From assembly GCA_021792615.1 (NCBI GenBank), contig JAJYUJ010000004.1, positions 24,232 to 88,231 of the forward strand: a stretch of DNA of 64,000 nucleotides. The letters are read 5' to 3'. The translations under genes and the position numbers were made by a program. The stretch is from a bacterium. GTDB taxonomy: Bacteria; JAMCPX01. Position 1 is the stretch's first letter, and every line of letters starts with the position of its first letter. Shown piece by piece: positions 1 to 64,000 of this stretch. The notes beneath the pieces were generated by a model. That model was not told the origin of the DNA and did not search any database. It saw only the letters and a list, made by a program, of their open reading frames with translations.

Positions 1-637
1 CGGAGGCCACCTCTTCTGCAAGTGGTGTCGTCCATTCAAAGCCTGTATAAACGAATATGGCTGTTGCAACAGCAGTACCGAACCCCCCGATTCCTGACGG
101 CGCAAAGGGTACGGATGCAACGCTGAAGCGTGATGAGAATATCGCATAAACAGACAATCCTATGATGCCCGCAAACATCACGTACGTAAGTATGTCCTGT
201 AGTGCGCCTGCTATCTCGACACCGAGGATGTTCATAACGATGGCGACGATGAGGAATATGAGTACCCAGAGCCGTGCCGACAGGGCGGGGGACAGGGCGT
301 GGAGTACGGCGGAGAATATATACGTTTCGGCCGAAGCTATAATTATGGAAAAGAACACATAGAAGATCGTTATCGTGAGTGAAGGGGTATCGCCGAAGGC
401 CTTTTTCGTATAGACCCGCACACCGGCTGCAGTTGGATACATGCCTGCAAGTTCCGCAAAAGAAAGGGCGACCAGGCCCGTAACAAGACCGGCACCTATA
501 ATCACAAATACGATTGCCCATCCACCGACCTGAGAGGCGGCCTTTATCAGTGCGGGAAAATCGCTCGATGCAAGTGCGATGCCCGCACTCGCCGATACGA
601 GCGTTCTCATGTGAAGAGCTTTTTTCAGCTGCGGCAT
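1..637 (-). CDS. Amino-acid permease, APC superfamily (3' part missing)
   Basis: The first 212 residues are visible; the C-terminal half lies beyond the window edge. The product would import an amino acid or polyamine through the inner membrane. Translation from the ATG at 637 gives MPQLKKALHMRTLVSASAGI followed by alternating hydrophobic helices. The loop FAELAGMYPTAAGV is the helix 2-3 signature of APC transporters. The start lies 2 nt downstream of the stop of the SCP2-like gene, so the two are probably translationally coupled. Substrate is not predictable. An internal ATG nine codons later is an alternative start. The APC assignment is firm from the motif and hydrophobicity; the neighbouring oxidoreductase hints at amino-acid catabolism, which is inference. 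Confidence 0.85.
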   Translation of the reverse strand, partial: MPQLKKALHMRTLVSASAGIALASSDFPALIKAASQVGGWAIVFVIIGAGLVTGLVALSFAELAGMYPTAAGVRVYTKKAFGDTPSLTITIFYVFFSIIIASAETYIFSAVLHALSPALSARLWVLIFLIVAIVMNILGVEIAGALQDILTYVMFAGIIGLSVYAIFSSRFSVASVPFAPSGIGGFGTAVATAIFVYTGFEWTTPLAEEVAS

Positions 638-639
638 GG

Positions 640-993
640 CTATTTCCAGACAATATCGACTATGGAGTCAAGGACCATCTGGTCCTTTTGTGAGGCGAAT
701 ACCTTTAAGGTGCCGTCAAGATACAGCCTCGAGGGGTTCGCCTTGCCGGTAAAGATATCATTGATGACGTCCGCGTTTGCGGATAAGGTTATGTCCGCAT
801 TCGGAGTGTCCTCGAGTTTCACGTCAACCACCGACCCTTTCTCTATCTTCAGGGTAGCAACAGTTTCAGGGTCTTTTGTCTTGACGACCATGAGCTTTGA
901 CCAACCCTTCAGGATCTTCTTCAAGGTCATGTTTTCATTGACTTTTTTTACAAATGTATTGAGCGTGTTTATCAGTGTTTCCAATGCGACCAT
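640..993 (-). CDS. SCP2 sterol-binding domain protein
   Basis: A 117-residue single-domain protein matching the SCP2 sterol-binding/lipid-transfer fold in length and pattern: an N-terminal helix, a central beta segment around KDPETVATLKIEKGSVVDVK, and the closing segment with F-x-G-K-A-N-P and L-x-L-D-G-T-L-K-V. Such proteins bind hydrophobic ligands such as fatty acyl chains in the cytoplasm. It starts 9 nt after the saccharopine-dehydrogenase-like gene with a strong AAGGAGGT Shine-Dalgarno and ends 2 nt before the permease. Ligand and role are unknown. Confidence 0.82.
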   Translation of the reverse strand: MVALETLINTLNTFVKKVNENMTLKKILKGWSKLMVVKTKDPETVATLKIEKGSVVDVKLEDTPNADITLSANADVINDIFTGKANPSRLYLDGTLKVFASQKDQMVLDSIVDIVWK

Positions 994-1002
994 GATACCT
1001 CC

Positions 1003-2109
1003 TTACATCTCTTCAATTTCGATATCCCGTTTTTTCAGTTCTTCTATAAAGTGTTCCGGCTGTATGCATGCTTCTGCAGGGATTACGCCGGCCTGCTTGA
1101 TCATGCCCTTCGCCATCATCTGTGCCCCGATGGATGCCGGTATGCCGGTCAGCCTGCTCATACTATCGATGGCGCCCCATGAGTATGTTTTTGGTTTACC
1201 GCCTTTGGTCCCGTGAACGTTAACGCGCAGCCCCGATACCGGCAGGGGCTTGTCCTTGGAGCCGAATATGTTCGAAAGCACAACGAGGTCTCCGCTCAGA
1301 AATTCGCTGACTGCATGGAGCTTCTTTTCCGTTGATACTGCATCGGTATCAACGAGGAACTTGCCGAGCTTGTTTATGTCCTTAGGGAGCAGGGTACCTT
1401 TTAAGGTAACATTGCATACGCCCTTGATATACCGTGGTATGGTAACGGGCTCGGGATGTCCCACGTAATAGGCATTTTGTATGCCTATTGGATCCGGGAA
1501 CTTTACGTCTTCATTGCCCGACAAAGCATTCACGTCGATCCACTGGTGGTCTTCATAGCTCGGTGCCGTGCCCTGGATTACATGGAACACGTGCTTTGTG
1601 ACGGCAAGCCCTTCGGAATCGGCAATAGAACCTACCCAGTAAATATTGATTGATTCAACCGTATCGAGTTTATCGGCTCCGTATCGCGCGAGCACGTTTG
1701 TTATGCCGGGCGTCCAGCCCATACCTATCAAGGCTGTGACGTTGTTTGAACGCGCCATATCGCTGTACGAGAGCGCACGTTCGGTCGCATCGTGGTCATC
1801 GCATATATCAACATAACCGGTTCCGGCTTCAATCGCCAGGGGCAGTATGACCTTTTCGTATTTGTAAAAAGGTCCGACACAGTTGACAACGACAGTTGCG
1901 CCTTTCAGTATCCTCAGGACATCGTCGCGTTTATTCACATCGCACGGTTCGATCGCAATATTGGGAAGGCCTATCGATTTTGCCTTTTTCTCTGCCACAT
2001 CTTTTCTGAGATCAACGATGATAACCTTGCTCTCAGGTGAGGACCGGGCAAGGTCGACAACAACCTCGCTCCCCATATCTCCAGCGCCACCGAGTACGAC
2101 AAATTTCAT
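1003..2109 (-). CDS. Saccharopine dehydrogenase-like NAD(P)-binding oxidoreductase
   Basis: A 368-residue protein with an N-terminal Rossmann fold: the loop VLGGAGDMGSEVVVDLA at residues about 4-20 binds NAD(P), and VVVNCVGPFYKYEKVILPLA is the saccharopine dehydrogenase family motif that follows the nucleotide site. The C-terminal two thirds resemble the family catalytic domain. Relatives include lysine-forming saccharopine dehydrogenases and carboxynorspermidine synthase-type enzymes, so the exact substrate is open. It is the first gene of a three-gene operon with the SCP2-like protein and the amino-acid permease. The start has AAAGGAGG seven to eight bases upstream. Confidence 0.85.
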   Translation of the reverse strand: MKFVVLGGAGDMGSEVVVDLARSSPESKVIIVDLRKDVAEKKAKSIGLPNIAIEPCDVNKRDDVLRILKGATVVVNCVGPFYKYEKVILPLAIEAGTGYVDICDDHDATERALSYSDMARSNNVTALIGMGWTPGITNVLARYGADKLDTVESINIYWVGSIADSEGLAVTKHVFHVIQGTAPSYEDHQWIDVNALSGNEDVKFPDPIGIQNAYYVGHPEPVTIPRYIKGVCNVTLKGTLLPKDINKLGKFLVDTDAVSTEKKLHAVSEFLSGDLVVLSNIFGSKDKPLPVSGLRVNVHGTKGGKPKTYSWGAIDSMSRLTGIPASIGAQMMAKGMIKQAGVIPAEACIQPEHFIEELKKRDIEIEEM

Positions 2110-2407
2110 ACAGCCTCCTTTTGTGAGTGAGCCATATTCATGGTTTGCAGTGTATCATATTCCTTACCATCTCTGTGGCAGGGAAGGCAATATAATTTTA
2201 AGGCTCTTTCTCATAGAGTGCGGGAGCGGCTTGGATAAATCTCCCTCCTCCGCCAAAAAAGAGAAGTGATGTCATACCGTATGGCACCGTTTGTTACCAG
2301 AGGGTATCTCCGGCATATCATAGAAAACTCTTTGCACCGTATCATATTGATGCTATGAACCATATTCAGGATAAGAATCAGACCCGATTTCCCTATAAGG
2401 AGGATTT
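2110..2407. promoter_or_regulatory. Divergent intergenic region between oxidoreductase operon and lipoprotein hydrolase
   Basis: A 298-bp gap with no convincing gene. A candidate sigma-70 promoter for the rightward hydrolase gene is TTGCAC at 2332-2337, a 16-bp spacer and TATGAA at 2354-2359. The same 16-bp-spaced layout with TATGAA is seen before the HU gene. The decamer GTATCATATT occurs twice, near 2152 and near 2339, and could be an operator. No good leftward promoter was found. Confidence 0.4.
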
Positions 2408-4075
2408 ATGAAAATAAGGTTTATAATCACGGCGGGTTTAATCGCTTCTCTGATGACCGCTTGTTCCAGCAGCAGTACAACGCAATCTTCACCGGTTCAG
2501 CTAAAACATTACGAGACACCGACAACATTTACCGTTCCTCCAAATCCTGTTTTGAGTACTCAAACTCCGGCATCGTTGGATTATGCAGTATTTACCCGGT
2601 ATTATTACAAACCGGAACCTGCACAACTCAAGGCAATCCTCGTGCTCATGCCCGGGCTTTTGGGAGGCGCCGGTGATTTTGATACCATGGCGAAGACTAT
2701 AGTCCAGATGGGAAAGGGCGATATCGAGGTGTGGACTGTCGACCGCCGCTCCGTACTCCTGAATGATTTTACCGGCATACAGGCTGCATGGAACAACCAT
2801 GACCCCTCTCTTGCCTTAGGCTATTATTTCAGCGGGGTATCGATTGACGGTAAAACCTTTGCAGGCGTGCCGCCCACAACATCGGTATCCTACATGTCTG
2901 AATGGGGGCTTGATATGACCTTGCGGGACCTCAATACCATCATATCGCTTATTCCCCGGCAATACCGCAAGACAAATGTGTTCCTCGGAGGCCATTCTCT
3001 TGGTGCATGGATTGCACAGGATTATGCAGGCTATGAGTTCAGCGATCCGGTAAATTCTCCGGAACCTGGGTATGATAACATCGCAGGTGTTATCCTGCTT
3101 GACGGCGGAGGCTCCGGTCTGATGCAGACCGTGACAGCGTCGCAGTACCTCTCAGGTACCGGCATGTCCGAGAACATATCCGGAATGAATTTTACCATGC
3201 CGAGCCTGGGTCAGATCCGGCAGAATCCGGCTAATGTCATGGTCGTGAGCCTGATTGGCTCTGCTATGGGCTCGCTGGGTGCTGCTGTAGAATCCATGTT
3301 GTTGAACATGTTCACCTTTGTTCAGATCGAGGGCATGTATGCATTGCTTCAACCCAACCAGTTGTCGCCCATGCTGCGGATTCCCCAGTTCAGCCTGATT
3401 GCCACAGCCCTGCTGGGCAATACCCAGTTCAAGGCAACGAACCAGGCAATGCTCGGATTTGCAATGGACCGCAATTTTAACCCGATCAGCATCATGTCTG
3501 CAACCCTGGGCAGCCCGAACGGTCCTTTAACATCAATGCCGAGCATGTTCTTCCCCGGCATTACTATTTCAGAGCCTACGGACAAAGGAACCATGACTTA
3601 CACATGGAACAGCCAGAACCATATAACAAGCATCACAGACCTCGCGGCCGTGCTTTCAAATACCTCTACGACCATGTCCGAGCGGTATTTCCCGACCCGG
3701 TTGCTGCTGGACACCATGGTCATGGGGAGCGATTACGGGCCCACGCAAACAACCGATTGGAGATATCAGCAGGGCATGCATGTACTCTACACGCCAAAGA
3801 TGGATGCACCGGTCATTGCATTCGGCGGAGGCGCCGGTGTCGAGCAGACTTCAACCGATTTTTATCAGTACAGAGATCTGCTCCCGCCTGCACGCAATTG
3901 CAGCGGGCAGCCGCGGACAGCGTGCGGTTTCGACATTCATATCATGCCGGATTATACACATCTCGATGTTTTACTCTCCGATCCGGCATTAACCGGCAAT
4001 AATGTCGATGCGATGATTTATAACTGGATCATGAGCCATACAACCGGGACGATCCCTGCGTCCGCTTTGCCATAA
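2408..4075 (+). CDS. Lipoprotein with alpha/beta-hydrolase fold
   Basis: A 555-residue predicted secreted lipoprotein. The N-terminus has a signal peptide ending in the lipobox L-M-T-A-C (Cys about 19), followed by a Ser/Thr-rich linker. The nucleophile elbow G-H-S-L-G with Ser197 sits in LGGHSLGAWIAQDYAG, and a histidine late in the protein (D-Y-T-H-L-D-V) is the likely catalytic base. The oxyanion strand is in ILVLMPGLLGGAGDF. This is the architecture of lipases and esterases, though no substrate can be named. It has an AAGGAGG ribosome site and is monocistronic, converging on the epimerase gene. Length exceeds a minimal hydrolase by about 200 residues, consistent with an inserted lid or extra domain around residues 240-400. 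Confidence 0.8.
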   Translation: MKIRFIITAGLIASLMTACSSSSTTQSSPVQLKHYETPTTFTVPPNPVLSTQTPASLDYAVFTRYYYKPEPAQLKAILVLMPGLLGGAGDFDTMAKTIVQMGKGDIEVWTVDRRSVLLNDFTGIQAAWNNHDPSLALGYYFSGVSIDGKTFAGVPPTTSVSYMSEWGLDMTLRDLNTIISLIPRQYRKTNVFLGGHSLGAWIAQDYAGYEFSDPVNSPEPGYDNIAGVILLDGGGSGLMQTVTASQYLSGTGMSENISGMNFTMPSLGQIRQNPANVMVVSLIGSAMGSLGAAVESMLLNMFTFVQIEGMYALLQPNQLSPMLRIPQFSLIATALLGNTQFKATNQAMLGFAMDRNFNPISIMSATLGSPNGPLTSMPSMFFPGITISEPTDKGTMTYTWNSQNHITSITDLAAVLSNTSTTMSERYFPTRLLLDTMVMGSDYGPTQTTDWRYQQGMHVLYTPKMDAPVIAFGGGAGVEQTSTDFYQYRDLLPPARNCSGQPRTACGFDIHIMPDYTHLDVLLSDPALTGNNVDAMIYNWIMSHTTGTIPASALP

Positions 4076-4098
4076 ACGGGGGGAATGCAGTTTTCGGA

Positions 4099-5055
4099 TC
4101 AAGGGCGAGCAGGGGCTGGGCCGTATATCTGTGCCAGCCCCTGCTGGAGGGTGATACTTGTTTTTAGCCCGAGGAGATCCCGTGCCTTTGCAGTATCATA
4201 GGTGTGATGCCTTTCGAAAAATTTTACCTTGTTCATAAACGGTCTTTTACCCTGTATACTGAATGGTATATCGGCAACCCCTGCCATGAGCTTGAGCGGC
4301 CATAGCGGTATACGGATTATTCTGCCTTTGTGTGTAAATGTCATTATAAGCCGGTAAAGGTTTATCATCTCTATGGTTTCTCCGGATGAAACATTGAATA
4401 TATTATTGTAAGCGTGGTCATTGTTTATTATGGAGATCAAAAAATCCGTTAGATCGTCGATATGGATCAATTGCCATTGAACAAGCCCTTTGCCTGCAAG
4501 CGGCAATATGCCGAGTCGAGAGAGTTTCATTATCCCGGACAAAACATGCGGTTCATCCCGGCCGTATACCGCTGATGGCCGTATAATAGATATATCCAGT
4601 CCGCCCTTCATAGAGTTTCTTGCCACTTTTTCCGATTCTATCTTTGAAATACCATAATCATTGTAAGCGGCATACGGGAGTGCCTCGGTCAACGGATATG
4701 GCCCGTCATTGCCGCTTATGACAGCTATGGAGCTCAGGTAGATCATTTTATGAATATGCATGTCCCGTGCAACCCCGCATACCGCTTCTGTCCCGCGTAC
4801 ATTGACCAGCATCATCTCCTTTTTGCCACCGTTCACGACAGCAGCACAATGGTAGATCAGGTCGCAAGATTCGAAGGTTTCTTTGAGTACGTTTTTATTG
4901 AGGATATCGCCGTAAACTTTTTTTATGCCCTCCGGAAGGAAGGCTGCCTTCCCGGGGGAATGTATAAGTCCGGAAACATCGTGTCCCTGCTTTGAAAGCT
5001 TTTGTGCGAGTGATCTGCCGATAAACCCTGTAATGCCGGTAATGGCTATCTTCAT
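4099..5055 (-). CDS. NAD-dependent epimerase/dehydratase (extended SDR)
   Basis: A 318-residue extended short-chain dehydrogenase. The NAD-binding loop is TGITGFIG at residues 6-13, the catalytic pair is Tyr134 and Lys138 (Y-G-I-S-K), and the upstream serine lies in YLSSIAVISG. Family members act on nucleotide-sugars, 3-beta-hydroxysteroids or related alcohols. The sequence I-Y-H-C-A-A-V is typical of the nucleoside-sugar and hydroxysteroid branch. It follows the 489-residue unknown gene with 36 nt between them and is probably cotranscribed with it and gpsA. Substrate is unknown. Confidence 0.85.
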   Translation of the reverse strand: MKIAITGITGFIGRSLAQKLSKQGHDVSGLIHSPGKAAFLPEGIKKVYGDILNKNVLKETFESCDLIYHCAAVVNGGKKEMMLVNVRGTEAVCGVARDMHIHKMIYLSSIAVISGNDGPYPLTEALPYAAYNDYGISKIESEKVARNSMKGGLDISIIRPSAVYGRDEPHVLSGIMKLSRLGILPLAGKGLVQWQLIHIDDLTDFLISIINNDHAYNNIFNVSSGETIEMINLYRLIMTFTHKGRIIRIPLWPLKLMAGVADIPFSIQGKRPFMNKVKFFERHHTYDTAKARDLLGLKTSITLQQGLAQIYGPAPARP

Positions 5056-5091
5056 TCGATGGTTAGGTCCTTATAAGTGGTTCTTGCGGAC

Positions 5092-6561
5092 TCACTTTGT
5101 TGTTACAAACTGGTCAAGGACCAATTCAAGATGTTTGGTGTCAATGGGTATGTCCTTTAATTCGGACCTGTTGACGATATGGCCGAAGGTGGTTTCAAGA
5201 AAGATCTTGAAATTATGAATCGTCTTTCTCAGTTCAATGTATTTGAATTTGTTGAGCAGGTCCTCTTCTTTATAGACGCCTATCCTGTCGAAAAATTTCT
5301 CGAACTCCTCATGATCGCTGTATCGCACAAGGGAAAAACTTATGTCCTGAAAATAATAGATGTATTCCTTTATCATGGTAAACAGCGTCTGTATGGTATA
5401 GTTGTGATTTACGCCGTTGTCCGTGGTGTTCTGCTCAAAGAACTCGAGCACATTCTTGAACAGCCAGATGTCCTCGCGCAGCCGCAAAGACTGCTCTATC
5501 TTCGATACGAAATCCGGGAATATGTCCGTACCTTTTATGGACAGGTCAAACTTATGGGCGACCAGGATGATCGATTGCTGGATAAAATTGGCAAGGATGC
5601 CTTTTGCGGAGTCGATTGCCGCACGCAGTTTCAGCAGGTTTCCTATCTCTATGGCATCTTTCAATATCTGTCCGAAGACCTTTCTGATCTCGATACTGAG
5701 CTGGAAAGACAGGGAATCTATTGTTGCAATGATGCTCTCGTCGTACTTGCGGTTCCCTTTATGCTTCAAGAACTCATCGTCAAGGAATTTTGTAATCATT
5801 TTAGCTTCGGCGTTGATCAGGGTAAATAAAAGGATCGAAGCCCTCAACTCTTCGATATCCTCCGACTCGTTGTTGATGTGTCTGAGATACCGGATAAGCC
5901 TGAACAGCGACAGAAACACAATAGATATTTTCAATCTCAGATTTTCATTGGTTATACCGTTCACGATGGTCTTTATATTGCGGTCGCGGATCTTATCGTA
6001 TCTTTCGAGGAACGGTTCCAGTTTCAGCGGGTTGAAATACTTGTTCAGGGATATCTCCCTGCTCGTAAGCTGTCCAAGGTTACTGTACATAGTGTAGGAG
6101 ACCTTTTTCGTGTTCGCAACGGTTTCGTACAAAGCACCAAGGTTCAGGAATGTTATGTAAAGCAGGTAAAGGCTGTCGCGCGGAGAAGATTGGTTCAGGT
6201 ACCATTCGATAATCCTGTCACGGGCGTAATCGGCCAAAAGGCGGTTTTCTACATAAGCCTGAAAATAGAATGCATTGGCCGAGTGGTCTACCAGTAAAAG
6301 CCTTATGATGGAAACTATGCGCTTTGCAGAGCCGGACAATATTTTAATCTCATGGTAAAAGTTTTTTGAGATGATCTGCTCTTTATTGGAGACGGCAAGG
6401 TTGTCGATGTTAAAAAAACGTTCGGTTGCCTTTAAAAGCATCTCAAGCTCATCGAGCAGCCGGTCTTTACCTTCTATGGAAAGGGTTTCAAGCCATTTAT
6501 CTCTTTCTATCGATATGGCTTTTTTTATCGTGAAGTCTGCTTTAGTATCCATAGTGCTCAT
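5092..6561 (-). CDS. Unrecognised helical protein, 489 aa
   Basis: No family was recognised. The protein is almost entirely predicted alpha-helix, rich in Leu, Ile, Lys and Glu, with no signal peptide, no clear membrane span and no nucleotide-binding motif. Aromatic clusters (Y-I-Y-Y-F, F-Y-F-Q) recur. The upstream start ATG overlaps the 3' end of gpsA by 20 bp, so it is translationally coupled to it; a second ATG three codons in is possible. Stable overlap with gpsA and normal codon use argue that it is a real gene. Its position between glycerol-3-phosphate dehydrogenase and an SDR epimerase hints at envelope or lipid work, which is inference only. Confidence 0.8.
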   Translation of the reverse strand: MSTMDTKADFTIKKAISIERDKWLETLSIEGKDRLLDELEMLLKATERFFNIDNLAVSNKEQIISKNFYHEIKILSGSAKRIVSIIRLLLVDHSANAFYFQAYVENRLLADYARDRIIEWYLNQSSPRDSLYLLYITFLNLGALYETVANTKKVSYTMYSNLGQLTSREISLNKYFNPLKLEPFLERYDKIRDRNIKTIVNGITNENLRLKISIVFLSLFRLIRYLRHINNESEDIEELRASILLFTLINAEAKMITKFLDDEFLKHKGNRKYDESIIATIDSLSFQLSIEIRKVFGQILKDAIEIGNLLKLRAAIDSAKGILANFIQQSIILVAHKFDLSIKGTDIFPDFVSKIEQSLRLREDIWLFKNVLEFFEQNTTDNGVNHNYTIQTLFTMIKEYIYYFQDISFSLVRYSDHEEFEKFFDRIGVYKEEDLLNKFKYIELRKTIHNFKIFLETTFGHIVNRSELKDIPIDTKHLELVLDQFVTTK

Positions 6562-7549
6562 CTTTCAATGTCCTGCCCAACAACGACTTGATGGACTCTT
6601 GTGCGTTTTTACCCCGATGCAGTATTTCATATATCTCTGCAGATACCGGCATATCAATATTCAATTTTTCGGCGATCTTTTTAACGGACACCGATGTTTG
6701 TACTCCTTCTGCTACCATGGTCATGCTCCCCAGGATGTCCTTAATGTGTTCACCCTTCCCGACCCGGAATCCGACAGTCCTGTTCCTGCTCTGTTCATCC
6801 GTTGCCGTGAGAACGAGGTCTCCGAGTCCGGACAGTCCTGAAAATGTTTCTCTCTTTGACCCCATTTTCATACCGAGCCGTATGATTTCGGCAAGCCCCC
6901 TCGTTATAAGGGCTGCCCTGGCGCTCTTGCCGATATTGGCTCCATCACATATGCCTGCTGCAATCGCTATGACATTCTTAAGACTTCCTCCAAGTTCAAC
7001 CCCGGTCACATCATCGGCCGCATAGAGCCGTAAGGTCTTTGTACTCAATGTGTGCTGCAGTTCCCTCGCTGTCTCGATGTTGTCAGAGGCTATTGTTACT
7101 GCTGTCGGCATACCCGCTATGACCTCTTTTGCAAAACTCGGTCCGGAAAGGGCTGCACAGGTGATGTGGCTGCCCAGCGCGTCATGTATGATTTCCGTGG
7201 GACGCATGAGCGTCGAGGTCTCGATGCCCTTTGCGGCGCTCACGAGAATAGCGTCTTTTTCCAGGGTGGGGCCGGCCAGCTTCAGCACGCCCCTCATGTA
7301 TTGCGAAGGAACTACCAGAAGGACAAGCCTTTGTTTCCGTATTACCTCCTGAATGTCGGTGGAAGCCCGGATTTTTCCGGAGAGTACAATCCCGGGCATA
7401 AAATGCGTATTTATATGCCGGGTGTTTATGGCATCGCAGAGCTCTGTTTCTCTGGTCCAGAGAGATACGGCATACTCCTCTCCTGCCAGCGCCTGCGACA
7501 GGGCTGTTCCCCAGCTTCCGGCGCCGATGACAGCGATCTTCTTTTCCAC
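6542..7549 (-). CDS. gpsA: Glycerol-3-phosphate dehydrogenase [NAD(P)+]
   Basis: Reduces dihydroxyacetone phosphate to sn-glycerol-3-phosphate, the backbone of membrane phospholipids, in the cytoplasm. The NAD(P) loop GAGSWGTAL lies near the N-terminus, and S-A-A-K-G-I-E and G-G-S-L-K-N-V-I-A-I-A-A-G are family signatures, the latter carrying the catalytic Lys. GLSGLGDLVLTAT follows. The reading frame opens upstream at a TTG (7564), but the GTG at 7549 is preferred because GGAGGAG sits six bases before it; this gives 335 residues, the usual size. It lies downstream of hisS after a repeat-containing 265-bp gap and overlaps the next gene by 20 bp. Confidence 0.95.
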   Translation of the reverse strand: MEKKIAVIGAGSWGTALSQALAGEEYAVSLWTRETELCDAINTRHINTHFMPGIVLSGKIRASTDIQEVIRKQRLVLLVVPSQYMRGVLKLAGPTLEKDAILVSAAKGIETSTLMRPTEIIHDALGSHITCAALSGPSFAKEVIAGMPTAVTIASDNIETARELQHTLSTKTLRLYAADDVTGVELGGSLKNVIAIAAGICDGANIGKSARAALITRGLAEIIRLGMKMGSKRETFSGLSGLGDLVLTATDEQSRNRTVGFRVGKGEHIKDILGSMTMVAEGVQTSVSVKKIAEKLNIDMPVSAEIYEILHRGKNAQESIKSLLGRTLKDEHYGY

Positions 7550-7626
7550 GTCAAACTCCTCCAAGATACGGAAACGAAAAAACTGCTTTTATTATCTATG
7601 ACTAAATAAAATTTGCAAGCAATAAA

Positions 7627-7772
7627 TTAACACGAAAAATGCAATTAGGAAGTTTACTTATTCGCTCAATCCCGCGATCCTCAACGGATTTTCAAAGCAT
7701 ACCTTTATTTGACGCGGGATTATCGCTCATCACCTAAACGTTCTTATTTTTCAAACGCATTTTTCGGGTTAA
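7627..7772. repeat. MITE-like element with terminal inverted repeats
   Basis: Within the 265-bp gpsA-hisS gap. The left end TTAACACGAAAAATGC (from 7627) and the right end, which ends at 7772, are imperfect inverted copies: the reverse complement of the right end is TTAACCCGAAAAATGC. One mismatch separates the two 16-nt ends. Inside lies a second inverted repeat, AATCCCGCG (7668-7676) and CGCGGGATT (7713-7721). There is no coding potential. The last 20 bases recur exactly at 18634-18653, and a related single end is at 29609-29624. It looks like a short non-autonomous mobile or extragenic palindromic element. Confidence 0.6.
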
Positions 7773-7814
7773 ACATAAAGCATGAAGGAAAAACTCTTTC
7801 TTCAATAAAAAAGA

Positions 7815-9068
7815 TCAGGCTTTTATGTTTTGAACGGCATTGACTATATCGGCATCTTTTATTTTTTCCTGATGCCCGTCGGACAGGCGCTTTAGCGTTA
7901 CATATCCTTCTTTCAATTCATCATTCCCTATGATGGCAACCGAAAAAGACTGCAGTTTATCCGCACGCCGCATCATGCTCTTGAGGGTTTTTTCCCCGAA
8001 TCCTGTTTCACAGGTTCTTCCTGCCTGTCTCAGGAGGAGTGCTACCGCAAGCGCCTTTTGCTTGCTCTCTTCTGTGAGGGGTATAATGAAAACATCGGGG
8101 CCTTGAGTTGAGGGCGTATCGATCAGTCCTGCAATACGTTCTATTCCCATGGCAAAGCCGATCGCAGGGGTGTGTGTTCCGCCGAACAGTTCAACGAGAT
8201 AGTCGTACCTCCCACCTGCAAGAACAGCATTCTGTGCTCCGGCATCTTCAGCGGTAAACTCGAATACTGTCCTTGAATAATAATCAAGCCCGCGAACAAG
8301 ACGCGGGTCTATGAGAAATGACAACCTGAGACCGTCAAGGCCGGTCTTTACGGTATTGAAATGTGACGAACAATCACCGCAGAGGTAGTCTGTTGTTTTC
8401 GGAGCATCCGCCGTAGCTGCAATGCAGCTTTGTTTTTTGCAATCCAAAACACGGAGGGGATTTGTATCGATCCTCCTTTTGCAATCATCACACAGGCTTT
8501 CTTTTATGGTACCGAGAAAGGATTTCAATACCTTTATGTACCCGGGCCTGCATTCCGGACATCCGATGGAGTTAATCCGTATGGTTATACCCTTTACCGG
8601 CAGCGCATTGATGATCGTGTCTGCGAGTTTTATAATCTCTACGTCTATAAAGGGATCGGCAATGCCGAGGCTTTCACACCCCGCCTGATAGAATTGCCTG
8701 AATCTTCCCTTCTGCGGCCGTTCGTGCCTGAACATCGGCCCCCGGTAAAACCACTTCTGTACGGGGTCCTGTTTGTCGATACTGTGCTCAAGGTATGCCC
8801 TTACTGCCGAAGCGGTCCCTTCCGGTCTCAACGAGAGTGATTCTCCCCCCGAATCTTCGAAGGTATACATTTCCTTTTCCACGATGTCCGTGCTGGTACC
8901 GATGCTTCTCACAAATAAATCCGTTTTTTCGAGCAAGGGTGTGCGGATCTCCCTGAAATTGTAAAGATTGAAATACCGAACCGCTGTGTCTTCAATGGAT
9001 TGTAGTTTGTAGCTTTCAGGGAAGAATATATCATTGAACCCACGGATTGATTGAAACCTGTTATCCAT
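7815..9068 (-). CDS. hisS: Histidyl-tRNA synthetase
   Basis: Charges tRNA-His with histidine. The 417-residue product has class II synthetase motif 2 at YRGPMFRHERPQKGRFRQFYQ, the histidine-specific motifs GLDYYSRTVFEF and AGGRYD, and motif 3 at GFAMGIER. The C-terminal anticodon-binding domain begins near P-D-V-F-I-I-P. The insertion region carries the Cys-rich stretch C-x2-C ... C-x2-C (ESLCDDCKRR and YLCGDCSSHF), common in bacterial HisRS of this type. It starts 14 nt after cimA with a GAGGGAG ribosome site and belongs to the long minus-strand operon. Confidence 0.97.
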   Translation of the reverse strand: MDNRFQSIRGFNDIFFPESYKLQSIEDTAVRYFNLYNFREIRTPLLEKTDLFVRSIGTSTDIVEKEMYTFEDSGGESLSLRPEGTASAVRAYLEHSIDKQDPVQKWFYRGPMFRHERPQKGRFRQFYQAGCESLGIADPFIDVEIIKLADTIINALPVKGITIRINSIGCPECRPGYIKVLKSFLGTIKESLCDDCKRRIDTNPLRVLDCKKQSCIAATADAPKTTDYLCGDCSSHFNTVKTGLDGLRLSFLIDPRLVRGLDYYSRTVFEFTAEDAGAQNAVLAGGRYDYLVELFGGTHTPAIGFAMGIERIAGLIDTPSTQGPDVFIIPLTEESKQKALAVALLLRQAGRTCETGFGEKTLKSMMRRADKLQSFSVAIIGNDELKEGYVTLKRLSDGHQEKIKDADIVNAVQNIKA

Positions 9069-9082
9069 GCTGCTCCCTCAAA

Positions 9083-10666
9083 TCAGTCTTTTGATTTTTT
9101 ATATTTTAAGAGTCTGTAGTTTATGCTGTCGACAAGCGCGATCCAGCTTGCCTCGATGATATTCTGAGATACCCCTACCGTACCCCATCTGTTTGTACCA
9201 TCTCCGGATTCTATGAGCACCCGTACGGAAGCGTCGGTCCCTTTTCCTGAAGATATGACCCTGACTTTAAAATCCAGCAATTTTATATTTCTCAGTTCGG
9301 GGTAAAACTTCTCCAGGGCTTTTCTCAGGGCGTTATCCAGAGCGTTGACCGGTCCGTTGCCCATTGCAGCCGTGTGCTCGAGCTTTCCGTCTACCTCGAG
9401 CATAATGGTTGCTTCCGCGATGGTCGGTTCATCTTCTTTTCTTTTTTCGTCTATAACCCTGAAGCCCACGAGTCTGAAAAACTTTCTGTTCCTGTTCATG
9501 GATTTATTGATGAGCAGTTCCAGAGACGCTTCGGCAGCCTCATACTGATACCCTTTGTTTTCAAGCTCTTTTATCGTTTTGACGATCCGGGATGCATCCG
9601 CGGCATCGTAAAGTTTTATGCCGAGCTCTTTGGACTTCATCAAAACATTGGCTTTGCCGGACAGGTCGGACACAAGAATGCGCCTGCTGTTACCCACAAG
9701 CGCAGGGTTGATGTGTTCGTAGGTCTTCGTGTTTTTTACGATGGCATCCACATGAACGCCGGCCTTGTGCGCAAAGGCGCTGTCTCCGACGTAGGGCAGG
9801 TATTGGTTCGGCGGCAGGTTTGCGAGTTCATCCACAAGCCTTGAGATCTCCTTCAAACGCCTGATATTCTCTCCGAGCACGGTAAAGCCCATCTTCAATT
9901 GCAGCGGGGGTATGATGGAACACAGGTTTGCGTTGCCGCATCGTTCCCCGTAGCCGTTGATCGTACCCTGTATATGACGAACGCCGCGGGTTACCGCAAG
10001 CAGCGTGCTTGCAACCGCAGTTTCAGAATCATTATGCAGATGGATACCGAGCTTGCCGGGGTTTATGAGTGTTTTGACATCTTCAATGATACGTTCTATG
10101 TCCCACGGCATGGTGCCGCCGTTTGTATCGGCAAGCACGATGCGGTCTGCGCCGCCCTGTTCAGCAGCGAGAATGGTATTCAGCGCGTAATCCTTGTTAT
10201 TTTTGTAACCGTCGAAAAAGTGCTCGGCATCGTAGATAACGCCGTTCATGTGCCTTTTTAAAAATTTTACGGAATCGAATATAAGTTCAAGGTTTTCGTC
10301 GAGTGAGATGCGAAGGGCATCCCGTACATGGAGGTCCCAGCTCTTACCGAATATCGTGGCATAGTCCACGCCAGATGCTACGATTGCCCTGAGGTTTGGA
10401 TCGTTTGCAGCGGTTATGCCTTTTTTCCTTGTGCTCCCGAATGCGGTAAGATGAGTTCTTTTCAGTTTTACAGTAGAAGCTTTTTTAAAAAATTCGATAT
10501 CCCTCGGATTTGAGCCCGGCCATCCGCCTTCCACATAGTCAATCCCGATCTCGTCAAGAGCATTGAGGATGATGAGCTTATCCTCTACAGAAAAGTTGAC
10601 ACGTTCAGACTGGGATCCGTCCCTTAAAACAGTGTCGTAAATTTCTATCTTTTTTGAGGTCACCAT
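9083..10666 (-). CDS. cimA: Citramalate synthase
   Basis: Condenses pyruvate and acetyl-CoA to (R)-citramalate, the threonine-independent entry to isoleucine. The 527-residue length and the start IEIYDTVLRDGSQSE fit CimA rather than 2-isopropylmalate synthase. The metal-binding HxH is in GIHLHNDSETAVA, and GTINGYGERCGNANL is the family signature. The C-terminal regulatory LeuA dimer domain is present (residues about 390-520), consistent with isoleucine feedback control known for the family. It lies between lysC (93-nt gap) and hisS (14 nt). Confidence 0.95.
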   Translation of the reverse strand: MVTSKKIEIYDTVLRDGSQSERVNFSVEDKLIILNALDEIGIDYVEGGWPGSNPRDIEFFKKASTVKLKRTHLTAFGSTRKKGITAANDPNLRAIVASGVDYATIFGKSWDLHVRDALRISLDENLELIFDSVKFLKRHMNGVIYDAEHFFDGYKNNKDYALNTILAAEQGGADRIVLADTNGGTMPWDIERIIEDVKTLINPGKLGIHLHNDSETAVASTLLAVTRGVRHIQGTINGYGERCGNANLCSIIPPLQLKMGFTVLGENIRRLKEISRLVDELANLPPNQYLPYVGDSAFAHKAGVHVDAIVKNTKTYEHINPALVGNSRRILVSDLSGKANVLMKSKELGIKLYDAADASRIVKTIKELENKGYQYEAAEASLELLINKSMNRNRKFFRLVGFRVIDEKRKEDEPTIAEATIMLEVDGKLEHTAAMGNGPVNALDNALRKALEKFYPELRNIKLLDFKVRVISSGKGTDASVRVLIESGDGTNRWGTVGVSQNIIEASWIALVDSINYRLLKYKKSKD

Positions 10667-10759
10667 AGATCAGTACCCTGTCCCTGCCGGCAGTTGAAAA
10701 CCTTTGAAGAACGGACCCGCTGCAGCTCTTGCTTTGCCGCGATGATGCGCTCTTTTGTA

Positions 10760-11977
10760 CTACTTTGCCTTGTCAAGTCCGAATGCCTCGTGTAACACCC
10801 TTACCGCCAGTTCCGTATATTTTGCCTCTATAACGCAGGATATCTTTATTTCCGAGGTGCTGATCATCTGTATGTTTATGTTTTCCTTTGCGAGAGCGGA
10901 AAACATCTTCTGTGCGACGCCTGCATGGCTTCTCATACCGGCACCTATGATAGAGATCTTTGCTATGCTCTGATCGGACACCACATTTTTGGCATTGATG
11001 TCCTTGGCGATATCTTTTATTATCTCCATTGCACGCTTGAAATCGCTCTTGGCCACGGTAAATGTCAGGTCCGTATTGCCTTCGGTGCTGATGTTTTGAA
11101 CGATCATATCCACGTTTATATTCGCATCGGTCAATGGCTTAAAGAGCTTTGATGCAATACCCGGCTTGTCGGGTATTTGTACCAGTGTTATTTTTGCCTC
11201 ATTTTTGTCATACGCTATACCGGAAACTACTGCTTCTTCCATATCTTTATCCTCCGTTACCAATGTTCCTCCACTGTCTGTGAAGGTAGATTTTACCATT
11301 ACCGGGACCTTGTATTTCATTGCAAATTCTACGGACCTGGTTTGCAGAACTTTTGCGCCAAGGCTTGCCATTTCAAGCATTTCTTCGAACGAAATCTTGT
11401 CAAGTCTTCTTGCCTCCGGCACAATGTTGGGATCCGTGGTGTATACGCCGTCTACATCCGTGTATATCTCGCATACATCCGCTTTGAGGGCGGCTGCGAG
11501 AGCAACCGCGGTCGTGTCCGATCCGCCTCTGCCGAGGGTTGTTATATTTCCTTTCTCATCAATACCCTGAAAACCTGCGACCACGACAATCGAGCCTTCC
11601 TTCAACGCCTTTCGTATTTTGGCATCCTCAATCTTCAGGATACGGCTCTTTGAATAAGCAGAATCCGTTATTATGGGTATCTGAAAACCGAGAAAGGATT
11701 TCGCCTTATATCCCATTGCATTGAGTGCTATGGTGAGAAGGCCTATGGTTACCTGCTCACCTGTTGAAACAACGACATCGTACTCTCTCAGGTCGGGTAT
11801 CTCAGCCGTCTTATTCGTGTAATCTACGAGCTTGTTGGTCTCGCCCGACATAGCGGAAACAACAACGATAAGATCATCCCCCTTGTCCTTTGCTTTTGCG
11901 ACTTTTCTTGCCACGTTTTTGATTTTATCTATATCGCCTACCGATGTGCCGCCGAATTTTTTAACCACTAATGCCAT
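10760..11977 (-). CDS. lysC: Aspartate kinase
   Basis: Phosphorylates aspartate, the first step to lysine, threonine, methionine and diaminopimelate. The 405-residue enzyme opens with [12 protein letters not shown], the kinase signature. [18 protein letters not shown] is the substrate/ATP loop, and two ACT domains fill the C-terminal third (around [14 protein letters not shown] and [14 protein letters not shown]). These give feedback inhibition in the family. Its start overlaps the end of tsaE by 17 bp, and it carries its own AGGTAGGA ribosome site. Confidence 0.97.
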
Positions 11978-12482
11978 ATTTCCTACCTCTCTTGAATATT
12001 TTACTGTTTTCTATCTCACGCAAAATCTCTTTTTTACCTTTTATTCGTATCGATCTGCTGCCTTTTTTAATACTGAAAATTAAGAACAAATCAAGATAAT
12101 TTGCAAGAGATTTAAACTTTTCTGGCCATTCTACCAAAAGGAAGCCTTTATCCACGGTTAAATCATAAATGCCTGTTCTGGCTAATTCATCATCCGAGCC
12201 GATTCTATAGAGGTCTGCGTGGAATACCGGGACCGCGCCGTTATATTCGTTTATGATGGTAAAGGTAGGGCTTGTAACCGCATCTTTTTGTATCTTAAGT
12301 GCCGCAGCAAACCCTTTTACAAAGGTGGTTTTGCCTGCACCGAGCTCTCCTATGAGTCCGATAAAAGTCCCCGCAGGCAGGGCTTTGGCGATAGTGCCCG
12401 CCATGTGCATCATCTCGGCCGGAGTTTTTATAAATAGTTTGAAATGTTTCGACGATTTTACTCGCTTATGTTGTTTGGGCAT
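11961..12482 (-). CDS. tsaE: tRNA threonylcarbamoyladenosine biosynthesis ATPase TsaE
   Basis: Partner ATPase of TsaB/TsaD in making t6A37 on ANN-decoding tRNAs. The 173-residue protein has Walker A GELGAGKT at residues 45-52, [10 protein letters not shown] as the switch-like region, the family motif HADLYRI and LVEWPEK near the end of the core. A basic N-terminal tail of about 15 residues and a basic C-terminal tail extend the core beyond the usual 150 residues. It starts 7 nt after the MXAN_5187-like gene and overlaps lysC. Confidence 0.93.
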
Positions 12483-12489
12483 AGAGGTT

Positions 12490-13032
12490 TCAATACTTCG
12501 GTACTGCTTTGAATTTCAGTTTCTTATCCTCATACTCCACTTTAAACTCCACATCCTTGCATTTGTATTGCGAAAGCAATTCATTCCGCTTTGATTCGAG
12601 GGTTTTCTTTATACTTTCATACGAATTTATCTTTGCAGATGGATTCAGGGATGTAACAAGACTGACATAATCATGGTAAACCTGCTGATAGCCGTCTGTT
12701 TGCCTGGGGGCAGATGCGGGCGTTGGTTCGCCGGCTTTTTTTATGAGCGCAGACTCGGACAGCCGCAGACGTTTATCCCAGAAAGCTTTCAGCGATATAA
12801 ATCTTGATATGATATTTTCATAGGTGAATTTCTGGCTCACCTTGATGAAGTGGATCTTGCTGAGTTTCAAAATAAGCCGCTCGACGTCCTCGCGCTTCCG
12901 CACCGGTTCCAATTTGATATCTTTGGTGAAGTATCTGTCATAATCAAATTTCAGATCCCGTATGCGTGCCTCAAGCAGACTGAGCTGGGCATCTAAGCTC
13001 GTTTCCTCTGTAGTGTTTGTATGGAATGCCAT
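12490..13032 (-). CDS. MXAN_5187 C-terminal-domain-like protein
   Basis: A 180-residue soluble protein. The N-terminal half fits the pattern of the domain annotated as MXAN_5187 C-terminal in deltaproteobacteria: a coiled-coil start (L-S-L-L-E-A-R-I-R-D-L-K), Y-D-R-Y-F, R-x-x-V-E-R-L-I-L-K-L and F-W-D-K-R-L-R. A Pro/Ala/Gln linker follows, then a conserved end around V-E-F-K-V-E-Y-E-D-K-K-L-K-F-K-A. Function is unknown. The match is from memory of the pattern, not a search. It is the first gene of the minus-strand operon leading to tsaE, lysC, cimA and hisS. Confidence 0.7.
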   Translation of the reverse strand: MAFHTNTTEETSLDAQLSLLEARIRDLKFDYDRYFTKDIKLEPVRKREDVERLILKLSKIHFIKVSQKFTYENIISRFISLKAFWDKRLRLSESALIKKAGEPTPASAPRQTDGYQQVYHDYVSLVTSLNPSAKINSYESIKKTLESKRNELLSQYKCKDVEFKVEYEDKKLKFKAVPKY

Positions 13033-13106
13033 TTAAAATGTTTCTTAATACTTTTTTATCTTATTGTAAATTGATTCATGCTTACAGGGTACCTTATGCG
13101 CCGGAA

Positions 13107-13150
13107 TCAAGAAAAAATCTTCTTGACTTGCATGCTGTATCTGCTATGAA
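13107..13150 (+). promoter_or_regulatory. Promoter and candidate operator before the HU gene
   Basis: A sigma-70-like promoter: TTGACT at 13123-13128, a 16-bp spacer and TATGAA at 13145-13150. Overlapping the -35 box is a perfect dyad TCAAGAA-6 nt-TTCTTGA (13107-13126), a plausible repressor or autoregulatory site. The gap is also the divergent control region for the leftward MXAN_5187-like operon. Confidence 0.5.
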
Positions 13151-13181
13151 CGCAAATATCTCATAATGTAAAGGAGGGTAT

Positions 13182-13457
13182 ATGACGAAAGCGGATTTAG
13201 TCAAAAAACTATCCGACGATGCGGAGGTTTCAAAGGCAAAAGCTGAGGTAATCCTGAACGCTTTTATTAAGCATTTAATGGTATTATTGAAAAAAGGAGA
13301 CAAACTGACCTTGCCGGGATTTGGTACTTTTCTGGTTACCAAAAGGGCGGCAAGGGAAGGTATCAATCCTCAGACAAAGGCAAAGATAAAGATACCGGCA
13401 AAACGGGTGCCGAAATTCAAGGCCGGCAGTTTACTAAAAAAAACGGTTGCTAAGTAA
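13182..13457 (+). CDS. HU/IHF-family DNA-binding protein
   Basis: A 91-residue histone-like protein that bends DNA and organises the nucleoid. It has the HU start MTKADLVKKLSDDAEVSKAK, the dimerisation core G-D-K-L-T-L-P-G-F-G-T-F and the DNA-binding arm ending in INPQTKAKIKIPAKRVPKFK. The arm has I-N-P-Q-T where many HU proteins have R-N-P-Q-T. AAAGGAGGG precedes the ATG. It is followed by its own hairpin terminator, so it is likely a single-gene unit. Confidence 0.95.
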   Translation: MTKADLVKKLSDDAEVSKAKAEVILNAFIKHLMVLLKKGDKLTLPGFGTFLVTKRAAREGINPQTKAKIKIPAKRVPKFKAGSLLKKTVAK

Positions 13458-13469
13458 TTGTATTTTGTT

Positions 13470-13505
13470 GTGATGGGCACATGCCCCATCACATTCCTTT
13501 AATTT
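13470..13505 (+). terminator. Hairpin terminator after the HU gene
   Basis: GTGATGGG (13470-13477) pairs perfectly with CCCATCAC (13485-13492) over a 7-nt loop, followed by a moderately T-rich tail. It separates the HU gene from the histidine kinase. Confidence 0.65.
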
Positions 13506-13517
13506 CCTCATATATGA

Positions 13518-15554
13518 GTGAGGGGAATTTTGTCGTTATTAAAAATAGAGGGATATACGTATGAAGAGCAATTAGCGAAATGGGCAATAAAAGCCCGGTA
13601 TTTATCCTATCCCGTAACGGTATTCCTTGTATTGGTTTTCTTCAGGCATCAGACCCTTATTTATGAATATTTTTTACTCGCTTCAGCCATTGCATTCTCC
13701 ATCAATATCCTTGGCGATTTCTTTTTCAGAATTATTAAAATCAGACAGGTCATCGGTGTATTTATGGCGATCCTCGATGCGGCCATTACTTCGTTCGCCA
13801 TCTTTTTGACAGGGGGGTTCCGCAGTCCTTTCTTTATTGTCTTTTTATTGCAGATAATGGGCGTAGGTTTACTGGGTAATGCCTCGCTTACCGTCGTTTT
13901 CTTTTTTATTGATACAATTTTTTATTCTCTGTCATCGTACCTGAATCTTTTATTGCGCCGGGGCAGCTTTATTTTTATAAACAACAATATCACCCGTATT
14001 GTAATCGATGCCAAACTGACCATGGAAGATTTTATCCTCATCAATGTATCCATTTTTATCATGATTGCGCTGATACTCGCCGTTGTAAACCGCAAGTTGA
14101 GTGCTGCCTCGAAAAAGATGTTTTCCGACAGGAAAAAACTGGACTTCTTATTGACGGTCATGGATAAGTTCAGAAAACTCGAACCCCTGCACAGCTTTTT
14201 AGATGATTCAACGACCTTGATTAGCGATATACTCGGGTATCGGTACAATGCCATCATATTATTAAACAGCGAGAAAACAGAGCTGTATATGAATGCCCAT
14301 AACCCGAAGATCGGCGAAAAAGCAAAAGTAATAGAACAGGCGAACGACTTATTCGGGTATGAACTGAAGAATATGCGTTTACCCATGTCAAACGATGAAA
14401 ACATCGTTGTTCGATCTATAAAAGAAATGACAACCCTCATTACTCATGATGCATGGGATATTCTCTCCGGTGTTGCTCCGGGAGTAACGAAAGAAACAGC
14501 CGCCAATATACAGCAGTTAACAGGAAACAAAACCTACATCGTCACACCCATTGTAGTTTTTGGAGATGCGATTGGTGTTCTGGAGGCTGAATCAGTGTCA
14601 AGTTCTATGGATGTGGATAATATAGAGTTACTGGAAAGGTTCGCCTCACAGATAGGTGTCAGCATTGTAAACAACCGGCTCTATACGGAAACACTGAATC
14701 AGAAGAAAGAGATAGAGGAGCATTATCAGGAAATGAACTCCGTACTGAGCGAACTTCAGCTATCCTATGCAAAGCTCGAGGATTTCACGATAGAACTCGA
14801 ACGCTCGAAGAACAAACTGGAGGAAATGAAAGGCATTCTCTATCATTCGGACAAGCTCGCCCATATGGGCCAGGTTATAGCGAGTATCACCCATCAGTTC
14901 AGCAGTCCGATTTCGGCAATATCCGGCCAGGTAGAATTGCTGATGAAGGATTTACGTGACAAAGGTGTTGGTGTAAATAATGATAGGCTTGAAAAGATAA
15001 AACTTGGTGTCGATAAGCTGAATGAATCGGCAAGGAAGCTTATGTTATCCGTACGACAGACAAAACCGGAGTTTAGAAATGTTAATGTAAATGACATTGT
15101 TGCCTCGGTTTCAGCATTATGGGAGTACGAGTTAAGAATAACCGGCATCGGACTTGTCAGAAAACTGGACGCAAAATTGCCGAATATTCAGGGCATCCCG
15201 GACGCAATAGAACAATTGCTGGTCAATCTGATTTCGAATGCACGGGACGCAATGGGTGATAAAAAGGGGAACATTATTATTTCGACCAGAATTTTCGATA
15301 AGGATCATGTGGAGCTCGAGATAACGGATGAAGGCATTGGTATCCCTGATGAATATCTCGCAAAAATATTTACGCCGTTTTTTACGACCAAGCCAGTCGG
15401 TAAAGGAACAGGACTTGGTATGGTTATCGTGATGAATGCCGTTGAAGAGCATGATGGCAGGCTTATGGTCAAAAGTGAGTTGAATAAAGGCACAACATTT
15501 ACTATAATCTTACCTATACTGCATAAACACAATTATGGAGATACAAAAAACTGA
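13518..15554 (+). CDS. Membrane-bound GAF-containing sensor histidine kinase
   Basis: A 678-residue sensor kinase. About six hydrophobic helices occupy residues 20-200, followed by a GAF-like sensor domain (about 220-400) and a coiled coil (about 400-450). The HisKA H-box ASITHQFSSPISAI contains His459. The HATPase has an N-box N-L-I-S-N-A-R-D-A-M, D-E-G-I-G-I-P and GKGTGLGM. The frame opens at GTG 13518, but TTG 13530, preceded by GAGGGG, is an alternative start. It overlaps the HD-GYP regulator by 20 bp, so the two form a cognate pair. The signal sensed is unknown. Confidence 0.9.
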   Translation: MRGILSLLKIEGYTYEEQLAKWAIKARYLSYPVTVFLVLVFFRHQTLIYEYFLLASAIAFSINILGDFFFRIIKIRQVIGVFMAILDAAITSFAIFLTGGFRSPFFIVFLLQIMGVGLLGNASLTVVFFFIDTIFYSLSSYLNLLLRRGSFIFINNNITRIVIDAKLTMEDFILINVSIFIMIALILAVVNRKLSAASKKMFSDRKKLDFLLTVMDKFRKLEPLHSFLDDSTTLISDILGYRYNAIILLNSEKTELYMNAHNPKIGEKAKVIEQANDLFGYELKNMRLPMSNDENIVVRSIKEMTTLITHDAWDILSGVAPGVTKETAANIQQLTGNKTYIVTPIVVFGDAIGVLEAESVSSSMDVDNIELLERFASQIGVSIVNNRLYTETLNQKKEIEEHYQEMNSVLSELQLSYAKLEDFTIELERSKNKLEEMKGILYHSDKLAHMGQVIASITHQFSSPISAISGQVELLMKDLRDKGVGVNNDRLEKIKLGVDKLNESARKLMLSVRQTKPEFRNVNVNDIVASVSALWEYELRITGIGLVRKLDAKLPNIQGIPDAIEQLLVNLISNARDAMGDKKGNIIISTRIFDKDHVELEITDEGIGIPDEYLAKIFTPFFTTKPVGKGTGLGMVIVMNAVEEHDGRLMVKSELNKGTTFTIILPILHKHNYGDTKN

Positions 15555-17028
15555 TATAAGGGAAGTACATATACTGGTCGTTGATGATGAGAGCTCGATT
15601 CGGGAACTCTTGCAGGAATATCTGTCACTTGAGGGATATAAGGTAGATATTGCAAAAGACGGTAACGATGCGTTCGAATATCTGAGGAAATTTTACTACG
15701 ATATCGTTCTTACGGATCTTGAGATGCCCGGTATGAACGGCATTGAACTGCTGAAGAAAGCAAACACGCAGGGGCTGAATCATAAGTTTATCATACTCAC
15801 CGGTTTTGGTACGGTAGAAACGGCTATCATGGCTTTGAAGCTCGGTGCAGTTGATTATATACTTAAACCGTTCAAGCTCGAGGAACTGGGACTGATCATA
15901 AAAAAGGCCATTCAGAGACGCAGGCTTGAGGAAGAAAATATTCAGTTGAAAGAGGCATTATCGCTGTATCAGATCAGCGAGGCAATGGTCCTGAATAACA
16001 ACGTAAGAACTGTAATAGAGCTGATACTCGAAAAGGCCATGAACGAACTCGATGCCGATATTGTGCTTATTTCCTTAAAGGAGACGATCTCTTCGCCGAG
16101 AATAACACGATTGCTGAGATCTTCCATCGATGTAACCGCCGATGAACTTGAAGCAGTCTTTGACAAAGAAAAAGTCTTCAAACTCCTGGAAACGGAACGA
16201 TATCTTTTGCTCAACGGGGGCCAGATAGCGAGCGTAAGAAAGAGAGAAGTTTCCGGTATAGACATCAAATCATACCTTTCTGTCGCAATAGGCCTTATGA
16301 ACAGATTTTACGGTGCGTTCTGTGCATTCAGAATCAAAAAAGATATGCCCTTTACCGATGCTCACAGGAAGCTTTCGACTATTTTTGCAGAAAGAATAAC
16401 ATCATTGCTTGAGGTAAAGCGATCGGATGAGGGACTGCAGCTCGCCATTATCGAATCCATAGAATCGCTCGTAAAAGCACTTGAGGCTAAAGAGCCTTAT
16501 ACGAAAGGTCACTCTGAAAGGGTTTCCGTGTACGCTCATGTACTTGCGGAAAAGATGCATCTCGATACAAAAGCGGTTTTAAACATAACTCAGGCAGGCA
16601 GACTCCATGACATAGGTAAGATAGCCATACGGTATGATTCGCTCACGAAGAAAGAAGGTCTTACAAAAGAGGAGTATGAGCAGTTCAAATTGCACCCGGT
16701 CGTCGGTGCGAATATACTCAAGCCCATGTCCTTCCTTGCGGACATCATACCGCTTATCCTGTACCACCACGAACGGTATGACGGAAAAGGTTATCCCGAG
16801 GGTGTTAAAGGAGAAAACATCCCGCTTGGTGCAAGGATACTCGCTATCTGCGATAGTTTCGATGTGATGACATCGGAAAGACCTTATAGAACGGCCCTGG
16901 CAAAAGAGCAGGTTATTTCCGAGCTGACGGGAAATAGCGGTACACAGTTTGACCCCGCGCTCGTCCAGTCTATGCTTCTTCTCCTGAAAGATGGGCAGAT
17001 ACCCACGAAAGACGGATTGGAAATATAG
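15535..17028 (+). CDS. Response regulator with HD-GYP phosphodiesterase domain
   Basis: A 497-residue output protein, probably hydrolysing cyclic di-GMP on phosphorylation by the overlapping kinase gene. The receiver domain (about 12-128) has acidic residues V-D-D-E and phospho-acceptor Asp61 in LTDLEMPG. A GAF-like middle domain follows (about 150-300). The HD-GYP domain has H-S-E-R-V, His358-Asp359 in HDIGK, HHERYDGKGYPEG with the GYP motif, and R-P-Y-R. All catalytic metal ligands expected from these motifs are visible. Confidence 0.93.
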   Translation: MEIQKTDIREVHILVVDDESSIRELLQEYLSLEGYKVDIAKDGNDAFEYLRKFYYDIVLTDLEMPGMNGIELLKKANTQGLNHKFIILTGFGTVETAIMALKLGAVDYILKPFKLEELGLIIKKAIQRRRLEEENIQLKEALSLYQISEAMVLNNNVRTVIELILEKAMNELDADIVLISLKETISSPRITRLLRSSIDVTADELEAVFDKEKVFKLLETERYLLLNGGQIASVRKREVSGIDIKSYLSVAIGLMNRFYGAFCAFRIKKDMPFTDAHRKLSTIFAERITSLLEVKRSDEGLQLAIIESIESLVKALEAKEPYTKGHSERVSVYAHVLAEKMHLDTKAVLNITQAGRLHDIGKIAIRYDSLTKKEGLTKEEYEQFKLHPVVGANILKPMSFLADIIPLILYHHERYDGKGYPEGVKGENIPLGARILAICDSFDVMTSERPYRTALAKEQVISELTGNSGTQFDPALVQSMLLLLKDGQIPTKDGLEI

Positions 17029-17047
17029 GGCGGTTTCGAAAGATACT

Positions 17048-18007
17048 ATGCTGCCGGATAATGTCTTTATAGGGGAGTACACGGATAAAGATAAAAGAAC
17101 AGGGGTGAGCGTACTCTATTTCGAAGGCGGTGCAGGAGCAGGAATTTATAAATACGGGAGTGCAACAAGTACGAGACAGATCGATTCTCTCGAGGCGTCA
17201 CACACCGTATCGAGGATAGACGCTCTTACGCTTGCTGGCGGCAGCGCTTTTGGCCTGGATGCGTGCTGCGGTGTGATGCAATGGTTGAAAGAGCACGGCA
17301 AAGGGGCGGATGTGCGGGGCATAAAAATACCCATTGTTCCCGGTGCCGTTATTTTCGATCTCAGGTTTTCGGCAGGAATAACGCCTGATTGCACTATGGG
17401 GTATTTGGCCTGCAATGCTCTGTCAAAGGACGTACACGAAGGCTCTTGTGGAGCAGGGACCGGTGCAACGGTAGGTAAAATCAACGGTATGGAAAGCGCC
17501 ATGAAAGCAGGCGCAGGGAGTGCATACCTTATGCTTACCAGCGGTACTCTCGTGTGGGTTTATGTTGTCGTGAACGCATTCGGCGATGTTGTAGACAAGG
17601 ACAGAAGGATCATAGCGGGTGCACGAAAAGAAAAGACCTCTCAGGAATTTTTGGATACTTCAAAATTTATACGGGGTGCTATCAAAGATTCGAACGTAAA
17701 ACCCGTTTCCGAGAATACCACGCTTTGTGTCGTTGTTACGGATGCATATTTTGACAAATCGTCACTCATTACCATAGCAAAAATGGCTTCGGCCGGTATT
17801 GCGCGGGCATTATCTCCTGCCGGTGCAAGCTTTGATGGCGATGTGGTCTTTGCCGTATCAACCGGCAACAAAAATGAATTTATAGACGTTATCGGAGACG
17901 TATCCGCGCAGCTCGTAGAGGATGCCATTAAAAGTGCTGTAATAACCGGAGACGGTTTTGGCATACTGCCGTCATACGGGGATATATGGGCGGGGAAAAA
18001 AATATGA
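17048..18007 (+). CDS. P1-family (S58, DmpA-like) peptidase
   Basis: A 319-residue Ntn-type aminopeptidase-like protein of the P1/DmpA family, which self-cleaves and removes N-terminal residues from short peptides. Family signatures are LTLAGGSAFGLDACCGVM, GAGTGATVGK, VVVNAFGDVVD and FDGDVVFAVSTGN near the C-terminus. The nucleophile was not assigned. The frame opens upstream, but the ATG at 17048 is chosen because typical members begin about 10 residues before the first beta strand and the longer version overlaps the HD-GYP gene by 38 bp. Confidence 0.85.
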   Translation: MLPDNVFIGEYTDKDKRTGVSVLYFEGGAGAGIYKYGSATSTRQIDSLEASHTVSRIDALTLAGGSAFGLDACCGVMQWLKEHGKGADVRGIKIPIVPGAVIFDLRFSAGITPDCTMGYLACNALSKDVHEGSCGAGTGATVGKINGMESAMKAGAGSAYLMLTSGTLVWVYVVVNAFGDVVDKDRRIIAGARKEKTSQEFLDTSKFIRGAIKDSNVKPVSENTTLCVVVTDAYFDKSSLITIAKMASAGIARALSPAGASFDGDVVFAVSTGNKNEFIDVIGDVSAQLVEDAIKSAVITGDGFGILPSYGDIWAGKKI

Positions 18008-18072
18008 AGAAGTTTAATCCGGTTAAATCGTATTCATGGTCTAATCAGACGGTTGAGGACGATCCATGCTAA
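18004..18072 (+). CDS. Possible 22-residue coupled mini-ORF
   Basis: Starts in an ATGA overlap with the peptidase stop and ends in a TAA that overlaps the start of the HEAT-repeat gene by 7 nt. It encodes MKKFNPVKSYSWSNQTVEDD plus two residues. It may be a real small protein, or only a translational relay that keeps ribosomes moving to the HEAT gene. No homology was recognised. Confidence 0.3.
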   Translation: MKKFNPVKSYSWSNQTVEDDPC

Positions 18073-18629
18073 AGGATAGAATAGAAACATTAAAATTGCT
18101 TTTGAAGGACAGCAACGAACATGTCCGGCAGGCAGCGTCCCATGCAATCGAGAAACTGAGCGTAAGAATCGAAATCAACAAATTTGGAGATGCGTTGTCG
18201 AGTGATGATGTCCTTGTCCGTTCCCGTGCTGTGTTTGGTCTCTCAACGATAGACGACAGCAAGGCTCTCGAATACCTTGCAATGGCTACGGCAGATAAGG
18301 ACGCCGGTATACGTACAAATGCAGTCCGCATAATCGGAGAAAAAAAAGGAGTAAAATATATCGATATTGTTGCGAAGCACTTCTCTGACCCCGATAAAAA
18401 CGTAAGGGCAGAGGCAATAAGGGCCATAGGCAGTATGGGAAATGTTGCTTATCTTGCGCATCTTTTACAGCTCCTCAAGGATCCGGATACCTCCATTGTA
18501 GCGGCGGCAATTGTTGCAATAGGCAAATTGAAAGATTCAAGGGCGGAAAAGCCCCTCATGGTCCTTTTATCGCATCCGGCTGCCGAGGTCCGTAGTGCCT
18601 CTGCTGCAGCCCTTGCGGAGCTCGAATAG
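18066..18629 (+). CDS. HEAT-repeat protein
   Basis: A 187-residue protein made of about six tandem HEAT/PBS-lyase-like helical repeats, each with the pattern V-R-x-x-A-x-x-A-I-x-x-L/I (for example NVRAEAIRAIGSMGN and EVRSASAAALAELE). Such proteins are protein-interaction scaffolds. It has no signal peptide. It is the last gene of the kinase/HD-GYP/peptidase cluster, and its start is embedded in a mini-ORF. A partner cannot be named. Confidence 0.88.
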   Translation: MLKDRIETLKLLLKDSNEHVRQAASHAIEKLSVRIEINKFGDALSSDDVLVRSRAVFGLSTIDDSKALEYLAMATADKDAGIRTNAVRIIGEKKGVKYIDIVAKHFSDPDKNVRAEAIRAIGSMGNVAYLAHLLQLLKDPDTSIVAAAIVAIGKLKDSRAEKPLMVLLSHPAAEVRSASAAALAELE

Positions 18630-18633
18630 AAAT

Positions 18634-18653
18634 AAACGCATTTTTCGGGTTAA
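18634..18653. repeat. 20-nt end of the MITE-like repeat
   Basis: An exact copy of the 20-nt right end of the element at 7627-7772 (core GCATTTTTCGGGTTAA), five bases after the HEAT-gene stop. It is a single end without a partner. A hairpin TCCTCGC-ACCA-GCGAGGA follows at about 18663 and may terminate transcription from either side of this convergent junction. Confidence 0.6.
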
Positions 18654-18707
18654 TGAATTTATCTTCCTCGCACCAGCGAGGATTGATTTACCGAACGTAA
18701 TTTGTGT

Positions 18708-19478
18708 CTATATCTTAACAAGCAATTTGTAATACAGCATACCGACGTATTCATGCATCGCCCTATAGGTATTATCCAACGCCTCGAGACTCGGCATATA
18801 ATCCATGAAATTATAACACGTCCTGTTTACTTTATAATCGGTCGGTGCCGGCATTATATTGGTCAGGCCGGCATGTTCGAATGCATAAACAGCCCTTTTC
18901 ATGTGGTAAGCAGAGGTAATCAGAATGATCTTGTGGCACGTCATCTTTGCGCACAAATTTTTCACATCATCGGCGTTCTCATACGTATTTCTGCTTTTTG
19001 AATCCGTGTAGATGTCCTTTTCCGGAACACCCATCTGGATCAGGAACCGTTTCAGAACAGGCGCCTCGGGACGCTGACATTGAAAGGCTTTACCGCTGCT
19101 GACGATGATTGGCAGCGGCTGAATCCGGTATAATCTGAAGGCATAGACGAGCCGGTGCAGTGCATCACCGGTCGGGGAGCCTTCTCCTTCGAGGTCCGGG
19201 GCATTGCTGTGTGTGCCTCCGCCCAGGACAACGTACACATCATGGGATGAAATGTCTTTTATGTTCAACTGAGCATATGTATTTTCAAGCGGTAGCATAA
19301 GCTTGTCGGCAAGGGGTCCGAGACATGCCGTGTAAACAGAAGCAGCAAATATCAACATGAGGATACCGATGCCGTAATTCTTTTTCTTGATGAGCATGAT
19401 TGCCCATAAAAACAGCATGGTGATGGCCAGGCCCGGAGGTAAAATCCATGCAGTGAACAGTTTCGATAGTATAAACAT
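18708..19478 (-). CDS. YdcF/ElyC/SanA-like membrane protein (DUF218)
   Basis: A 256-residue protein with two N-terminal membrane helices (about residues 8-55) and a DUF218 domain beginning at DVYVVLGGGTHSNAPD. Family landmarks are I-V-S-S-G-K, the acidic S-R-N-T-Y-E-N-A motif and ILITSAYHMKRA. E. coli relatives ElyC and SanA affect peptidoglycan and envelope integrity; a direct role here is inference. The start has AAAGGAGGCTGT. It lies downstream of the nucleotidyltransferase, separated by 171 bp with a palindromic repeat, and converges on the HEAT gene. Confidence 0.88.
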   Translation of the reverse strand: MFILSKLFTAWILPPGLAITMLFLWAIMLIKKKNYGIGILMLIFAASVYTACLGPLADKLMLPLENTYAQLNIKDISSHDVYVVLGGGTHSNAPDLEGEGSPTGDALHRLVYAFRLYRIQPLPIIVSSGKAFQCQRPEAPVLKRFLIQMGVPEKDIYTDSKSRNTYENADDVKNLCAKMTCHKIILITSAYHMKRAVYAFEHAGLTNIMPAPTDYKVNRTCYNFMDYMPSLEALDNTYRAMHEYVGMLYYKLLVKI

Positions 19479-19528
19479 ACAGCCTCCTTTAATTTCCTAT
19501 AGCTTCCCACATAAGTACCGTTTATCCG

Positions 19529-19644
19529 CCATTCCCGCGAAAACAAGCATTCAGTGTTTTGTTTAATATGTTTTGCTGGATTCCGTATCAAGCGCAAAAT
19601 GACGAAAACCAGATTGCTTCGCCGCCTAAGGCGGCTCGCAATGA
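19529..19644. repeat. Degenerate extragenic palindromic repeat
   Basis: A 116-bp non-coding segment combining an ATTCCCGCGAAAAC ... GGATTCC half-palindrome with GATTGCTTCGCCGC and the perfect hairpin GCCGCC-TAA-GGCGGC (19621-19635), ending in GCTCGCAATGA. This resembles the short palindromes found in many copies in deltaproteobacterial and other genomes. It may also terminate the nucleotidyltransferase operon. Confidence 0.55.
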
Positions 19645-19649
19645 TGCTT

Positions 19650-20837
19650 TTATTGTTTCGTTTGTATTATGTTTTGTACTTTTATTTTAATATAAAATAA
19701 CGGTAGCACGATCGCATAAACAATAGCAATAGAGATGAGCCATAATGCCATTCCGGTTCTTTTAAATATACCCCCGGGTTTGCGTGATTTGAAAAATACA
19801 GATACCTCATAGTCAGTAAAGTTGAAGATACGGGACAGCCAGATTTTTACACCAGAAGTAAACACCGTTGCAATTCTCAGGGTTGCGTCCGATAGCCTTG
19901 AGGTAAGTTGTATCGGCAGGTATTTCATGACAACGCTGTTCGTCCAGTAAAGGTAAGCATGGGGCAACCTGGTTATCCTGTTTACGTCTGAAGGTTCGAA
20001 CGCGCTATCGATCAAGGGCAGAAAAATCCCGGCGGCATGCGTAGGACCGAGAAAAGCTGCTATTTGTTCAGGCATAAGGTTATAGGAGGACGCCATGTAG
20101 CGAAGATCGACAATATCTCTTAATCTGAATGAAAAATTGTGGTGAATAACACTATGATAAAGGCCATAGATAAATGTTACGGAAGGATCCGGAAGAAGGA
20201 ATGATTCATTGTCCCAGTTTACGGAGAAAGCCTTCTCAAATGGATCTATATCTGCAAAATGTATAAACCTGTCATCAAACAATCGCGTGTGGACCTCGAG
20301 AGACAGGGTATTGTCGAATGACTGGTAGGGCACTATATGGGATTTTATATTGAAGAGCCAGTTTTGGTTCGTGTCCTTAAATAAGGGGTGCATGTTGTTT
20401 TGCTCCATAAGTTCCCGTATTCTCGCGGTATGCTGCTGCTCGATCAATATGTCTATATCAGCCATCGGTCTCAGTCCTATCTCATGATAAACAGATATGG
20501 ATAGCCCGGCACCCTTTAACAGCAGTATTCGAATGCCGTCTTGTTCTGCCTGTCTCTTTAATAGCTTAACCCGTTTGAGTAACAAAACATTGCGTGCGGT
20601 GTTCTTCATGTAGCTTTCTTTGAGCCGGGATACTATACCGTTATACCCGGGTATATTGAGTTGCTTCAGATGGTAATATAAAAGCGGGGAAAGAAACTCT
20701 ATCGCTGCAAGCTTCAGAATCCTTTCCGGCGCCGTTTCCCCGAGTTTTTGTTTGAGAAACGTTATATGCTCCGTGGATTTAACCGGGGAACATACATCAA
20801 GCAATAGGCTTCTGAGCGGGTCGAATAACTCTGTCAT
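19650..20837 (-). CDS. Uncharacterised nucleotidyltransferase family protein (NTP_transf_5-like)
   Basis: A 395-residue protein with a DNA polymerase beta-type nucleotidyltransferase core: ILLLKGAGLSISVYHEIGLR followed by R-P-M-A-D-I-D-I-L-I, with the D-x-D metal pair. A helical N-terminal part precedes it, and a C-terminal membrane helix (WLISIAIVYAIVLPLFYIKI) anchors it. In the NTP_transf_5 family such genes sit beside PqqD-like and lasso-B2-like genes, as here. It overlaps the B2-like gene by 4 bp (ATGA). Substrate is unknown; nucleotidylation of a peptide or sugar is a guess. Confidence 0.8.
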   Translation of the reverse strand: MTELFDPLRSLLLDVCSPVKSTEHITFLKQKLGETAPERILKLAAIEFLSPLLYYHLKQLNIPGYNGIVSRLKESYMKNTARNVLLLKRVKLLKRQAEQDGIRILLLKGAGLSISVYHEIGLRPMADIDILIEQQHTARIRELMEQNNMHPLFKDTNQNWLFNIKSHIVPYQSFDNTLSLEVHTRLFDDRFIHFADIDPFEKAFSVNWDNESFLLPDPSVTFIYGLYHSVIHHNFSFRLRDIVDLRYMASSYNLMPEQIAAFLGPTHAAGIFLPLIDSAFEPSDVNRITRLPHAYLYWTNSVVMKYLPIQLTSRLSDATLRIATVFTSGVKIWLSRIFNFTDYEVSVFFKSRKPGGIFKRTGMALWLISIAIVYAIVLPLFYIKIKVQNIIQTKQ

Positions 20838-21259
20838 GGATAGTGGAATGTTATAAAATGTTCGTGAGCAACATCTTTTTTATCATCAAATACTTCACCG
20901 TCGATGGTGACCCAGCTATGCCCTGTGATCGAAGTCTTATCTATGGCATCCTTACGAATACCGGTGTAGATGGTCACGTTGTATCCGGCAGACTTCAGGA
21001 ATTTATAGAGTAAGAGCGTTCTGTTCCAGCAATGCTGGGGCTTGAACATGCCCTTTATGCTGAGCCACATATGGACGAAGTCTCTTATGGTATTCTTATC
21101 GCAGGAAGATTGTTTTTTATGCTGCGACAGGAGAGCGAATAGCTCCTTCAATCCGTGTTTTTTTTCAAGCGAAGGAATAAAAAAGGTATAAACCCCGATT
21201 TTGAAAAACAGGACAGTCTTGTTTACTACGGTGCAGGTAATAGGAGGCCTTTCTGCCAT
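20834..21259 (-). CDS. Lasso-peptide B2-like transglutaminase/protease
   Basis: A 141-residue protein of the size and pattern of lasso peptide biosynthesis B2 (transglutaminase-like core). The catalytic Cys77 sits in H-C-W-N-R-T-L-L-L, His114 in GHSWVTIDG, and Asp120 follows, giving a Cys-His-Asp triad. In lasso systems this enzyme cleaves the leader peptide delivered by the PqqD-like partner. It overlaps the propeller lipoprotein gene by 34 bp and the nucleotidyltransferase by 4 bp. No lasso cyclase (asparagine-synthetase-like) is in the window, so the pathway type is uncertain. Confidence 0.8.
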   Translation of the reverse strand: MAERPPITCTVVNKTVLFFKIGVYTFFIPSLEKKHGLKELFALLSQHKKQSSCDKNTIRDFVHMWLSIKGMFKPQHCWNRTLLLYKFLKSAGYNVTIYTGIRKDAIDKTSITGHSWVTIDGEVFDDKKDVAHEHFITFHYP

Positions 21260-22194
21260 GTCGGCTGATCATTCAGATGGACATCATTGGTTATATCGAA
21301 ACTATTTGAGCCGTTTGCGTTCATGAGAAATATCCTCTCATTGCCATACTGTGTGGATACATAAGCGATATAATTTCCACCGGGAGAGTATGCAGGGTCG
21401 AATGCATCGAACTGAGGGTTTGACAATCCTTTCGGCGGAGCACTGCAGTCCACAGGCATGGAGAATACCTGGAGGTGTCCGGTTGATGGTGATGCGGCAA
21501 GGAAGATTATTGTTTTACCGTCAGGCGACCACGAAAGAGGGGGCACGACGTTGGCTGTGTTGCATAGCCACTGCCTGTTCGAACCGTCAGGAGCGATCGT
21601 GTAAATGCTCATGGGTGCCTCACTGCTCGGTATGGGGTTTGCACCGGGGAATGGGTCATGAATGTATGCGATGGTTTTGTCGTTGGGAGAGTATTTACCG
21701 CAGCATGCGCCTGAACCGTCATCGTTGGTTATCTGCGAGCTCATGCCTGTTTTGGGATTGATAATCTCAAGCTCTCGCTGGGTAGACACAGCCAGCGTAT
21801 AAGAGATGGTGCTGCAATCGTGGCTGTAATCGGGTGCATCCGAATCGGCATTTTGGGTATCGGTAAGCTGTGTCAGGTTGCTGCCGTCAATGGACATTGT
21901 GTATATCTGGAACCTGCCTGTCCTATTCGAAGCAAACGCGATACTGTTTTTGCATGCGGTAGGGTAGGTGTCAAAGCACTGATGTAATACACAATCGGAT
22001 GACGGATCGCTGAGCCGTGTTACTGCCGCGCCGTCCTCTTTCATAGAGTATATGCTGTAATCGCCGTCTCTGGCAGATACGAAGACTATCAAGGGTTGCT
22101 GATTTAAGAATGTCTGATAGGTTTGTCTCGAGCACGCTGATGTAAGTGCTGCTACAGCGAAGGAGAGTAAAAACAGGGTTGATTTATGTTGCAT
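21226..22194 (-). CDS. TolB-like beta-propeller lipoprotein
   Basis: A 322-residue protein with a signal peptide ending in the lipobox L-T-S-A-C (Cys about 21), so probably anchored in the outer membrane. The body is a WD40/TolB-type propeller with repeats such as SPDGKTIIFLA, SNRTGRFQIYTMSIDGSNLT and SPGGNYIAYVSTQ. Six Cys residues beyond the lipobox suggest disulfides. It overlaps the PqqD-like gene by 11 bp and the B2-like gene by 34 bp, so it is an integral part of the cassette. A propeller lipoprotein inside a RiPP-like operon is unusual. Confidence 0.85.
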   Translation of the reverse strand: MQHKSTLFLLSFAVAALTSACSRQTYQTFLNQQPLIVFVSARDGDYSIYSMKEDGAAVTRLSDPSSDCVLHQCFDTYPTACKNSIAFASNRTGRFQIYTMSIDGSNLTQLTDTQNADSDAPDYSHDCSTISYTLAVSTQRELEIINPKTGMSSQITNDDGSGACCGKYSPNDKTIAYIHDPFPGANPIPSSEAPMSIYTIAPDGSNRQWLCNTANVVPPLSWSPDGKTIIFLAASPSTGHLQVFSMPVDCSAPPKGLSNPQFDAFDPAYSPGGNYIAYVSTQYGNERIFLMNANGSNSFDITNDVHLNDQPTWQKGLLLPAP

Positions 22195-22456
22195 GTTTCT
22201 CTATTATGTTCAGGGACAATAACCGTTGTATGAGGTTTTTTACACTACTGCCTGCTTTATCCCGGTCTATGGCATAAGCAGACATAATTTCTTCTACAAT
22301 CCTGTCCTGCGTAAGGTTTGATTCAATCCCCCTGAAGATCACAAGACCTGTTTCATTCAGGGAATAATAGTGCTTGTTCCGCATATCCAGCAGTATTGCC
22401 TCGTTATTGTCAAGTTCCGTAACTATTATGTCATCTGGAATTTTGTAGGTCGTCAT
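22184..22456 (-). CDS. PqqD-family peptide-binding protein
   Basis: A 90-residue PqqD/RRE-like protein. Its start MTTYKIPDDIIVTELDNNEA and the core ILLDMRNKHYYSLNETGLVI fit the winged-helix PqqD fold, which binds leader peptides and presents them to modifying enzymes. The open frame extends upstream, but the extension crosses a terminator and the end of the next gene, so the ATG at 22456 is chosen. No Shine-Dalgarno is visible: the hairpin of the upstream terminator ends 11 nt before the start. It is the first gene of the PqqD/propeller/B2/nucleotidyltransferase cassette. Confidence 0.82.
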   Translation of the reverse strand: MTTYKIPDDIIVTELDNNEAILLDMRNKHYYSLNETGLVIFRGIESNLTQDRIVEEIMSAYAIDRDKAGSSVKNLIQRLLSLNIIEKHAT

Positions 22457-22490
22457 AGAAATAAGAACGGGGCGATCTTCGATCGCCCCG
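22457..22490 (-). terminator. Intrinsic terminator between 917-aa lipoprotein and PqqD-like gene
   Basis: A 10-bp perfect stem, CGGGGCGATC/GATCGCCCCG, with a 3-nt loop lies at 22468-22490. It is read on the minus strand after the lipoprotein stop and followed by TTCTTATTTCT, which runs into the ATG at 22456. This leaves almost no leader for the PqqD-like gene. Confidence 0.8.
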
Positions 22491-22500
22491 TGAAAAATCT

Positions 22501-25254
22501 TTACAATCCTAAATTGCTGAGATTGACCTTGCCTGTTATCACATTGATGAGCAGGTTCACCACGCCTACGTACTGGTTCAACTGTGCATTGTTCATATTT
22601 GCAGTTGAATAGCTTATGGTATCGCATGGCGCAGAAGCATTATAGGGTATACCGACATAGTTCTGGTACTTGCTGCACCAGTTGAATTGTCCCACCGTGA
22701 GCAGTCCGCCAAAGGTCGGATCCGGGAAGAACATGTACGCATCATTGGGCAATGCAATGCCAATTGTGTCCAGTGTATTTGTTGGAAGTATCTGTTGGAG
22801 TAAAGGTCCCAGAGTGGGATCCGTAACCAACATTGCAGCCAGTTGCTTAAATGTGGTTCCCGTTATATTAATTGTAATTAGTTTTGGCGGATCAACAAAT
22901 GTGCTGCCCGGCCAGTAATGGTATCTCGGGAAAAACGAAGTTGAGCCAGGAGAAAGTACTCCTCCGAGTGGCATTAATACACCCATACTCAACGCGATTC
23001 CCAGCGGAGCCGTATTAATATATGCTCCAGCGTAGAGCAGCGAGAACAGAGAACCGTTCCATAGGTCTGGTTGGCCGTTCTTTTCTCCGCAAACGGCATT
23101 CCCAATTGTAGGAGCATTTGGTATGGGCCATGGAATTCCAATAGATAGCGGACCTAAAGATAGAGAGGTAAGGGTAGTACACGATATGTCGTCGCCATAC
23201 GGATCAGGGTTAGTCGAGTTATAGCCAAGCTCAAGGTTATCCGGTACCCTGTCTGTGCCGGTATCACTCCATGCTGTCATGGTTATGCCTGAGAAGCTGA
23301 GGCCTGTAAATGGGAATGACTGTTCTTCATCCGTTTGCTCCACAATATCGCCTACCTGATGAAATTGCCCGTCGCCATAGATATTAACAAAACAGGGCTG
23401 ATTCGATTGCGTGCTATTACATACGGGCGTGCCTGCGTGCCATACATTGTCACCGTTGTCTGCATACCATTCGCCGGAATAAGACGGTGATGTCGGATTT
23501 CCGGTGCAAGGCCCGGTTATCGTATACGTAAGCGGTGTGCCGGTTGTAGGATCTGTTGTTATTTTAACTGCATCACAGGTGCCGTTCACGGTGCCATTTA
23601 TTACATTACCGGGTCCGCTCGCAGAACCGTCCGTGCCGGGAGAAAAGCTTGCCGTTGCTGTCCAGTAGCCTGCTCCATTGTTCTCGCTTCCTGGAACATG
23701 GACAAATCCATCTGCAAATGCCTCCGGTGCTGTATACGTGCTTGTGCCGACGAGGGGTGATGTAGACTGATAAGACATCGGTGCGAGTGTCTTCAAGTCG
23801 GCAGGTGGGTTACTCAAGAACGCGCCAAGGTCGATGGATGGCAATACCGGCAGTGATATGTAGGCGTCGCCTGTAGAATCAAGCATCTGAGACAAAAGTT
23901 GTGGAAGCATACCGAGTAATGGACCGAGCGTACTGCTGGTCGAACCTAAACCGGCAAGCAGAGGCTCCAACACAGGGAGCAATCTCGGCACAAGTACCGG
24001 TATTGCAGGTATAATATCCAGCGGATGCTGGCCATTGTTATCAATGATACTTGCATACAGCGCATTGGAAGCGGACTGCAAATCCGTCAGATAGATGAGT
24101 CTCGATATGGCTGGCAGTGTAAGCGTCATGCTTGCACTGAGGGGAATGGAAAGTCCGCCGGTAACAAACAACTCATTACTGATCAATTGTGCTGCTTGTT
24201 TTTGGCCCATGCCGCTTATTAAGGTAATGATGCCCTTAATTGTTTGATTGGAACCTATGCTCGGGCTTATACCCGGCAACAGTTTTAATATAACAACAAC
24301 AACCTGGCCCAATACTTCCGAACCCCATGTGTCTCCAGTCGTTGTTGATGTAGGGGGATCGTATTTTCCGTTCTTGTCGTTATCGACATAATTTATGAAT
24401 CCGTGATTTGAATTATCTCCGGTTCTTGCCATGATTGCACCCATGCTGTTGGAGAAGTTTTTGGCTGCATCGGAAAGAAGATACTGTGCATCGGAGAGCA
24501 TCTGGGCACCGTTCGAAGTCAGTGTACCGAAGTTGGGATCCGTCAAAGGATTGGGCATGGTGCATCCCGTTTTTGTTAATCCAATCAAGAGGTTTGCAAC
24601 TTCGTTTAGTACGCCGTTGTACGCGAATAACACCTTGGCACCGCCCTGGATTGTTTCAAACAAGCTGAGCATGGCATCAACCTCGCCGAGGTCGTACGCA
24701 CCCGACATATCGAGGGTAAAGCTCTGACCCGCGAGAGATGTGATCAACACTCCCATATTGGGGAGAATAACCAGTGTTGCCGTATTAATAGTAAAATCAA
24801 AACCCGTAAAAGTGCTCACAGCCTGCAGATGGGCAACTATCGGTGAGATCATATTATCGATAACCGGCCCCAGAAGTGTCTGATATGCCGAAAGGTCTAT
24901 GGGCTGACAGCCTGATGAAGAACTGCCGGAACTCCCTCCCAGCAGATTGGTAGAACTCAATAAACTTGATATTGTATCAAGTCCATTCCATGTACCGATC
25001 ATGGCAAGCCCGAAGTTTGCATGCGAATAAATAAAATTGTAATTTGGGTCGCCTTTCCCAAGGTTATTCAGAGCATCGGCGTACAGAGATTGAGCCTGTC
25101 CTCTTGAGCCGCTGCTATTCAGTCCACCGTTTTCGATGATCTTGTCTGCATTGAGTGTGTTTTGATAGGGATCCACCTTGCTTGTTGAACACTGCGTTAA
25201 TAAAAGACTGAACAGAGCGAATACCGGAAACAACCATAAACCCTTCTTTCCCAT
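22501..25254 (-). CDS. Large lipoprotein with thrombospondin-3-like Ca-binding stretch, 917 aa
   Basis: No family was recognised. The signal peptide ends in the lipobox L-L-T-Q-C (Cys about 22). The mature protein is hydrophobic and repetitive in Leu/Pro/Gly, with helices like LLPVLEPLLAGLGS. It contains Asp-rich segments resembling calcium loops: D-N-D-K-N-G-K-Y-D around residue 290, and DTGTDRVPDNLELGYN near residue 650, a thrombospondin type-3 pattern. A Cys-rich region lies at about 560-640. A good ribosome site GGAGGTG and a candidate promoter precede it. It ends at a terminator directly before the PqqD cassette. Confidence 0.85.
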   Translation of the reverse strand: MGKKGLWLFPVFALFSLLLTQCSTSKVDPYQNTLNADKIIENGGLNSSGSRGQAQSLYADALNNLGKGDPNYNFIYSHANFGLAMIGTWNGLDTISSLLSSTNLLGGSSGSSSSGCQPIDLSAYQTLLGPVIDNMISPIVAHLQAVSTFTGFDFTINTATLVILPNMGVLITSLAGQSFTLDMSGAYDLGEVDAMLSLFETIQGGAKVLFAYNGVLNEVANLLIGLTKTGCTMPNPLTDPNFGTLTSNGAQMLSDAQYLLSDAAKNFSNSMGAIMARTGDNSNHGFINYVDNDKNGKYDPPTSTTTGDTWGSEVLGQVVVVILKLLPGISPSIGSNQTIKGIITLISGMGQKQAAQLISNELFVTGGLSIPLSASMTLTLPAISRLIYLTDLQSASNALYASIIDNNGQHPLDIIPAIPVLVPRLLPVLEPLLAGLGSTSSTLGPLLGMLPQLLSQMLDSTGDAYISLPVLPSIDLGAFLSNPPADLKTLAPMSYQSTSPLVGTSTYTAPEAFADGFVHVPGSENNGAGYWTATASFSPGTDGSASGPGNVINGTVNGTCDAVKITTDPTTGTPLTYTITGPCTGNPTSPSYSGEWYADNGDNVWHAGTPVCNSTQSNQPCFVNIYGDGQFHQVGDIVEQTDEEQSFPFTGLSFSGITMTAWSDTGTDRVPDNLELGYNSTNPDPYGDDISCTTLTSLSLGPLSIGIPWPIPNAPTIGNAVCGEKNGQPDLWNGSLFSLLYAGAYINTAPLGIALSMGVLMPLGGVLSPGSTSFFPRYHYWPGSTFVDPPKLITINITGTTFKQLAAMLVTDPTLGPLLQQILPTNTLDTIGIALPNDAYMFFPDPTFGGLLTVGQFNWCSKYQNYVGIPYNASAPCDTISYSTANMNNAQLNQYVGVVNLLINVITGKVNLSNLGL

Positions 25255-25275
25255 AATGCACCTCCATTTTTGAAT

Positions 25276-25304
25276 TCAATAGTTTACTTTGCAATAATAG
25301 TCAA
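25276..25304 (-). promoter_or_regulatory. Candidate sigma-70 promoter of the 917-aa lipoprotein
   Basis: Read on the minus strand, TTGACT (25299-25304), a 17-bp spacer and TATTGA (25276-25281), then 21 nt to the lipoprotein start with GGAGGTG in between. The -10 match is weak. The AT-rich, TTCAA-containing stretch further upstream (25320-25380) shows no gene. Confidence 0.4.
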
Positions 25305-25373
25305 GTTTTAAATGCGTGCCGGCTTAAACGAAGAAATTGAAGATTAAATATTCAATAATCAAGATTCAAAAGT

Positions 25374-26246
25374 TCAAGATCTGGATGCGATAAGGTTGCC
25401 CATAATCTTATAGGCAAGTTTTGCAGCGAGAAAATCGGTTGTGATCGAATGCGGCTCGGGTGCAAGCTCCACGATGTCGCAGCCCACGAGATGCTTCTTT
25501 TTTATGATCATCTTTATCAGATCGATGACATCGTACCACGAAAGTCCGCCCGGCTCTGGTGTACCGACAGCCGGCGCAACAGACGGATCGAAGCCGTCGA
25601 GGTCTATGGTTAAATACACGGTGTTCCCGAGTGCGTCCACAACATGCTCCTTCCATAGATTATCGCTGCGTATCATATGCATATAAAAGGTGCGAATGCC
25701 CCTCTTTTTTATGAAGTCGTACTCTTCTTTGCTTTGGCTCCGAATACCGGCCTGAACAATGTCCACCATATCTTTTATCCGCGCCATCACGGATCCATGA
25801 CTGTAGATTGTGCCTTCGTACGCATCACGGAGATCGGAATGCGCATCTATCTGGAGTACGCTCATCCTCGGGGCCTGTTCAGCGAATGCCCTGAGTATCG
25901 GGTAGGTTATGGAATGTTCGCCTCCGAATGAAACCAAAAACTTGTTTTGCAGGGGCAGGGCCTTTACCGTTTCATAAATTTTATCTATGGATCGCTCTGA
26001 CGGTCCTTTATCAAACGCTATGGGCTCCAGGGTGTGTATGCCTTCAAGGTAAGGTTCGAGAGCGAGCTCTTCATCGAACAATTCGAGGTACTGCGATGCC
26101 TTGATAATAGCATCCGGGCCTTTTTTCGTGCCCGTACCGTACGACGTAGTCTGCTCGTACGGGACCGGTAAAATCAAAAATTTCGCTTGTTCGATCGGTA
26201 CGGTGTACCGTAAAAAGCTGTGTCTGTCGAAGATCGGTGCCGCCAT
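25374..26246 (-). CDS. speB: Agmatinase
   Basis: Hydrolyses agmatine to putrescine and urea with a binuclear Mn2+ site. The 290-residue ureohydrolase has all family ligand motifs: F-G-G-E-H-S-I-T, Q-I-D-A-H-S-D-L-R, YLTIDLDGFDPSVAPAVGTP and D-I-V-E-L-A-P. It lies 12 nt after the pyruvoyl-dependent arginine decarboxylase gene, so arginine to putrescine is encoded as a two-gene unit. Confidence 0.93.
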   Translation of the reverse strand: MAAPIFDRHSFLRYTVPIEQAKFLILPVPYEQTTSYGTGTKKGPDAIIKASQYLELFDEELALEPYLEGIHTLEPIAFDKGPSERSIDKIYETVKALPLQNKFLVSFGGEHSITYPILRAFAEQAPRMSVLQIDAHSDLRDAYEGTIYSHGSVMARIKDMVDIVQAGIRSQSKEEYDFIKKRGIRTFYMHMIRSDNLWKEHVVDALGNTVYLTIDLDGFDPSVAPAVGTPEPGGLSWYDVIDLIKMIIKKKHLVGCDIVELAPEPHSITTDFLAAKLAYKIMGNLIASRS

Positions 26247-26258
26247 CCTAATTCCTTC

Positions 26259-26804
26259 TCACGGCAGGAGTACTGCCGCTGCTAAAACCGTTGTCCAGTA
26301 GCCTTCTTTATCAACGGTTGCGGACTGGGTTATGTTCCGTGTTGTAACGACGTGTCCTTTGATAGTCCAGATCTCTTTCTGTTCGTCCCAGCTTTTGGTT
26401 GGATCGAATTCCACACCGAGTGTTGTCGCAAGCATGAATGCGGCAAGATCTTCGGCATAATCCCCTGCGATCTTCTCGGTCTGCCCGAAGCTGTGATGTT
26501 CCGAAAGATAACCGTGTATTGTTTCATCCTTGGGATTTGCAAGACCTATGGATGCCGCAGTCAGCCGGTGAGGCTCGTTTGACGTGTTCTCCGATAACAC
26601 ACAGAATACAATCTGCCCTTGCTGGAGGTATTGCAAGCCCTGATCAATGGTGATGATCTTACACCTCGGAGGTATAATACTGCTTACCCGTACCAGGTTA
26701 TATTCCGCTATCTTCGCATCCCTGAGTGCCATCTCAAAACTTGTTAGCTTCTGGGTATGTCTTCCTATACCCTTTGTTAAAAAAAGTTTTGAAGGTACAA
26801 ACAT
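26259..26804 (-). CDS. pdaD: Pyruvoyl-dependent arginine decarboxylase
   Basis: Decarboxylates arginine to agmatine using a self-made pyruvoyl group. The 181-residue proenzyme has the cleavage motif NLVRVSSIIPP at about residues 36-46, where chain cleavage at Ser-Ser makes the pyruvoyl residue. The C-terminal family motifs G-Y-L-S-E-H-H and A-E-D-L-A-A-F-M-L-A are also present. This archaeal-type enzyme is found in many bacteria with agmatinase next door, as here. AAAGGAG precedes the start. Confidence 0.93.
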   Translation of the reverse strand: MFVPSKLFLTKGIGRHTQKLTSFEMALRDAKIAEYNLVRVSSIIPPRCKIITIDQGLQYLQQGQIVFCVLSENTSNEPHRLTAASIGLANPKDETIHGYLSEHHSFGQTEKIAGDYAEDLAAFMLATTLGVEFDPTKSWDEQKEIWTIKGHVVTTRNITQSATVDKEGYWTTVLAAAVLLP

Positions 26805-26875
26805 ACGTTCTCCTTTTCTATCAGTCCTTTCTTTTATCTACCGGAGCAGTTATCATGTCAATATAAATTATATGG

Positions 26876-28258
26876 TTATTTTTTACCGCCGACGACGATC
26901 CGGGGGATCCGAAGAGTCGGCTGCCCGTCCGCAACAGGTACTCCCTGGTTGTCCTTGCCGCAGGTACCGATACTATAGCCGATATCACTGCCAACCCTGT
27001 CTATCTCTTGGAGCACCTCGGGACCGTTACCAAGCAGCGTTACACCTTCGACGGGCGGGCCTATTTTGCCGCGCTCTATCGTATGACCTTCCGTGATCTC
27101 AAATATAAAGTCACCGGTTACCGTATTTACCTCTCCTCCGCCCATTTTGAGAACAAGCAAACCATTTTCCACGTCGGATATAATGGAAGAAGGATCATCT
27201 TTCCCGCTCAGGATAAGGGTATTGGTCATGCGCGGTATCGGCGGGTACCTGAATGATTCTCTCCTGCCGTTGCTTGTCTGCCGCATACCATGCTCTGTCG
27301 CGTATTTGAGGTCGAACAGATAATTTTTTAAAATGCCGTTTTCTATCACGATATTACGGCCTGCTTTTGTACCTTCATCATCGTAATGGAAGGAACCCCT
27401 CATGCCCGGCAGAGTCGGGTCATCCACAACGGTAATGAGCGGTGAAGCAACCTTTTTGTTCAGTTTGTCCGCATATACAGAGAGTCCCTTGTAAATATGG
27501 TCAGCCTCAAGGCCATGCCCCACTGCTTCATGTATCATGGTGCCGCCAGCCTCGCTTGACAGGACTACAGTCATTTTCCCGCCTTTTATGGGTATGCTGT
27601 TACTCATCTTTATGGCCCTGTTTACCGCGGTCCTAACGGTCGTTATGTGGGCATCATTATTAAAAAGCTCCATCCCGATTGATCCGCCCAGGGATTCATA
27701 GCCGGTGTGGAGTTTGCCGTCCTTTTCCATGATAACATTGAAGCTTATGGTCGTCCGTATCTGTTCGTCTTCAACGGACGTACCCCCGGTAGAAAAGACC
27801 GCTATTTTTCTGACACTATCAATGTATGCTCCCTGAACCTGTACGATCTGATTGCTCAGTTTGTATGCCTCGTTTTGAGCGGTTAATATACTATCCGCCT
27901 TTCTTGTGAGATTGATGCCGAGGGGATGTTTTACAACCTGCGTGCAGGCCTTTGAAGGTTCAGAAAGAACCACCTGTTTTGTACCATTCTTCCTTTTGAG
28001 GTATGCTGAGAGTGCCTTTAACAGATTATGAGCGCCGGCCTGCGTCAGATTCGTCGTCGAGGCATAGTAGACTATGCCATTGTTAAACAACCGCAAGCCC
28101 ATACCGCTGTCGGTCCCTGCTATTGCCCTGTCGATCTTGCCTGACTCCACCCTTATGTTCGAAAACGTTGTTTCTTCGAAAAACAGTTCGGCAAAGTCCG
28201 CACCGGATTTCAACGCGTCTTCGAGAATCGTATCTATAGTTATGCCGGCGTAAATCAT
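26876..28258 (-). CDS. tldD: Metalloprotease TldD
   Basis: A 460-residue TldD-type zinc protease; with TldE it trims and matures peptides such as microcins and CcdA in E. coli. The active site H-E-x-x-x-H is in MIHEAVGHGLEADH, with the rest of the TldD pattern at G-M-R-G-S-F-H-Y-D-D-E-G and GGGEVNTVTGDFIFEI. The frame opens much further upstream, but the ATG at 28258 overlaps the folC stop (ATGA) and fits family length. No tldE/pmbA gene is in the window. A TldD near a RiPP-like cassette may be meaningful or coincidental. Confidence 0.92.
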   Translation of the reverse strand: MIYAGITIDTILEDALKSGADFAELFFEETTFSNIRVESGKIDRAIAGTDSGMGLRLFNNGIVYYASTTNLTQAGAHNLLKALSAYLKRKNGTKQVVLSEPSKACTQVVKHPLGINLTRKADSILTAQNEAYKLSNQIVQVQGAYIDSVRKIAVFSTGGTSVEDEQIRTTISFNVIMEKDGKLHTGYESLGGSIGMELFNNDAHITTVRTAVNRAIKMSNSIPIKGGKMTVVLSSEAGGTMIHEAVGHGLEADHIYKGLSVYADKLNKKVASPLITVVDDPTLPGMRGSFHYDDEGTKAGRNIVIENGILKNYLFDLKYATEHGMRQTSNGRRESFRYPPIPRMTNTLILSGKDDPSSIISDVENGLLVLKMGGGEVNTVTGDFIFEITEGHTIERGKIGPPVEGVTLLGNGPEVLQEIDRVGSDIGYSIGTCGKDNQGVPVADGQPTLRIPRIVVGGKK

Positions 28259-29589
28259 ACCTGTATCTCCATTTTTATTTCTCCTATCAGAAAGATAGAA
28301 CCTGTTACAACAATTACACCATGAGCCGGCGTTATGGCAAGAGCATGGTTCAGCGCACTTTGTGAGGATGAGATAACATGCAAACGGTCGGGGCTGCTGA
28401 GACGGATTGAACGGATGAAACCGGCAAGCTCTTCCGGAGCCGCACTCCTTTCCCCGGTATATGAGGTAAGTACGAATGTGTCTGCTATCTCTGAAAGCTG
28501 GGTTATCATACTCTGCCACTGTTTGTCCTTTGATACGGCAAATACAACAGTGACAGACTTCGTTTGCCCCGGATAAGAAGGAAGCCCCCTATTACTTTCC
28601 CCCTGATAAGGGGGATGCAAGGGGGTTAAATAATAATCCTTTACCGTCTTGATAAGTGTTTGAATGCCGGCAGGGTTATGGGCCGAATCGAGGATTACGT
28701 CGGGGTTTTTCCGGATTATTTCAAATCTGCCGGGCCACGATGTTTTCAAAAGTCCGTCCCTTATTGAGTTGTCCGCAATCTTTGTGACTGTTTCATCAAT
28801 CAGGAGGACCGCCTGAATAGCTGCTGCTGCATTGGAGATCTGATGTCTGCCTTTCAGCGCTAATCGTAGTCCCTCTATTGCCCGCCGATCGTTATAAAAA
28901 CTAAAATCCGCTTCGGTTCCCGAAATAGAAAATGCACTGTCCATGGCATAAAGAATGCCGTGCTTGTTTGCACACTCCACTTCGAGGACTTGCCGTGAAA
29001 CAGGGTTCATGTCGGTTGTTACAAAGGGTTTTCCGGACCGGATAATACCGGCTTTCTCCCTGGCTATCTCCTGCTCAGTTGTGCCGAGGTAGAGCTGATG
29101 ATCCAGGGCTATATTGGTTATGACGGATATATCCGGTTGTACGGCATTTGTGGCATCGAACCTTCCGCCCATTCCGACTTCGAGTATAGCGATATCTATC
29201 TTTAGCTTGTTAAAATGGAGGAGGGCAGCGGCAGTCATAAATTCGAAATAGGTGAGATCGGACAATTCAGCCCTGCTGCCGATGATATCAAACAACCGTT
29301 CGCCGGTGGCATCGAATGACGCTTGGTCTATCATCTCTCCATTGACTTTTATTCTTTCCTGCATGGATACAAGATGCGGAGATGTGTACAGACCCGTTTT
29401 GTATCCTGAACTGCGGAGGATAGAATCGATCATCGAGCAGGTAGAGCCCTTACCATTCGTACCGCCCACGATGATAATTTTGTATGCCTTTTCGGGATGG
29501 TCAAGATAGTCAAGCATTGCCGAGATGCGTTCCAGCCCGGGCTTTATACCGAATTTTTCCAGCGATTGTATGCGTTCTGCTATAGTCAT
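28255..29589 (-). CDS. folC: Folylpolyglutamate/dihydrofolate synthase with repeat-derived insert
   Basis: Adds glutamate to folates (and dihydropteroate) using ATP. The 444-residue product has the P-loop VGGTNGKGST, SPHLVSMQERIKVNG, EVGMGGRFDATN and D-S-A-H-N-P-A-G. About 325 residues in, the stretch LTPLHPPYQGESNRGLP interrupts the expected Rossmann segment before VTVVFAVSKDK. Its DNA (28584-28628) is a CCCCC/GGGGG palindrome of the extragenic-repeat type, apparently inserted in frame. Start ATG 29589 is preferred over GTG 29598; neither has a clear ribosome site. Confidence 0.92.
   Translation of the reverse strand: MTIAERIQSLEKFGIKPGLERISAMLDYLDHPEKAYKIIIVGGTNGKGSTCSMIDSILRSSGYKTGLYTSPHLVSMQERIKVNGEMIDQASFDATGERLFDIIGSRAELSDLTYFEFMTAAALLHFNKLKIDIAILEVGMGGRFDATNAVQPDISVITNIALDHQLYLGTTEQEIAREKAGIIRSGKPFVTTDMNPVSRQVLEVECANKHGILYAMDSAFSISGTEADFSFYNDRRAIEGLRLALKGRHQISNAAAAIQAVLLIDETVTKIADNSIRDGLLKTSWPGRFEIIRKNPDVILDSAHNPAGIQTLIKTVKDYYLTPLHPPYQGESNRGLPSYPGQTKSVTVVFAVSKDKQWQSMITQLSEIADTFVLTSYTGERSAAPEELAGFIRSIRLSSPDRLHVISSSQSALNHALAITPAHGVIVVTGSIFLIGEIKMEIQV
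28584..28628 (-). repeat. Palindromic repeat inserted in frame in folC
   Basis: A nested inverted repeat: outer GCCCCCTA/AGGGGGTTAA arms around the inner hairpin CCCCCT-GATA-AGGGGG (28599-28614). It has the form of common dispersed CCCCCTT...AAGGGGG elements, but here it is translated. Confidence 0.65.
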
Positions 29590-29608
29590 AGGTGACACTA
29601 TAATAAGC

Positions 29609-29624
29609 TTAACCCGGAAAATGC
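29609..29624. repeat. Single end of the MITE-like repeat
   Basis: TTAACCCGGAAAATGC in the 100-bp gap between divergent folC and sufC. It differs at one base from the inferred terminal repeat of the 7627-7772 element. No second end was found nearby. Confidence 0.45.
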
Positions 29625-29691
29625 AATGAAAAACCTTGCGTTGTTGAAGACTTTTGAATAAATGACTATGATACTAAGGATGGGAGGTTGT

Positions 29692-30432
<741 letters not shown>

Positions 30433-31827
30433 ATGAGCGCTTCAACGATAGAACCTCTCGATAATGTTCTCGAACAGCCCGTTGATTCAAAATATGTGTT
30501 CAGATCCAAAAAGGGGCTGAATGAAGATATCATAAGGGAGATATCAGCCAGGAAGCAAGAACCTTCATGGATGCTGGAAAAACGGCTTGCATCATACGAT
30601 ATATTCAGGGAAAAGCCTGTTCCCACATGGGGACCCGATCTCTCCGCCCTTAACTTCGACGAGATAATATTCTACATCAGGCCCGAGGATTATAAGGCGA
30701 TGAAATGGGAGGATGTCCCGGATGCGATAAAAAAAACATACGATGCACTCGGTATACCCGAGGCAGAAAAAAAATATCTTGCAGGCCTTGTTGCCCAGTA
30801 TGAATCAGAGGCGGTTTATACAAACCTGAAAAAGGCATGGGACAGTAAAGGGGTTCTCTTTACCGATATGGACTCTGCAGTAAAGGAGCATCCCGACCTT
30901 GTAAAGGAATACTTTATGACAAAATGCGTGCCTGCCGCTGATAATAAGTTTGCGGCGTTGCATGGTGCCGTTTGGAGCGGCGGGAGCTTCGTGTATGTGC
31001 CAAAGGGCGTAAAAGTCGACATTCCTCTCCAAACATACTTCAGAATGAATACCAAGTCATCGGGACAGTTTGAACACACCCTTATCATTGTCGAGCCGGG
31101 GGCAGAAGTGCATTATATTGAAGGCTGTACGGCCCCGCGGTACAGTGTCAGTTCCCTTCACTCGGCGGTTGTTGAAATATTTGTCAAAGACAATGCACGA
31201 GCCCGGTATACCACTATACAGAACTGGAGTACGGATGTTTATAACCTCAACACGAAACGCGCAATCGTTGAAGAGAACGGCATTATGGAATGGGTGGGAG
31301 GTTCCATGGGCAGCGGGGTGACTATGCTGTACCCTGCCTCAATATTGAGAGGCAAAGGTGCGCGGGCAGAGCACCTGAACATTGCGTTTGCGGGCAAGGG
31401 ACAATATAAAGATACCGGTGCAAAGGTCATACTCGCGGCACCGGATACCAGCGCAAGCATTATCTCGAAGAGTATAAGCAAAGATGGCGGCAAGTCCGTG
31501 TATCGCGGGCTGGTGAGAATAGGAAGCAATGCAAACGGTGCAAAGGCCCATGTTGAATGTCAGTCCCTTATGCTTGACGACAAGTCCAGCGTTGATACCA
31601 TCCCTATCATCGAGCAGCTTACTCCGCAATCGTCCGTTGGACACGAAGCGACCGTTGGTAAAATAGATGAGGAACAATTGTTTTATCTCATGAGCAGGGG
31701 TATCTCAAGGGACGATGCGGTTGCCCTTGTTGTAAGGGGATTTATAGAGCCCATAGCAAAAGAGCTGCCCATGGGATATGCGGTCGAGTTGAACCGGCTG
31801 ATCCAGCTCGAAATGAAAGGAGCGTAA
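30433..31827 (+). CDS. sufB: Fe-S cluster assembly protein SufB
   Basis: A 464-residue SufB, the scaffold subunit on which Fe-S clusters form with SufC and SufD. It shows the long helical N-terminal part and the C-terminal beta-helix with EHTLIIVEPGAEVHYIEGCT, which carries the conserved Cys, and the end SRGISRDDAVALVVRGFIEP. It directly abuts sufC and is followed by sufD after 1 nt. SufS and SufE are not in the window. Confidence 0.96.
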   Translation: MSASTIEPLDNVLEQPVDSKYVFRSKKGLNEDIIREISARKQEPSWMLEKRLASYDIFREKPVPTWGPDLSALNFDEIIFYIRPEDYKAMKWEDVPDAIKKTYDALGIPEAEKKYLAGLVAQYESEAVYTNLKKAWDSKGVLFTDMDSAVKEHPDLVKEYFMTKCVPAADNKFAALHGAVWSGGSFVYVPKGVKVDIPLQTYFRMNTKSSGQFEHTLIIVEPGAEVHYIEGCTAPRYSVSSLHSAVVEIFVKDNARARYTTIQNWSTDVYNLNTKRAIVEENGIMEWVGGSMGSGVTMLYPASILRGKGARAEHLNIAFAGKGQYKDTGAKVILAAPDTSASIISKSISKDGGKSVYRGLVRIGSNANGAKAHVECQSLMLDDKSSVDTIPIIEQLTPQSSVGHEATVGKIDEEQLFYLMSRGISRDDAVALVVRGFIEPIAKELPMGYAVELNRLIQLEMKGA

Positions 31828-31828
31828 C

Positions 31829-32977
31829 ATGGCAACCGGTGTTCTTCTGCCAGAGTGGAAAAGGTTCCATCCACAGTTTGTACAACCCGGAATGCTTCAC
31901 CTGCTCAATGATGGAAACAAAGAACGGTATGAGAAATACATTCAATCTTTTGGAGATGTTTTAAAAGGTAGACAGAGTATCGGAAATATTGACGGATATC
32001 TTTCCGGGCAAAACGATCCCCGTAAGCCGGGACTTTCGCTTTCGGCGATCGATCTTGCAAAGGATACCGGCGCCTTACCTCTGCTGTCCGGCCTTATGAA
32101 ACTGGATACGGGAGGCAGGGGTAAGTTCCATGCAATGGATGAATCCTTCCTTCAGCTTGACCGTATGTATGCAAAGGGATTTTACCTGAATCTCAAAGAT
32201 ACCGTAAAAGAGCCGCTTATCGAATTGGTAAAGGCATCGCAGGACAGCGGCATGCTCGTTCATCATGACCTCATAGTCCTTGAACCAGGGGCGCATATCA
32301 CCATCCTGAGAATTGCGGAAGGCAGCAATGGCGGTATGATTTCCGACGACGTGGAAATTTACGCAGGTGAAGGTTCACGTATCGATTATATAACCCTGAA
32401 CCGATCGAAAAAGGGATCGTTTTATACGGCCGTTAAACGTGCACGGGTAGCGGAAGGAGCAACGGTAAACTGGTATCATGTGGATCTTTATGAAGCGAAC
32501 ACAGCGATGAGCGTGCGTTCGATGCTTGCAGGACCCCGTGCCGAAAGCAGAATGACCGGAGTAGTCGTCGCCCAGGGGGAAGCCCAAAAAGACATGTCGT
32601 ACGAAACATTTCACACGGCTCCGGATACGGTTACATCCGTACTGGTCAGGGTCGCGGTTCTTGATACGGCAAAGGTTGTGTACAGGGCTTTAACGCACAT
32701 TGCTTCAGGCTCGAAGAGGGCGAAGGTGGAACAAGCGGAGAAGTCCATAATGCTGGGTGAACATGCAAGGTTCGATGGCATACCGAGTCTGTGGATAGAC
32801 GAGGACGATGTCATTGCATCCCACAGTGCAAGCTCGGGTATGGCTGACGATCAGGTCATGTTTTATCTGAAGAGCAGAGGGATACCGCATCAACAGGCAG
32901 AAAAGCTTATCACCGACGGGTTTATAGCGTCACTCCTGAACAAAGCACCGCTCGATCTGCTCAAGGGATTGTATTAA
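31829..32977 (+). CDS. sufD: Fe-S cluster assembly protein SufD
   Basis: A 382-residue SufB/SufD-family protein, last of sufCBD. It has the beta-helix core (VLEPGAHITILRIAEG and V-N-W-Y-H-V-D-L-Y) and the C-terminal motif SRGIPHQQAEKLITDGFI. SufD is assigned over a second SufB by position, shorter length and the weaker N-terminal match. The stop is followed by a 294-bp repeat-containing gap. Confidence 0.92.
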   Translation: MATGVLLPEWKRFHPQFVQPGMLHLLNDGNKERYEKYIQSFGDVLKGRQSIGNIDGYLSGQNDPRKPGLSLSAIDLAKDTGALPLLSGLMKLDTGGRGKFHAMDESFLQLDRMYAKGFYLNLKDTVKEPLIELVKASQDSGMLVHHDLIVLEPGAHITILRIAEGSNGGMISDDVEIYAGEGSRIDYITLNRSKKGSFYTAVKRARVAEGATVNWYHVDLYEANTAMSVRSMLAGPRAESRMTGVVVAQGEAQKDMSYETFHTAPDTVTSVLVRVAVLDTAKVVYRALTHIASGSKRAKVEQAEKSIMLGEHARFDGIPSLWIDEDDVIASHSASSGMADDQVMFYLKSRGIPHQQAEKLITDGFIASLLNKAPLDLLKGLY

Positions 32978-33015
32978 CCATCGTTTGACCAAAGAAATGC
33001 AATGACCGGTAATTT

Positions 33016-33095
33016 GTCATTGCAAAAAATGAAACGACGAAGCGATCCCTTTGTATTGACGGATTGCTTCGCCGCAAAACGCTCCTTGCCATGAC
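33016..33095. repeat. 80-bp palindromic extragenic repeat
   Basis: The gap 32978-33271 has no gene. Within it GTCATTGC (33016) through GCCATGAC (33095) forms a long imperfect inverted repeat: the left arm contains CGACGAAGCGATCC and the right arm GGATTGCTTCGCCGC. It resembles a widespread class of miniature palindromes. A degraded copy is at 48605-48753, and GATTGCTTCGCCGC also occurs at 19612. Confidence 0.6.
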
Positions 33096-33235
33096 ATGAT
33101 TACAATCCCGTATGTTGCAAATGTATTTTTGGGTGCTTCGCTAAAATTGAAGAACCCCGTCGAAATCAGCGGGTCACGGCGAGTTCCTATTCAATAATAT
33201 TGTAACGATGGAATGTCCTCTTCTTCTTTGTTCTC

Positions 33236-33265
33236 TTGAGTTTCGCAGGCATTACATGTTATTAT
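33236..33265 (+). promoter_or_regulatory. Candidate promoter giving a leaderless NtrC-type mRNA
   Basis: TTGAGT (33236-33241), an 18-bp spacer and TATTAT (33260-33265). The expected start point about 7 nt downstream falls on the A of the ATG at 33272, and no Shine-Dalgarno is present. Confidence 0.4.
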
Positions 33266-33271
33266 GTAACT

Positions 33272-34636
33272 ATGGCTGATCAAATCAAAATACTTGTTGT
33301 CGACGATGAGGAGAATATCAGGTTTGCCGTTTCCAATATTCTGAGTACGAACGGCTATCAGGTGGATACCGCATCCAATGGGGAGGATGCGTTTCTGGAG
33401 CTCAAAAAACAACCGTATGATTTTGTAATCTGTGACATACAGATGCCCAAGATGGACGGAAGGGAACTGCTCAGAGCACTTCAGCACAACGGAATTGAAA
33501 CGACCGTCATCATGATGTCCGCATACGGCACTATAGACAGTGCTCTGGAATCTATTAAAGCGGGCGCCTATGATTATATAACAAAACCGTTTAAGCCGGA
33601 CGAGCTTATTCTGACGGTTAAAAAGGCAGAAGAGCGTTTAAAACTGTACCGGGAGAACCTTACCCTTAAACAAGCCGTTGCAAAGGAATACGATTTTAGC
33701 GCCATCATCGGCAAGAGCGAAAAGATCCTGAATGTGCTCAATGAGATAAAAAAGGTGGCGGGTCTTAAAACGACCGTACTGATTACCGGAGAAAGCGGTA
33801 CCGGCAAGGAACTTGTTGCAAAAGCAATACATTATAACAGCGACAGAAAGAACAAACCGTTTATATCCATTAATTGCGGTGCGATACCGGAAAATCTTCT
33901 CGAGAGCGAACTGTTCGGATATGCAAAGGGTGCCTTTACCGGTGCTTATGCAAGTAAGCGGGGATTGTTCGAAGCCGCAGACGGAGGGACACTGTTTCTT
34001 GATGAAATCGGAGAGATGCCGTTTAGTTTACAGGTGAAGCTGCTGCGCGCCATTGAACAGTCCCAAATATTCCGAATAGGGGATACCAAATCCATTACTA
34101 TCGATGTCAGATTTCTTGCGGCAACATCGAAAGACCTGTCCGATGAGGTTAAAAACGGTAAATTCAGGGATGACCTTTATTATAGGTTGAATGTCTTCAA
34201 TATCAAATTACCGCCCCTCAGGGAACGCAGGGAAGATATACCGCTGCTTGCCACTGCTTTTTTAATAAGGAATGCGGTAAACTTTTCGAAATCCATCAAA
34301 GGCTTTGACGAATCAGTCATTGACCTTTTCATGAAGAATGCATGGTACGGAAATGTCCGGGAACTCGAGAATGTGATCGAAAGGGCATGTATATTGACGG
34401 AAAAAGAGCTCATAATGCCCGAGGTCATACCCGATACGATTCAATCACAGAACAGTATGTTTCCTGCCGGCACCGAGAGCGGGTTTTCTATCAAACAGGC
34501 TCAGAAAAAGTATGAGGTTGAACTGATAAACAAGGCATTGAAAGAAACAAGCGGCAATAAAACCCGGGCTGCGCAATTACTCGAAATAAGCCTGAGAGCT
34601 TTGATGTACAAATTGAAAGAATATGGTATTGAATAA
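33272..34636 (+). CDS. Sigma-54-dependent response regulator, NtrC family
   Basis: A 454-residue transcription activator. The receiver domain has V-V-D-D-E-E and phospho-acceptor Asp55 in ICDIQMPKMDG. The central AAA+ domain has Walker A GESGTGKE, the sigma-54-contact loop GAFTGA, L-F-L-D-E-I-G-E and the arginine-finger region F-R-D-D-L-Y-Y-R-L-N-V. The C-terminal Fis-type helix-turn-helix is NKTRAAQLLEISLRALMYKL. Upstream in-frame sequence lacks coding features, so ATG 33272 is chosen. No partner kinase is adjacent; targets are unknown. Confidence 0.94.
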   Translation: MADQIKILVVDDEENIRFAVSNILSTNGYQVDTASNGEDAFLELKKQPYDFVICDIQMPKMDGRELLRALQHNGIETTVIMMSAYGTIDSALESIKAGAYDYITKPFKPDELILTVKKAEERLKLYRENLTLKQAVAKEYDFSAIIGKSEKILNVLNEIKKVAGLKTTVLITGESGTGKELVAKAIHYNSDRKNKPFISINCGAIPENLLESELFGYAKGAFTGAYASKRGLFEAADGGTLFLDEIGEMPFSLQVKLLRAIEQSQIFRIGDTKSITIDVRFLAATSKDLSDEVKNGKFRDDLYYRLNVFNIKLPPLRERREDIPLLATAFLIRNAVNFSKSIKGFDESVIDLFMKNAWYGNVRELENVIERACILTEKELIMPEVIPDTIQSQNSMFPAGTESGFSIKQAQKKYEVELINKALKETSGNKTRAAQLLEISLRALMYKLKEYGIE

Positions 34637-34651
34637 ATTATGGGGGTGGAG

Positions 34652-35554
34652 ATGAAAAATATTTCTTTTATCTTTTTAAGTATCTTCTTAATAGCGGGTT
34701 GTCAGAAACGCAATGAACAGGTGAGAACCATGTTTTCCGGTAATGTCAATCCCCAAGTCGAACGTGTTCAGTCTGTTGAAATTCAACCCGAAAACCCTAC
34801 GGTAAAAAGCACCCTTACCGTTTCCATGCCAGCAAATATGCATTCCACAAACATTGCCTGGTATATCAACAACCAGAATACCGTGTCTGCGGATACCCTT
34901 CAGGGTGAATTCAAAAAGGGTGACACCATTACGGCGGTTGTTTCTTATTCGAATGCAAAAGGGACGCAAACGCTGGCTGTTTCTCCGGCTATAACCATAC
35001 AGGACTCACCCCCGGTTATTACCTCGATCAACCTGACGCCTCTGGACCCGACGATAGCCTCAACATTGCAAGTATCGGTCCGGGCGTCCGATGCCGACGG
35101 GGATCCGGTATCATTTACATACCAATGGTATGTAAATGGTAACCCTGTCAGCGATCAGACGGGAGATACCTTTAGCTGCGCTTCTTATAAGCACGGTGAT
35201 ATGGTCTATGTCATGGTAACGCCTTCGGATGGTGAAAAGAACGGGGTAAGCGTTGCAAGCGCTTATGTTTCCATTCAGGATACGGCTCCGGTTATACTAT
35301 CGAAGCCACCGGATGTCATGACCGGTTCTATTTTCACTTACAACCTGAAGGCCTCGGATATTGATAACGACCCGTTGTCTTATAAACTTGAATCAGCACC
35401 CCCGGGGATGACCATCAGCAAGAACGGAGTGATATCATGGAACACAGCGGGCATAACGTCAGCAACGTCCGTTACCGTAAAGGTGGTTGTCGATGACGGA
35501 TTCGGGGGGAAGGCCTATCAGACCTTCAGTTTACACATCGAGAAGAAGCAATAA
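34652..35554 (+). CDS. Lipoprotein with cadherin/Ig-like repeats
   Basis: A 300-residue predicted lipoprotein; the signal peptide ends in the lipobox L-I-A-G-C (Cys about 17). The rest is three beta-sandwich repeats: two Ig-like modules of the form PPVITSINLTPLDPTIAS...DGDPVSFTYQWYVNG, and a final putative-Ig (He_PIG) module, SYKLESAPPGMTISKNGVIS. Such repeats mediate surface adhesion or stalks. The start at 34652 is favoured by GGGTGGAG over ATG 34640. It follows the NtrC-type gene by 15 nt and may be cotranscribed with it. Confidence 0.85.
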   Translation: MKNISFIFLSIFLIAGCQKRNEQVRTMFSGNVNPQVERVQSVEIQPENPTVKSTLTVSMPANMHSTNIAWYINNQNTVSADTLQGEFKKGDTITAVVSYSNAKGTQTLAVSPAITIQDSPPVITSINLTPLDPTIASTLQVSVRASDADGDPVSFTYQWYVNGNPVSDQTGDTFSCASYKHGDMVYVMVTPSDGEKNGVSVASAYVSIQDTAPVILSKPPDVMTGSIFTYNLKASDIDNDPLSYKLESAPPGMTISKNGVISWNTAGITSATSVTVKVVVDDGFGGKAYQTFSLHIEKKQ

Positions 35555-35598
35555 TTATACATAATTATATATCATTAACGTATATAGTAATAAAATAC

Positions 35599-35628
35599 TT
35601 GACATTTTATTTTAAATGTGTGCTTATA
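35599..35628 (+). promoter_or_regulatory. Candidate promoter of XRE-pil-aro operon
   Basis: A perfect TTGACA (35599-35604) with an AT-rich upstream tract. The best -10 is CTTATA (35623-35628) at 18-bp spacing; the -10 is weak. It lies 19 nt upstream of the XRE gene. Confidence 0.45.
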
Positions 35629-35646
35629 GACTACAAGTGAGGTATA

Positions 35647-35850
35647 ATGATGGGCAGGCATAACAATTTAAAATTGATAAGAACCAAGGCATTAATGAGT
35701 AAAGCTGAGCTCGCACGAAAGGCAAATATATCCGTCCTTACTATAACAAGAATTGAACAGGGTATGGAATGCAGAGTCGATACGAAAAGAAAAATTATTC
35801 AAGCACTTGGATTTAAGATCTCAGAAAAAGATAAGATTTTTCCGGATTAA
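35647..35850 (+). CDS. Small XRE-family helix-turn-helix regulator
   Basis: A 67-residue stand-alone Cro/CI-type HTH: the fold is seen in LIRTKALMSKAELARKANIS and TITRIEQGMECRVDTKRKI. No extra sensor domain is present. It starts 24 nt before pilM with a GTGAGG ribosome site and is probably the first gene of the pilus operon. An autoregulatory or pil-controlling role is inferred from position. Confidence 0.85.
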   Translation: MMGRHNNLKLIRTKALMSKAELARKANISVLTITRIEQGMECRVDTKRKIIQALGFKISEKDKIFPD

Positions 35851-35874
35851 AGGGTAATAGATAAAGGAGGTTTT

Positions 35875-36930
35875 ATGGCTTTTTTTGGTGGCGGTAAACA
35901 ACTCATAGGACTCGATATTGGTACCAGCAGTGTAAAACTGATAGAATTGAAAGCTGTCGGTAAAAAAGACTATCAGTTGATGAATCTCGGTGTAGCAAAC
36001 CTCCCTCCGGACACGATAGTCGATGGAGATATCATCAATACCGCGGCTGTGACGGACGCAATCAAGAGTATTCTCGCAAACCTGAAGATCAAAACGAAGA
36101 ATACCGCAACCGCAGTTTCGGGGCACTCGGTAATCATGAAAAAGATAAGTATGCCGATAACGACGGACGAGGCTCTCGCCGAGTCCATACAATGGGAAGC
36201 GGAGCAGTACATACCGTTTAATATCAACGACGTAAACCTTGACTTTCAGGTGCTTGAACGATCGACTGCCGAGGGTCAGATGAGCGTTTTTCTTGTTGCT
36301 GCGAAAAAAGAGCTTATCAATAATTATATAACGGCCATAGGTGAAGCTGGCCTGAACACAACGATTATCGATATAGGCGTTTTTGCACTCCAGAATATGT
36401 TCGAGGTCAATTACCCCGAATATGTTAACGATACCGTGGTAATCGTTAACGTCGGAGCAAGCATTACGAATTTTAATGTGGTCAGCAAGGGTATTTCTAT
36501 TTTTGCACGGGACCTTACGCAATCCGGAGGGAATCAAATAACGGAAGAAATCCAAAAGGGCCTGAATATATCCCGGGAAGAAGCCGAGAAAAGAAAAGTG
36601 GGGTCGAGCGGAACGCCCGTTACGCCGGACGTCATGGAAATTATCAAGTCCGCGTCTGACGGCATTTCCGCAGACATACAGAGATCCATAGATTTCTATT
36701 TATCCACCGGTGGGGAGAAAATAACGAAAATCATGATGAGCGGCGGTACATCGAAAACACCGGAATTCCTGAACCTGATTGCCCAAAAAACAAGTTTACC
36801 TGTAGAGCCCTTAAATCCGTTTAAAAGCGTGGCGGTCAACACAAAGGTTTTCGATGTCAACTATATAAATGAAATCTCACCGATTGTTTCCGTTGCTGTT
36901 GGTCTGGCAATAAGGAAGGCGGGTAACTAA
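35875..36930 (+). CDS. pilM: Type IV pilus assembly protein PilM
   Basis: Actin-like cytoplasmic ATPase of the type IV pilus inner-membrane alignment complex; it binds the PilN N-terminus. The 351-residue product has the phosphate loop GLDIGTSSVKLIELK, adenosine-site MSGGTSKTPEFL and WEAEQYIPFNINDVNLDFQV, all PilM hallmarks. It has an AAAGGAGG ribosome site and precedes pilN by 1 nt. Confidence 0.95.
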   Translation: MAFFGGGKQLIGLDIGTSSVKLIELKAVGKKDYQLMNLGVANLPPDTIVDGDIINTAAVTDAIKSILANLKIKTKNTATAVSGHSVIMKKISMPITTDEALAESIQWEAEQYIPFNINDVNLDFQVLERSTAEGQMSVFLVAAKKELINNYITAIGEAGLNTTIIDIGVFALQNMFEVNYPEYVNDTVVIVNVGASITNFNVVSKGISIFARDLTQSGGNQITEEIQKGLNISREEAEKRKVGSSGTPVTPDVMEIIKSASDGISADIQRSIDFYLSTGGEKITKIMMSGGTSKTPEFLNLIAQKTSLPVEPLNPFKSVAVNTKVFDVNYINEISPIVSVAVGLAIRKAGN

Positions 36931-36931
36931 T

Positions 36932-37552
36932 ATGATAAAAATAAATTTATTAAAACAGCAGTCGAAAAAAGCCGTATCGCAAAAAGAGATCGACATCTAC
37001 AAGCAGTTACTTGTGGGCGGGATATTCGTTGCCATTTTTCTTGCGGCGATAATTTTTATGGAATTAAACATACGCAATAAAATGTCTTCGGCGAAGGAAA
37101 ATATTGCACAGTTGAATCAAAAACTGGTGCAGTTAAATAAAACGGTTAACGAGATAAACAATTTCAAGAAAATGAAGGATCAAATAAAGGCAAAACTCGA
37201 TATCATTACCACTCTTGAAAAAAACAGAACTGCCGAGATCCATTTGATGGACGAACTGTCAAAATCGATCCCTTATGACCCGAGCAGTGTACTATCAAAA
37301 AAATTGTGGCTGGTGACCCTCAAGCAGCACGGCGATTTGATCGGTATGGACGGCGTTGCCCTTGACAACAGCACCATAGCGCAATTTATGGATAATCTTT
37401 CAAAAGATCCCTATTTTAGTGATATTAATCTTTCTAAAACGGAACAGGTAAAGTCGAACGACCTTCTCCTGTATAAATTTTCCCTCACTTGTAAATTTAA
37501 TCCGATGCCGGGTAACAGTATTACGGGAACAACCCAAAAAACTTTGCAATAA
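36932..37552 (+). CDS. pilN: Type IV pilus assembly protein PilN
   Basis: A 206-residue inner-membrane bitopic protein. The N-terminal MIKINLLKQQSKK is the conserved PilM-binding INLL-type motif. One transmembrane helix follows (about 30-47), then a coiled coil and a periplasmic ferredoxin-like domain that pairs with PilO. Spacing of 1 nt to pilM and 15 nt to pilO marks the operon. Confidence 0.92.
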   Translation: MIKINLLKQQSKKAVSQKEIDIYKQLLVGGIFVAIFLAAIIFMELNIRNKMSSAKENIAQLNQKLVQLNKTVNEINNFKKMKDQIKAKLDIITTLEKNRTAEIHLMDELSKSIPYDPSSVLSKKLWLVTLKQHGDLIGMDGVALDNSTIAQFMDNLSKDPYFSDINLSKTEQVKSNDLLLYKFSLTCKFNPMPGNSITGTTQKTLQ

Positions 37553-37567
37553 CAGAAGGAGAGGATT

Positions 37568-38179
37568 ATGGATATAAACATAAATACATTGGCAAAGCTG
37601 AACCTCCAACAAAAGCTTTTAGTGCTTGGCATTATTTTTATACTGATTTTGCTGTTGGATTTATACGTATGGCCCGGCTACCTGGCCGAGAGGAACACCT
37701 ATACCGGTTTGCAGGGGCAGGAACGGTCTGTTCAGGCAAAAGTCCTTGAAACCCAGGCAATTGCGGATCATAAAGAAGAGTTTCAGAATGAGCTCAATAA
37801 ACTCTCGGAACAATTGAACGAAGCTTTGACGAAACTTCCCAACAATCCGGAGGTTGATAAGTATCTGGTTACGCTCAATACCCTGTCAAAAACAACCGAA
37901 CTGAATGTTATTCAGATAGAACCCAAGGCAGAAGTGGTAAAGGGATTTTATGCTGAAATACCGGTTCAGATACATTTAACAGGGACCTATGATGACATAG
38001 CGATGTTTCTTTATAAACTTGCAGAACTGCAGAGGATCATAAATGTTTCTGATTTGGATCTCAAGGTTAAGCAGCAGACCTCCACGGGTAAGACCATGCT
38101 TGATGCGGCTTTTTTAACGAAGATATTCCGGTTTGTAGAATCTGCACCTGCTGCAGCTGCAGCAGGTAAAAAAAGATGA
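37568..38179 (+). CDS. pilO: Type IV pilus assembly protein PilO
   Basis: A 203-residue partner of PilN with one N-terminal membrane helix (ILGIIFILILLLDLYVW area), a coiled coil around residues 45-80 and a C-terminal ferredoxin-like domain with VQIHLTGTYDDIAMFLYKLA. It links the inner-membrane platform to the lipoprotein PilP. The C-terminus is Ala-rich and basic. Confidence 0.92.
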   Translation: MDININTLAKLNLQQKLLVLGIIFILILLLDLYVWPGYLAERNTYTGLQGQERSVQAKVLETQAIADHKEEFQNELNKLSEQLNEALTKLPNNPEVDKYLVTLNTLSKTTELNVIQIEPKAEVVKGFYAEIPVQIHLTGTYDDIAMFLYKLAELQRIINVSDLDLKVKQQTSTGKTMLDAAFLTKIFRFVESAPAAAAAGKKR

Positions 38180-38192
38180 AAAGGAAACAAGT

Positions 38193-38729
38193 ATGAAAAG
38201 GATAGAATCTTTACTGTTGACAAGTATGTTGATAGTGGTAGCTGGTGTGAGCGGATGTAAGAAAGCACCGGTGCCAAAGGTTGTTCCCAAAAACAACATG
38301 ACTGTGGTGAATCCTGTGAAACAGATGGCACCTCCGCCTGTTCAAGCTGCTCAGACCCCGAGTAGTACGACGGCCGGGACTTCTTCCTATTATTATAATC
38401 CGGCAGGTAAACCCGATCCGTTTGAGCCGTTTGATATAAGCAAAGTAAAACCCACGACAGCCCTCACTCCGTTGCAGCAGTTTTCGCTGGATCAGCTTAC
38501 CGTGAGGGGAATAATATGGGGACTTTCGAATGCAAAGGCCATAATAGAAGATCCTACCGGTAAAACGTATATCGTCGGTATTGGCACAAAAATTGGTAAG
38601 AATAACGGAGTAATAATCCGCATATTGAACGAGAAAATCGTTGTTTTGGAACAGTACACCGATGTTTTTACCGGTAAGGTCAAGACAAACGAAGTTACTA
38701 TGAAATTAAAGAAAACGGAAAAAATTTAA
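38193..38729 (+). CDS. pilP: Type IV pilus lipoprotein PilP
   Basis: A 178-residue lipoprotein (lipobox V-S-G-C, Cys about 22) that connects PilNO with the secretin PilQ. A Pro/Gln-rich linker is followed by the PilP beta domain: P-D-P-F-E-P-F, L-T-P-L-Q-Q-F-S-L-D-Q-L, V-R-G-I-I-W and the glycine-rich IGTKIGKNNGVIIRI. The last part matches the HR domain that contacts PilQ. Confidence 0.92.
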   Translation: MKRIESLLLTSMLIVVAGVSGCKKAPVPKVVPKNNMTVVNPVKQMAPPPVQAAQTPSSTTAGTSSYYYNPAGKPDPFEPFDISKVKPTTALTPLQQFSLDQLTVRGIIWGLSNAKAIIEDPTGKTYIVGIGTKIGKNNGVIIRILNEKIVVLEQYTDVFTGKVKTNEVTMKLKKTEKI

Positions 38730-38740
38730 GGGGGAACAAA

Positions 38741-41254
38741 ATGAGAATAAAAAATAAAACACAAATCATATTATCAAGCTTGTTGATAATATTTTTTATA
38801 GGAGCGTGTGCAGGCTCACAACCTGTTCCTGGCGGAGGTGCTAATATCATCGGTAATATCGACATATCAGATCAGGATACAGCTACCATATTGACGATAG
38901 AAGGAAGTGCCCCCCCTATTTATACGGTATATAAGATGACAAATCCTTTAAGGGTTGTGGTAGATCTTACCAATGCGGATGTATCTGCCTTATCAAAGAG
39001 TATGGTCATTAATAACGGCGTTATAAACACCATCAGTGTAAAAACGTTAAAAGAAGCCGGAAGTTCTATGGGCAGGATAGACATAGGATTGGACAAACTT
39101 GTTGATTATAATGCCTCGGTTCAGGGGAATAACGTCGTTGTTAACATTTCCAAAACAGCATCGTCCGCTCAAGCGCAGAGTTCTTTGGGTGAAATTCCAC
39201 CGGTAGGGACCGGAGCAGAATTGGCACCCGGGATACCTCCCGTTTCTGGTGTTCAACCTCTGCAACCGAATATGCCCCCTGCACTCTCAGAACAACAGCC
39301 TTCTCCGGAAATGGCCCCCGTTGCAGGTTTGACTGCTACGCCTTCCGGTGAAGAACAGCCTGTTATAACAGAATCGGCACTACAGCCGACCCAGACTGCA
39401 GTTTCGGGCGAAGAGCAACCATTGCCTCCTTTGCCGGGGCAAAGTACTCCGACGCCTGCAGTTCCTGTTGTTGAAGAACAACAACCGGTGCAACCTGCAG
39501 GTACGCAGCAGCCTGTTGCATCGAAGATAATAGATATAAAATATAGCACCGTTGACAATAAGACCGTGGTTGATTTTATCGGGAATGGAGATATAGGAAA
39601 TTATAATGCCTTCAGGCTCAATAATCCTCCAAGGCTTGTTATCGATGTTTTGAATGTCGGTAATCTTTTTCCAACGAACGAAATGCCTGTTGGAACAAAC
39701 GATGTTGAACGGGTAAGGATCGGGCAATACCCTGACAAAGTGCGATTTGTCCTGGATACAACAAAGTCCCAATTCCCTCCTTATACCGTGAATAAAAAAG
39801 GTAACAAGTTAATTGCAACCATCGGATCCGGTGTACAGGAACAGGGCGTTGTCGTTCTTCCTAAACCCGAGGGAGAAATTCCCGGCGCTCCATCCTCTCA
39901 GCAGATAAGTACTCCGCCTACTTCCCCTGTCGTCTTTTCTCCGAACAGCCTTGGCATGAAACGCATCTACACAGGACGGCGTATCTCGCTGGATTTCAAA
40001 GATGCGGATATCCAGGACATATTGAGGCTTATTGCGGAGGTAAGCAATAAGAACATCATAGCGGGTGATGATGTTCACGGTAAGATTACCATGAAGATGA
40101 CCAATGTTCCCTGGGACCAGGCATTGGATATAATACTCCAGACGAATAATCTCGGCATGGTACAGGTCGGCAACATCATAAGGATTGCTCCGCTTGCAAC
40201 ACTGAGAAAAGAACAAGAATCCCAGCTTGAGGCAAAACAGAAACAGGAGAAGCTCGAGGAACTCGTAACAAGGATTATTCCGGTTAACTACGCAAAGGCA
40301 TCCGATCTTGCCGCCCAGCTCAAATCACTCTTGACCTCAAGAGGAACCGTCAGCGTGGATGCAAGGACAAATTCGATCATCATAAAGGACGTGCCAAAAG
40401 TTATAACAGAATCGGAAAAGCTTGTGAAGGCCCTTGATTTGCAAACACCGGAGGTTCTGATAGAAGCCAGGATCGTCGAGGCGGATACCAACTTTACCCG
40501 TCAGCTTGGCGTACAATGGGGGAATGCTTATCATGCAAGCCCTGCTTACGGCAATGCAACAGGCCTGTCGTTCCCGAATACTATAGGCATCGGCGGAGGC
40601 ACCATACAGCAGAACTCAACATCCCAGCCATTACCGTTAGCAGGCGGTGTTGGTGCAAGCGGCAATAATTACATGGTCAACCTGCCCGCTGCAGTTGGTT
40701 CTGGTTCGGGCGGTGCTATTGGATTCACCTTTGGAAATCTGACAAACAGCTTCCTCCTGGATCTTCAGTTGAGTGCAATGGAACAAACGGGTGAAGGTAA
40801 GATCATCTCCAGCCCTAAGGTTACAACCCTCGACAATACGCAGGCTAAGATACAGCAGGGTTTATCGATACCGTACCAGACTGTTTCACAGATGGGAACA
40901 CAGACACAATTTATAGATGCGGTCCTGAGTCTTGAAGTTACTCCGCATATAACAGCAAACGGCAGTATCATCATGAAAATCAAAGCGGATAAGAACGCAC
41001 CTGATACCTCCATACTCAGTGCGAGCGGTGTGCCGAGTATTTCCAAAAAAGAGGCAGACACAGAGGTGCTTGTCAAGAACGGTGAAACAACAGTTATCGG
41101 TGGAATATACCAGTTTAACAAATCAACGACTATATCCGGTGTACCCTGGTTCTATAAGATACCTTTGATCGGCTGGCTGTTTAAGAATACGACAAAAACA
41201 AACCAGACAACCGAGCTTCTTATATTCATTACGCCGAGGATAGTTAATCAATAG
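38741..41254 (+). CDS. pilQ: Type IV pilus secretin PilQ
   Basis: An 837-residue outer-membrane secretin through which pili pass. Order: signal with lipobox F-I-G-A-C, an AMIN domain (about 40-130), a Pro/Gln-rich linker (about 150-265), a second AMIN domain (about 265-370), an STN-like domain starting ISLDFKDADIQDILRLIAEV, a secretin N domain (VNYAKASDLAAQLKSLL) and the secretin core ending TTKTNQTTELLIFITPRIV. The lipobox on PilQ itself is less common than in PilP. The linker repeats E-E-Q-P units. Confidence 0.95.
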   Translation: MRIKNKTQIILSSLLIIFFIGACAGSQPVPGGGANIIGNIDISDQDTATILTIEGSAPPIYTVYKMTNPLRVVVDLTNADVSALSKSMVINNGVINTISVKTLKEAGSSMGRIDIGLDKLVDYNASVQGNNVVVNISKTASSAQAQSSLGEIPPVGTGAELAPGIPPVSGVQPLQPNMPPALSEQQPSPEMAPVAGLTATPSGEEQPVITESALQPTQTAVSGEEQPLPPLPGQSTPTPAVPVVEEQQPVQPAGTQQPVASKIIDIKYSTVDNKTVVDFIGNGDIGNYNAFRLNNPPRLVIDVLNVGNLFPTNEMPVGTNDVERVRIGQYPDKVRFVLDTTKSQFPPYTVNKKGNKLIATIGSGVQEQGVVVLPKPEGEIPGAPSSQQISTPPTSPVVFSPNSLGMKRIYTGRRISLDFKDADIQDILRLIAEVSNKNIIAGDDVHGKITMKMTNVPWDQALDIILQTNNLGMVQVGNIIRIAPLATLRKEQESQLEAKQKQEKLEELVTRIIPVNYAKASDLAAQLKSLLTSRGTVSVDARTNSIIIKDVPKVITESEKLVKALDLQTPEVLIEARIVEADTNFTRQLGVQWGNAYHASPAYGNATGLSFPNTIGIGGGTIQQNSTSQPLPLAGGVGASGNNYMVNLPAAVGSGSGGAIGFTFGNLTNSFLLDLQLSAMEQTGEGKIISSPKVTTLDNTQAKIQQGLSIPYQTVSQMGTQTQFIDAVLSLEVTPHITANGSIIMKIKADKNAPDTSILSASGVPSISKKEADTEVLVKNGETTVIGGIYQFNKSTTISGVPWFYKIPLIGWLFKNTTKTNQTTELLIFITPRIVNQ

Positions 41255-41303
41255 TGGTCGGGAAGAGATTGCCAGAAACTTATGAACTGATGACCGGATA
41301 CTA

Positions 41304-42491
41304 ATGATAAGATACTTTACTGGCGGGGAATCTCACGGCAAAGGCTTGATAGCCATAATAGAGGGATTGCCCGCCGATCTTTTTATAGATCCAAGCATAA
41401 TAAATTCCTGCTTGTCGAAACGGCAGACCGGGTATGGCAGAGGGAACAGGATGTCTATAGAAAAGGACCATGTGGATATCCTGTCAGGTGTCAGGGGAGG
41501 CTACACCATAGGCTCGCCGGTAACCCTTTATGTCGAGAATAAGGATTGGCAGAATTGGGAAGATGTAATGGATCCTATCCATAAGAATACCTCACGGAGG
41601 GTTGTAACCATGCCAAGGCCCGGGCATGCGGATTTATCTGGTGGTATAAAATACGATCATCATGACCTGAGAAACGTGCTTGAACGATCGAGTGCGAGAG
41701 AAACAGCCGTGAGGACCGCAGTAGGTGCAGTCGCAAAGCTGCTGCTTTCCAATATCTCCATAGAGCTTTATAGTTATGTAGTCTCACTGGGTGCGGTAAG
41801 GATAAAGCCGGATGTCCTGCCAATGATAACATTGGGGCATAACTACCTCAGGAAATTAAGCAGGATAGCAGCGTCGGATGAATATCAGATGAATATGCCC
41901 GATACAGCGGCATCGAAAAAGGCAATGAAAATAATAGAAGATACGAAAAAACGCGGCAATACCCTTGGCGGGGTGTTCGAGGTCCGTGCAGTCAATGTGC
42001 CCGTGGGGCTGGGTTCGTACAGCCAGTGGGACAGGAAACTCGACGGAAGACTTGCAGGGGCTCTCATGAGCATACAGGCGATCAAAGGTGTTGAGATCGG
42101 AGACGGTGTAGCCAATGCAGGCAGGTACGGTTCCGAGGTTCATGATGAGATATTCTATTCGGCAAAGAAGGGCTTTTATAGAAAAACAAACAGGGCGGGT
42201 GGTATCGAAGGCGGAGTTACAAACGGGGAAGAGATTATACTCCGGGCTTATATGAAACCGATATCAACGCTTTACAGCCCACTGCACAGTGTCGATGTTG
42301 TACGGAAGTCGCAGGTCAGGGCAGCGGTTGAAAGGTCCGATGTCTGCGCTGTGGCCGCTGCATCGGTTGTCGGTGAGGCGGTTACTGCAATAGAACTCGC
42401 AAACGCTGTCATGGAAAAGTTTGGCGGAGATACGGTTGATGACTTAAAAAGTAATTATAATTTTTATATCTCCCGAATCAAAAAATATTAA
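41304..42491 (+). CDS. aroC: Chorismate synthase
   Basis: Makes chorismate from EPSP with reduced FMN. The 395-residue protein has the family signatures GESHGKGLIAIIEGLPA, GYGRGNRM, RPGHADLSGGIKYDHHDLRN and S-A-R-E-T-A-V-R. The C-terminal end around GGDTVDDLKSNY matches. It lies 49 nt after pilQ and 7 nt before aroK. Confidence 0.96.
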   Translation: MIRYFTGGESHGKGLIAIIEGLPADLFIDPSIINSCLSKRQTGYGRGNRMSIEKDHVDILSGVRGGYTIGSPVTLYVENKDWQNWEDVMDPIHKNTSRRVVTMPRPGHADLSGGIKYDHHDLRNVLERSSARETAVRTAVGAVAKLLLSNISIELYSYVVSLGAVRIKPDVLPMITLGHNYLRKLSRIAASDEYQMNMPDTAASKKAMKIIEDTKKRGNTLGGVFEVRAVNVPVGLGSYSQWDRKLDGRLAGALMSIQAIKGVEIGDGVANAGRYGSEVHDEIFYSAKKGFYRKTNRAGGIEGGVTNGEEIILRAYMKPISTLYSPLHSVDVVRKSQVRAAVERSDVCAVAAASVVGEAVTAIELANAVMEKFGGDTVDDLKSNYNFYISRIKKY

Positions 42492-42498
42492 TGTATGT

Positions 42499-43002
42499 AT
42501 GGAGCATGTTATTCTGGTAGGTATGATGGGGGCAGGGAAAACAACGGTGGGAAGGATTATTTCTTATACCACGGGAAGAAGTTTTATAGATATCGATCAA
42601 CATATAGAAAAACAAACAGGCATGAGCATATTTGAGATCATAACGAAGCAGGGCGAGGACTATTTCAGGAGGATCGAAAAAGACGTGGTTTTGTCTCTTT
42701 CTCCCAAACTTCCGTCGGTTGTTTCTACGGGCGGCGGTGCCGTTATGGATAATGAGATTTTCTCTTTTCTCAAAAGTATTGGCAAAGTAGTCTATTTGAA
42801 GGTGTCCCCTGAGGTCCTTTTTAAAAGGACTGCCAACACAGAAACAAGACCCCTTTTGAAAGAGGGAAACAGACTGCATAGTTTACGGGATCTGCTCAGT
42901 AAGAGAGAACCGCGATATCTTGAATCGGATGTTGTCATAGAATCGGACGATAGTTCACCGAACGAGGTTGCGGATAAAATAATCAAGAGACTGCAATTAT
43001 GA
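42499..43002 (+). CDS. aroK: Shikimate kinase
   Basis: Phosphorylates shikimate. The 167-residue kinase has Walker A GMMGAGKTT, substrate-site F-I-D-I-D, F-R-R-I-E and STGGGAV, and the lid region with K-R-T-A-N-T-E-T-R-P-L. It ends in an ATGA overlap with aroB. pilMNOPQ followed by aroK-aroB is a conserved order in many proteobacteria; here aroC is inserted as well. Confidence 0.95.
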   Translation: MEHVILVGMMGAGKTTVGRIISYTTGRSFIDIDQHIEKQTGMSIFEIITKQGEDYFRRIEKDVVLSLSPKLPSVVSTGGGAVMDNEIFSFLKSIGKVVYLKVSPEVLFKRTANTETRPLLKEGNRLHSLRDLLSKREPRYLESDVVIESDDSSPNEVADKIIKRLQL

Positions 43003-44090
43003 ATAGACTTGTCAGGCTAAAACTACGATCAGCGGAGTACCGGTATGATATACGTATTAACGATGAGCGCCTGTTGCATTCTCTGATGATCGAGCTGGCC
43101 TCTCTTCGTTATAGCAATCTCTTTATCGTAACCAATACCGTAGTCTGGAAGCTGTACGGTCCTCGCATAACGGCATCTTTCAAAAAAGCGGGGATTGCCT
43201 ATCACGTGGTTCTCCTGCCCGACGGCGAGGCGTATAAAAATCTAAAAACAGTACAAAAGATCTATGATGCACTGCTGCCTTACCATGTGGACAGGCGTTC
43301 GATTCTCATCGGCATAGACGGGGGTGTTGTAGGATATATGACAGGGTTTGATGCGTCGACATACATGCGGGGAATTCGGTACATCCAGGTGCTCACGACA
43401 CTGCTGGTACAGATAGATGCTGCTATCGGCGGGAAAACGGGGGTTGATTATGCTCTTGTAAAAAATATTGTCGGTACATTTTATCAGCCGCTGATCGTTT
43501 ACTCGAACATACATTTTTTAGAAACACTCTCTCATCGCATCTACAGGGCAGGCATAGCTGAGGTTATCAAGTACGGAATAATACAAGAGAAGAGCCTGTT
43601 TTCGCATGTTCAAAAACACAGGGCCGGTATTTTAGCTCAAACCCCGCAGACCATGCCGAAGATCGTGTATGGTTCAAGCCGCATAAAGACAGAATTCGTC
43701 GAAAAGGATGAAAAGGAAACTTCAGGCATAAGAATGTTGTTGAACTTCGGTCATACCTTCGGCCATACCATAGAGAGATCAACGCAGTATAGAACACTCC
43801 ATGGTGAGGCAGTTGGAATTGGCATGATAATAGCTGCCAGAATATCCTGCGTGCTCGATCTGTATAAAAAGGATGTGCCTCAAAAGATAGAGCAGGTAAT
43901 CCGGGATAGGGCACTTCCGGTATCAGTCAATAATCTTGATATTCAGCACTTGAGTAAATCCATAAACTATGATAAAAAAGGTAAAGCGGGCAAGATAGCT
44001 TTGATACTTTTAAAAGATATCCGAATGCCGGTGGTATATAAAATGGACAAGAAGATGTTTAAAAAAATATTAATGGAGGTAAAGATATGA
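42999..44090 (+). CDS. aroB: 3-dehydroquinate synthase, with unusual NAD-loop residues
   Basis: Converts DAHP to 3-dehydroquinate. The 363-residue enzyme keeps the active-site motifs GGKTGVDYALVKN, A-E-V-I-K-Y-G, L-L-N-F-G-H-T-F-G-H and L-H-G-E-A-V. The glycine-rich loop reads GIDGGVVGYMTGF, where most AroB proteins have G-G-G-V-V-G-D: the usual Asp is Tyr (codon TAT). Nearby Q-V-L-T-T-L replaces the usual Q-V-P-T-T-L, and V-K-N replaces G-K-N. It may be a divergent but active enzyme or partly degenerate. It overlaps aroK and the next lipoprotein by 4 bp each. Confidence 0.9.
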   Translation: MNRLVRLKLRSAEYRYDIRINDERLLHSLMIELASLRYSNLFIVTNTVVWKLYGPRITASFKKAGIAYHVVLLPDGEAYKNLKTVQKIYDALLPYHVDRRSILIGIDGGVVGYMTGFDASTYMRGIRYIQVLTTLLVQIDAAIGGKTGVDYALVKNIVGTFYQPLIVYSNIHFLETLSHRIYRAGIAEVIKYGIIQEKSLFSHVQKHRAGILAQTPQTMPKIVYGSSRIKTEFVEKDEKETSGIRMLLNFGHTFGHTIERSTQYRTLHGEAVGIGMIIAARISCVLDLYKKDVPQKIEQVIRDRALPVSVNNLDIQHLSKSINYDKKGKAGKIALILLKDIRMPVVYKMDKKMFKKILMEVKI

Positions 44091-44611
44091 AGATAAAATC
44101 CCTGCTTACAATGGTAGTTTCTGGGTTAGTTGTTCTTGTTGGATGCGGCCAGAATGTTGCACCATCAACTGCCAAGATAACCGCAAATCCGGCCAGTATA
44201 ACGCTGAAGGATACCGTGGATCCCTATGTAGACGAGTTTATTTATACGGTTGTTACAGTCCCGGGTGCAGGTTCCACAGCATCAGCTATTCCTATGAATG
44301 GTGTAAAAGTAACATATAACGCAGGATTTGCTCTTGGTCAACAAGCAAACAATACAGGTCTCTTTGCTTTTTTAAATCCAAATGGTTCTACATGCCTATC
44401 TCCCTGTACGTTAACCACGGATAGCCGAGGGGTAAGTATCATGCATGTAAGGTTTTGTACAACGATTGCGTGTCAGCAAGCAGCCTCAATCGCCCTTCCT
44501 TTCACATCAACAGCGGGTCTGCCTCCCACAGCTTCCATTTCATATACGGCGAATATAAATATTGCTTCCGGCAGTGCAGCGCCTGCAGTCGTGACGGTAT
44601 CGGTCAATTGA
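44087..44611 (+). CDS. Small Ig-like lipoprotein, 174 aa
   Basis: No named family. The lipobox is V-L-V-G-C (Cys about 20). The mature part has the look of a single bacterial Ig-like (Big_1/Big_2) sandwich: ITANPASITLKDTVDPYVD, followed by beta strands and a disulfide-capable Cys pair (S-T-C-L-S-P-C) plus a second pair near F-C-T-T-I-A-C. It is translationally coupled to aroB through ATGA and 28 nt upstream of yraN, an odd place for a surface protein gene. GGAGGTAAAG precedes the start. Confidence 0.8.
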   Translation: MKIKSLLTMVVSGLVVLVGCGQNVAPSTAKITANPASITLKDTVDPYVDEFIYTVVTVPGAGSTASAIPMNGVKVTYNAGFALGQQANNTGLFAFLNPNGSTCLSPCTLTTDSRGVSIMHVRFCTTIACQQAASIALPFTSTAGLPPTASISYTANINIASGSAAPAVVTVSVN

Positions 44612-44639
44612 CCGTGCATTGATTTGATAAACTTCCGGC

Positions 44640-44996
44640 ATGAACAAAAGAAAGGCTGGGGCCAGGGGAGAGGATAGTGCGGTAGCGTATCTGGAAAAAC
44701 AGAAGTATAAGATACTGGAGAGGAACTACCGCTCCCATTTTGGAGAGATAGACATTATAGCTATGGATAAGAGTCATACCGTTTTTATAGAGGTAAAAAG
44801 CAGGGCGACGTCTTTATTCGGGAGTCCTCATGAATCTATCGTAAAGAAGAAAAAAAGGCGTATCACCTTAACAGCGATTGAGTATATACAGAAGAAACAT
44901 CTTGAGGATAAACCGTTGCGGTTCGATGTGGTCGCCATAAACCCTGATAGCTCCATAGAGTTGATAAAAAACGCATTTGATGCAGAATACCGCTAA
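44640..44996 (+). CDS. yraN: YraN family (UPF0102) endonuclease-like protein
   Basis: A 118-residue protein of the YraN/UPF0102 family with an endonuclease-like fold. The landmarks are K-A-G-A-R-G-E-D-x-A-V-A-Y-L, ERNYRSHFGEIDIIA and F-I-E-V-K-S-R; the E-I-D and E-V-K residues form the predicted metal site. It overlaps rsmI by 17 bp. Its cellular role is not established. Confidence 0.92.
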   Translation: MNKRKAGARGEDSAVAYLEKQKYKILERNYRSHFGEIDIIAMDKSHTVFIEVKSRATSLFGSPHESIVKKKKRRITLTAIEYIQKKHLEDKPLRFDVVAINPDSSIELIKNAFDAEYR

Positions 44997-45786
44997 TACT
45001 CCAGGCCGACTCTTTGTCGTTGCAACGCCGATAGGGAATCTCAACGATATAACGTTCAGGGCCATAGATACACTCCGCAATGCCGATATGATAGCGTGTG
45101 AGGATACAAGAACATCGCTTACACTGCTGAACAACTATAATATCAAAAAAGAACTTATCAGCTTCCATAAATTTTCCACAAAAGAAAAGGCTGCGGAACT
45201 TATCGCTTATTTGAAACGGGGCAGAAATATAGCTTTTATAACGGATGCAGGCACACCCGGCATCTCCGATCCGGGGGCGTTTCTCGTAAGGCTGGCATGG
45301 GAAAATAGCATAAAAGTAGTGCCAATACCGGGTCCCTCTGCAGTGGCATCGGCAGTATCCATAAGCGGTATTTGCGAACAGGGATTCGTGTTTCTTGGTT
45401 TCATGCCTGCTGCTGTGCGGCAAAGGAACAATCTGATAAATAAATATTTTATAACCGGTTTACCGGTTGTCTTTTATGAGTCTCCGCGGAGATTGTTAAA
45501 TACCCTTGGTGCTTTACGGCAGAGCATAGGTAATACGGGGGTGTTCGTATTCAAAGAATTAACGAAGATCTATGAAGAGGGCATATCCGGAGTCATAGAC
45601 GATGTTATGAGGAAACTAAAGCAGGGCATCATCAGGGGAGAGTATACGGTGATTGTGAATGCCCCGGAGTCCCGGCAAAAAGACACAGCATCGATCGTTG
45701 ACAGAAAATCGCTGCTTGAAGCTGCGGCGCTGGTCACCGGCTTGAGCAAAAGGGAAGTTTACAAAAAGTTATTCACAAAAAAGTAA
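44980..45786 (+). CDS. rsmI: 16S rRNA (cytidine-2'-O)-methyltransferase RsmI
   Basis: Methylates the 2'-O of C1402 in 16S rRNA using SAM. The 268-residue protein starts with RLFVVATPIGNLNDITFRA and has CEDTRTS, ITDAGTPGISDPG, PIPGPSAVASAVSISG and FVFKELTKIYEE, all RsmI signatures. ATG 44980 is chosen over TTG 44977. The yraN-rsmI pairing is common in bacteria. Confidence 0.95.
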   Translation: MQNTANTPGRLFVVATPIGNLNDITFRAIDTLRNADMIACEDTRTSLTLLNNYNIKKELISFHKFSTKEKAAELIAYLKRGRNIAFITDAGTPGISDPGAFLVRLAWENSIKVVPIPGPSAVASAVSISGICEQGFVFLGFMPAAVRQRNNLINKYFITGLPVVFYESPRRLLNTLGALRQSIGNTGVFVFKELTKIYEEGISGVIDDVMRKLKQGIIRGEYTVIVNAPESRQKDTASIVDRKSLLEAAALVTGLSKREVYKKLFTKK

Positions 45787-45800
45787 GATTGCCCTATAAT
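45772..45800 (+). promoter_or_regulatory. Promoter overlapping the start of the NarX-type kinase
   Basis: TTCACA (45772-45777), a 17-bp spacer and consensus TATAAT (45795-45800). The -35 box is inside the end of rsmI. The predicted start point (about 45807) is at the kinase ATG 45809, so the mRNA would have almost no leader. Confidence 0.5.
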
Positions 45801-45808
45801 CAATGGTA

Positions 45809-47536
45809 ATGAATTTTACCAGGTTCAAAGATGGTATAAAAAAAATTCTTGAACTGCCTTTTAACAAGGACACTCCTTTTTCAATGGGGACAGAAAGGAT
45901 TATCTTATTCGTCCGGTGGATTATTATTTTTTTGCTTGTTTTCCTGCTTTTATTAACAACAAACATTGATAGAACAACGATCCGGGTTTTCTTTGTTCTG
46001 GCAGCCGTCTATAATCTCTTGTTGTCCATAATACTTTATTTCAGGGTAAGAACAATGCCTTTCCGGGTCATACAATATTTTGCAGTTTTTATTGATGAAA
46101 TGATGTTAATGGCTGTATTTGTACTTACCGGTGATACAAATAACATCGTTTACTCTTTGTTTTTCTTCCTCATATTCGGTGTATCCTTACGCATGGAGAG
46201 CAAGGACAGCTATGTCGTTTCGATGATTAACGCCGTCATTCTCCCTGTCGCACTATATATGTTTCTGCCGTCATACGGTACAACGATTAAAGCCGGAGTT
46301 CTGGGTATTGCCAGTGTGATCAACATATTTTCTACGAGGGCGCTTGAAGTAAATACGATAAGATTGAAACGGGAAGTAAGAAATACTGATGTCATGCTTT
46401 CCCTGTCGAATGTTATCAATTCGGTTATGGAGCTCGAACCTTTGCTCGAGATCGTTATTTATGAAATTATCAATAAATTTGCCGTTACCGCAGGCATCAT
46501 TGCCCTGTTTGATACAAGAAAAGACGATTTTGTATACATTGCGTCATCCGGAAATCTGGATATCATAGGCGGATATATTTCCCGCAGCATGCTCGATGAC
46601 TATATCATGAACAGGGTTATCACCGAAAAAAACTATCTGATAATGCCGGAACAGGACGGCAAGAACACCATGCTGGATTCATGGTTTGAAACCCTCAACG
46701 CGGCAAGTTATATCCTTTTCCCTTTTGCCTGCAACGATAATTATACCGGCATCATAGGCCTGTTTGGCAGAAAAGATAACAAGCAGTTTTCGCCGTATTA
46801 TTTAACCATTCTGAAGGGTATTACATCACAGATTATAACAGGAATAAACCGGGCATTCCTCTATGAGGATCTTCTGCACAATAGAACGATACTGGCGGAA
46901 CTCTTAGCCAAGATCGAGACGGCACATGAGGACGAACGCAAAAAGATTGTCGGTGAACTTCACGATATTGCAAGCGGATCGATGTATGAACTTATCAATG
47001 CAGCGGATGATCTTATCAAGAAAACAAAGGACTCAGGCTCTATCCATAAAGAAGCCATACTGCGCATAAAGTCACTTATTCTGGATTCGCAGCGACAGTT
47101 GCGACTTTTTTTGACAACCTTGAGGTCCACAGTGCTTGACGATTTCGGTCTCGTCCATGCTGTGAGAGATTTACTCGGAAGCTTCAAGCAGCAGTACCGG
47201 ATGGATGTAGAGTTTATCAATGAAAAGAATGAATATCCTCTCATGCCCTTGCAGAAAGAATTTCTCTACAAGATTGCAAATGAGGCATTGTTAAATGTGG
47301 CAAAGCATGCATCAGCCACACGGGTTGTTGTCATGTTGTATCAGGAAGGATCCAATATTATTATGTCTGTTTCTGATAACGGTAAAGGGTTTAACACCTC
47401 GGAGAAATTCAAGAACAAATACGGTCTTCTTTACATAAAGGAAAGGGTCAATCTCTTTAAAGGCAAGATAAACATTGTGAGCGACTTGGGCAAAGGTACA
47501 ACAATAACGACAATGTTGCCAATTACCGGGGTATAG
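45809..47536 (+). CDS. NarX/DegS-type membrane histidine kinase
   Basis: A 575-residue kinase: about five or six membrane helices (residues 30-180), a GAF-like domain (about 200-350), a HisKA_3 dimerisation helix with E-R-K-K-I-V-G-E-L-H-D (His about 385) and a C-terminal HATPase with NVAKHASATRVVV and DNGKGFN. This type usually phosphorylates a LuxR-type regulator, but none is next to it. An upstream ATG at 45803 lies too near the -10 box to be transcribed, so 45809 is chosen. No Shine-Dalgarno is apparent. Confidence 0.9.
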   Translation: MNFTRFKDGIKKILELPFNKDTPFSMGTERIILFVRWIIIFLLVFLLLLTTNIDRTTIRVFFVLAAVYNLLLSIILYFRVRTMPFRVIQYFAVFIDEMMLMAVFVLTGDTNNIVYSLFFFLIFGVSLRMESKDSYVVSMINAVILPVALYMFLPSYGTTIKAGVLGIASVINIFSTRALEVNTIRLKREVRNTDVMLSLSNVINSVMELEPLLEIVIYEIINKFAVTAGIIALFDTRKDDFVYIASSGNLDIIGGYISRSMLDDYIMNRVITEKNYLIMPEQDGKNTMLDSWFETLNAASYILFPFACNDNYTGIIGLFGRKDNKQFSPYYLTILKGITSQIITGINRAFLYEDLLHNRTILAELLAKIETAHEDERKKIVGELHDIASGSMYELINAADDLIKKTKDSGSIHKEAILRIKSLILDSQRQLRLFLTTLRSTVLDDFGLVHAVRDLLGSFKQQYRMDVEFINEKNEYPLMPLQKEFLYKIANEALLNVAKHASATRVVVMLYQEGSNIIMSVSDNGKGFNTSEKFKNKYGLLYIKERVNLFKGKINIVSDLGKGTTITTMLPITGV

Positions 47537-47658
47537 ATGGTATGAGGCTTGTTATTCCCATCGTCCTCCGGCTACCCAAAAATGTTTTGGAATGTTCTAA
47601 ATAGGGAATTTACATGGTAAGATCGTTATGAGATACATTATCTTTAAAGGAGGATAAA

Positions 47659-48579
47659 ATGGCAGGAAAAAAAGAAACATTTGTTTCTTTGGCTAAGGTT
47701 TGTTGGAGGGGGATGTTTGGATTCGTGACTGCAAGCATTGCTGTTGTGTTGCTCAGCGGAACCGGTTTGGCAAATAGTATGACAACAACAACAGTCCAGT
47801 GGTTTCCGGCCCCTGATGTGCTGACGAATGTGTATCATGAAACGCTCCCGCAGGCGGACGTCTTGAAAAACGCATATCAACTTGCATTGCAGGGGAGCAC
47901 TGCATCAGAGGCTATAGCAAATATCCGGAAGGCAATTACGATGTGCGAATCTTACATTAAAGCCAATCCCGGTGATAAAATCGGTAATGCGCAAGCATAC
48001 GGTATCATGGCGTATGGATACTTCAACATCGGCGAATTTCAGACGAATACAGACGATCAGCTGAAAAGCTATACGGCTGGCAAGGACGCGTCGCAAAAAG
48101 TTATAGATCTTGAGCCCGAGTCATGGGATGGGTGGGCATGGTATGCAAACAATCTTGGCCGTATCAGCCAGTTAAAGGGCGTTATAAAGTCCTTGTTCCT
48201 CCTTGACCCATTTAAAAAACATCTCTTTCAGGCAGAAAAACTATCGCCGGACAATCCGTTTATACTCGATGCGATTGGAGATATGTACCGGCAGCTTCCC
48301 TGGATAGCTGGAGGCAGTATGGCTAAATCAAAGGAATACCTTGAACGGGACGTGAAGGCCGATCCGAATTATACCCTTGCAAAATTGGATTTAGCTATAA
48401 CGCTTCTCGAAGACGGGAAAAAAGAACAGGCAAAACAATTATTGACGGAAGTCGTCAATGCTCAAAATTCTTCCTGGCGTGCTCACTGGCTCATCTGGGA
48501 AAAGCCGAAGGCAGAGGCGCTGTTGAACAATATGGATAATTACAAAAAGCTGCTCGATAAGTGGCACATGCTGATATGA
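47659..48579 (+). CDS. TPR protein, TatT-like TRAP-associated family
   Basis: A 306-residue protein with an N-terminal hydrophobic signal or anchor (residues about 18-39) and tetratricopeptide-like helical repeats. The pattern ATGDMYRQLPWIAGG-like (D-A-I-G-D-M-Y-R-Q-L-P-W-I-A-G-G-S) and A-K-L-D-L-A-I-T-L-L-E-D-G resembles the TRAP-transporter TatT/TPR family. No TRAP subunits are nearby. A strong AAAGGAGG precedes the ATG and an intrinsic terminator follows. A small dyad CCAAAA-ATG-TTTTGG lies upstream at 47576-47590. Confidence 0.75.
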   Translation: MAGKKETFVSLAKVCWRGMFGFVTASIAVVLLSGTGLANSMTTTTVQWFPAPDVLTNVYHETLPQADVLKNAYQLALQGSTASEAIANIRKAITMCESYIKANPGDKIGNAQAYGIMAYGYFNIGEFQTNTDDQLKSYTAGKDASQKVIDLEPESWDGWAWYANNLGRISQLKGVIKSLFLLDPFKKHLFQAEKLSPDNPFILDAIGDMYRQLPWIAGGSMAKSKEYLERDVKADPNYTLAKLDLAITLLEDGKKEQAKQLLTEVVNAQNSSWRAHWLIWEKPKAEALLNNMDNYKKLLDKWHMLI

Positions 48580-48604
48580 GGGCTCGTGCAAACCTATTAC
48601 TTTA

Positions 48605-48753
48605 TGATTGCAAAGAATGAAATAACGAAGAAATCTCTTTTATTTTCCCCCCTCCCTCCCCCTTTTGAAAAGGGGGAGGCTTTTTTCAGCGGGGCAATAC
48701 AGGTAATGGCATCGTCTCCCTTTGTCCGCGAAGGCGAGGACGTTGGTCATGAC
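48605..48753. repeat. Degenerate palindromic repeat interrupted by a hairpin
   Basis: The left end TGATTGCAAAGAATGAAATA matches the left arm of the 33016 element with scattered differences, and the right end GGTCATGAC matches its other end. The terminator hairpin at 48655-48686 sits inside, as if one repeat had inserted in another. Confidence 0.45.
48655..48686 (+). terminator. Strong intrinsic terminator after the TPR gene
   Basis: CCTCCCCC (48655-48662) and GGGGGAGG (48672-48679) pair perfectly, with inner TTTT/AAAA pairs, and TTTTTT follows after one C. Confidence 0.85.
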
Positions 48754-48767
48754 GGACGTGCAATTGT

Positions 48768-50591
48768 ATGAAATATAAAACAATACCGGAGATGTTTTAT
48801 CAGCAGGCCCGGGATAATAAAGACAGAGCTATTATACGATATAAAAATGCCGGGCAATGGATTGATATACGGTGGGAAGAAGAGCAGGAATACGTTGAAT
48901 CCTTTGCTCTTGGTCTGCTCAAGCTCGGTGTAGCCCCTGCAGAGAAAGTGGCAATACTATCCGAGAACCGCTATGAATGGTATGTGAGCGATCTCGCAAT
49001 ACAGAGCGTCGGAGCAATCGTTGTTCCCATTTATGCTACCAATACGCCCGAACAAATCCGGTATATCATAAACAATTCCGAATCGGTGGCGATCATTGCC
49101 TCAACGTCGCAGCAACTGGATAAATTGAGAGGTATCAAAAATGATGTCCCCGGACTGAGGTACATAATAACACTCGATGAACTGCGGTCAAAAATGGACA
49201 ATACCATGAATTTCAGCAGTATCCTTGCGCTGGGAAGGTCATCCGGGTTAGTGCATGAACTCGAGAAAAAACTTTCCGGCATATCTTCCGAGGATGTTGC
49301 TACGATAATCTACACATCGGGGACCACCGGTGATCCGAAAGGTGTAATGCTGACGCACAAAAATTTGTTGTCCGATACCGAGGCTACCTACGAGGTAATG
49401 AAAAAAGAATTAGGCGATAATGAGATAATGCTTTGTTTTTTACCATTAAGCCACTCTTTAGCACGGACGGCTGACTACTATGTTCCGATATTCCACGCAC
49501 GGGGTCTACAGGTGTTAGCAGAGAGTCTGGACAAGCTTTCGGAGAACCTTATGGAAATAAAACCTACAATGTTTATTTCGGTTCCAAGGGTTTTCGAAAA
49601 AGTATATGGAAAGGTTATAGCTCAGGTGGAAGCAGACAAGCCCGCGAAGAGAAAAATATTCTCCTGGGCCGTGGCCGTTGGAAAGCGGGCATCTTCTTAT
49701 TTCCTCGACAACAAACCTCTGCCTTTTTTTCTTTCATTGCAGCATAAACTCGCAACAGTCCTTGTCTTCAATAAAATTAAGAATGCTGTCGGGGGAAGGC
49801 TGAAATTTGCCTCGTCGGGCGGAGCGCCCCTGCCGAAGGAACTCGGTGAATTTTTCTTTGCCCTTGGCATTAAAATTATAGAGGGCTATGGACTTACGGA
49901 AACATCTCCGGTGATGACCGTTAACCCCCCCGATAAATTTAAATTTGGCACCGTAGGGAAACCGATCCCCGGATGTGAATTGAAAATAGCGAACGATGGC
50001 GAGGTTCTGACAAGGGGACCGATGATAATGAAGGGGTATTATAAAAAACCAGAGGCAACGCAGGAAGTCATAGATGAAAACGGCTGGTTTCACACAGGAG
50101 ATATAGGTTTTGTAGATAACGAAGGCTATCTGCATATTACAGACAGGAAAAAGGATATCATTGTTACTGCGGGAGGGAAGAATATAGCCCCGCAGCCCAT
50201 AGAGAACAGGCTGAAGATGAGTAAGTACATCGAAGAAGTCGTCATTATCGGGGATAGAAAGCCTTACTGCGTAGCATTGATAGTGCCTTCATTCGAAGTG
50301 CTTGAGGATATGGCAAAAAAGGAAGCTATTCCGTACGGTTCAAAGGAAGCCCTGCTCGAACACCCTCGGATTAAGGCGGCGATCGATGATGCTGTAGCAG
50401 AGGTTAACAGGGGGCTTGCTCGGTATGAAACAATAAAAAAATTCGCCCTTATCCCTGCCCTTTTTACGCAGGAGACCGGTGAGCTTACACCGACACTGAA
50501 GGTGAAGAGGTGGGCTGTGGAGAAAAAATATAAAGACGTCGTAGAGCAGCTCTATGAGATCCAACCTGCAAAATTCGCAACACAATCTTAA
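48768..50591 (+). CDS. Long-chain acyl-CoA synthetase (AMP-forming)
   Basis: A 607-residue member of the FadD15-like branch that activates fatty acids to acyl-CoA via acyl-AMP. The motifs are TIIYTSGTTGDPKGVMLTHK (P-loop), GYGLTETSP, GWFHTGDIGFVDNEGYLHIT and DRKKDIIVTAGGKNIAPQPI. Chain-length preference cannot be read from the sequence. It stands directly before the FadL-like porin gene with 22 nt between, suggesting a lipid import-and-activation unit. Confidence 0.93.
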   Translation: MKYKTIPEMFYQQARDNKDRAIIRYKNAGQWIDIRWEEEQEYVESFALGLLKLGVAPAEKVAILSENRYEWYVSDLAIQSVGAIVVPIYATNTPEQIRYIINNSESVAIIASTSQQLDKLRGIKNDVPGLRYIITLDELRSKMDNTMNFSSILALGRSSGLVHELEKKLSGISSEDVATIIYTSGTTGDPKGVMLTHKNLLSDTEATYEVMKKELGDNEIMLCFLPLSHSLARTADYYVPIFHARGLQVLAESLDKLSENLMEIKPTMFISVPRVFEKVYGKVIAQVEADKPAKRKIFSWAVAVGKRASSYFLDNKPLPFFLSLQHKLATVLVFNKIKNAVGGRLKFASSGGAPLPKELGEFFFALGIKIIEGYGLTETSPVMTVNPPDKFKFGTVGKPIPGCELKIANDGEVLTRGPMIMKGYYKKPEATQEVIDENGWFHTGDIGFVDNEGYLHITDRKKDIIVTAGGKNIAPQPIENRLKMSKYIEEVVIIGDRKPYCVALIVPSFEVLEDMAKKEAIPYGSKEALLEHPRIKAAIDDAVAEVNRGLARYETIKKFALIPALFTQETGELTPTLKVKRWAVEKKYKDVVEQLYEIQPAKFATQS

Positions 50592-50613
50592 AGCAAAGAG
50601 GAGGATATATCGT

Positions 50614-51867
50614 ATGAAGAAAGTATCGGTTCTGTTTCTTGTGGCTATGATGGGATATTTGTCAACTCCGGCGGTGGCATCCATGATGAATGCACCGGAT
50701 GTTTACGGACTCACGGCAAAGGGTATGGGTGTGGGTAACGCAATGACAGCCTACCCGGGAGATATTTCGAATGCATATTTCAATCCAGCAGGATTGGCTC
50801 TTATTACCTCCGGTGAGATAAGCCTCGGCTATATTTATGCAGATCCCTATCTTCAGCTGAAAGCAAACGGCAAGACCTATAATGATATAGTTCCTTTAAA
50901 CAGAATCGGAGAAATAGGATACGTACTGAATCTGTCACGGGTCATGAACAGACAGGTCGTTCTTGCGCAGGAACTTAGTGTGGATAACAATCTCAGAACA
51001 CTTGCAGAATTTGACGATAGTGCAAGCCCTACCGGTAATTTCTTCAGGTATGGTTATACAAATCTCATGCTGCTGACCTCCATCGGGGCCAATATCTACC
51101 GCTGGATTTATGTGGGATACGGCATAGGCGCATATCTTGGTGCAAATACGGCTATGGCGACGAATACGGACCTTGCGGGACACACCAGCAATTCGTCTAT
51201 CTCGCTTTTGACAGACGGGAAATTTTCTTCGGTAGCGGGTATTTTGCTGACACCGATGGACGGGATGCTGACGGTTGGACTGACCTATCGTGAAGGGCAT
51301 ATCTTCGACCTCGGTCCAATATCTGCAAATGCAAATGCAACGGTGGGCGGCAGTACACTTTCATCCCTTCCGCTCAATCTTTATTTTAAGGATGGATTTG
51401 TTCCGACTCAATGGGCATTGGGAGTTGGTTTCAGACCATCCGACCGGCTCCGTGTTTTGTTCGATCTGACATATTATCAGTGGAGCTGGCTTAATAAGCT
51501 GGAATCGTCTGGTGATTATGCAAAAACCGGCATCAATCTTAGTATGAAAGATACCTATGCCCCGAGGCTTGGAGTTGAAGTGAAGCCGATAGACCATCTC
51601 ACCGCCCGGATCGGTTATCAATATATCCCTTCTCCACTGCATGGATCAACAGGTACATCGAATTGGGTGGATTCTCCGCAGCAGGTATGGTCGTTGGGAG
51701 CAGGGTATAACCTCACGCCATTAAGCCCCGAGTACCCTGTCAGTATAGATGCTGTTTATCAGTACCATTATCTGAACAAGACCTCATTCCCGTTTTCTTC
51801 CGGCTATAGTGCACAGGCATCAGGGGATATAAACGTATTGGGTATTACGCTTACGATGAAGTTTTAG
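50614..51867 (+). CDS. FadL/OmpP1-like outer-membrane protein
   Basis: A 417-residue predicted outer-membrane beta-barrel with a cleavable signal (residues 1-22, A-V-A-S). The N-terminal plug segment GLTAKGMGVGNAMTAYPGDI-SNAYFNPAGLA is the FadL/TodX signature. The barrel strands end in the C-terminal M-K-F, with a terminal Phe for BAM assembly. It would pass long-chain fatty acids or other hydrophobic compounds. Start ATG 50614 has GAGGAGG upstream and removes a 20-residue non-signal extension. Confidence 0.88.
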   Translation: MKKVSVLFLVAMMGYLSTPAVASMMNAPDVYGLTAKGMGVGNAMTAYPGDISNAYFNPAGLALITSGEISLGYIYADPYLQLKANGKTYNDIVPLNRIGEIGYVLNLSRVMNRQVVLAQELSVDNNLRTLAEFDDSASPTGNFFRYGYTNLMLLTSIGANIYRWIYVGYGIGAYLGANTAMATNTDLAGHTSNSSISLLTDGKFSSVAGILLTPMDGMLTVGLTYREGHIFDLGPISANANATVGGSTLSSLPLNLYFKDGFVPTQWALGVGFRPSDRLRVLFDLTYYQWSWLNKLESSGDYAKTGINLSMKDTYAPRLGVEVKPIDHLTARIGYQYIPSPLHGSTGTSNWVDSPQQVWSLGAGYNLTPLSPEYPVSIDAVYQYHYLNKTSFPFSSGYSAQASGDINVLGITLTMKF

Positions 51868-51876
51868 GAGGATACC

Positions 51877-54747
51877 ATGAGGTATGGAATATTGAAAATA
51901 TGCAGTGCGATCGTTATTGTCCTTGCACTGATCAGCGTTGGAAGCTGCGGGAAAAAAACATCTCCTCCTGCTATTGCGCAGGTCAACCAGACAAGCATCA
52001 TTAAAACCCTGCCATGGGAGGGTGCGAAGCTTATACCTGTTAATCCAACCGTAATTATAGATTTCTCGAATCCTTTAAGCATGAATAACAGCGGCATGAA
52101 GACAAGCCTTGTATCATTGCCGTCGGGACGCAGCATACCGGGGAATGCCGGTATCCAGGCGAACTATTTGTATTTTACACCATCAACTACCCTTGAGCCA
52201 TTGAGTTACTATAGATTCACGCTGTCCGGCACCCTGTACGATGAAAACAGCAATAGTGTATTTTTACCTGCAAACGGACTGACCTTCTCCTTTGAAACAC
52301 AGGCAAGCAATACGCCTTTAGCGAGCGTGGGGCCTGCATTGGTGAATATATTTCCTCCTTTGCCGGGTGAGGTGTTTACGAATACGGTATTCAGACTGAC
52401 CTTTTCCCAGCCATTGTATCAGGGGTCAATTTCGTATGGCAACGACATTATGATAACAGATACGACGTCCCATTCAGTTGTCCCTGTTACCCTTGTGCCC
52501 ATTCAAAACACTATCGTGCTGCAGCCTATTGCAGGACTTTTAGCAAATCACGTGTATAAGCTTGCAATGACCAATCAGCTTTTGGGCATCAATTTCACCC
52601 CTGTTTCTCTGAATTATAACGGTATGGGGAGCGGAAATGTCTTCTCTTATACCTTTACACCGGTAAGCGCAGGTAAAGAGACGTTACTCACCGTGTACCT
52701 TGATCCTGCCCTTAACCTTGATAGCTCCGGCAACATTTTGAAAGATAACAATTGGGATGCCCTGCAGTCTTCTGACGTGCCGCTGAATGTCAATATCGTT
52801 CATTCCCAGCTTATTGGCAATACGACTGCATATCTTACCGGGTATCTGGACACGTATATGGGCGATGCAGCAGCATCGCCTTCGATGATCCCTGTTATCA
52901 TACCCGGGGGACAGAGGCTTTATGGCTCCTCCATGTCCGTAAGTCTCGGAGGGGTCATACCTACTCCATTATTATCGAAAAAGCTCAGTATAACCCTGCT
53001 CGATAATGTATGTATGTATATGACCGGAAATCCCTATCAGGATATCAATCCTCAGGCACCTCCGGTCATGTACGGTGTTGAAGACATGAATCTGACTGCC
53101 CAGGACCCTGTTACCAATGCCGTGCTGAATCAAAATCTTATGGGTGTGCAGCTTACCGGAACGGTTACGGTCGATAAGACAGACGGCAGCCTGATTATAG
53201 ATTACATGGGGATGACAACGCTGAACATTATGGGTATTGAGAATGCTCCCGTCCTGTTATTCCTCAGATTCCGGTCGGTTCCTGCAGGGTGGGTTGCACC
53301 GCAAAGAGACAACACCTTTGTTGCAACGGGTACCATACCGTACAGCGGCGATGACCGGATAGGTACGGACAGCGGCTTTATCGTGAACTTCTCAGGTCCG
53401 GTCGATCCATCCAATTTCCAAAGCAGGTTCAGTTTAAGCCCTACCGGTTCTACCATAGGATATCAGACCATCTATAACGGCTCGAGTGTGATTGTTCAGC
53501 CTTATAATCTTTTAAATCCATATTATCCCATTCCGCTTGTACCTCAAACCCCGTACGATCTGACAGTGTATAGCGGGCTTGCATCACTGATGGGCACGAG
53601 TCTGAATCAGGATGCTGTGATGAGCTTTACGACGGATGCGGCAGAATACGGTGCAACGACAGCAGGTACGTTTGTAACGCCGGTGATCGGTACTGTTTTC
53701 CCTGAGGACGGGGGCATGCTCCCGTTGTTTGCCCACCCCTCTATAAGCCTGGATAAATTCATAGATCCGTCGACAGTCGCGTATAATCAGGATGTGTTTG
53801 TTACGGATACTACAGAAGGCATACCAGTACCTGGAGGAGTCGAGGTAATCGGAAGGAAGATGCTGTTTATACCATCTCAACCCCTTATCAATGGGGATCA
53901 GTATACCTTTGCGGTCTCTCCTGCCATTACCGACATAGACGGAAATACGCTGACGCAGGATGCTGCGATCCATTTTACCGCAGCAGCAACACCGTGGTTC
54001 CCGATACTCTCCCAGGAGCTTTCACCTGTTGCAGACAGAAATCAGGATGCATATTTAGACGGGTCAGAAGCTCCAACACCCCAGAATGCCATTCTCATGG
54101 GGCAGACCACGACGAATGTAACCTTAAACGTTCTTGGAATCGGAATACCGACGACTGCAACGGTGTATCCGCAAAACCCCTCGTATTTGAGCGGCCAGCT
54201 CAATGCCATGATAACCGGTATAGGGCAGGATGCGAACGGAAATCCGCAGCTGCAGTTTGTCGTTGATGGCGGGGCAAAACAGTTCGGCACGAATGTCACG
54301 ATTCTGGCGATTGTCTTTGGTGTACCGCTTTTGGGGACAGTTTCCCAGACAAATGTCACGGGCAGGCTTACCCTTTCATTACAGCCGCTGACACCTACAA
54401 CAGCTCAGGGGTGGCCCTGTGGTATGCAGGCAGCCTGCGGGTACATTGCGTATGATGCAGCAGCACAACAGCTTACGGCCGTTACGTATATGGCGGCAAA
54501 TGCCAATGCCTCTGATGCTCTGGTGCAGCAGATGATGTCACCGTATCAGCCCACGAAGATTGTATTGCAAGGGCCCGTTACCTTCTTACCCGACGGAAGA
54601 CTTGCCCTGACCATGTCAGGTACAACGATCATGACAACGGATCTCATCAGTACCAATGCATTAGCTCCCGGTTACATCGGTACGGCACATCTACCGACAA
54701 CGATCTACACCCGTATCGTATCGACCTTACCATCGATCTGGAATTAA
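51877..54747 (+). CDS. Giant Big_5-repeat lipoprotein, 956 aa
   Basis: A secreted lipoprotein (lipobox I-S-V-G-S-C, Cys about 24) built mainly of four Ig-like Big_5-type beta domains at about residues 40-150, 155-260, 500-600 and 620-720, alternating with unique segments. Landmarks are L-P-W-E-G-A-K-L-I-P, LTAQDPVTNAVLNQNLMG, VPAGWVAPQRDNTFVATG and a C-terminal block FLPDGRLALTMSG ending in P-S-I-W-N. It starts 9 nt after the FadL-like gene, in the same operon, and has a close paralogue downstream. Function is unknown; a surface scaffold is likely. Confidence 0.85.
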   Translation: MRYGILKICSAIVIVLALISVGSCGKKTSPPAIAQVNQTSIIKTLPWEGAKLIPVNPTVIIDFSNPLSMNNSGMKTSLVSLPSGRSIPGNAGIQANYLYFTPSTTLEPLSYYRFTLSGTLYDENSNSVFLPANGLTFSFETQASNTPLASVGPALVNIFPPLPGEVFTNTVFRLTFSQPLYQGSISYGNDIMITDTTSHSVVPVTLVPIQNTIVLQPIAGLLANHVYKLAMTNQLLGINFTPVSLNYNGMGSGNVFSYTFTPVSAGKETLLTVYLDPALNLDSSGNILKDNNWDALQSSDVPLNVNIVHSQLIGNTTAYLTGYLDTYMGDAAASPSMIPVIIPGGQRLYGSSMSVSLGGVIPTPLLSKKLSITLLDNVCMYMTGNPYQDINPQAPPVMYGVEDMNLTAQDPVTNAVLNQNLMGVQLTGTVTVDKTDGSLIIDYMGMTTLNIMGIENAPVLLFLRFRSVPAGWVAPQRDNTFVATGTIPYSGDDRIGTDSGFIVNFSGPVDPSNFQSRFSLSPTGSTIGYQTIYNGSSVIVQPYNLLNPYYPIPLVPQTPYDLTVYSGLASLMGTSLNQDAVMSFTTDAAEYGATTAGTFVTPVIGTVFPEDGGMLPLFAHPSISLDKFIDPSTVAYNQDVFVTDTTEGIPVPGGVEVIGRKMLFIPSQPLINGDQYTFAVSPAITDIDGNTLTQDAAIHFTAAATPWFPILSQELSPVADRNQDAYLDGSEAPTPQNAILMGQTTTNVTLNVLGIGIPTTATVYPQNPSYLSGQLNAMITGIGQDANGNPQLQFVVDGGAKQFGTNVTILAIVFGVPLLGTVSQTNVTGRLTLSLQPLTPTTAQGWPCGMQAACGYIAYDAAAQQLTAVTYMAANANASDALVQQMMSPYQPTKIVLQGPVTFLPDGRLALTMSGTTIMTTDLISTNALAPGYIGTAHLPTTIYTRIVSTLPSIWN

Positions 54748-54775
54748 CTTTAATTTAATAAAAAAAGGATGGCAT

Positions 54776-57700
54776 ATGAAAAATAAAAAAGAACGAATGC
54801 ATAAATCAAAGGTACGGTTCTGTTTGTTATCGCTTATGTTGTTTGTTACGGCAGTAAATTGTGGCAAGAAGGTGAGCTTCTCGGAATTGCAAACACCCCC
54901 GCCGGTGGCGAATCCGGCTCTGTCCGCACCAGATAACGTGGATGCAATTCAGGGTAATAAACAAGTAACCATAAGCTGGGCAAATGTTGTAGGGGCAACT
55001 TCATATACAATTTATTGGTCAACATTGTCGGGAGTAAATATTACGAATGGTACTAAAATTACAAATGTGACAAATCCCTATACACAAACAGGATTGCAAA
55101 ATGGAACCACCTATTATTATATAGTGACCGCAGAAAATTCGTATGGTGAAAGTAGCGCATCAAATCAGGTTTCAGCAACCCCGTTATTATATGGTATACC
55201 GCCAGCTGCTCCAACCGGTGTTTCTGCAGCGCCTGGGAACGGACAGGTCATCCTAAGCTGGAATCCAATACAAAACGCAACGTCATACAATATATATTGG
55301 TCCACGTCATCAAACGTTACTCCGGCAAATGGTACAAAAATAAGCAGTGTTACAAACCCATATACTCATAGCGGGTTGAGTAATGGCACCACATATTTCT
55401 ATGTTGTAACTGCGCTGAATAGCTATGGCGAAAGTACAGGGTCAAGTGAGGTGTCTGCAACCCCTTCTATGACGCAGACCGGTGTTGTTACAACCTTGCC
55501 ATGGGAAGGTGCAAAACTGATACCCCTGAATTCGACCATGATAGTCAAATTTTCAAATCAGTTGAATCCAAGTACAACGGGAGCCATAGTAACCCTGAGT
55601 TCAGTATCATCCGGGAGTACGGTTACCGGACAAACCAGCATCCAATCAAGCTACCTGTTTTTTACACCCTCTACAACCCTTTCTCAACTCAGTGTATATA
55701 GATTTACCCTTTCAGGTTCTCTCTTTAATACCAATGGATTACAGGTTATTTTGCCTGCACAGGGGTTGAGTTTTTCATTTGAAACAGAAGGTCAAGATAT
55801 TCCGCTTCCTGCATCAGCACCAACACTGTTGAATGTGTTTCCGTCCTTACGAGGCGAGGTTTTTACCACTGCAGTGTTCAGACTGACATTTTCTCAGCCG
55901 TTGTCTCAGGCATCGCTTGTTTATGGCAATGATATTAAGATAACCGATACAACCGCAAACACAGTAGTTTCTGTTAAGCTTATACCCATAAACAACACTG
56001 TTGTTCTTCAGCCGGTTTCCGGTCTAATCGCTGGTCATGTGTACAGTCTTATACTCACCAATGGGATCCTGGGATTAGATTTGCAGCCCGTATCGCTTTA
56101 CTATGCAGGCTCAGGGAATGGCTCCACACTATCCCTTCCTTTTATTCCTGTGTCTGCAGGAAGACAGGCGCTTCTTAATGTTGAGCTGTCGCCATCCGTG
56201 TCCCTTGATAACGATGGGAATATACTCAGCATGAATAATGTCAATGCAAGCGGTATACCAATGAATGCAAATATCGTAAACTCAAAACTGATCGGCACTT
56301 CCATTGCATATCTTACTGGTTACCTCGAGAATTCAATGGGTGATATATCCATGTATCCATCGCTGGTTCCTATTATAATTCCTGGGGGACAGAGGCTTTA
56401 TGGATCTACTATGAATGTGGAACTTGGCGGTGTGATTCCAACAGGCTTGGCATCAAAAAAACTCAGTATAACCTTGCTTGATAATGCCACAATGTTTATT
56501 GGAGCGAATCCGTATCAACCCATCAACCCACAGGCCCCTGCAACAATTTATGGTATTCAGGATCTGAACCTTACTGCTCAGGATCCGGTTACCAATGCCG
56601 TTTTGAATCAGAACCTTATGGGTGTCCAGCTTACCGGTACGGTTACGGCAGATACTACAACCGGAAGTCTTGTTATCAATTTGGTCGGTATTACGGAACT
56701 GAATATCATGGGTATTGAAAAAGCACCGCTGATACTTTTCTTAAGGTTACAATCTGTACCTGCGGGATGGGTGCCTCCTCAGAGGGACAACACCTTTGTA
56801 GCTACGGGGACAATACCGTACAGCGGTGATGGCAGGATTGGTACGGACAGCAGCTTTATCGTGGACTTCTCGGGACCGGTAGATCCGGATAACTATACAA
56901 ACATGTTAACCGTGAATCCTGCAGGTTCTCTCGGATACCAGACCACCTATAACGGTTCCAGTATCATAGTAACGCCGTATACTGCCTCGAACCCGCTTAA
57001 TCCTATTCCTCTTGTACCAAAAACACCCTATAGTCTGACTGTCTCATCAGGGCTTGCGTCCGTTATGGGAACGACTACAAACCAAAATGCCGTATTTAAT
57101 TTCACCACGGATGCCTTGGAAAGTGGAGGTGGATCAACGCCGGTTATTGCCACGGTATTCCCCGAGAACAACGGGTATCTTCCATTATTTGCGCATCCCT
57201 ATATAAGTCTGAACCAGTTTATAAATCCATCAAGTGTTGTGTACAATTCAAATGTGTTTGTCCGGGACGTGTCGGCAGGGAACAGTCTGGTAGCCGGTGG
57301 TGTTAAAGTAACCGGGAAGAAGATCCTGTTCATACCGTCACAGCAGATCGTGAACGGGCACCAGTATACGTTTACCGTGAACAGCTCGGTTGCAGATATA
57401 GATGGAAACACGCTTGGCCAGGGTACGACTATCCATTTTACGGCAGAAGCAACCCCGTGGTTCCCGATTCTGTCCCAGGTACTCTCTCCTGTTGCAGACA
57501 GGAACCAGAACACATCCATAGACGGATCAGAGATCACGACACCAACCAATGAAATTTATATGGGGCAGACTACTCTAATGGGGCTGGTACAGCTTGTTCC
57601 TCAATCACCATCGTATCTCAGTGGTTCGATCAATGCATTGGTGACAGGGATTACAACGGTGAATGGCCAGCCACGGATGCAATTTGTTGTTGATGATGGT

Positions 57701-58120
57701 GCGGTTTTGTTTGGAACAAACGTAAACATTGTCGCAGCAGGCTTAATTTCACTGTCAACCGGCATGCTTACGCTTTCATTATCTCCTTTGTCGGCATCGC
57801 AGGCGCAAGGATGGCCCTGCGGAACACGTCCTGCGTGTGGTTACATTGCGTATAATACATCGGCACAGCAGCTTACGGCAGTTACCTATATGGCATCAAC
57901 GGCGACTGCTTCCAATGGGGTTACAGAAGCTATGATGTCACCGTATCAGCCTGTATTTGTTGCGCTTTCTGGCCCTGTAACATTCCTGCCCGATGGAAGG
58001 CTTGCACTTACCATGTCCGGTAAAACAACAATGACGGTCGGTCTGCTCGGCATTACGGCTAATATACCGACAACCATCTACACCCGTATTGTATCGGCGA
58101 TGCCCTCGATGTGGAACTGA
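54776..58120 (+). CDS. Giant Big_5-repeat lipoprotein with two FnIII modules, 1114 aa
   Basis: Paralogue of the preceding gene, sharing blocks such as LTAQDPVTNAVLNQNLMG, QRDNTFVATGTIPYSGD and FLPDGRLALTMSG to the end P-S-M-W-N. The lipobox is A-V-N-C (Cys about 29). It differs by two fibronectin type III modules at about residues 50-140 and 145-235, with core pattern A-T-S-Y-x-I-Y-W-S-T and N-S-Y-G-E-S; about two thirds of positions are identical between the two. The FnIII DNA looks more AT-rich than the rest. Same operon as the acyl-CoA ligase and porin. Confidence 0.85.
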   Translation: MKNKKERMHKSKVRFCLLSLMLFVTAVNCGKKVSFSELQTPPPVANPALSAPDNVDAIQGNKQVTISWANVVGATSYTIYWSTLSGVNITNGTKITNVTNPYTQTGLQNGTTYYYIVTAENSYGESSASNQVSATPLLYGIPPAAPTGVSAAPGNGQVILSWNPIQNATSYNIYWSTSSNVTPANGTKISSVTNPYTHSGLSNGTTYFYVVTALNSYGESTGSSEVSATPSMTQTGVVTTLPWEGAKLIPLNSTMIVKFSNQLNPSTTGAIVTLSSVSSGSTVTGQTSIQSSYLFFTPSTTLSQLSVYRFTLSGSLFNTNGLQVILPAQGLSFSFETEGQDIPLPASAPTLLNVFPSLRGEVFTTAVFRLTFSQPLSQASLVYGNDIKITDTTANTVVSVKLIPINNTVVLQPVSGLIAGHVYSLILTNGILGLDLQPVSLYYAGSGNGSTLSLPFIPVSAGRQALLNVELSPSVSLDNDGNILSMNNVNASGIPMNANIVNSKLIGTSIAYLTGYLENSMGDISMYPSLVPIIIPGGQRLYGSTMNVELGGVIPTGLASKKLSITLLDNATMFIGANPYQPINPQAPATIYGIQDLNLTAQDPVTNAVLNQNLMGVQLTGTVTADTTTGSLVINLVGITELNIMGIEKAPLILFLRLQSVPAGWVPPQRDNTFVATGTIPYSGDGRIGTDSSFIVDFSGPVDPDNYTNMLTVNPAGSLGYQTTYNGSSIIVTPYTASNPLNPIPLVPKTPYSLTVSSGLASVMGTTTNQNAVFNFTTDALESGGGSTPVIATVFPENNGYLPLFAHPYISLNQFINPSSVVYNSNVFVRDVSAGNSLVAGGVKVTGKKILFIPSQQIVNGHQYTFTVNSSVADIDGNTLGQGTTIHFTAEATPWFPILSQVLSPVADRNQNTSIDGSEITTPTNEIYMGQTTLMGLVQLVPQSPSYLSGSINALVTGITTVNGQPRMQFVVDDGAVLFGTNVNIVAAGLISLSTGMLTLSLSPLSASQAQGWPCGTRPACGYIAYNTSAQQLTAVTYMASTATASNGVTEAMMSPYQPVFVALSGPVTFLPDGRLALTMSGKTTMTVGLLGITANIPTTIYTRIVSAMPSMWN

Positions 58121-58140
58121 TAATATGAGGTATAAAAGGT

Positions 58141-58308
58141 TTGAAACAATTGGAAGATAAAATAAAACTCAAGGACATAAGTGTGGATGACCTGATTTCA
58201 AGACTTTTAAAGGAATCTCCATCCACACTTTTCCATATTTCCGAGCTGCGGAGGTATTTTGATCCGTTCTACAAAAAGCCCGAGAAGTCGAAGGCGAAAC
58301 GCAAGTAG
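58141..58308 (+). CDS. Small basic protein, 55 aa
   Basis: A short ORF starting at TTG with GAGG 10 nt upstream, 20 nt after the giant lipoprotein. The product begins LKQLEDKIKLKDISVDDLIS, then a helix-rich stretch with L-F-H-I-S-E-L-R-R-Y-F, and ends in a Lys/Arg-rich tail. The frame is uninterrupted and codon use looks normal. No family recognised; it may be cytoplasmic and nucleic-acid or membrane binding. A real gene is likely but not certain. Confidence 0.5.
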   Translation: MKQLEDKIKLKDISVDDLISRLLKESPSTLFHISELRRYFDPFYKKPEKSKAKRK

Positions 58309-58423
58309 CCTGCAAACCATCCAAGGAAGTATAAGAATCATAGATCGAATACCCGTTCTCTTGTAAATTAATTCATTCTGTAGTAAGAAAGAAAAATTAA
58401 CGTATTTACAAGGAGGGTATGCA

Positions 58424-59386
58424 TTGAAATCATTGATAACCGGCGGTGCGGGCTTTATCGGTTCTCACCTCGCTGAAGAGCTTTTAAGCAGAGGAGAAGA
58501 GGTTTTTATAATAGATAATCTGTCAACAGGCAGCATCGACAACATAAAACATTTGAAAGACAACAAGAATTTCACCATGGTTATCGATTCGGTGTTGAAT
58601 AAACCTGTGCTTGAGGAGCTTATCAGCAAGGCAGACAGGATTTTTCATCTTGCTGCAGCTGTCGGGGTAAAGCTGATTATGGAAAGGCCTGTCGATACCA
58701 TTGAAACCAATGTTCTCGGGACAGAAAATGTATTAAATCTCGCCAATAAGTATCATAAGAAAGTACTGGTTGCCTCTACATCAGAGGTATACGGGAAACA
58801 CAAGGATCACACCTTAAGCGAGATGAATAATATGGTCTTAGGACCCACAAAGAAGAGAAGATGGGCTTATGCCTGCACAAAGGCATTGGATGAGTTTTTG
58901 TCATTTGCATATCACGAAGAAAAGAAGCTCCCGGTCGTTGTTGTAAGGTTTTTTAATACCATAGGACCAAAGCAGACCGGTCAGTATGGTATGGTTGTCC
59001 CGAAGTTTATCAAGAGCGCTCTTCTTAATAACCCTATTACCGTATTTGGAGATGGTACCCAGTCTAGAAGCTTTACCTATGTCAAAGATGCCGTCAGGGC
59101 TGTACTCTTGCTGATGGACAAACCAGAGGCCGAGGGGGATGTGTTCAATATCGGCGACGGAAGGGAGATAACCATACTCGAACTTGCAAAGAAGATAAAA
59201 AAAATGACCAGCAGTTCCTCTGCGATAACGTTTGTACCGTATGATGATGCGTATGGTAAAGGATTCGAGGACATGGAACGCCGGGCACCCGATATATCCA
59301 AGATACGGAAGTTTATAGGGTATGAACCGTCGATCAATCTTGACCAGGTTCTGGAGATCATCATCCAGCACATGAAGAATGGTTAA
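58424..59386 (+). CDS. Nucleotide-sugar epimerase/decarboxylase (extended SDR)
   Basis: A 320-residue extended SDR with the NAD loop TGGAGFIGSH at residues 6-15, Tyr149 and Lys153 as catalytic pair (Y-A-C-T-K) and S-T-S-E-V-Y-G. It resembles UDP-glucuronate decarboxylase/GalE-type enzymes acting on nucleotide sugars. R-F-F-N-T-I-G-P and S-R-S-F-T-Y-V-K-D-A support this. The start is TTG at 58424, supported by AAGGAGG seven bases upstream; the nearby ATG 58417 is out of frame. It converges on the lipoprotein pair. Confidence 0.87.
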   Translation: MKSLITGGAGFIGSHLAEELLSRGEEVFIIDNLSTGSIDNIKHLKDNKNFTMVIDSVLNKPVLEELISKADRIFHLAAAVGVKLIMERPVDTIETNVLGTENVLNLANKYHKKVLVASTSEVYGKHKDHTLSEMNNMVLGPTKKRRWAYACTKALDEFLSFAYHEEKKLPVVVVRFFNTIGPKQTGQYGMVVPKFIKSALLNNPITVFGDGTQSRSFTYVKDAVRAVLLLMDKPEAEGDVFNIGDGREITILELAKKIKKMTSSSSAITFVPYDDAYGKGFEDMERRAPDISKIRKFIGYEPSINLDQVLEIIIQHMKNG

Positions 59387-59414
59387 CCCAGGGTAAATTG
59401 CGGCAGCGGAGGTA

Positions 59415-60779
59415 TTACTTTATCGTCGTTACAATACTCTGGGCAGACGGTGAAATAACGTAAACCGAATTCGTCAGAACGTCCGTAACATACGCCTGAT
59501 TGCTAACCGGATCTATGATAACCTGCTGGGGCAATCCGATTCCCAAAAGGGTCTTAATTTGCTGGGCTGCTACCGTATTAAAGGTGAACATATCATTATT
59601 GTTCAGTCCGGTTGTTCCAGGGTTTATGTAAAATGATACCCTGTCATTGGCAGCATCAAAGAAAGCCCCGTTTGTTGCGGATGTCGGCTGCAGGCCGGAT
59701 ACAGTTCCCTGCACGGTATAATCCTTGTTCGCCGCGTTATAGAGAACGCTCCATGTTTCCGACTGTGTTGTGCAATCATTGGTGGTTATGGCCTGGAGAG
59801 ACGGCAAGCCGGAAGACCGCACGCTACTTGTTAATACCACACCCGTATGGGTGCTTGGTATGGCGGGAATATTGCATCCATAATCTATATTGACGAAATC
59901 TATATATCCATTGGTATTTGCAACGATACCGAGATAGGAGAAATGATTGTCGTCAAGGAGTACCCGCTGCGGCGATATCGCCATATCATAGGGTATACCC
60001 GGTAGTGTAAACTCATAGCCCGCGCTGCCGGTAGCTGTGTTTATCGATTCGACATTATATCCCGTTCCCGTGAATACGGTTGCATAGATCATCGTATCCG
60101 CACCGTGATTCAGTGCCTGCATAGCAGTAACGGGGTAATCCGTATTCAATCTTCCTGTCTCTTTGAGTGTTACCGGATCCACGATAGAAACGAATGATTG
60201 CCCCTGGTAAGATATGAAAATGTTTTTATTGTCCGGGGAGACCGCAATTGCAGCCGGAGTAAATGTCAGCGAAGTAAATGTCGATGGAGTTATGACACTG
60301 CTTACCGTGAAAGATTCGAGATAAGAGTTGTTCTGGTTCATGTCCAGCACATAAAGCATCGAAGTTTGTGTAATAAGCCGTGCTTTAAAAGGATAGCCTT
60401 TGAGATTAACCGTACTGGTTGTCTGGTCCGTCAATAGATTGAATGATTCGAGTAACCCTGTCGATTGGGTAAAACCCGCAACATACAGATAACCGTTCTC
60501 ATACTGTAACGTATTTGGGTAGAGGTTACAGGGCAGTGCATTGAATGTCCCTGTGGGAGTGGTTACCGGCATAACGCTGTTTGTCGATGTATTGATTTCC
60601 GATACCGTAGCGGTGAACATATTTGCCACAAAAAGTGTTCTGATGTTTGATGTTGGCAGATAACCGAGTGTCATGGCAGATGGATAGGTAAAATTGCCAG
60701 AGGTAGATGATGTTGTACTGCATGCCGAGGCCGCAAATACAAGCAGGAAAGGCAGCACTATTTCGACTAATTTTTTCAT
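59415..60779 (-). CDS. YVTN-propeller lipoprotein with two-Cys insert, 454 aa
   Basis: The lipobox is A-A-S-A-C (Cys about 20). The chain is a YVTN/NHL-like beta propeller (SPDNKNIFISYQGQSFVSI, SNQAYVTDVLTNSVYVISP) interrupted by an insert with two Cys 34 residues apart, followed by T-x-S-E-T-W-S-V and D-Y-T-V-Q-G-T-V-S-G. The same insert, with the same Cys spacing, is in the neighbouring lipoprotein. The genes overlap by 4 bp (ATGA), and both follow yidC. Role unknown. Confidence 0.85.
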   Translation of the reverse strand: MKKLVEIVLPFLLVFAASACSTTSSTSGNFTYPSAMTLGYLPTSNIRTLFVANMFTATVSEINTSTNSVMPVTTPTGTFNALPCNLYPNTLQYENGYLYVAGFTQSTGLLESFNLLTDQTTSTVNLKGYPFKARLITQTSMLYVLDMNQNNSYLESFTVSSVITPSTFTSLTFTPAAIAVSPDNKNIFISYQGQSFVSIVDPVTLKETGRLNTDYPVTAMQALNHGADTMIYATVFTGTGYNVESINTATGSAGYEFTLPGIPYDMAISPQRVLLDDNHFSYLGIVANTNGYIDFVNIDYGCNIPAIPSTHTGVVLTSSVRSSGLPSLQAITTNDCTTQSETWSVLYNAANKDYTVQGTVSGLQPTSATNGAFFDAANDRVSFYINPGTTGLNNNDMFTFNTVAAQQIKTLLGIGLPQQVIIDPVSNQAYVTDVLTNSVYVISPSAQSIVTTIK

Positions 60780-62179
60780 TTGAGCGTATTTACCAGTGTA
60801 AAATTATTTAAATCAACGGTATCCAGACTATTGTCATTATAGTTTACTACATAGAGGTAGTGTTGATCCTGTGATAATGTCATGGCAAAGGGGCCGTTGC
60901 CGACGCCTATGATGCCGACAACTGCCTCGGTATTGGTATCGATTACATATATTTTTCCTGAGGTGTAGCACGCCACGAACAGTGTTGAGCCATCCGGACT
61001 TAAAAGCAATGCCTCGGGCGATTTACCAACTTTTATGTAGTTTTCTATCGAACTCGTGGCGGTGTCAATGACAACAATGCTGTCAAGACCTGTGTAGCTG
61101 ACGAAAAGTTTGCTCAGATCCGGTGTCATTACAATGCCTTTCGTGGCCGGAGTTGCAGTGCCTATACCTGAGCCGGGGTAGTTTGGTATGTTGATCAAGC
61201 CTGACGATGCGGTTGTATAGAACGTAAAATTATCTCCTGCGGTATAGCTATGCAGGGGCTGATAGATGGTAAATCCTATGTCGCCATTATCCGCTGTGTA
61301 GGGCAATCCAACCCTGGCATGCGTATGCATCTCACCTGATGAAGAACCGCTCACGATAAAATCGGAGGTGGCGGGCGTAAAACTGACTGTCCAGAGTTCG
61401 GAGAGCGTCTTACAGGTATGAGTTTGTACGGTGGACATTGTGGCAACATTGCCGGGGGTTACCGTGTTGAATACGGGGACAGAGGCAGAGCTTGGAAACA
61501 GTGGATTGAATTCACAGTGATTGTTCATTGAAACAACGGATATGTTGTTGTCCGCTCCCCTTGTTATATAAGCATACTGATCCGGGGGCTGGTTGTTGAT
61601 AACGACGGGATAGGGGGTTACTACCGAGTTCAATGGAGAAACACCGATGCCGTTGTTGGTGAGAGGTATTCTGTACAACTCTTTTTGCAGATCCGATGAA
61701 ACTATGGACACGTCGTTTGTAGCAAGATTGCACGCAAGCATTAATTGATCTCCGTTTGTTGTGCCTATGGGCGCAATGGAAACAGGACTTTGATCCACCG
61801 GTATCGTTGCCGTAACGGAGTTTGCTGCGGTATCAAAGAGCAGAAGCCTGTTATTCTCCCTGTCGGCGAGCCATAAAAGACCCGTAGCGGGTGACAGATA
61901 AGCGCCGGCTACCAGCGATATGTCCGACCCCTTGTACTTAATCGGCGCAACACCGTTATACGAGGGCTGCTGCGGAGACGATAAAGAGATTTTCGAAATG
62001 TAGCTTGAGCAGTACCTTGAATCTATGTTGCTGTTAATCACATACAGCATATTGTTCGGCAGCAAAGCAACGGCTACGGGTCCATCCATTGCCTTGACAG
62101 GAGGCGGCGTGCAGTGCGGTGTGTAGACACATCCACCCGCAATGAAGGTAAAGATTATTGAAATGACGGCATTTTTCAT
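60776..62179 (-). CDS. YVTN-propeller lipoprotein with two-Cys insert, 467 aa
   Basis: The start ATG at 62179 overlaps the yidC stop by one base (TGATG). An upstream in-frame extension is rejected because it lies inside yidC. The lipobox is A-G-G-C (Cys about 17). Propeller repeats include LSPDGSTLFVACYTSGKIYV and D-Q-H-Y-L-Y-V-V-N-Y-N-D-N-S. An insert with Cys pairs 34 residues apart and L-S-E-L-W-T-V, F-I-V-S-G-S-S-S-G matches the insert in the next gene. The two are ancient duplicates. Confidence 0.85.
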   Translation of the reverse strand: MKNAVISIIFTFIAGGCVYTPHCTPPPVKAMDGPVAVALLPNNMLYVINSNIDSRYCSSYISKISLSSPQQPSYNGVAPIKYKGSDISLVAGAYLSPATGLLWLADRENNRLLLFDTAANSVTATIPVDQSPVSIAPIGTTNGDQLMLACNLATNDVSIVSSDLQKELYRIPLTNNGIGVSPLNSVVTPYPVVINNQPPDQYAYITRGADNNISVVSMNNHCEFNPLFPSSASVPVFNTVTPGNVATMSTVQTHTCKTLSELWTVSFTPATSDFIVSGSSSGEMHTHARVGLPYTADNGDIGFTIYQPLHSYTAGDNFTFYTTASSGLINIPNYPGSGIGTATPATKGIVMTPDLSKLFVSYTGLDSIVVIDTATSSIENYIKVGKSPEALLLSPDGSTLFVACYTSGKIYVIDTNTEAVVGIIGVGNGPFAMTLSQDQHYLYVVNYNDNSLDTVDLNNFTLVNTLK

Positions 62180-63807
62180 CAGTACTTCTTTAAGATATAG
62201 TACTGTTGACCTATACTGAAAATGTTGTTTACTGTCCAGTAAAGGACAAGCCCTGCCGGAAAGCCCCAAAACAATACGGTCAGCATAATGGGCATAATCC
62301 ATAGAATTATCTTTGCCTGAGTCTGGTCTGCAGTCGTTGGTGTGAGCATCTGTTGGAAAAACATCGTTATGCCCATGATGAGCGGAAGTATGTGAATGGC
62401 AAACTGGAAGCCCATCACATGTAAGGTGCCGATACTGTCGGGTACCGCAAGATCCTTTATCCACCATAAAAAGGGCGCCTGTCTCAGTTCTATGGATGAT
62501 AGCAGCACCTCATAGAGTGCTATGAATATGGGTATCTGGAGCAGTATAGGCAGGCACCCGCCCAGCGGGTTTATCTTATAGGTCCTGTAGAGATTCGTCA
62601 TTTCCCTGTACTGTCTCTCTTTATCGTCCTTATACTTCTCTTTCAGTTCGTTGATTTTGGGAGCTATTTTCTGCATCTTACGCATGGATTTGAAACCGAC
62701 CTGGCCGAGGGGGAAAAGGATGATCCTTATAAGGATGGTCAAAAGTACTATTGACCATCCGTAATTATGCACGTACCTGTCTATGAACCTCAGGACATAA
62801 AAAATCGGTTTGGCAATCACATTTGCCCAGCCGAAATACAGTGCTCTGTTCAGATTGAATCCGGCCGCGTTCAGAACATCCATATTTTTTGGACCTAAGA
62901 ATACCGTATAGGTTATCGAAGAGGATGCCTTTGGTTTTATAGTTTTAGGATTATATATATAGGTGAGCAATAATGGGATCAATCCATTCTGTTCTGTTTC
63001 GGTCCTTGTTGCATACAGATGCGCCGCTTCCAATTCACCCGGTATCAATGTTTCGATAAAATATTGGTTCTCCATGCCGAACCATTGGATTGAACCGTCG
63101 TATGATTTTGACAGATTCAGGGATTTTGCCTCGATAGTATCCCTGCTGTTGTTGATTAAAATGATACCGTCGGCCACATCATACCTTGAACCAAGTTCTC
63201 CCGACAGACCGCTCCAGTTTACCCCGAGCCGTTCGGTGATGGGTTTACCGGACAAGTTTGTAATTCCAATGGTTACGGTAGCTGTGTAAGAATTACCGTA
63301 GAAAGTCAGTATTTTTTTTAAGACAAAAGCATGTGTATCGTACGAGCAGGTGATCGTCGCCGTTGCATGCATGTCCGTTATTGTTTCGCCCAGCGCACTG
63401 CACGTATAGTCGATGTTCGAGGGCAAGGTAAAGCTTGAACCATCGAAACTCTCCCACATAGGATAAACCACACCTTTTATATTGCCTATCAGATCGACGG
63501 AAGGGCTCTGCGGGTTGAGGGTAGTCCTGTAGTTTTTTAAATACCAGTGCACTATTGCGAGATTGTTGGTTGTAAGCTCTGCAAAGTAAAACGGTGTATT
63601 AATTCGGATGGTTTTAATCCCCGCGTTTTTCCGGTTCGTCGTATAAAACGACTGAACGTTTTGCCCGACAGCCGTGTTTTCCTGTGTTTTTTGCTCAATA
63701 CGCGGCTGCGGCGGGACGGCGTTCTTCTGTTTTGGTGCAAAAAACCATTGATAGGCCACAAGAACAAGAAACGACAATACTATAGCTAAAAGAGTCCTTT
63801 TTTCCAT
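62179..63807 (-). CDS. yidC: Membrane protein insertase YidC
   Basis: Inserts and folds inner-membrane proteins, alone or with SecYEG. The 542-residue protein has the N-terminal hydrophobic anchor (M-E-K-R-T-L-L-A-I-V-L), a large periplasmic beta-sandwich domain, and the five-helix core: YGWSIVLLTILIRIILFPLG, the coiled-coil hairpin K-L-K-E-K-Y-K-D-D, and the closing helix AGLVLYWTVNNIFSIGQQYY. It starts 2 nt after yidD, the usual rpmH-rnpA-yidD-yidC order, and is the first of an operon with two propeller lipoproteins. Confidence 0.96.
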   Translation of the reverse strand: MEKRTLLAIVLSFLVLVAYQWFFAPKQKNAVPPQPRIEQKTQENTAVGQNVQSFYTTNRKNAGIKTIRINTPFYFAELTTNNLAIVHWYLKNYRTTLNPQSPSVDLIGNIKGVVYPMWESFDGSSFTLPSNIDYTCSALGETITDMHATATITCSYDTHAFVLKKILTFYGNSYTATVTIGITNLSGKPITERLGVNWSGLSGELGSRYDVADGIILINNSRDTIEAKSLNLSKSYDGSIQWFGMENQYFIETLIPGELEAAHLYATRTETEQNGLIPLLLTYIYNPKTIKPKASSSITYTVFLGPKNMDVLNAAGFNLNRALYFGWANVIAKPIFYVLRFIDRYVHNYGWSIVLLTILIRIILFPLGQVGFKSMRKMQKIAPKINELKEKYKDDKERQYREMTNLYRTYKINPLGGCLPILLQIPIFIALYEVLLSSIELRQAPFLWWIKDLAVPDSIGTLHVMGFQFAIHILPLIMGITMFFQQMLTPTTADQTQAKIILWIMPIMLTVLFWGFPAGLVLYWTVNNIFSIGQQYYILKKY

Positions 63808-63809
63808 GT

Positions 63810-64000
63810 TCAGGGTACCGGATCATTCCCGCCGGCATGGAAGGGATGGCAGCTCAGGATCCTTTTTGCCGACAATAAACCACCTTTAAAAATGCCATAT
63901 CTTTGTATCGCGGTGATAGAGTATTCGGAACACGTCGGGGTATACCTGCAGGTAGCTCCGAAGAACGGTGATATGAAGAGTCTGTACGTCTTTATAAGAT
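63810..64000 (-). CDS. yidD: Membrane protein insertion efficiency factor YidD (5' end missing)
   Basis: About 62 C-terminal residues are in the window; the N-terminus lies beyond it. The motif sequence [26 protein letters not shown]-x-D-P-V-P is the YidD hallmark with its three Cys. It is a small membrane-associated protein that aids YidC-dependent insertion. It is directly upstream of yidC. rnpA and rpmH would be expected further right. Confidence 0.93.

Follow-up and report, generated by a model that had tools for sequence, protein, structure and literature searches.

A conserved cassette with a predicted lasso-type leader-recognition and cleavage pair, a propeller lipoprotein and no lasso cyclase, and a candidate precursor peptide encoded in trans

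In lasso peptide pathways, the roles of B1 in leader binding and of B2 in leader cutting are established. In the 64,000-nucleotide stretch of bacterial DNA analysed here (hereafter the window), genes for a PqqD-like protein and a B2-type Cys protease are packed together with genes for a propeller lipoprotein and a nucleotidyltransferase, which raises the question of what such a pair might process where no precursor gene and no lasso cyclase gene are found beside it. A preliminary description of the sequence had proposed that the four genes form a linked, leader-trimming system acting on an envelope target.

The four-gene cassette was confirmed on the minus strand in the order PqqD, propeller lipoprotein, B2 and NTP_transf_5, all four proteins passing the respective Pfam cut-offs (Table 1). 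The tight packing noted initially was also borne out, with overlaps of 11, 34 and 4 bp between successive genes, as was the lack of a lasso cyclase gene or a precursor ORF inside or adjoining the cassette; motif and profile searches revealed no precursor within or beside it, in the window or at the sister loci. In the source genome (G000, a 2.54-Mb draft, 99.55% complete), the PqqD and NTP_transf_5 genes are single-copy, and B2 is the sole PF13471 match above cut-off. Comparison with the G004 genome gave dN/dS values of 0.15 for PqqD, 0.06 for the propeller protein, 0.14 for B2 and 0.11 for NTP_transf_5, a signature in the sequences of strong purifying selection on all four genes.

Table 1. 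Coordinates of the cassette genes, their neighbours and the candidate precursor (positions in the window unless a contig is given)
Feature	Position	Strand	Characteristics
DUF218 (SanA/YdcF-like) envelope protein	18708..19478	-	PF02698 E 8.3e-32; downstream neighbour
NTP_transf_5 nucleotidyltransferase	19650..20837	-	395 aa; PF14907 E 1.2e-34
Lasso B2-type transglutaminase-like Cys protease	20834..21259	-	141 aa; PF13471 E 2.4e-9
TolB-like beta-propeller lipoprotein	21226..22194	-	322 aa; PD40 E 4.6e-13; lipobox LTSAC
PqqD-like discrete RRE (B1-type)	22184..22456	-	90 aa; PF05402 E 1.3e-12
Intrinsic-terminator-like hairpin	22467..22491	-	between LP917 and PqqD; 11-bp stem
LP917, large lipoprotein of unknown family	22501..25254	-	syntenic neighbour
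Candidate precursor ORF, 63 aa	G000:C22:15138-15329	minus	unlinked to cassette, other contig

The phylum of the source genome is represented by nine genomes in our collection, and the four-gene order recurs across the genus and the family. The conserved block is larger than the cassette and consists of PvlArgDC, arginase, LP917, PqqD, propeller, B2, NTP_transf_5 and DUF218 genes. It is present in its entirety in G001 and from LP917 to DUF218 in G002 and G004, and the same order is found up to the contig ends in G003, G005 and G008. The DUF218 gene comes next after the cassette in G001, G002, G004 and G005. In G007 the cassette is decayed: LP917 and PqqD are kept, the propeller gene is truncated with a stop, the NTP_transf_5 gene is in pieces, and the B2 gene has a broken reading frame and an Arg in place of the catalytic Cys. 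G006 harbours LP917, and none of the cassette genes was found in that genome. LP917 is retained by every one of the nine genomes, cassette-less G006 included.

The assignment of the PqqD-like protein as a lasso-type RRE is supported by its sequence: it matches PF05402 above cut-off, and its best solved relatives are TbiB1 (5v1u, E 9.7e-14) and a lasso PqqD chaperone (9x90, E 2.9e-12). Two lasso_PqqD exception models match it below their cut-offs, with 53.1 bits for 70 and 44.9 bits for 80. The B2 protein scores 35.1 bits with the NCBIfam lasso_biosyn_B2 profile (NF033537, cut-off 33), and Cys77 and His114 are invariant in the alignments, in which the conservation of the third catalytic residue is not clear among the distant rows. 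An AF2 model of B2 (pLDDT 75) yielded weak papain-like or transglutaminase-like fold matches (best Foldseek E 0.1; best VIA-align Z 5.6, rmsd 4.2, 104 aligned), and we therefore base no claim on the fold search. Profile searches of solved structures with B2, NTP_transf_5 and LP917 returned nothing significant. The lasso-type RRE and the Cys and His residues of B2 lend support to the leader trimming proposed at the outset, as a predicted activity.

NTP_transf_5 matches PF14907 with 120.4 bits (cut-off 31.2). Its KGA and DxD motifs are conserved, as are G109, D127 and D129, and a hydrophobic segment is found at its C-terminus. Since it has no solved sequence relative, we infer its chemistry from the family name and the motif. 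A possible parallel is PsmN, perhaps itself a nucleotidyltransferase, which is required for adding a hexose to pseudomycoidin once this has been phosphorylated (PMC9266682).

Two Asn_synthase proteins above the domain cut-off are encoded in the source genome, on contigs C54 and C25. They score 287 and 208 bits with the lasso-cyclase profile, for a cut-off of 525 and a score of 569 for the true cyclase of G361. Their sequences start with MCGI and VCGI, the Cys being the glutaminase Cys2 of canonical amidotransferases. As both proteins are canonical and far under the cut-off, no ATP-dependent lasso cyclase was found in this nearly complete genome. A search for asparagine-synthetase-like genes around the cassettes of the family revealed, in the stretches examined, none except one in G005. 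The latter codes for a canonical AsnB, an amidotransferase starting with MCGI, and it was ruled out as a lasso cyclase. The possibility that a cyclase and a precursor lie just outside the cassette was not borne out either, as the genome search yielded no cyclase and the ORF that probably encodes the precursor lies on another contig (see below).

The best solved relatives of the propeller lipoprotein are TolB proteins (E 2.7e-11), with which it shares the PD40 propeller, but it differs from them by its lipoprotein signal and its length, and it scores 99.8 bits with the TolB model (TIGR02800) for a cut-off of 343. A beta-propeller in a lasso-type context is also found in the lasso isopeptidase AtxE2 (NF033523). 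However, the window protein reaches 32 bits for a cut-off of 400 with that model, and its 322 residues harbour PD40-type matches only, with no alpha/beta-hydrolase domain. Running the B2 profile over 386 genomes identified B2-like proteins in 33 of them. In G047, a 674-aa PD40-repeat lipoprotein is encoded 12 bp before B2, and in G192 there is a 4-bp overlap between B2 and the gene for a lipoprotein of 1,641 aa that has Ig-like repeats and, at its C-terminus, a PD40 match. These two proteins share 27% identity over 527 aa, and the profile of the window's propeller matches the G047 protein at E 7e-8. Together with G324, in which a radical SAM gene adjoins B2 with no propeller in between, G047 and G192 belong to another tiny phylum, unrelated to the lineage of the window. 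In the source genome, where the count was made, just 2 among 1,286 ORFs are hit by the propeller profile, which makes chance adjacency to B2 unlikely. Judging from this recurrence of propeller genes directly upstream of B2, an accidental linkage is unlikely. The linked system of the preliminary description is supported, since the propeller does co-occur with B2 in an unrelated lineage. In two candidate phyla that are unrelated to each other, the recurrent propeller lipoprotein connects a RiPP-type pathway with the envelope.

The same survey brought to light other cassettes with PqqD and B2 and without Asn-synthase, in G049, G326, G194, G386, G197, G047 and G192, although the contigs of G197 and G192, which are short, showed no PqqD. 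Where the window has NTP_transf_5, these cassettes have an HprK-like kinase together with a radical SAM enzyme. The gene order is PqqD-HprK-radical SAM-B2 in G049, G326, G194 and G386 and varies elsewhere. G361 and G339, collected with the same B2 profile, do have an Asn-synthase. No linked precursor was found at the G049, G326, G194 and G386 loci, as in the window. By contrast, a locus scan identified linked short ORFs with a lasso leader motif in G047, G197, G232 (four ORFs), G113, G249, G376 and G244. That of G047 (...YSKPTVKKNEPLVNITFATAGVGAGAVPGSGGAAESAIG) lies between the genes for a 640-aa lipoprotein and HprK, that of G197 (...FIEPKLTKQESLVKSTLFPGAAAPGAAAVGTS) between those for B2 and HprK, and G113, G249 and G376 share a conserved 51-aa peptide. 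The spacing Y/F(-17), P(-14), L/V(-12) and T(-2) is common to all these ORFs. This is the spacing reported for lasso leaders, and positions -17 to -12 and -2 are reported to be important in lasso systems, bsf among them, the bsf leader itself having Ile at -2 (PMC10368454). In the stretches examined, no Asn-synthase gene was found around the precursor-bearing related cassettes. 

A 16-residue leader-segment profile was run on 20,588 short ORFs from 1.43 Mb (57%) of the source genome. It yielded a single outlier, a 63-aa ORF with a score of 27.0, the next one scoring 18.9. An earlier profile built with fewer seeds and run on less sequence had singled out the same ORF (25.0 vs 13.6); with that profile, 20 shuffled ORF sets gave top scores of 11.8-21.6, one of them reaching 21.6. 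The plain leader regular expression had three free matches for 0.9 expected, which is not above chance by itself, and the ORF stands out only by the full profile and its gene signals. The protein (MSEKKLNKRTAKPQKAESKPAGINQTSKKTFIEPELKEYPSLTEVTLLTVPGVSGATFFKTFK) can be divided into a leader, MSEKKLNKRTAKPQKAESKPAGINQTSKKTFIEPELKEYPSLTEVTL, and a predicted core, LTVPGVSGATFFKTFK, with F(-17), P(-14), L(-12) and T(-2) in the leader, the same type as in the linked precursors of G047 and G197. Its ATG is preceded by a GGAGGAG Shine-Dalgarno sequence, with a sigma-70-like promoter upstream (TTGACA-16-TATACT, 11/12), and a terminator with a 10-bp stem is located 3' of the stop codon. Among the short ORFs that are free of any larger ORF (1,561), nine have both a Shine-Dalgarno sequence and a terminator, the candidate included. 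The other ORFs listed among these nine, seemingly HU, ribosomal protein, ferredoxin and ATP-synthase genes, score at most 1.9. Provided that the candidate is the precursor, its core has no Asp or Glu at positions 7-9 and hence no ring acceptor of the lasso type, which fits the missing cyclase.

A gene for another lipoprotein, LP907, adjoins that of the candidate precursor. By blastp, LP907 is homologous neither to LP917 nor to the 640-aa G047 lipoprotein, and no precursor was found upstream of its four paralogues in the stretches examined, at the ends of which two of them sit.

We consider it probable that the cassette represents a RiPP-like pathway in which a lasso-type leader-recognition and cutting pair serves, with no lasso cyclase, a precursor encoded in trans. 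The PqqD-like RRE would bind a short precursor through the leader segment F(-17)xxP(-14)xL(-12), and B2, as a Cys-His protease, would cut after Thr(-2)-Leu(-1); we propose these two steps because of the established roles of B1 and B2. NTP_transf_5 may modify the core peptide with a nucleotidyl group or a group derived from one, after or before cutting, given its family and the parallel with PsmN, assuming that the latter belongs to PF14907. The propeller lipoprotein, as its gene linkage suggests, might handle the product in the envelope, serving outside the cytoplasm as a receptor, carrier or scaffold. The precursor would be supplied in trans, the 63-aa ORF being the best candidate. By membership the cassette is not a lasso pathway, as no cyclase was found, but its mode of action seems to correspond to the first half of such a pathway. 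A bolder proposal, which we put forward tentatively as possible rather than probable, is that of a RiPP class, near-core in the candidate phylum, that combines the lasso leader code (RRE and B2) with a linear nucleotidyl-tagged peptide, a trans-encoded precursor and a dedicated outer-membrane propeller lipoprotein that would act as receptor or carrier. What the locus and its relatives provide is a defined set of genes, a substrate motif that can be tested and, for one genome, a specific candidate substrate of 63 aa. They also suggest that a precursor may exist even where none is linked to the cassette.

Alternatively, the cassette might trim or tag a large lipoprotein of the envelope, either LP917 or its own propeller protein. 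LP917, which has no Pfam or NCBIfam match and whose AF2 model (pLDDT 30) is of no use, would be the natural candidate for an envelope substrate, with a putative role in the system: it is the fixed 5' neighbour of the cassette throughout the lineage, and a large lipoprotein or a MopE protein similarly lies 5' of the kinase gene in G047 and G192. However, the leader motif [YF]xxPxL...T is missing from LP917 and the propeller of the window, and it is not consistently present inside LP917, the propeller, NTP_transf_5 or B2. Between LP917 and PqqD, for which no Shine-Dalgarno sequence is visible, the T-run of the hairpin abuts the PqqD ATG. This hairpin is kept in five species with 11/11 pairs (100%) and compensatory changes at 4 of the 11, and such a conserved terminator indicates that LP917 forms a separate transcription unit. 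In addition, LP917 is retained in G006, where the cassette is missing, and in G007, where it is decayed, and about 29 of 1,286 ORFs of at least 100 aa in the source genome code for large lipoproteins, which makes its adjacency weak evidence. With a short peptide of the right leader geometry encoded elsewhere in the genome, the envelope protein put forward initially as the trimmed target is quite unlikely to be one. A PqqD-based surface modification without a peptide product, for instance of a glycan or lipid carrier, would resemble the HPr-rel-A system (TIGR04352/TIGR04353), which has a PqqD-like protein and a nucleotidyltransferase partner. It would account for NTP_transf_5 adjoining PqqD with no cyclase and for the downstream DUF218 gene, and TIGR04353 matches PqqD weakly (17.8 bits). 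This score nevertheless misses the curated cut-off of 35, no HprK-like gene was found in the cassette or in the scanned 57% of the genome, the cassette includes a B2 protease, and precursor peptides are encoded in related cassettes, so that we deem this explanation unlikely. The window PqqD also resembles ScmD of the SynChlorMet system (24.7 bits for a cut-off of 100), but there is no radical SAM enzyme (ScmE/ScmF) in the cassette.

That the locus is a true lasso pathway whose cyclase was missed or is encoded elsewhere is very improbable. RRE, B2 and nucleotidyltransferase-like genes do occur together in the lasso clusters psm (pseudomycoidin) and bsf (Bradymonas sediminis), with a discrete B1-type RRE as in the window (PMC10368454, PMC9266682). 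Their leaders share with the candidate the pattern Y(-17)xxP(-14)xL(-12), with Phe at -17 in the latter, and a conserved -2 residue, usually Thr. Unlike psm and bsf, the window has no cyclase, kinase, linked exporter or linked precursor, a propeller lipoprotein gene is inserted, and the candidate core has no ring acceptor; the Asn_synthase proteins of the genome and the surroundings of the family's cassettes, as described above, provided no cyclase. The least credible explanation is that of a functionless, degenerate remnant of a lasso cluster. The decayed copy in G007 and its absence from G006 would agree with it, but it is contradicted within the window's own genus by dN/dS ratios of 0.06-0.15 and by reading frames that are intact there as well as in G005 and G008. 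The lineage, which is little known and represented by metagenomes only, maintains a conserved set of four genes.

The conserved terminator hairpin that precedes the PqqD gene directly abuts the PqqD start codon with its T-run, and no Shine-Dalgarno sequence is left ahead of this codon. It is possible that expression of the cassette is controlled by read-through of this hairpin.

The related cyclase-less cassette of genome G232 encompasses four precursor-like ORFs, together with genes for PqqD, B2, radical SAM, HprK-like and NTP_transf_5-like proteins. The 51-aa precursor encoded on two other DNA stretches (L189 and L190) is kept across genera, with the core TATVALEGT..CTLTRCT.EPPAIKG. The Omnitrophota locus has PqqD genes in tandem as well as a short ORF whose C-terminal end is VGTSCSSCASCTSCA; radical SAM, HprK-like and B2 genes adjoin them.

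Features discussed, with positions in the window or in collection stretches (L numbers)
Feature	Position	Strand	Remark
Terminator hairpin	window 22467-22491	minus	conserved, with compensatory changes
Cyclase-less cassette of G232	L146 6980-13549		
51-aa precursor	L189 6510-6665; L190 6026-6181		within PqqD-B2-radical SAM-HprK cassettes
Tandem PqqD genes and short ORF	L102 8901-9740		Omnitrophota UBA10183
907-aa lipoprotein	L215 12283-15006 (G000:C22)		adjoins candidate precursor
Tandem pair of large Big_5 proteins, 956 and 1,114 aa long	window 51877-58120	plus	
Pyruvoyl-dependent arginine decarboxylase and adjoining arginase-family gene	window 25374-26804	minus	
PilN and secretin with AMIN domain	window 36932-41254	plus	upstream of chorismate synthase

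Four further large lipoproteins encoded by the same genome (L241, L225, L238 and L242) share the N-terminal ~190 residues of the 907-aa lipoprotein. Large lipoproteins are abundant in this genome, and the first protein of the Big_5 pair harbours a lipobox.

Elsewhere in the window, the arginine decarboxylase and arginase-family genes, retained together across the lineage, probably form a polyamine operon, and those for PilN and the secretin likely belong to a type IV pilus operon.
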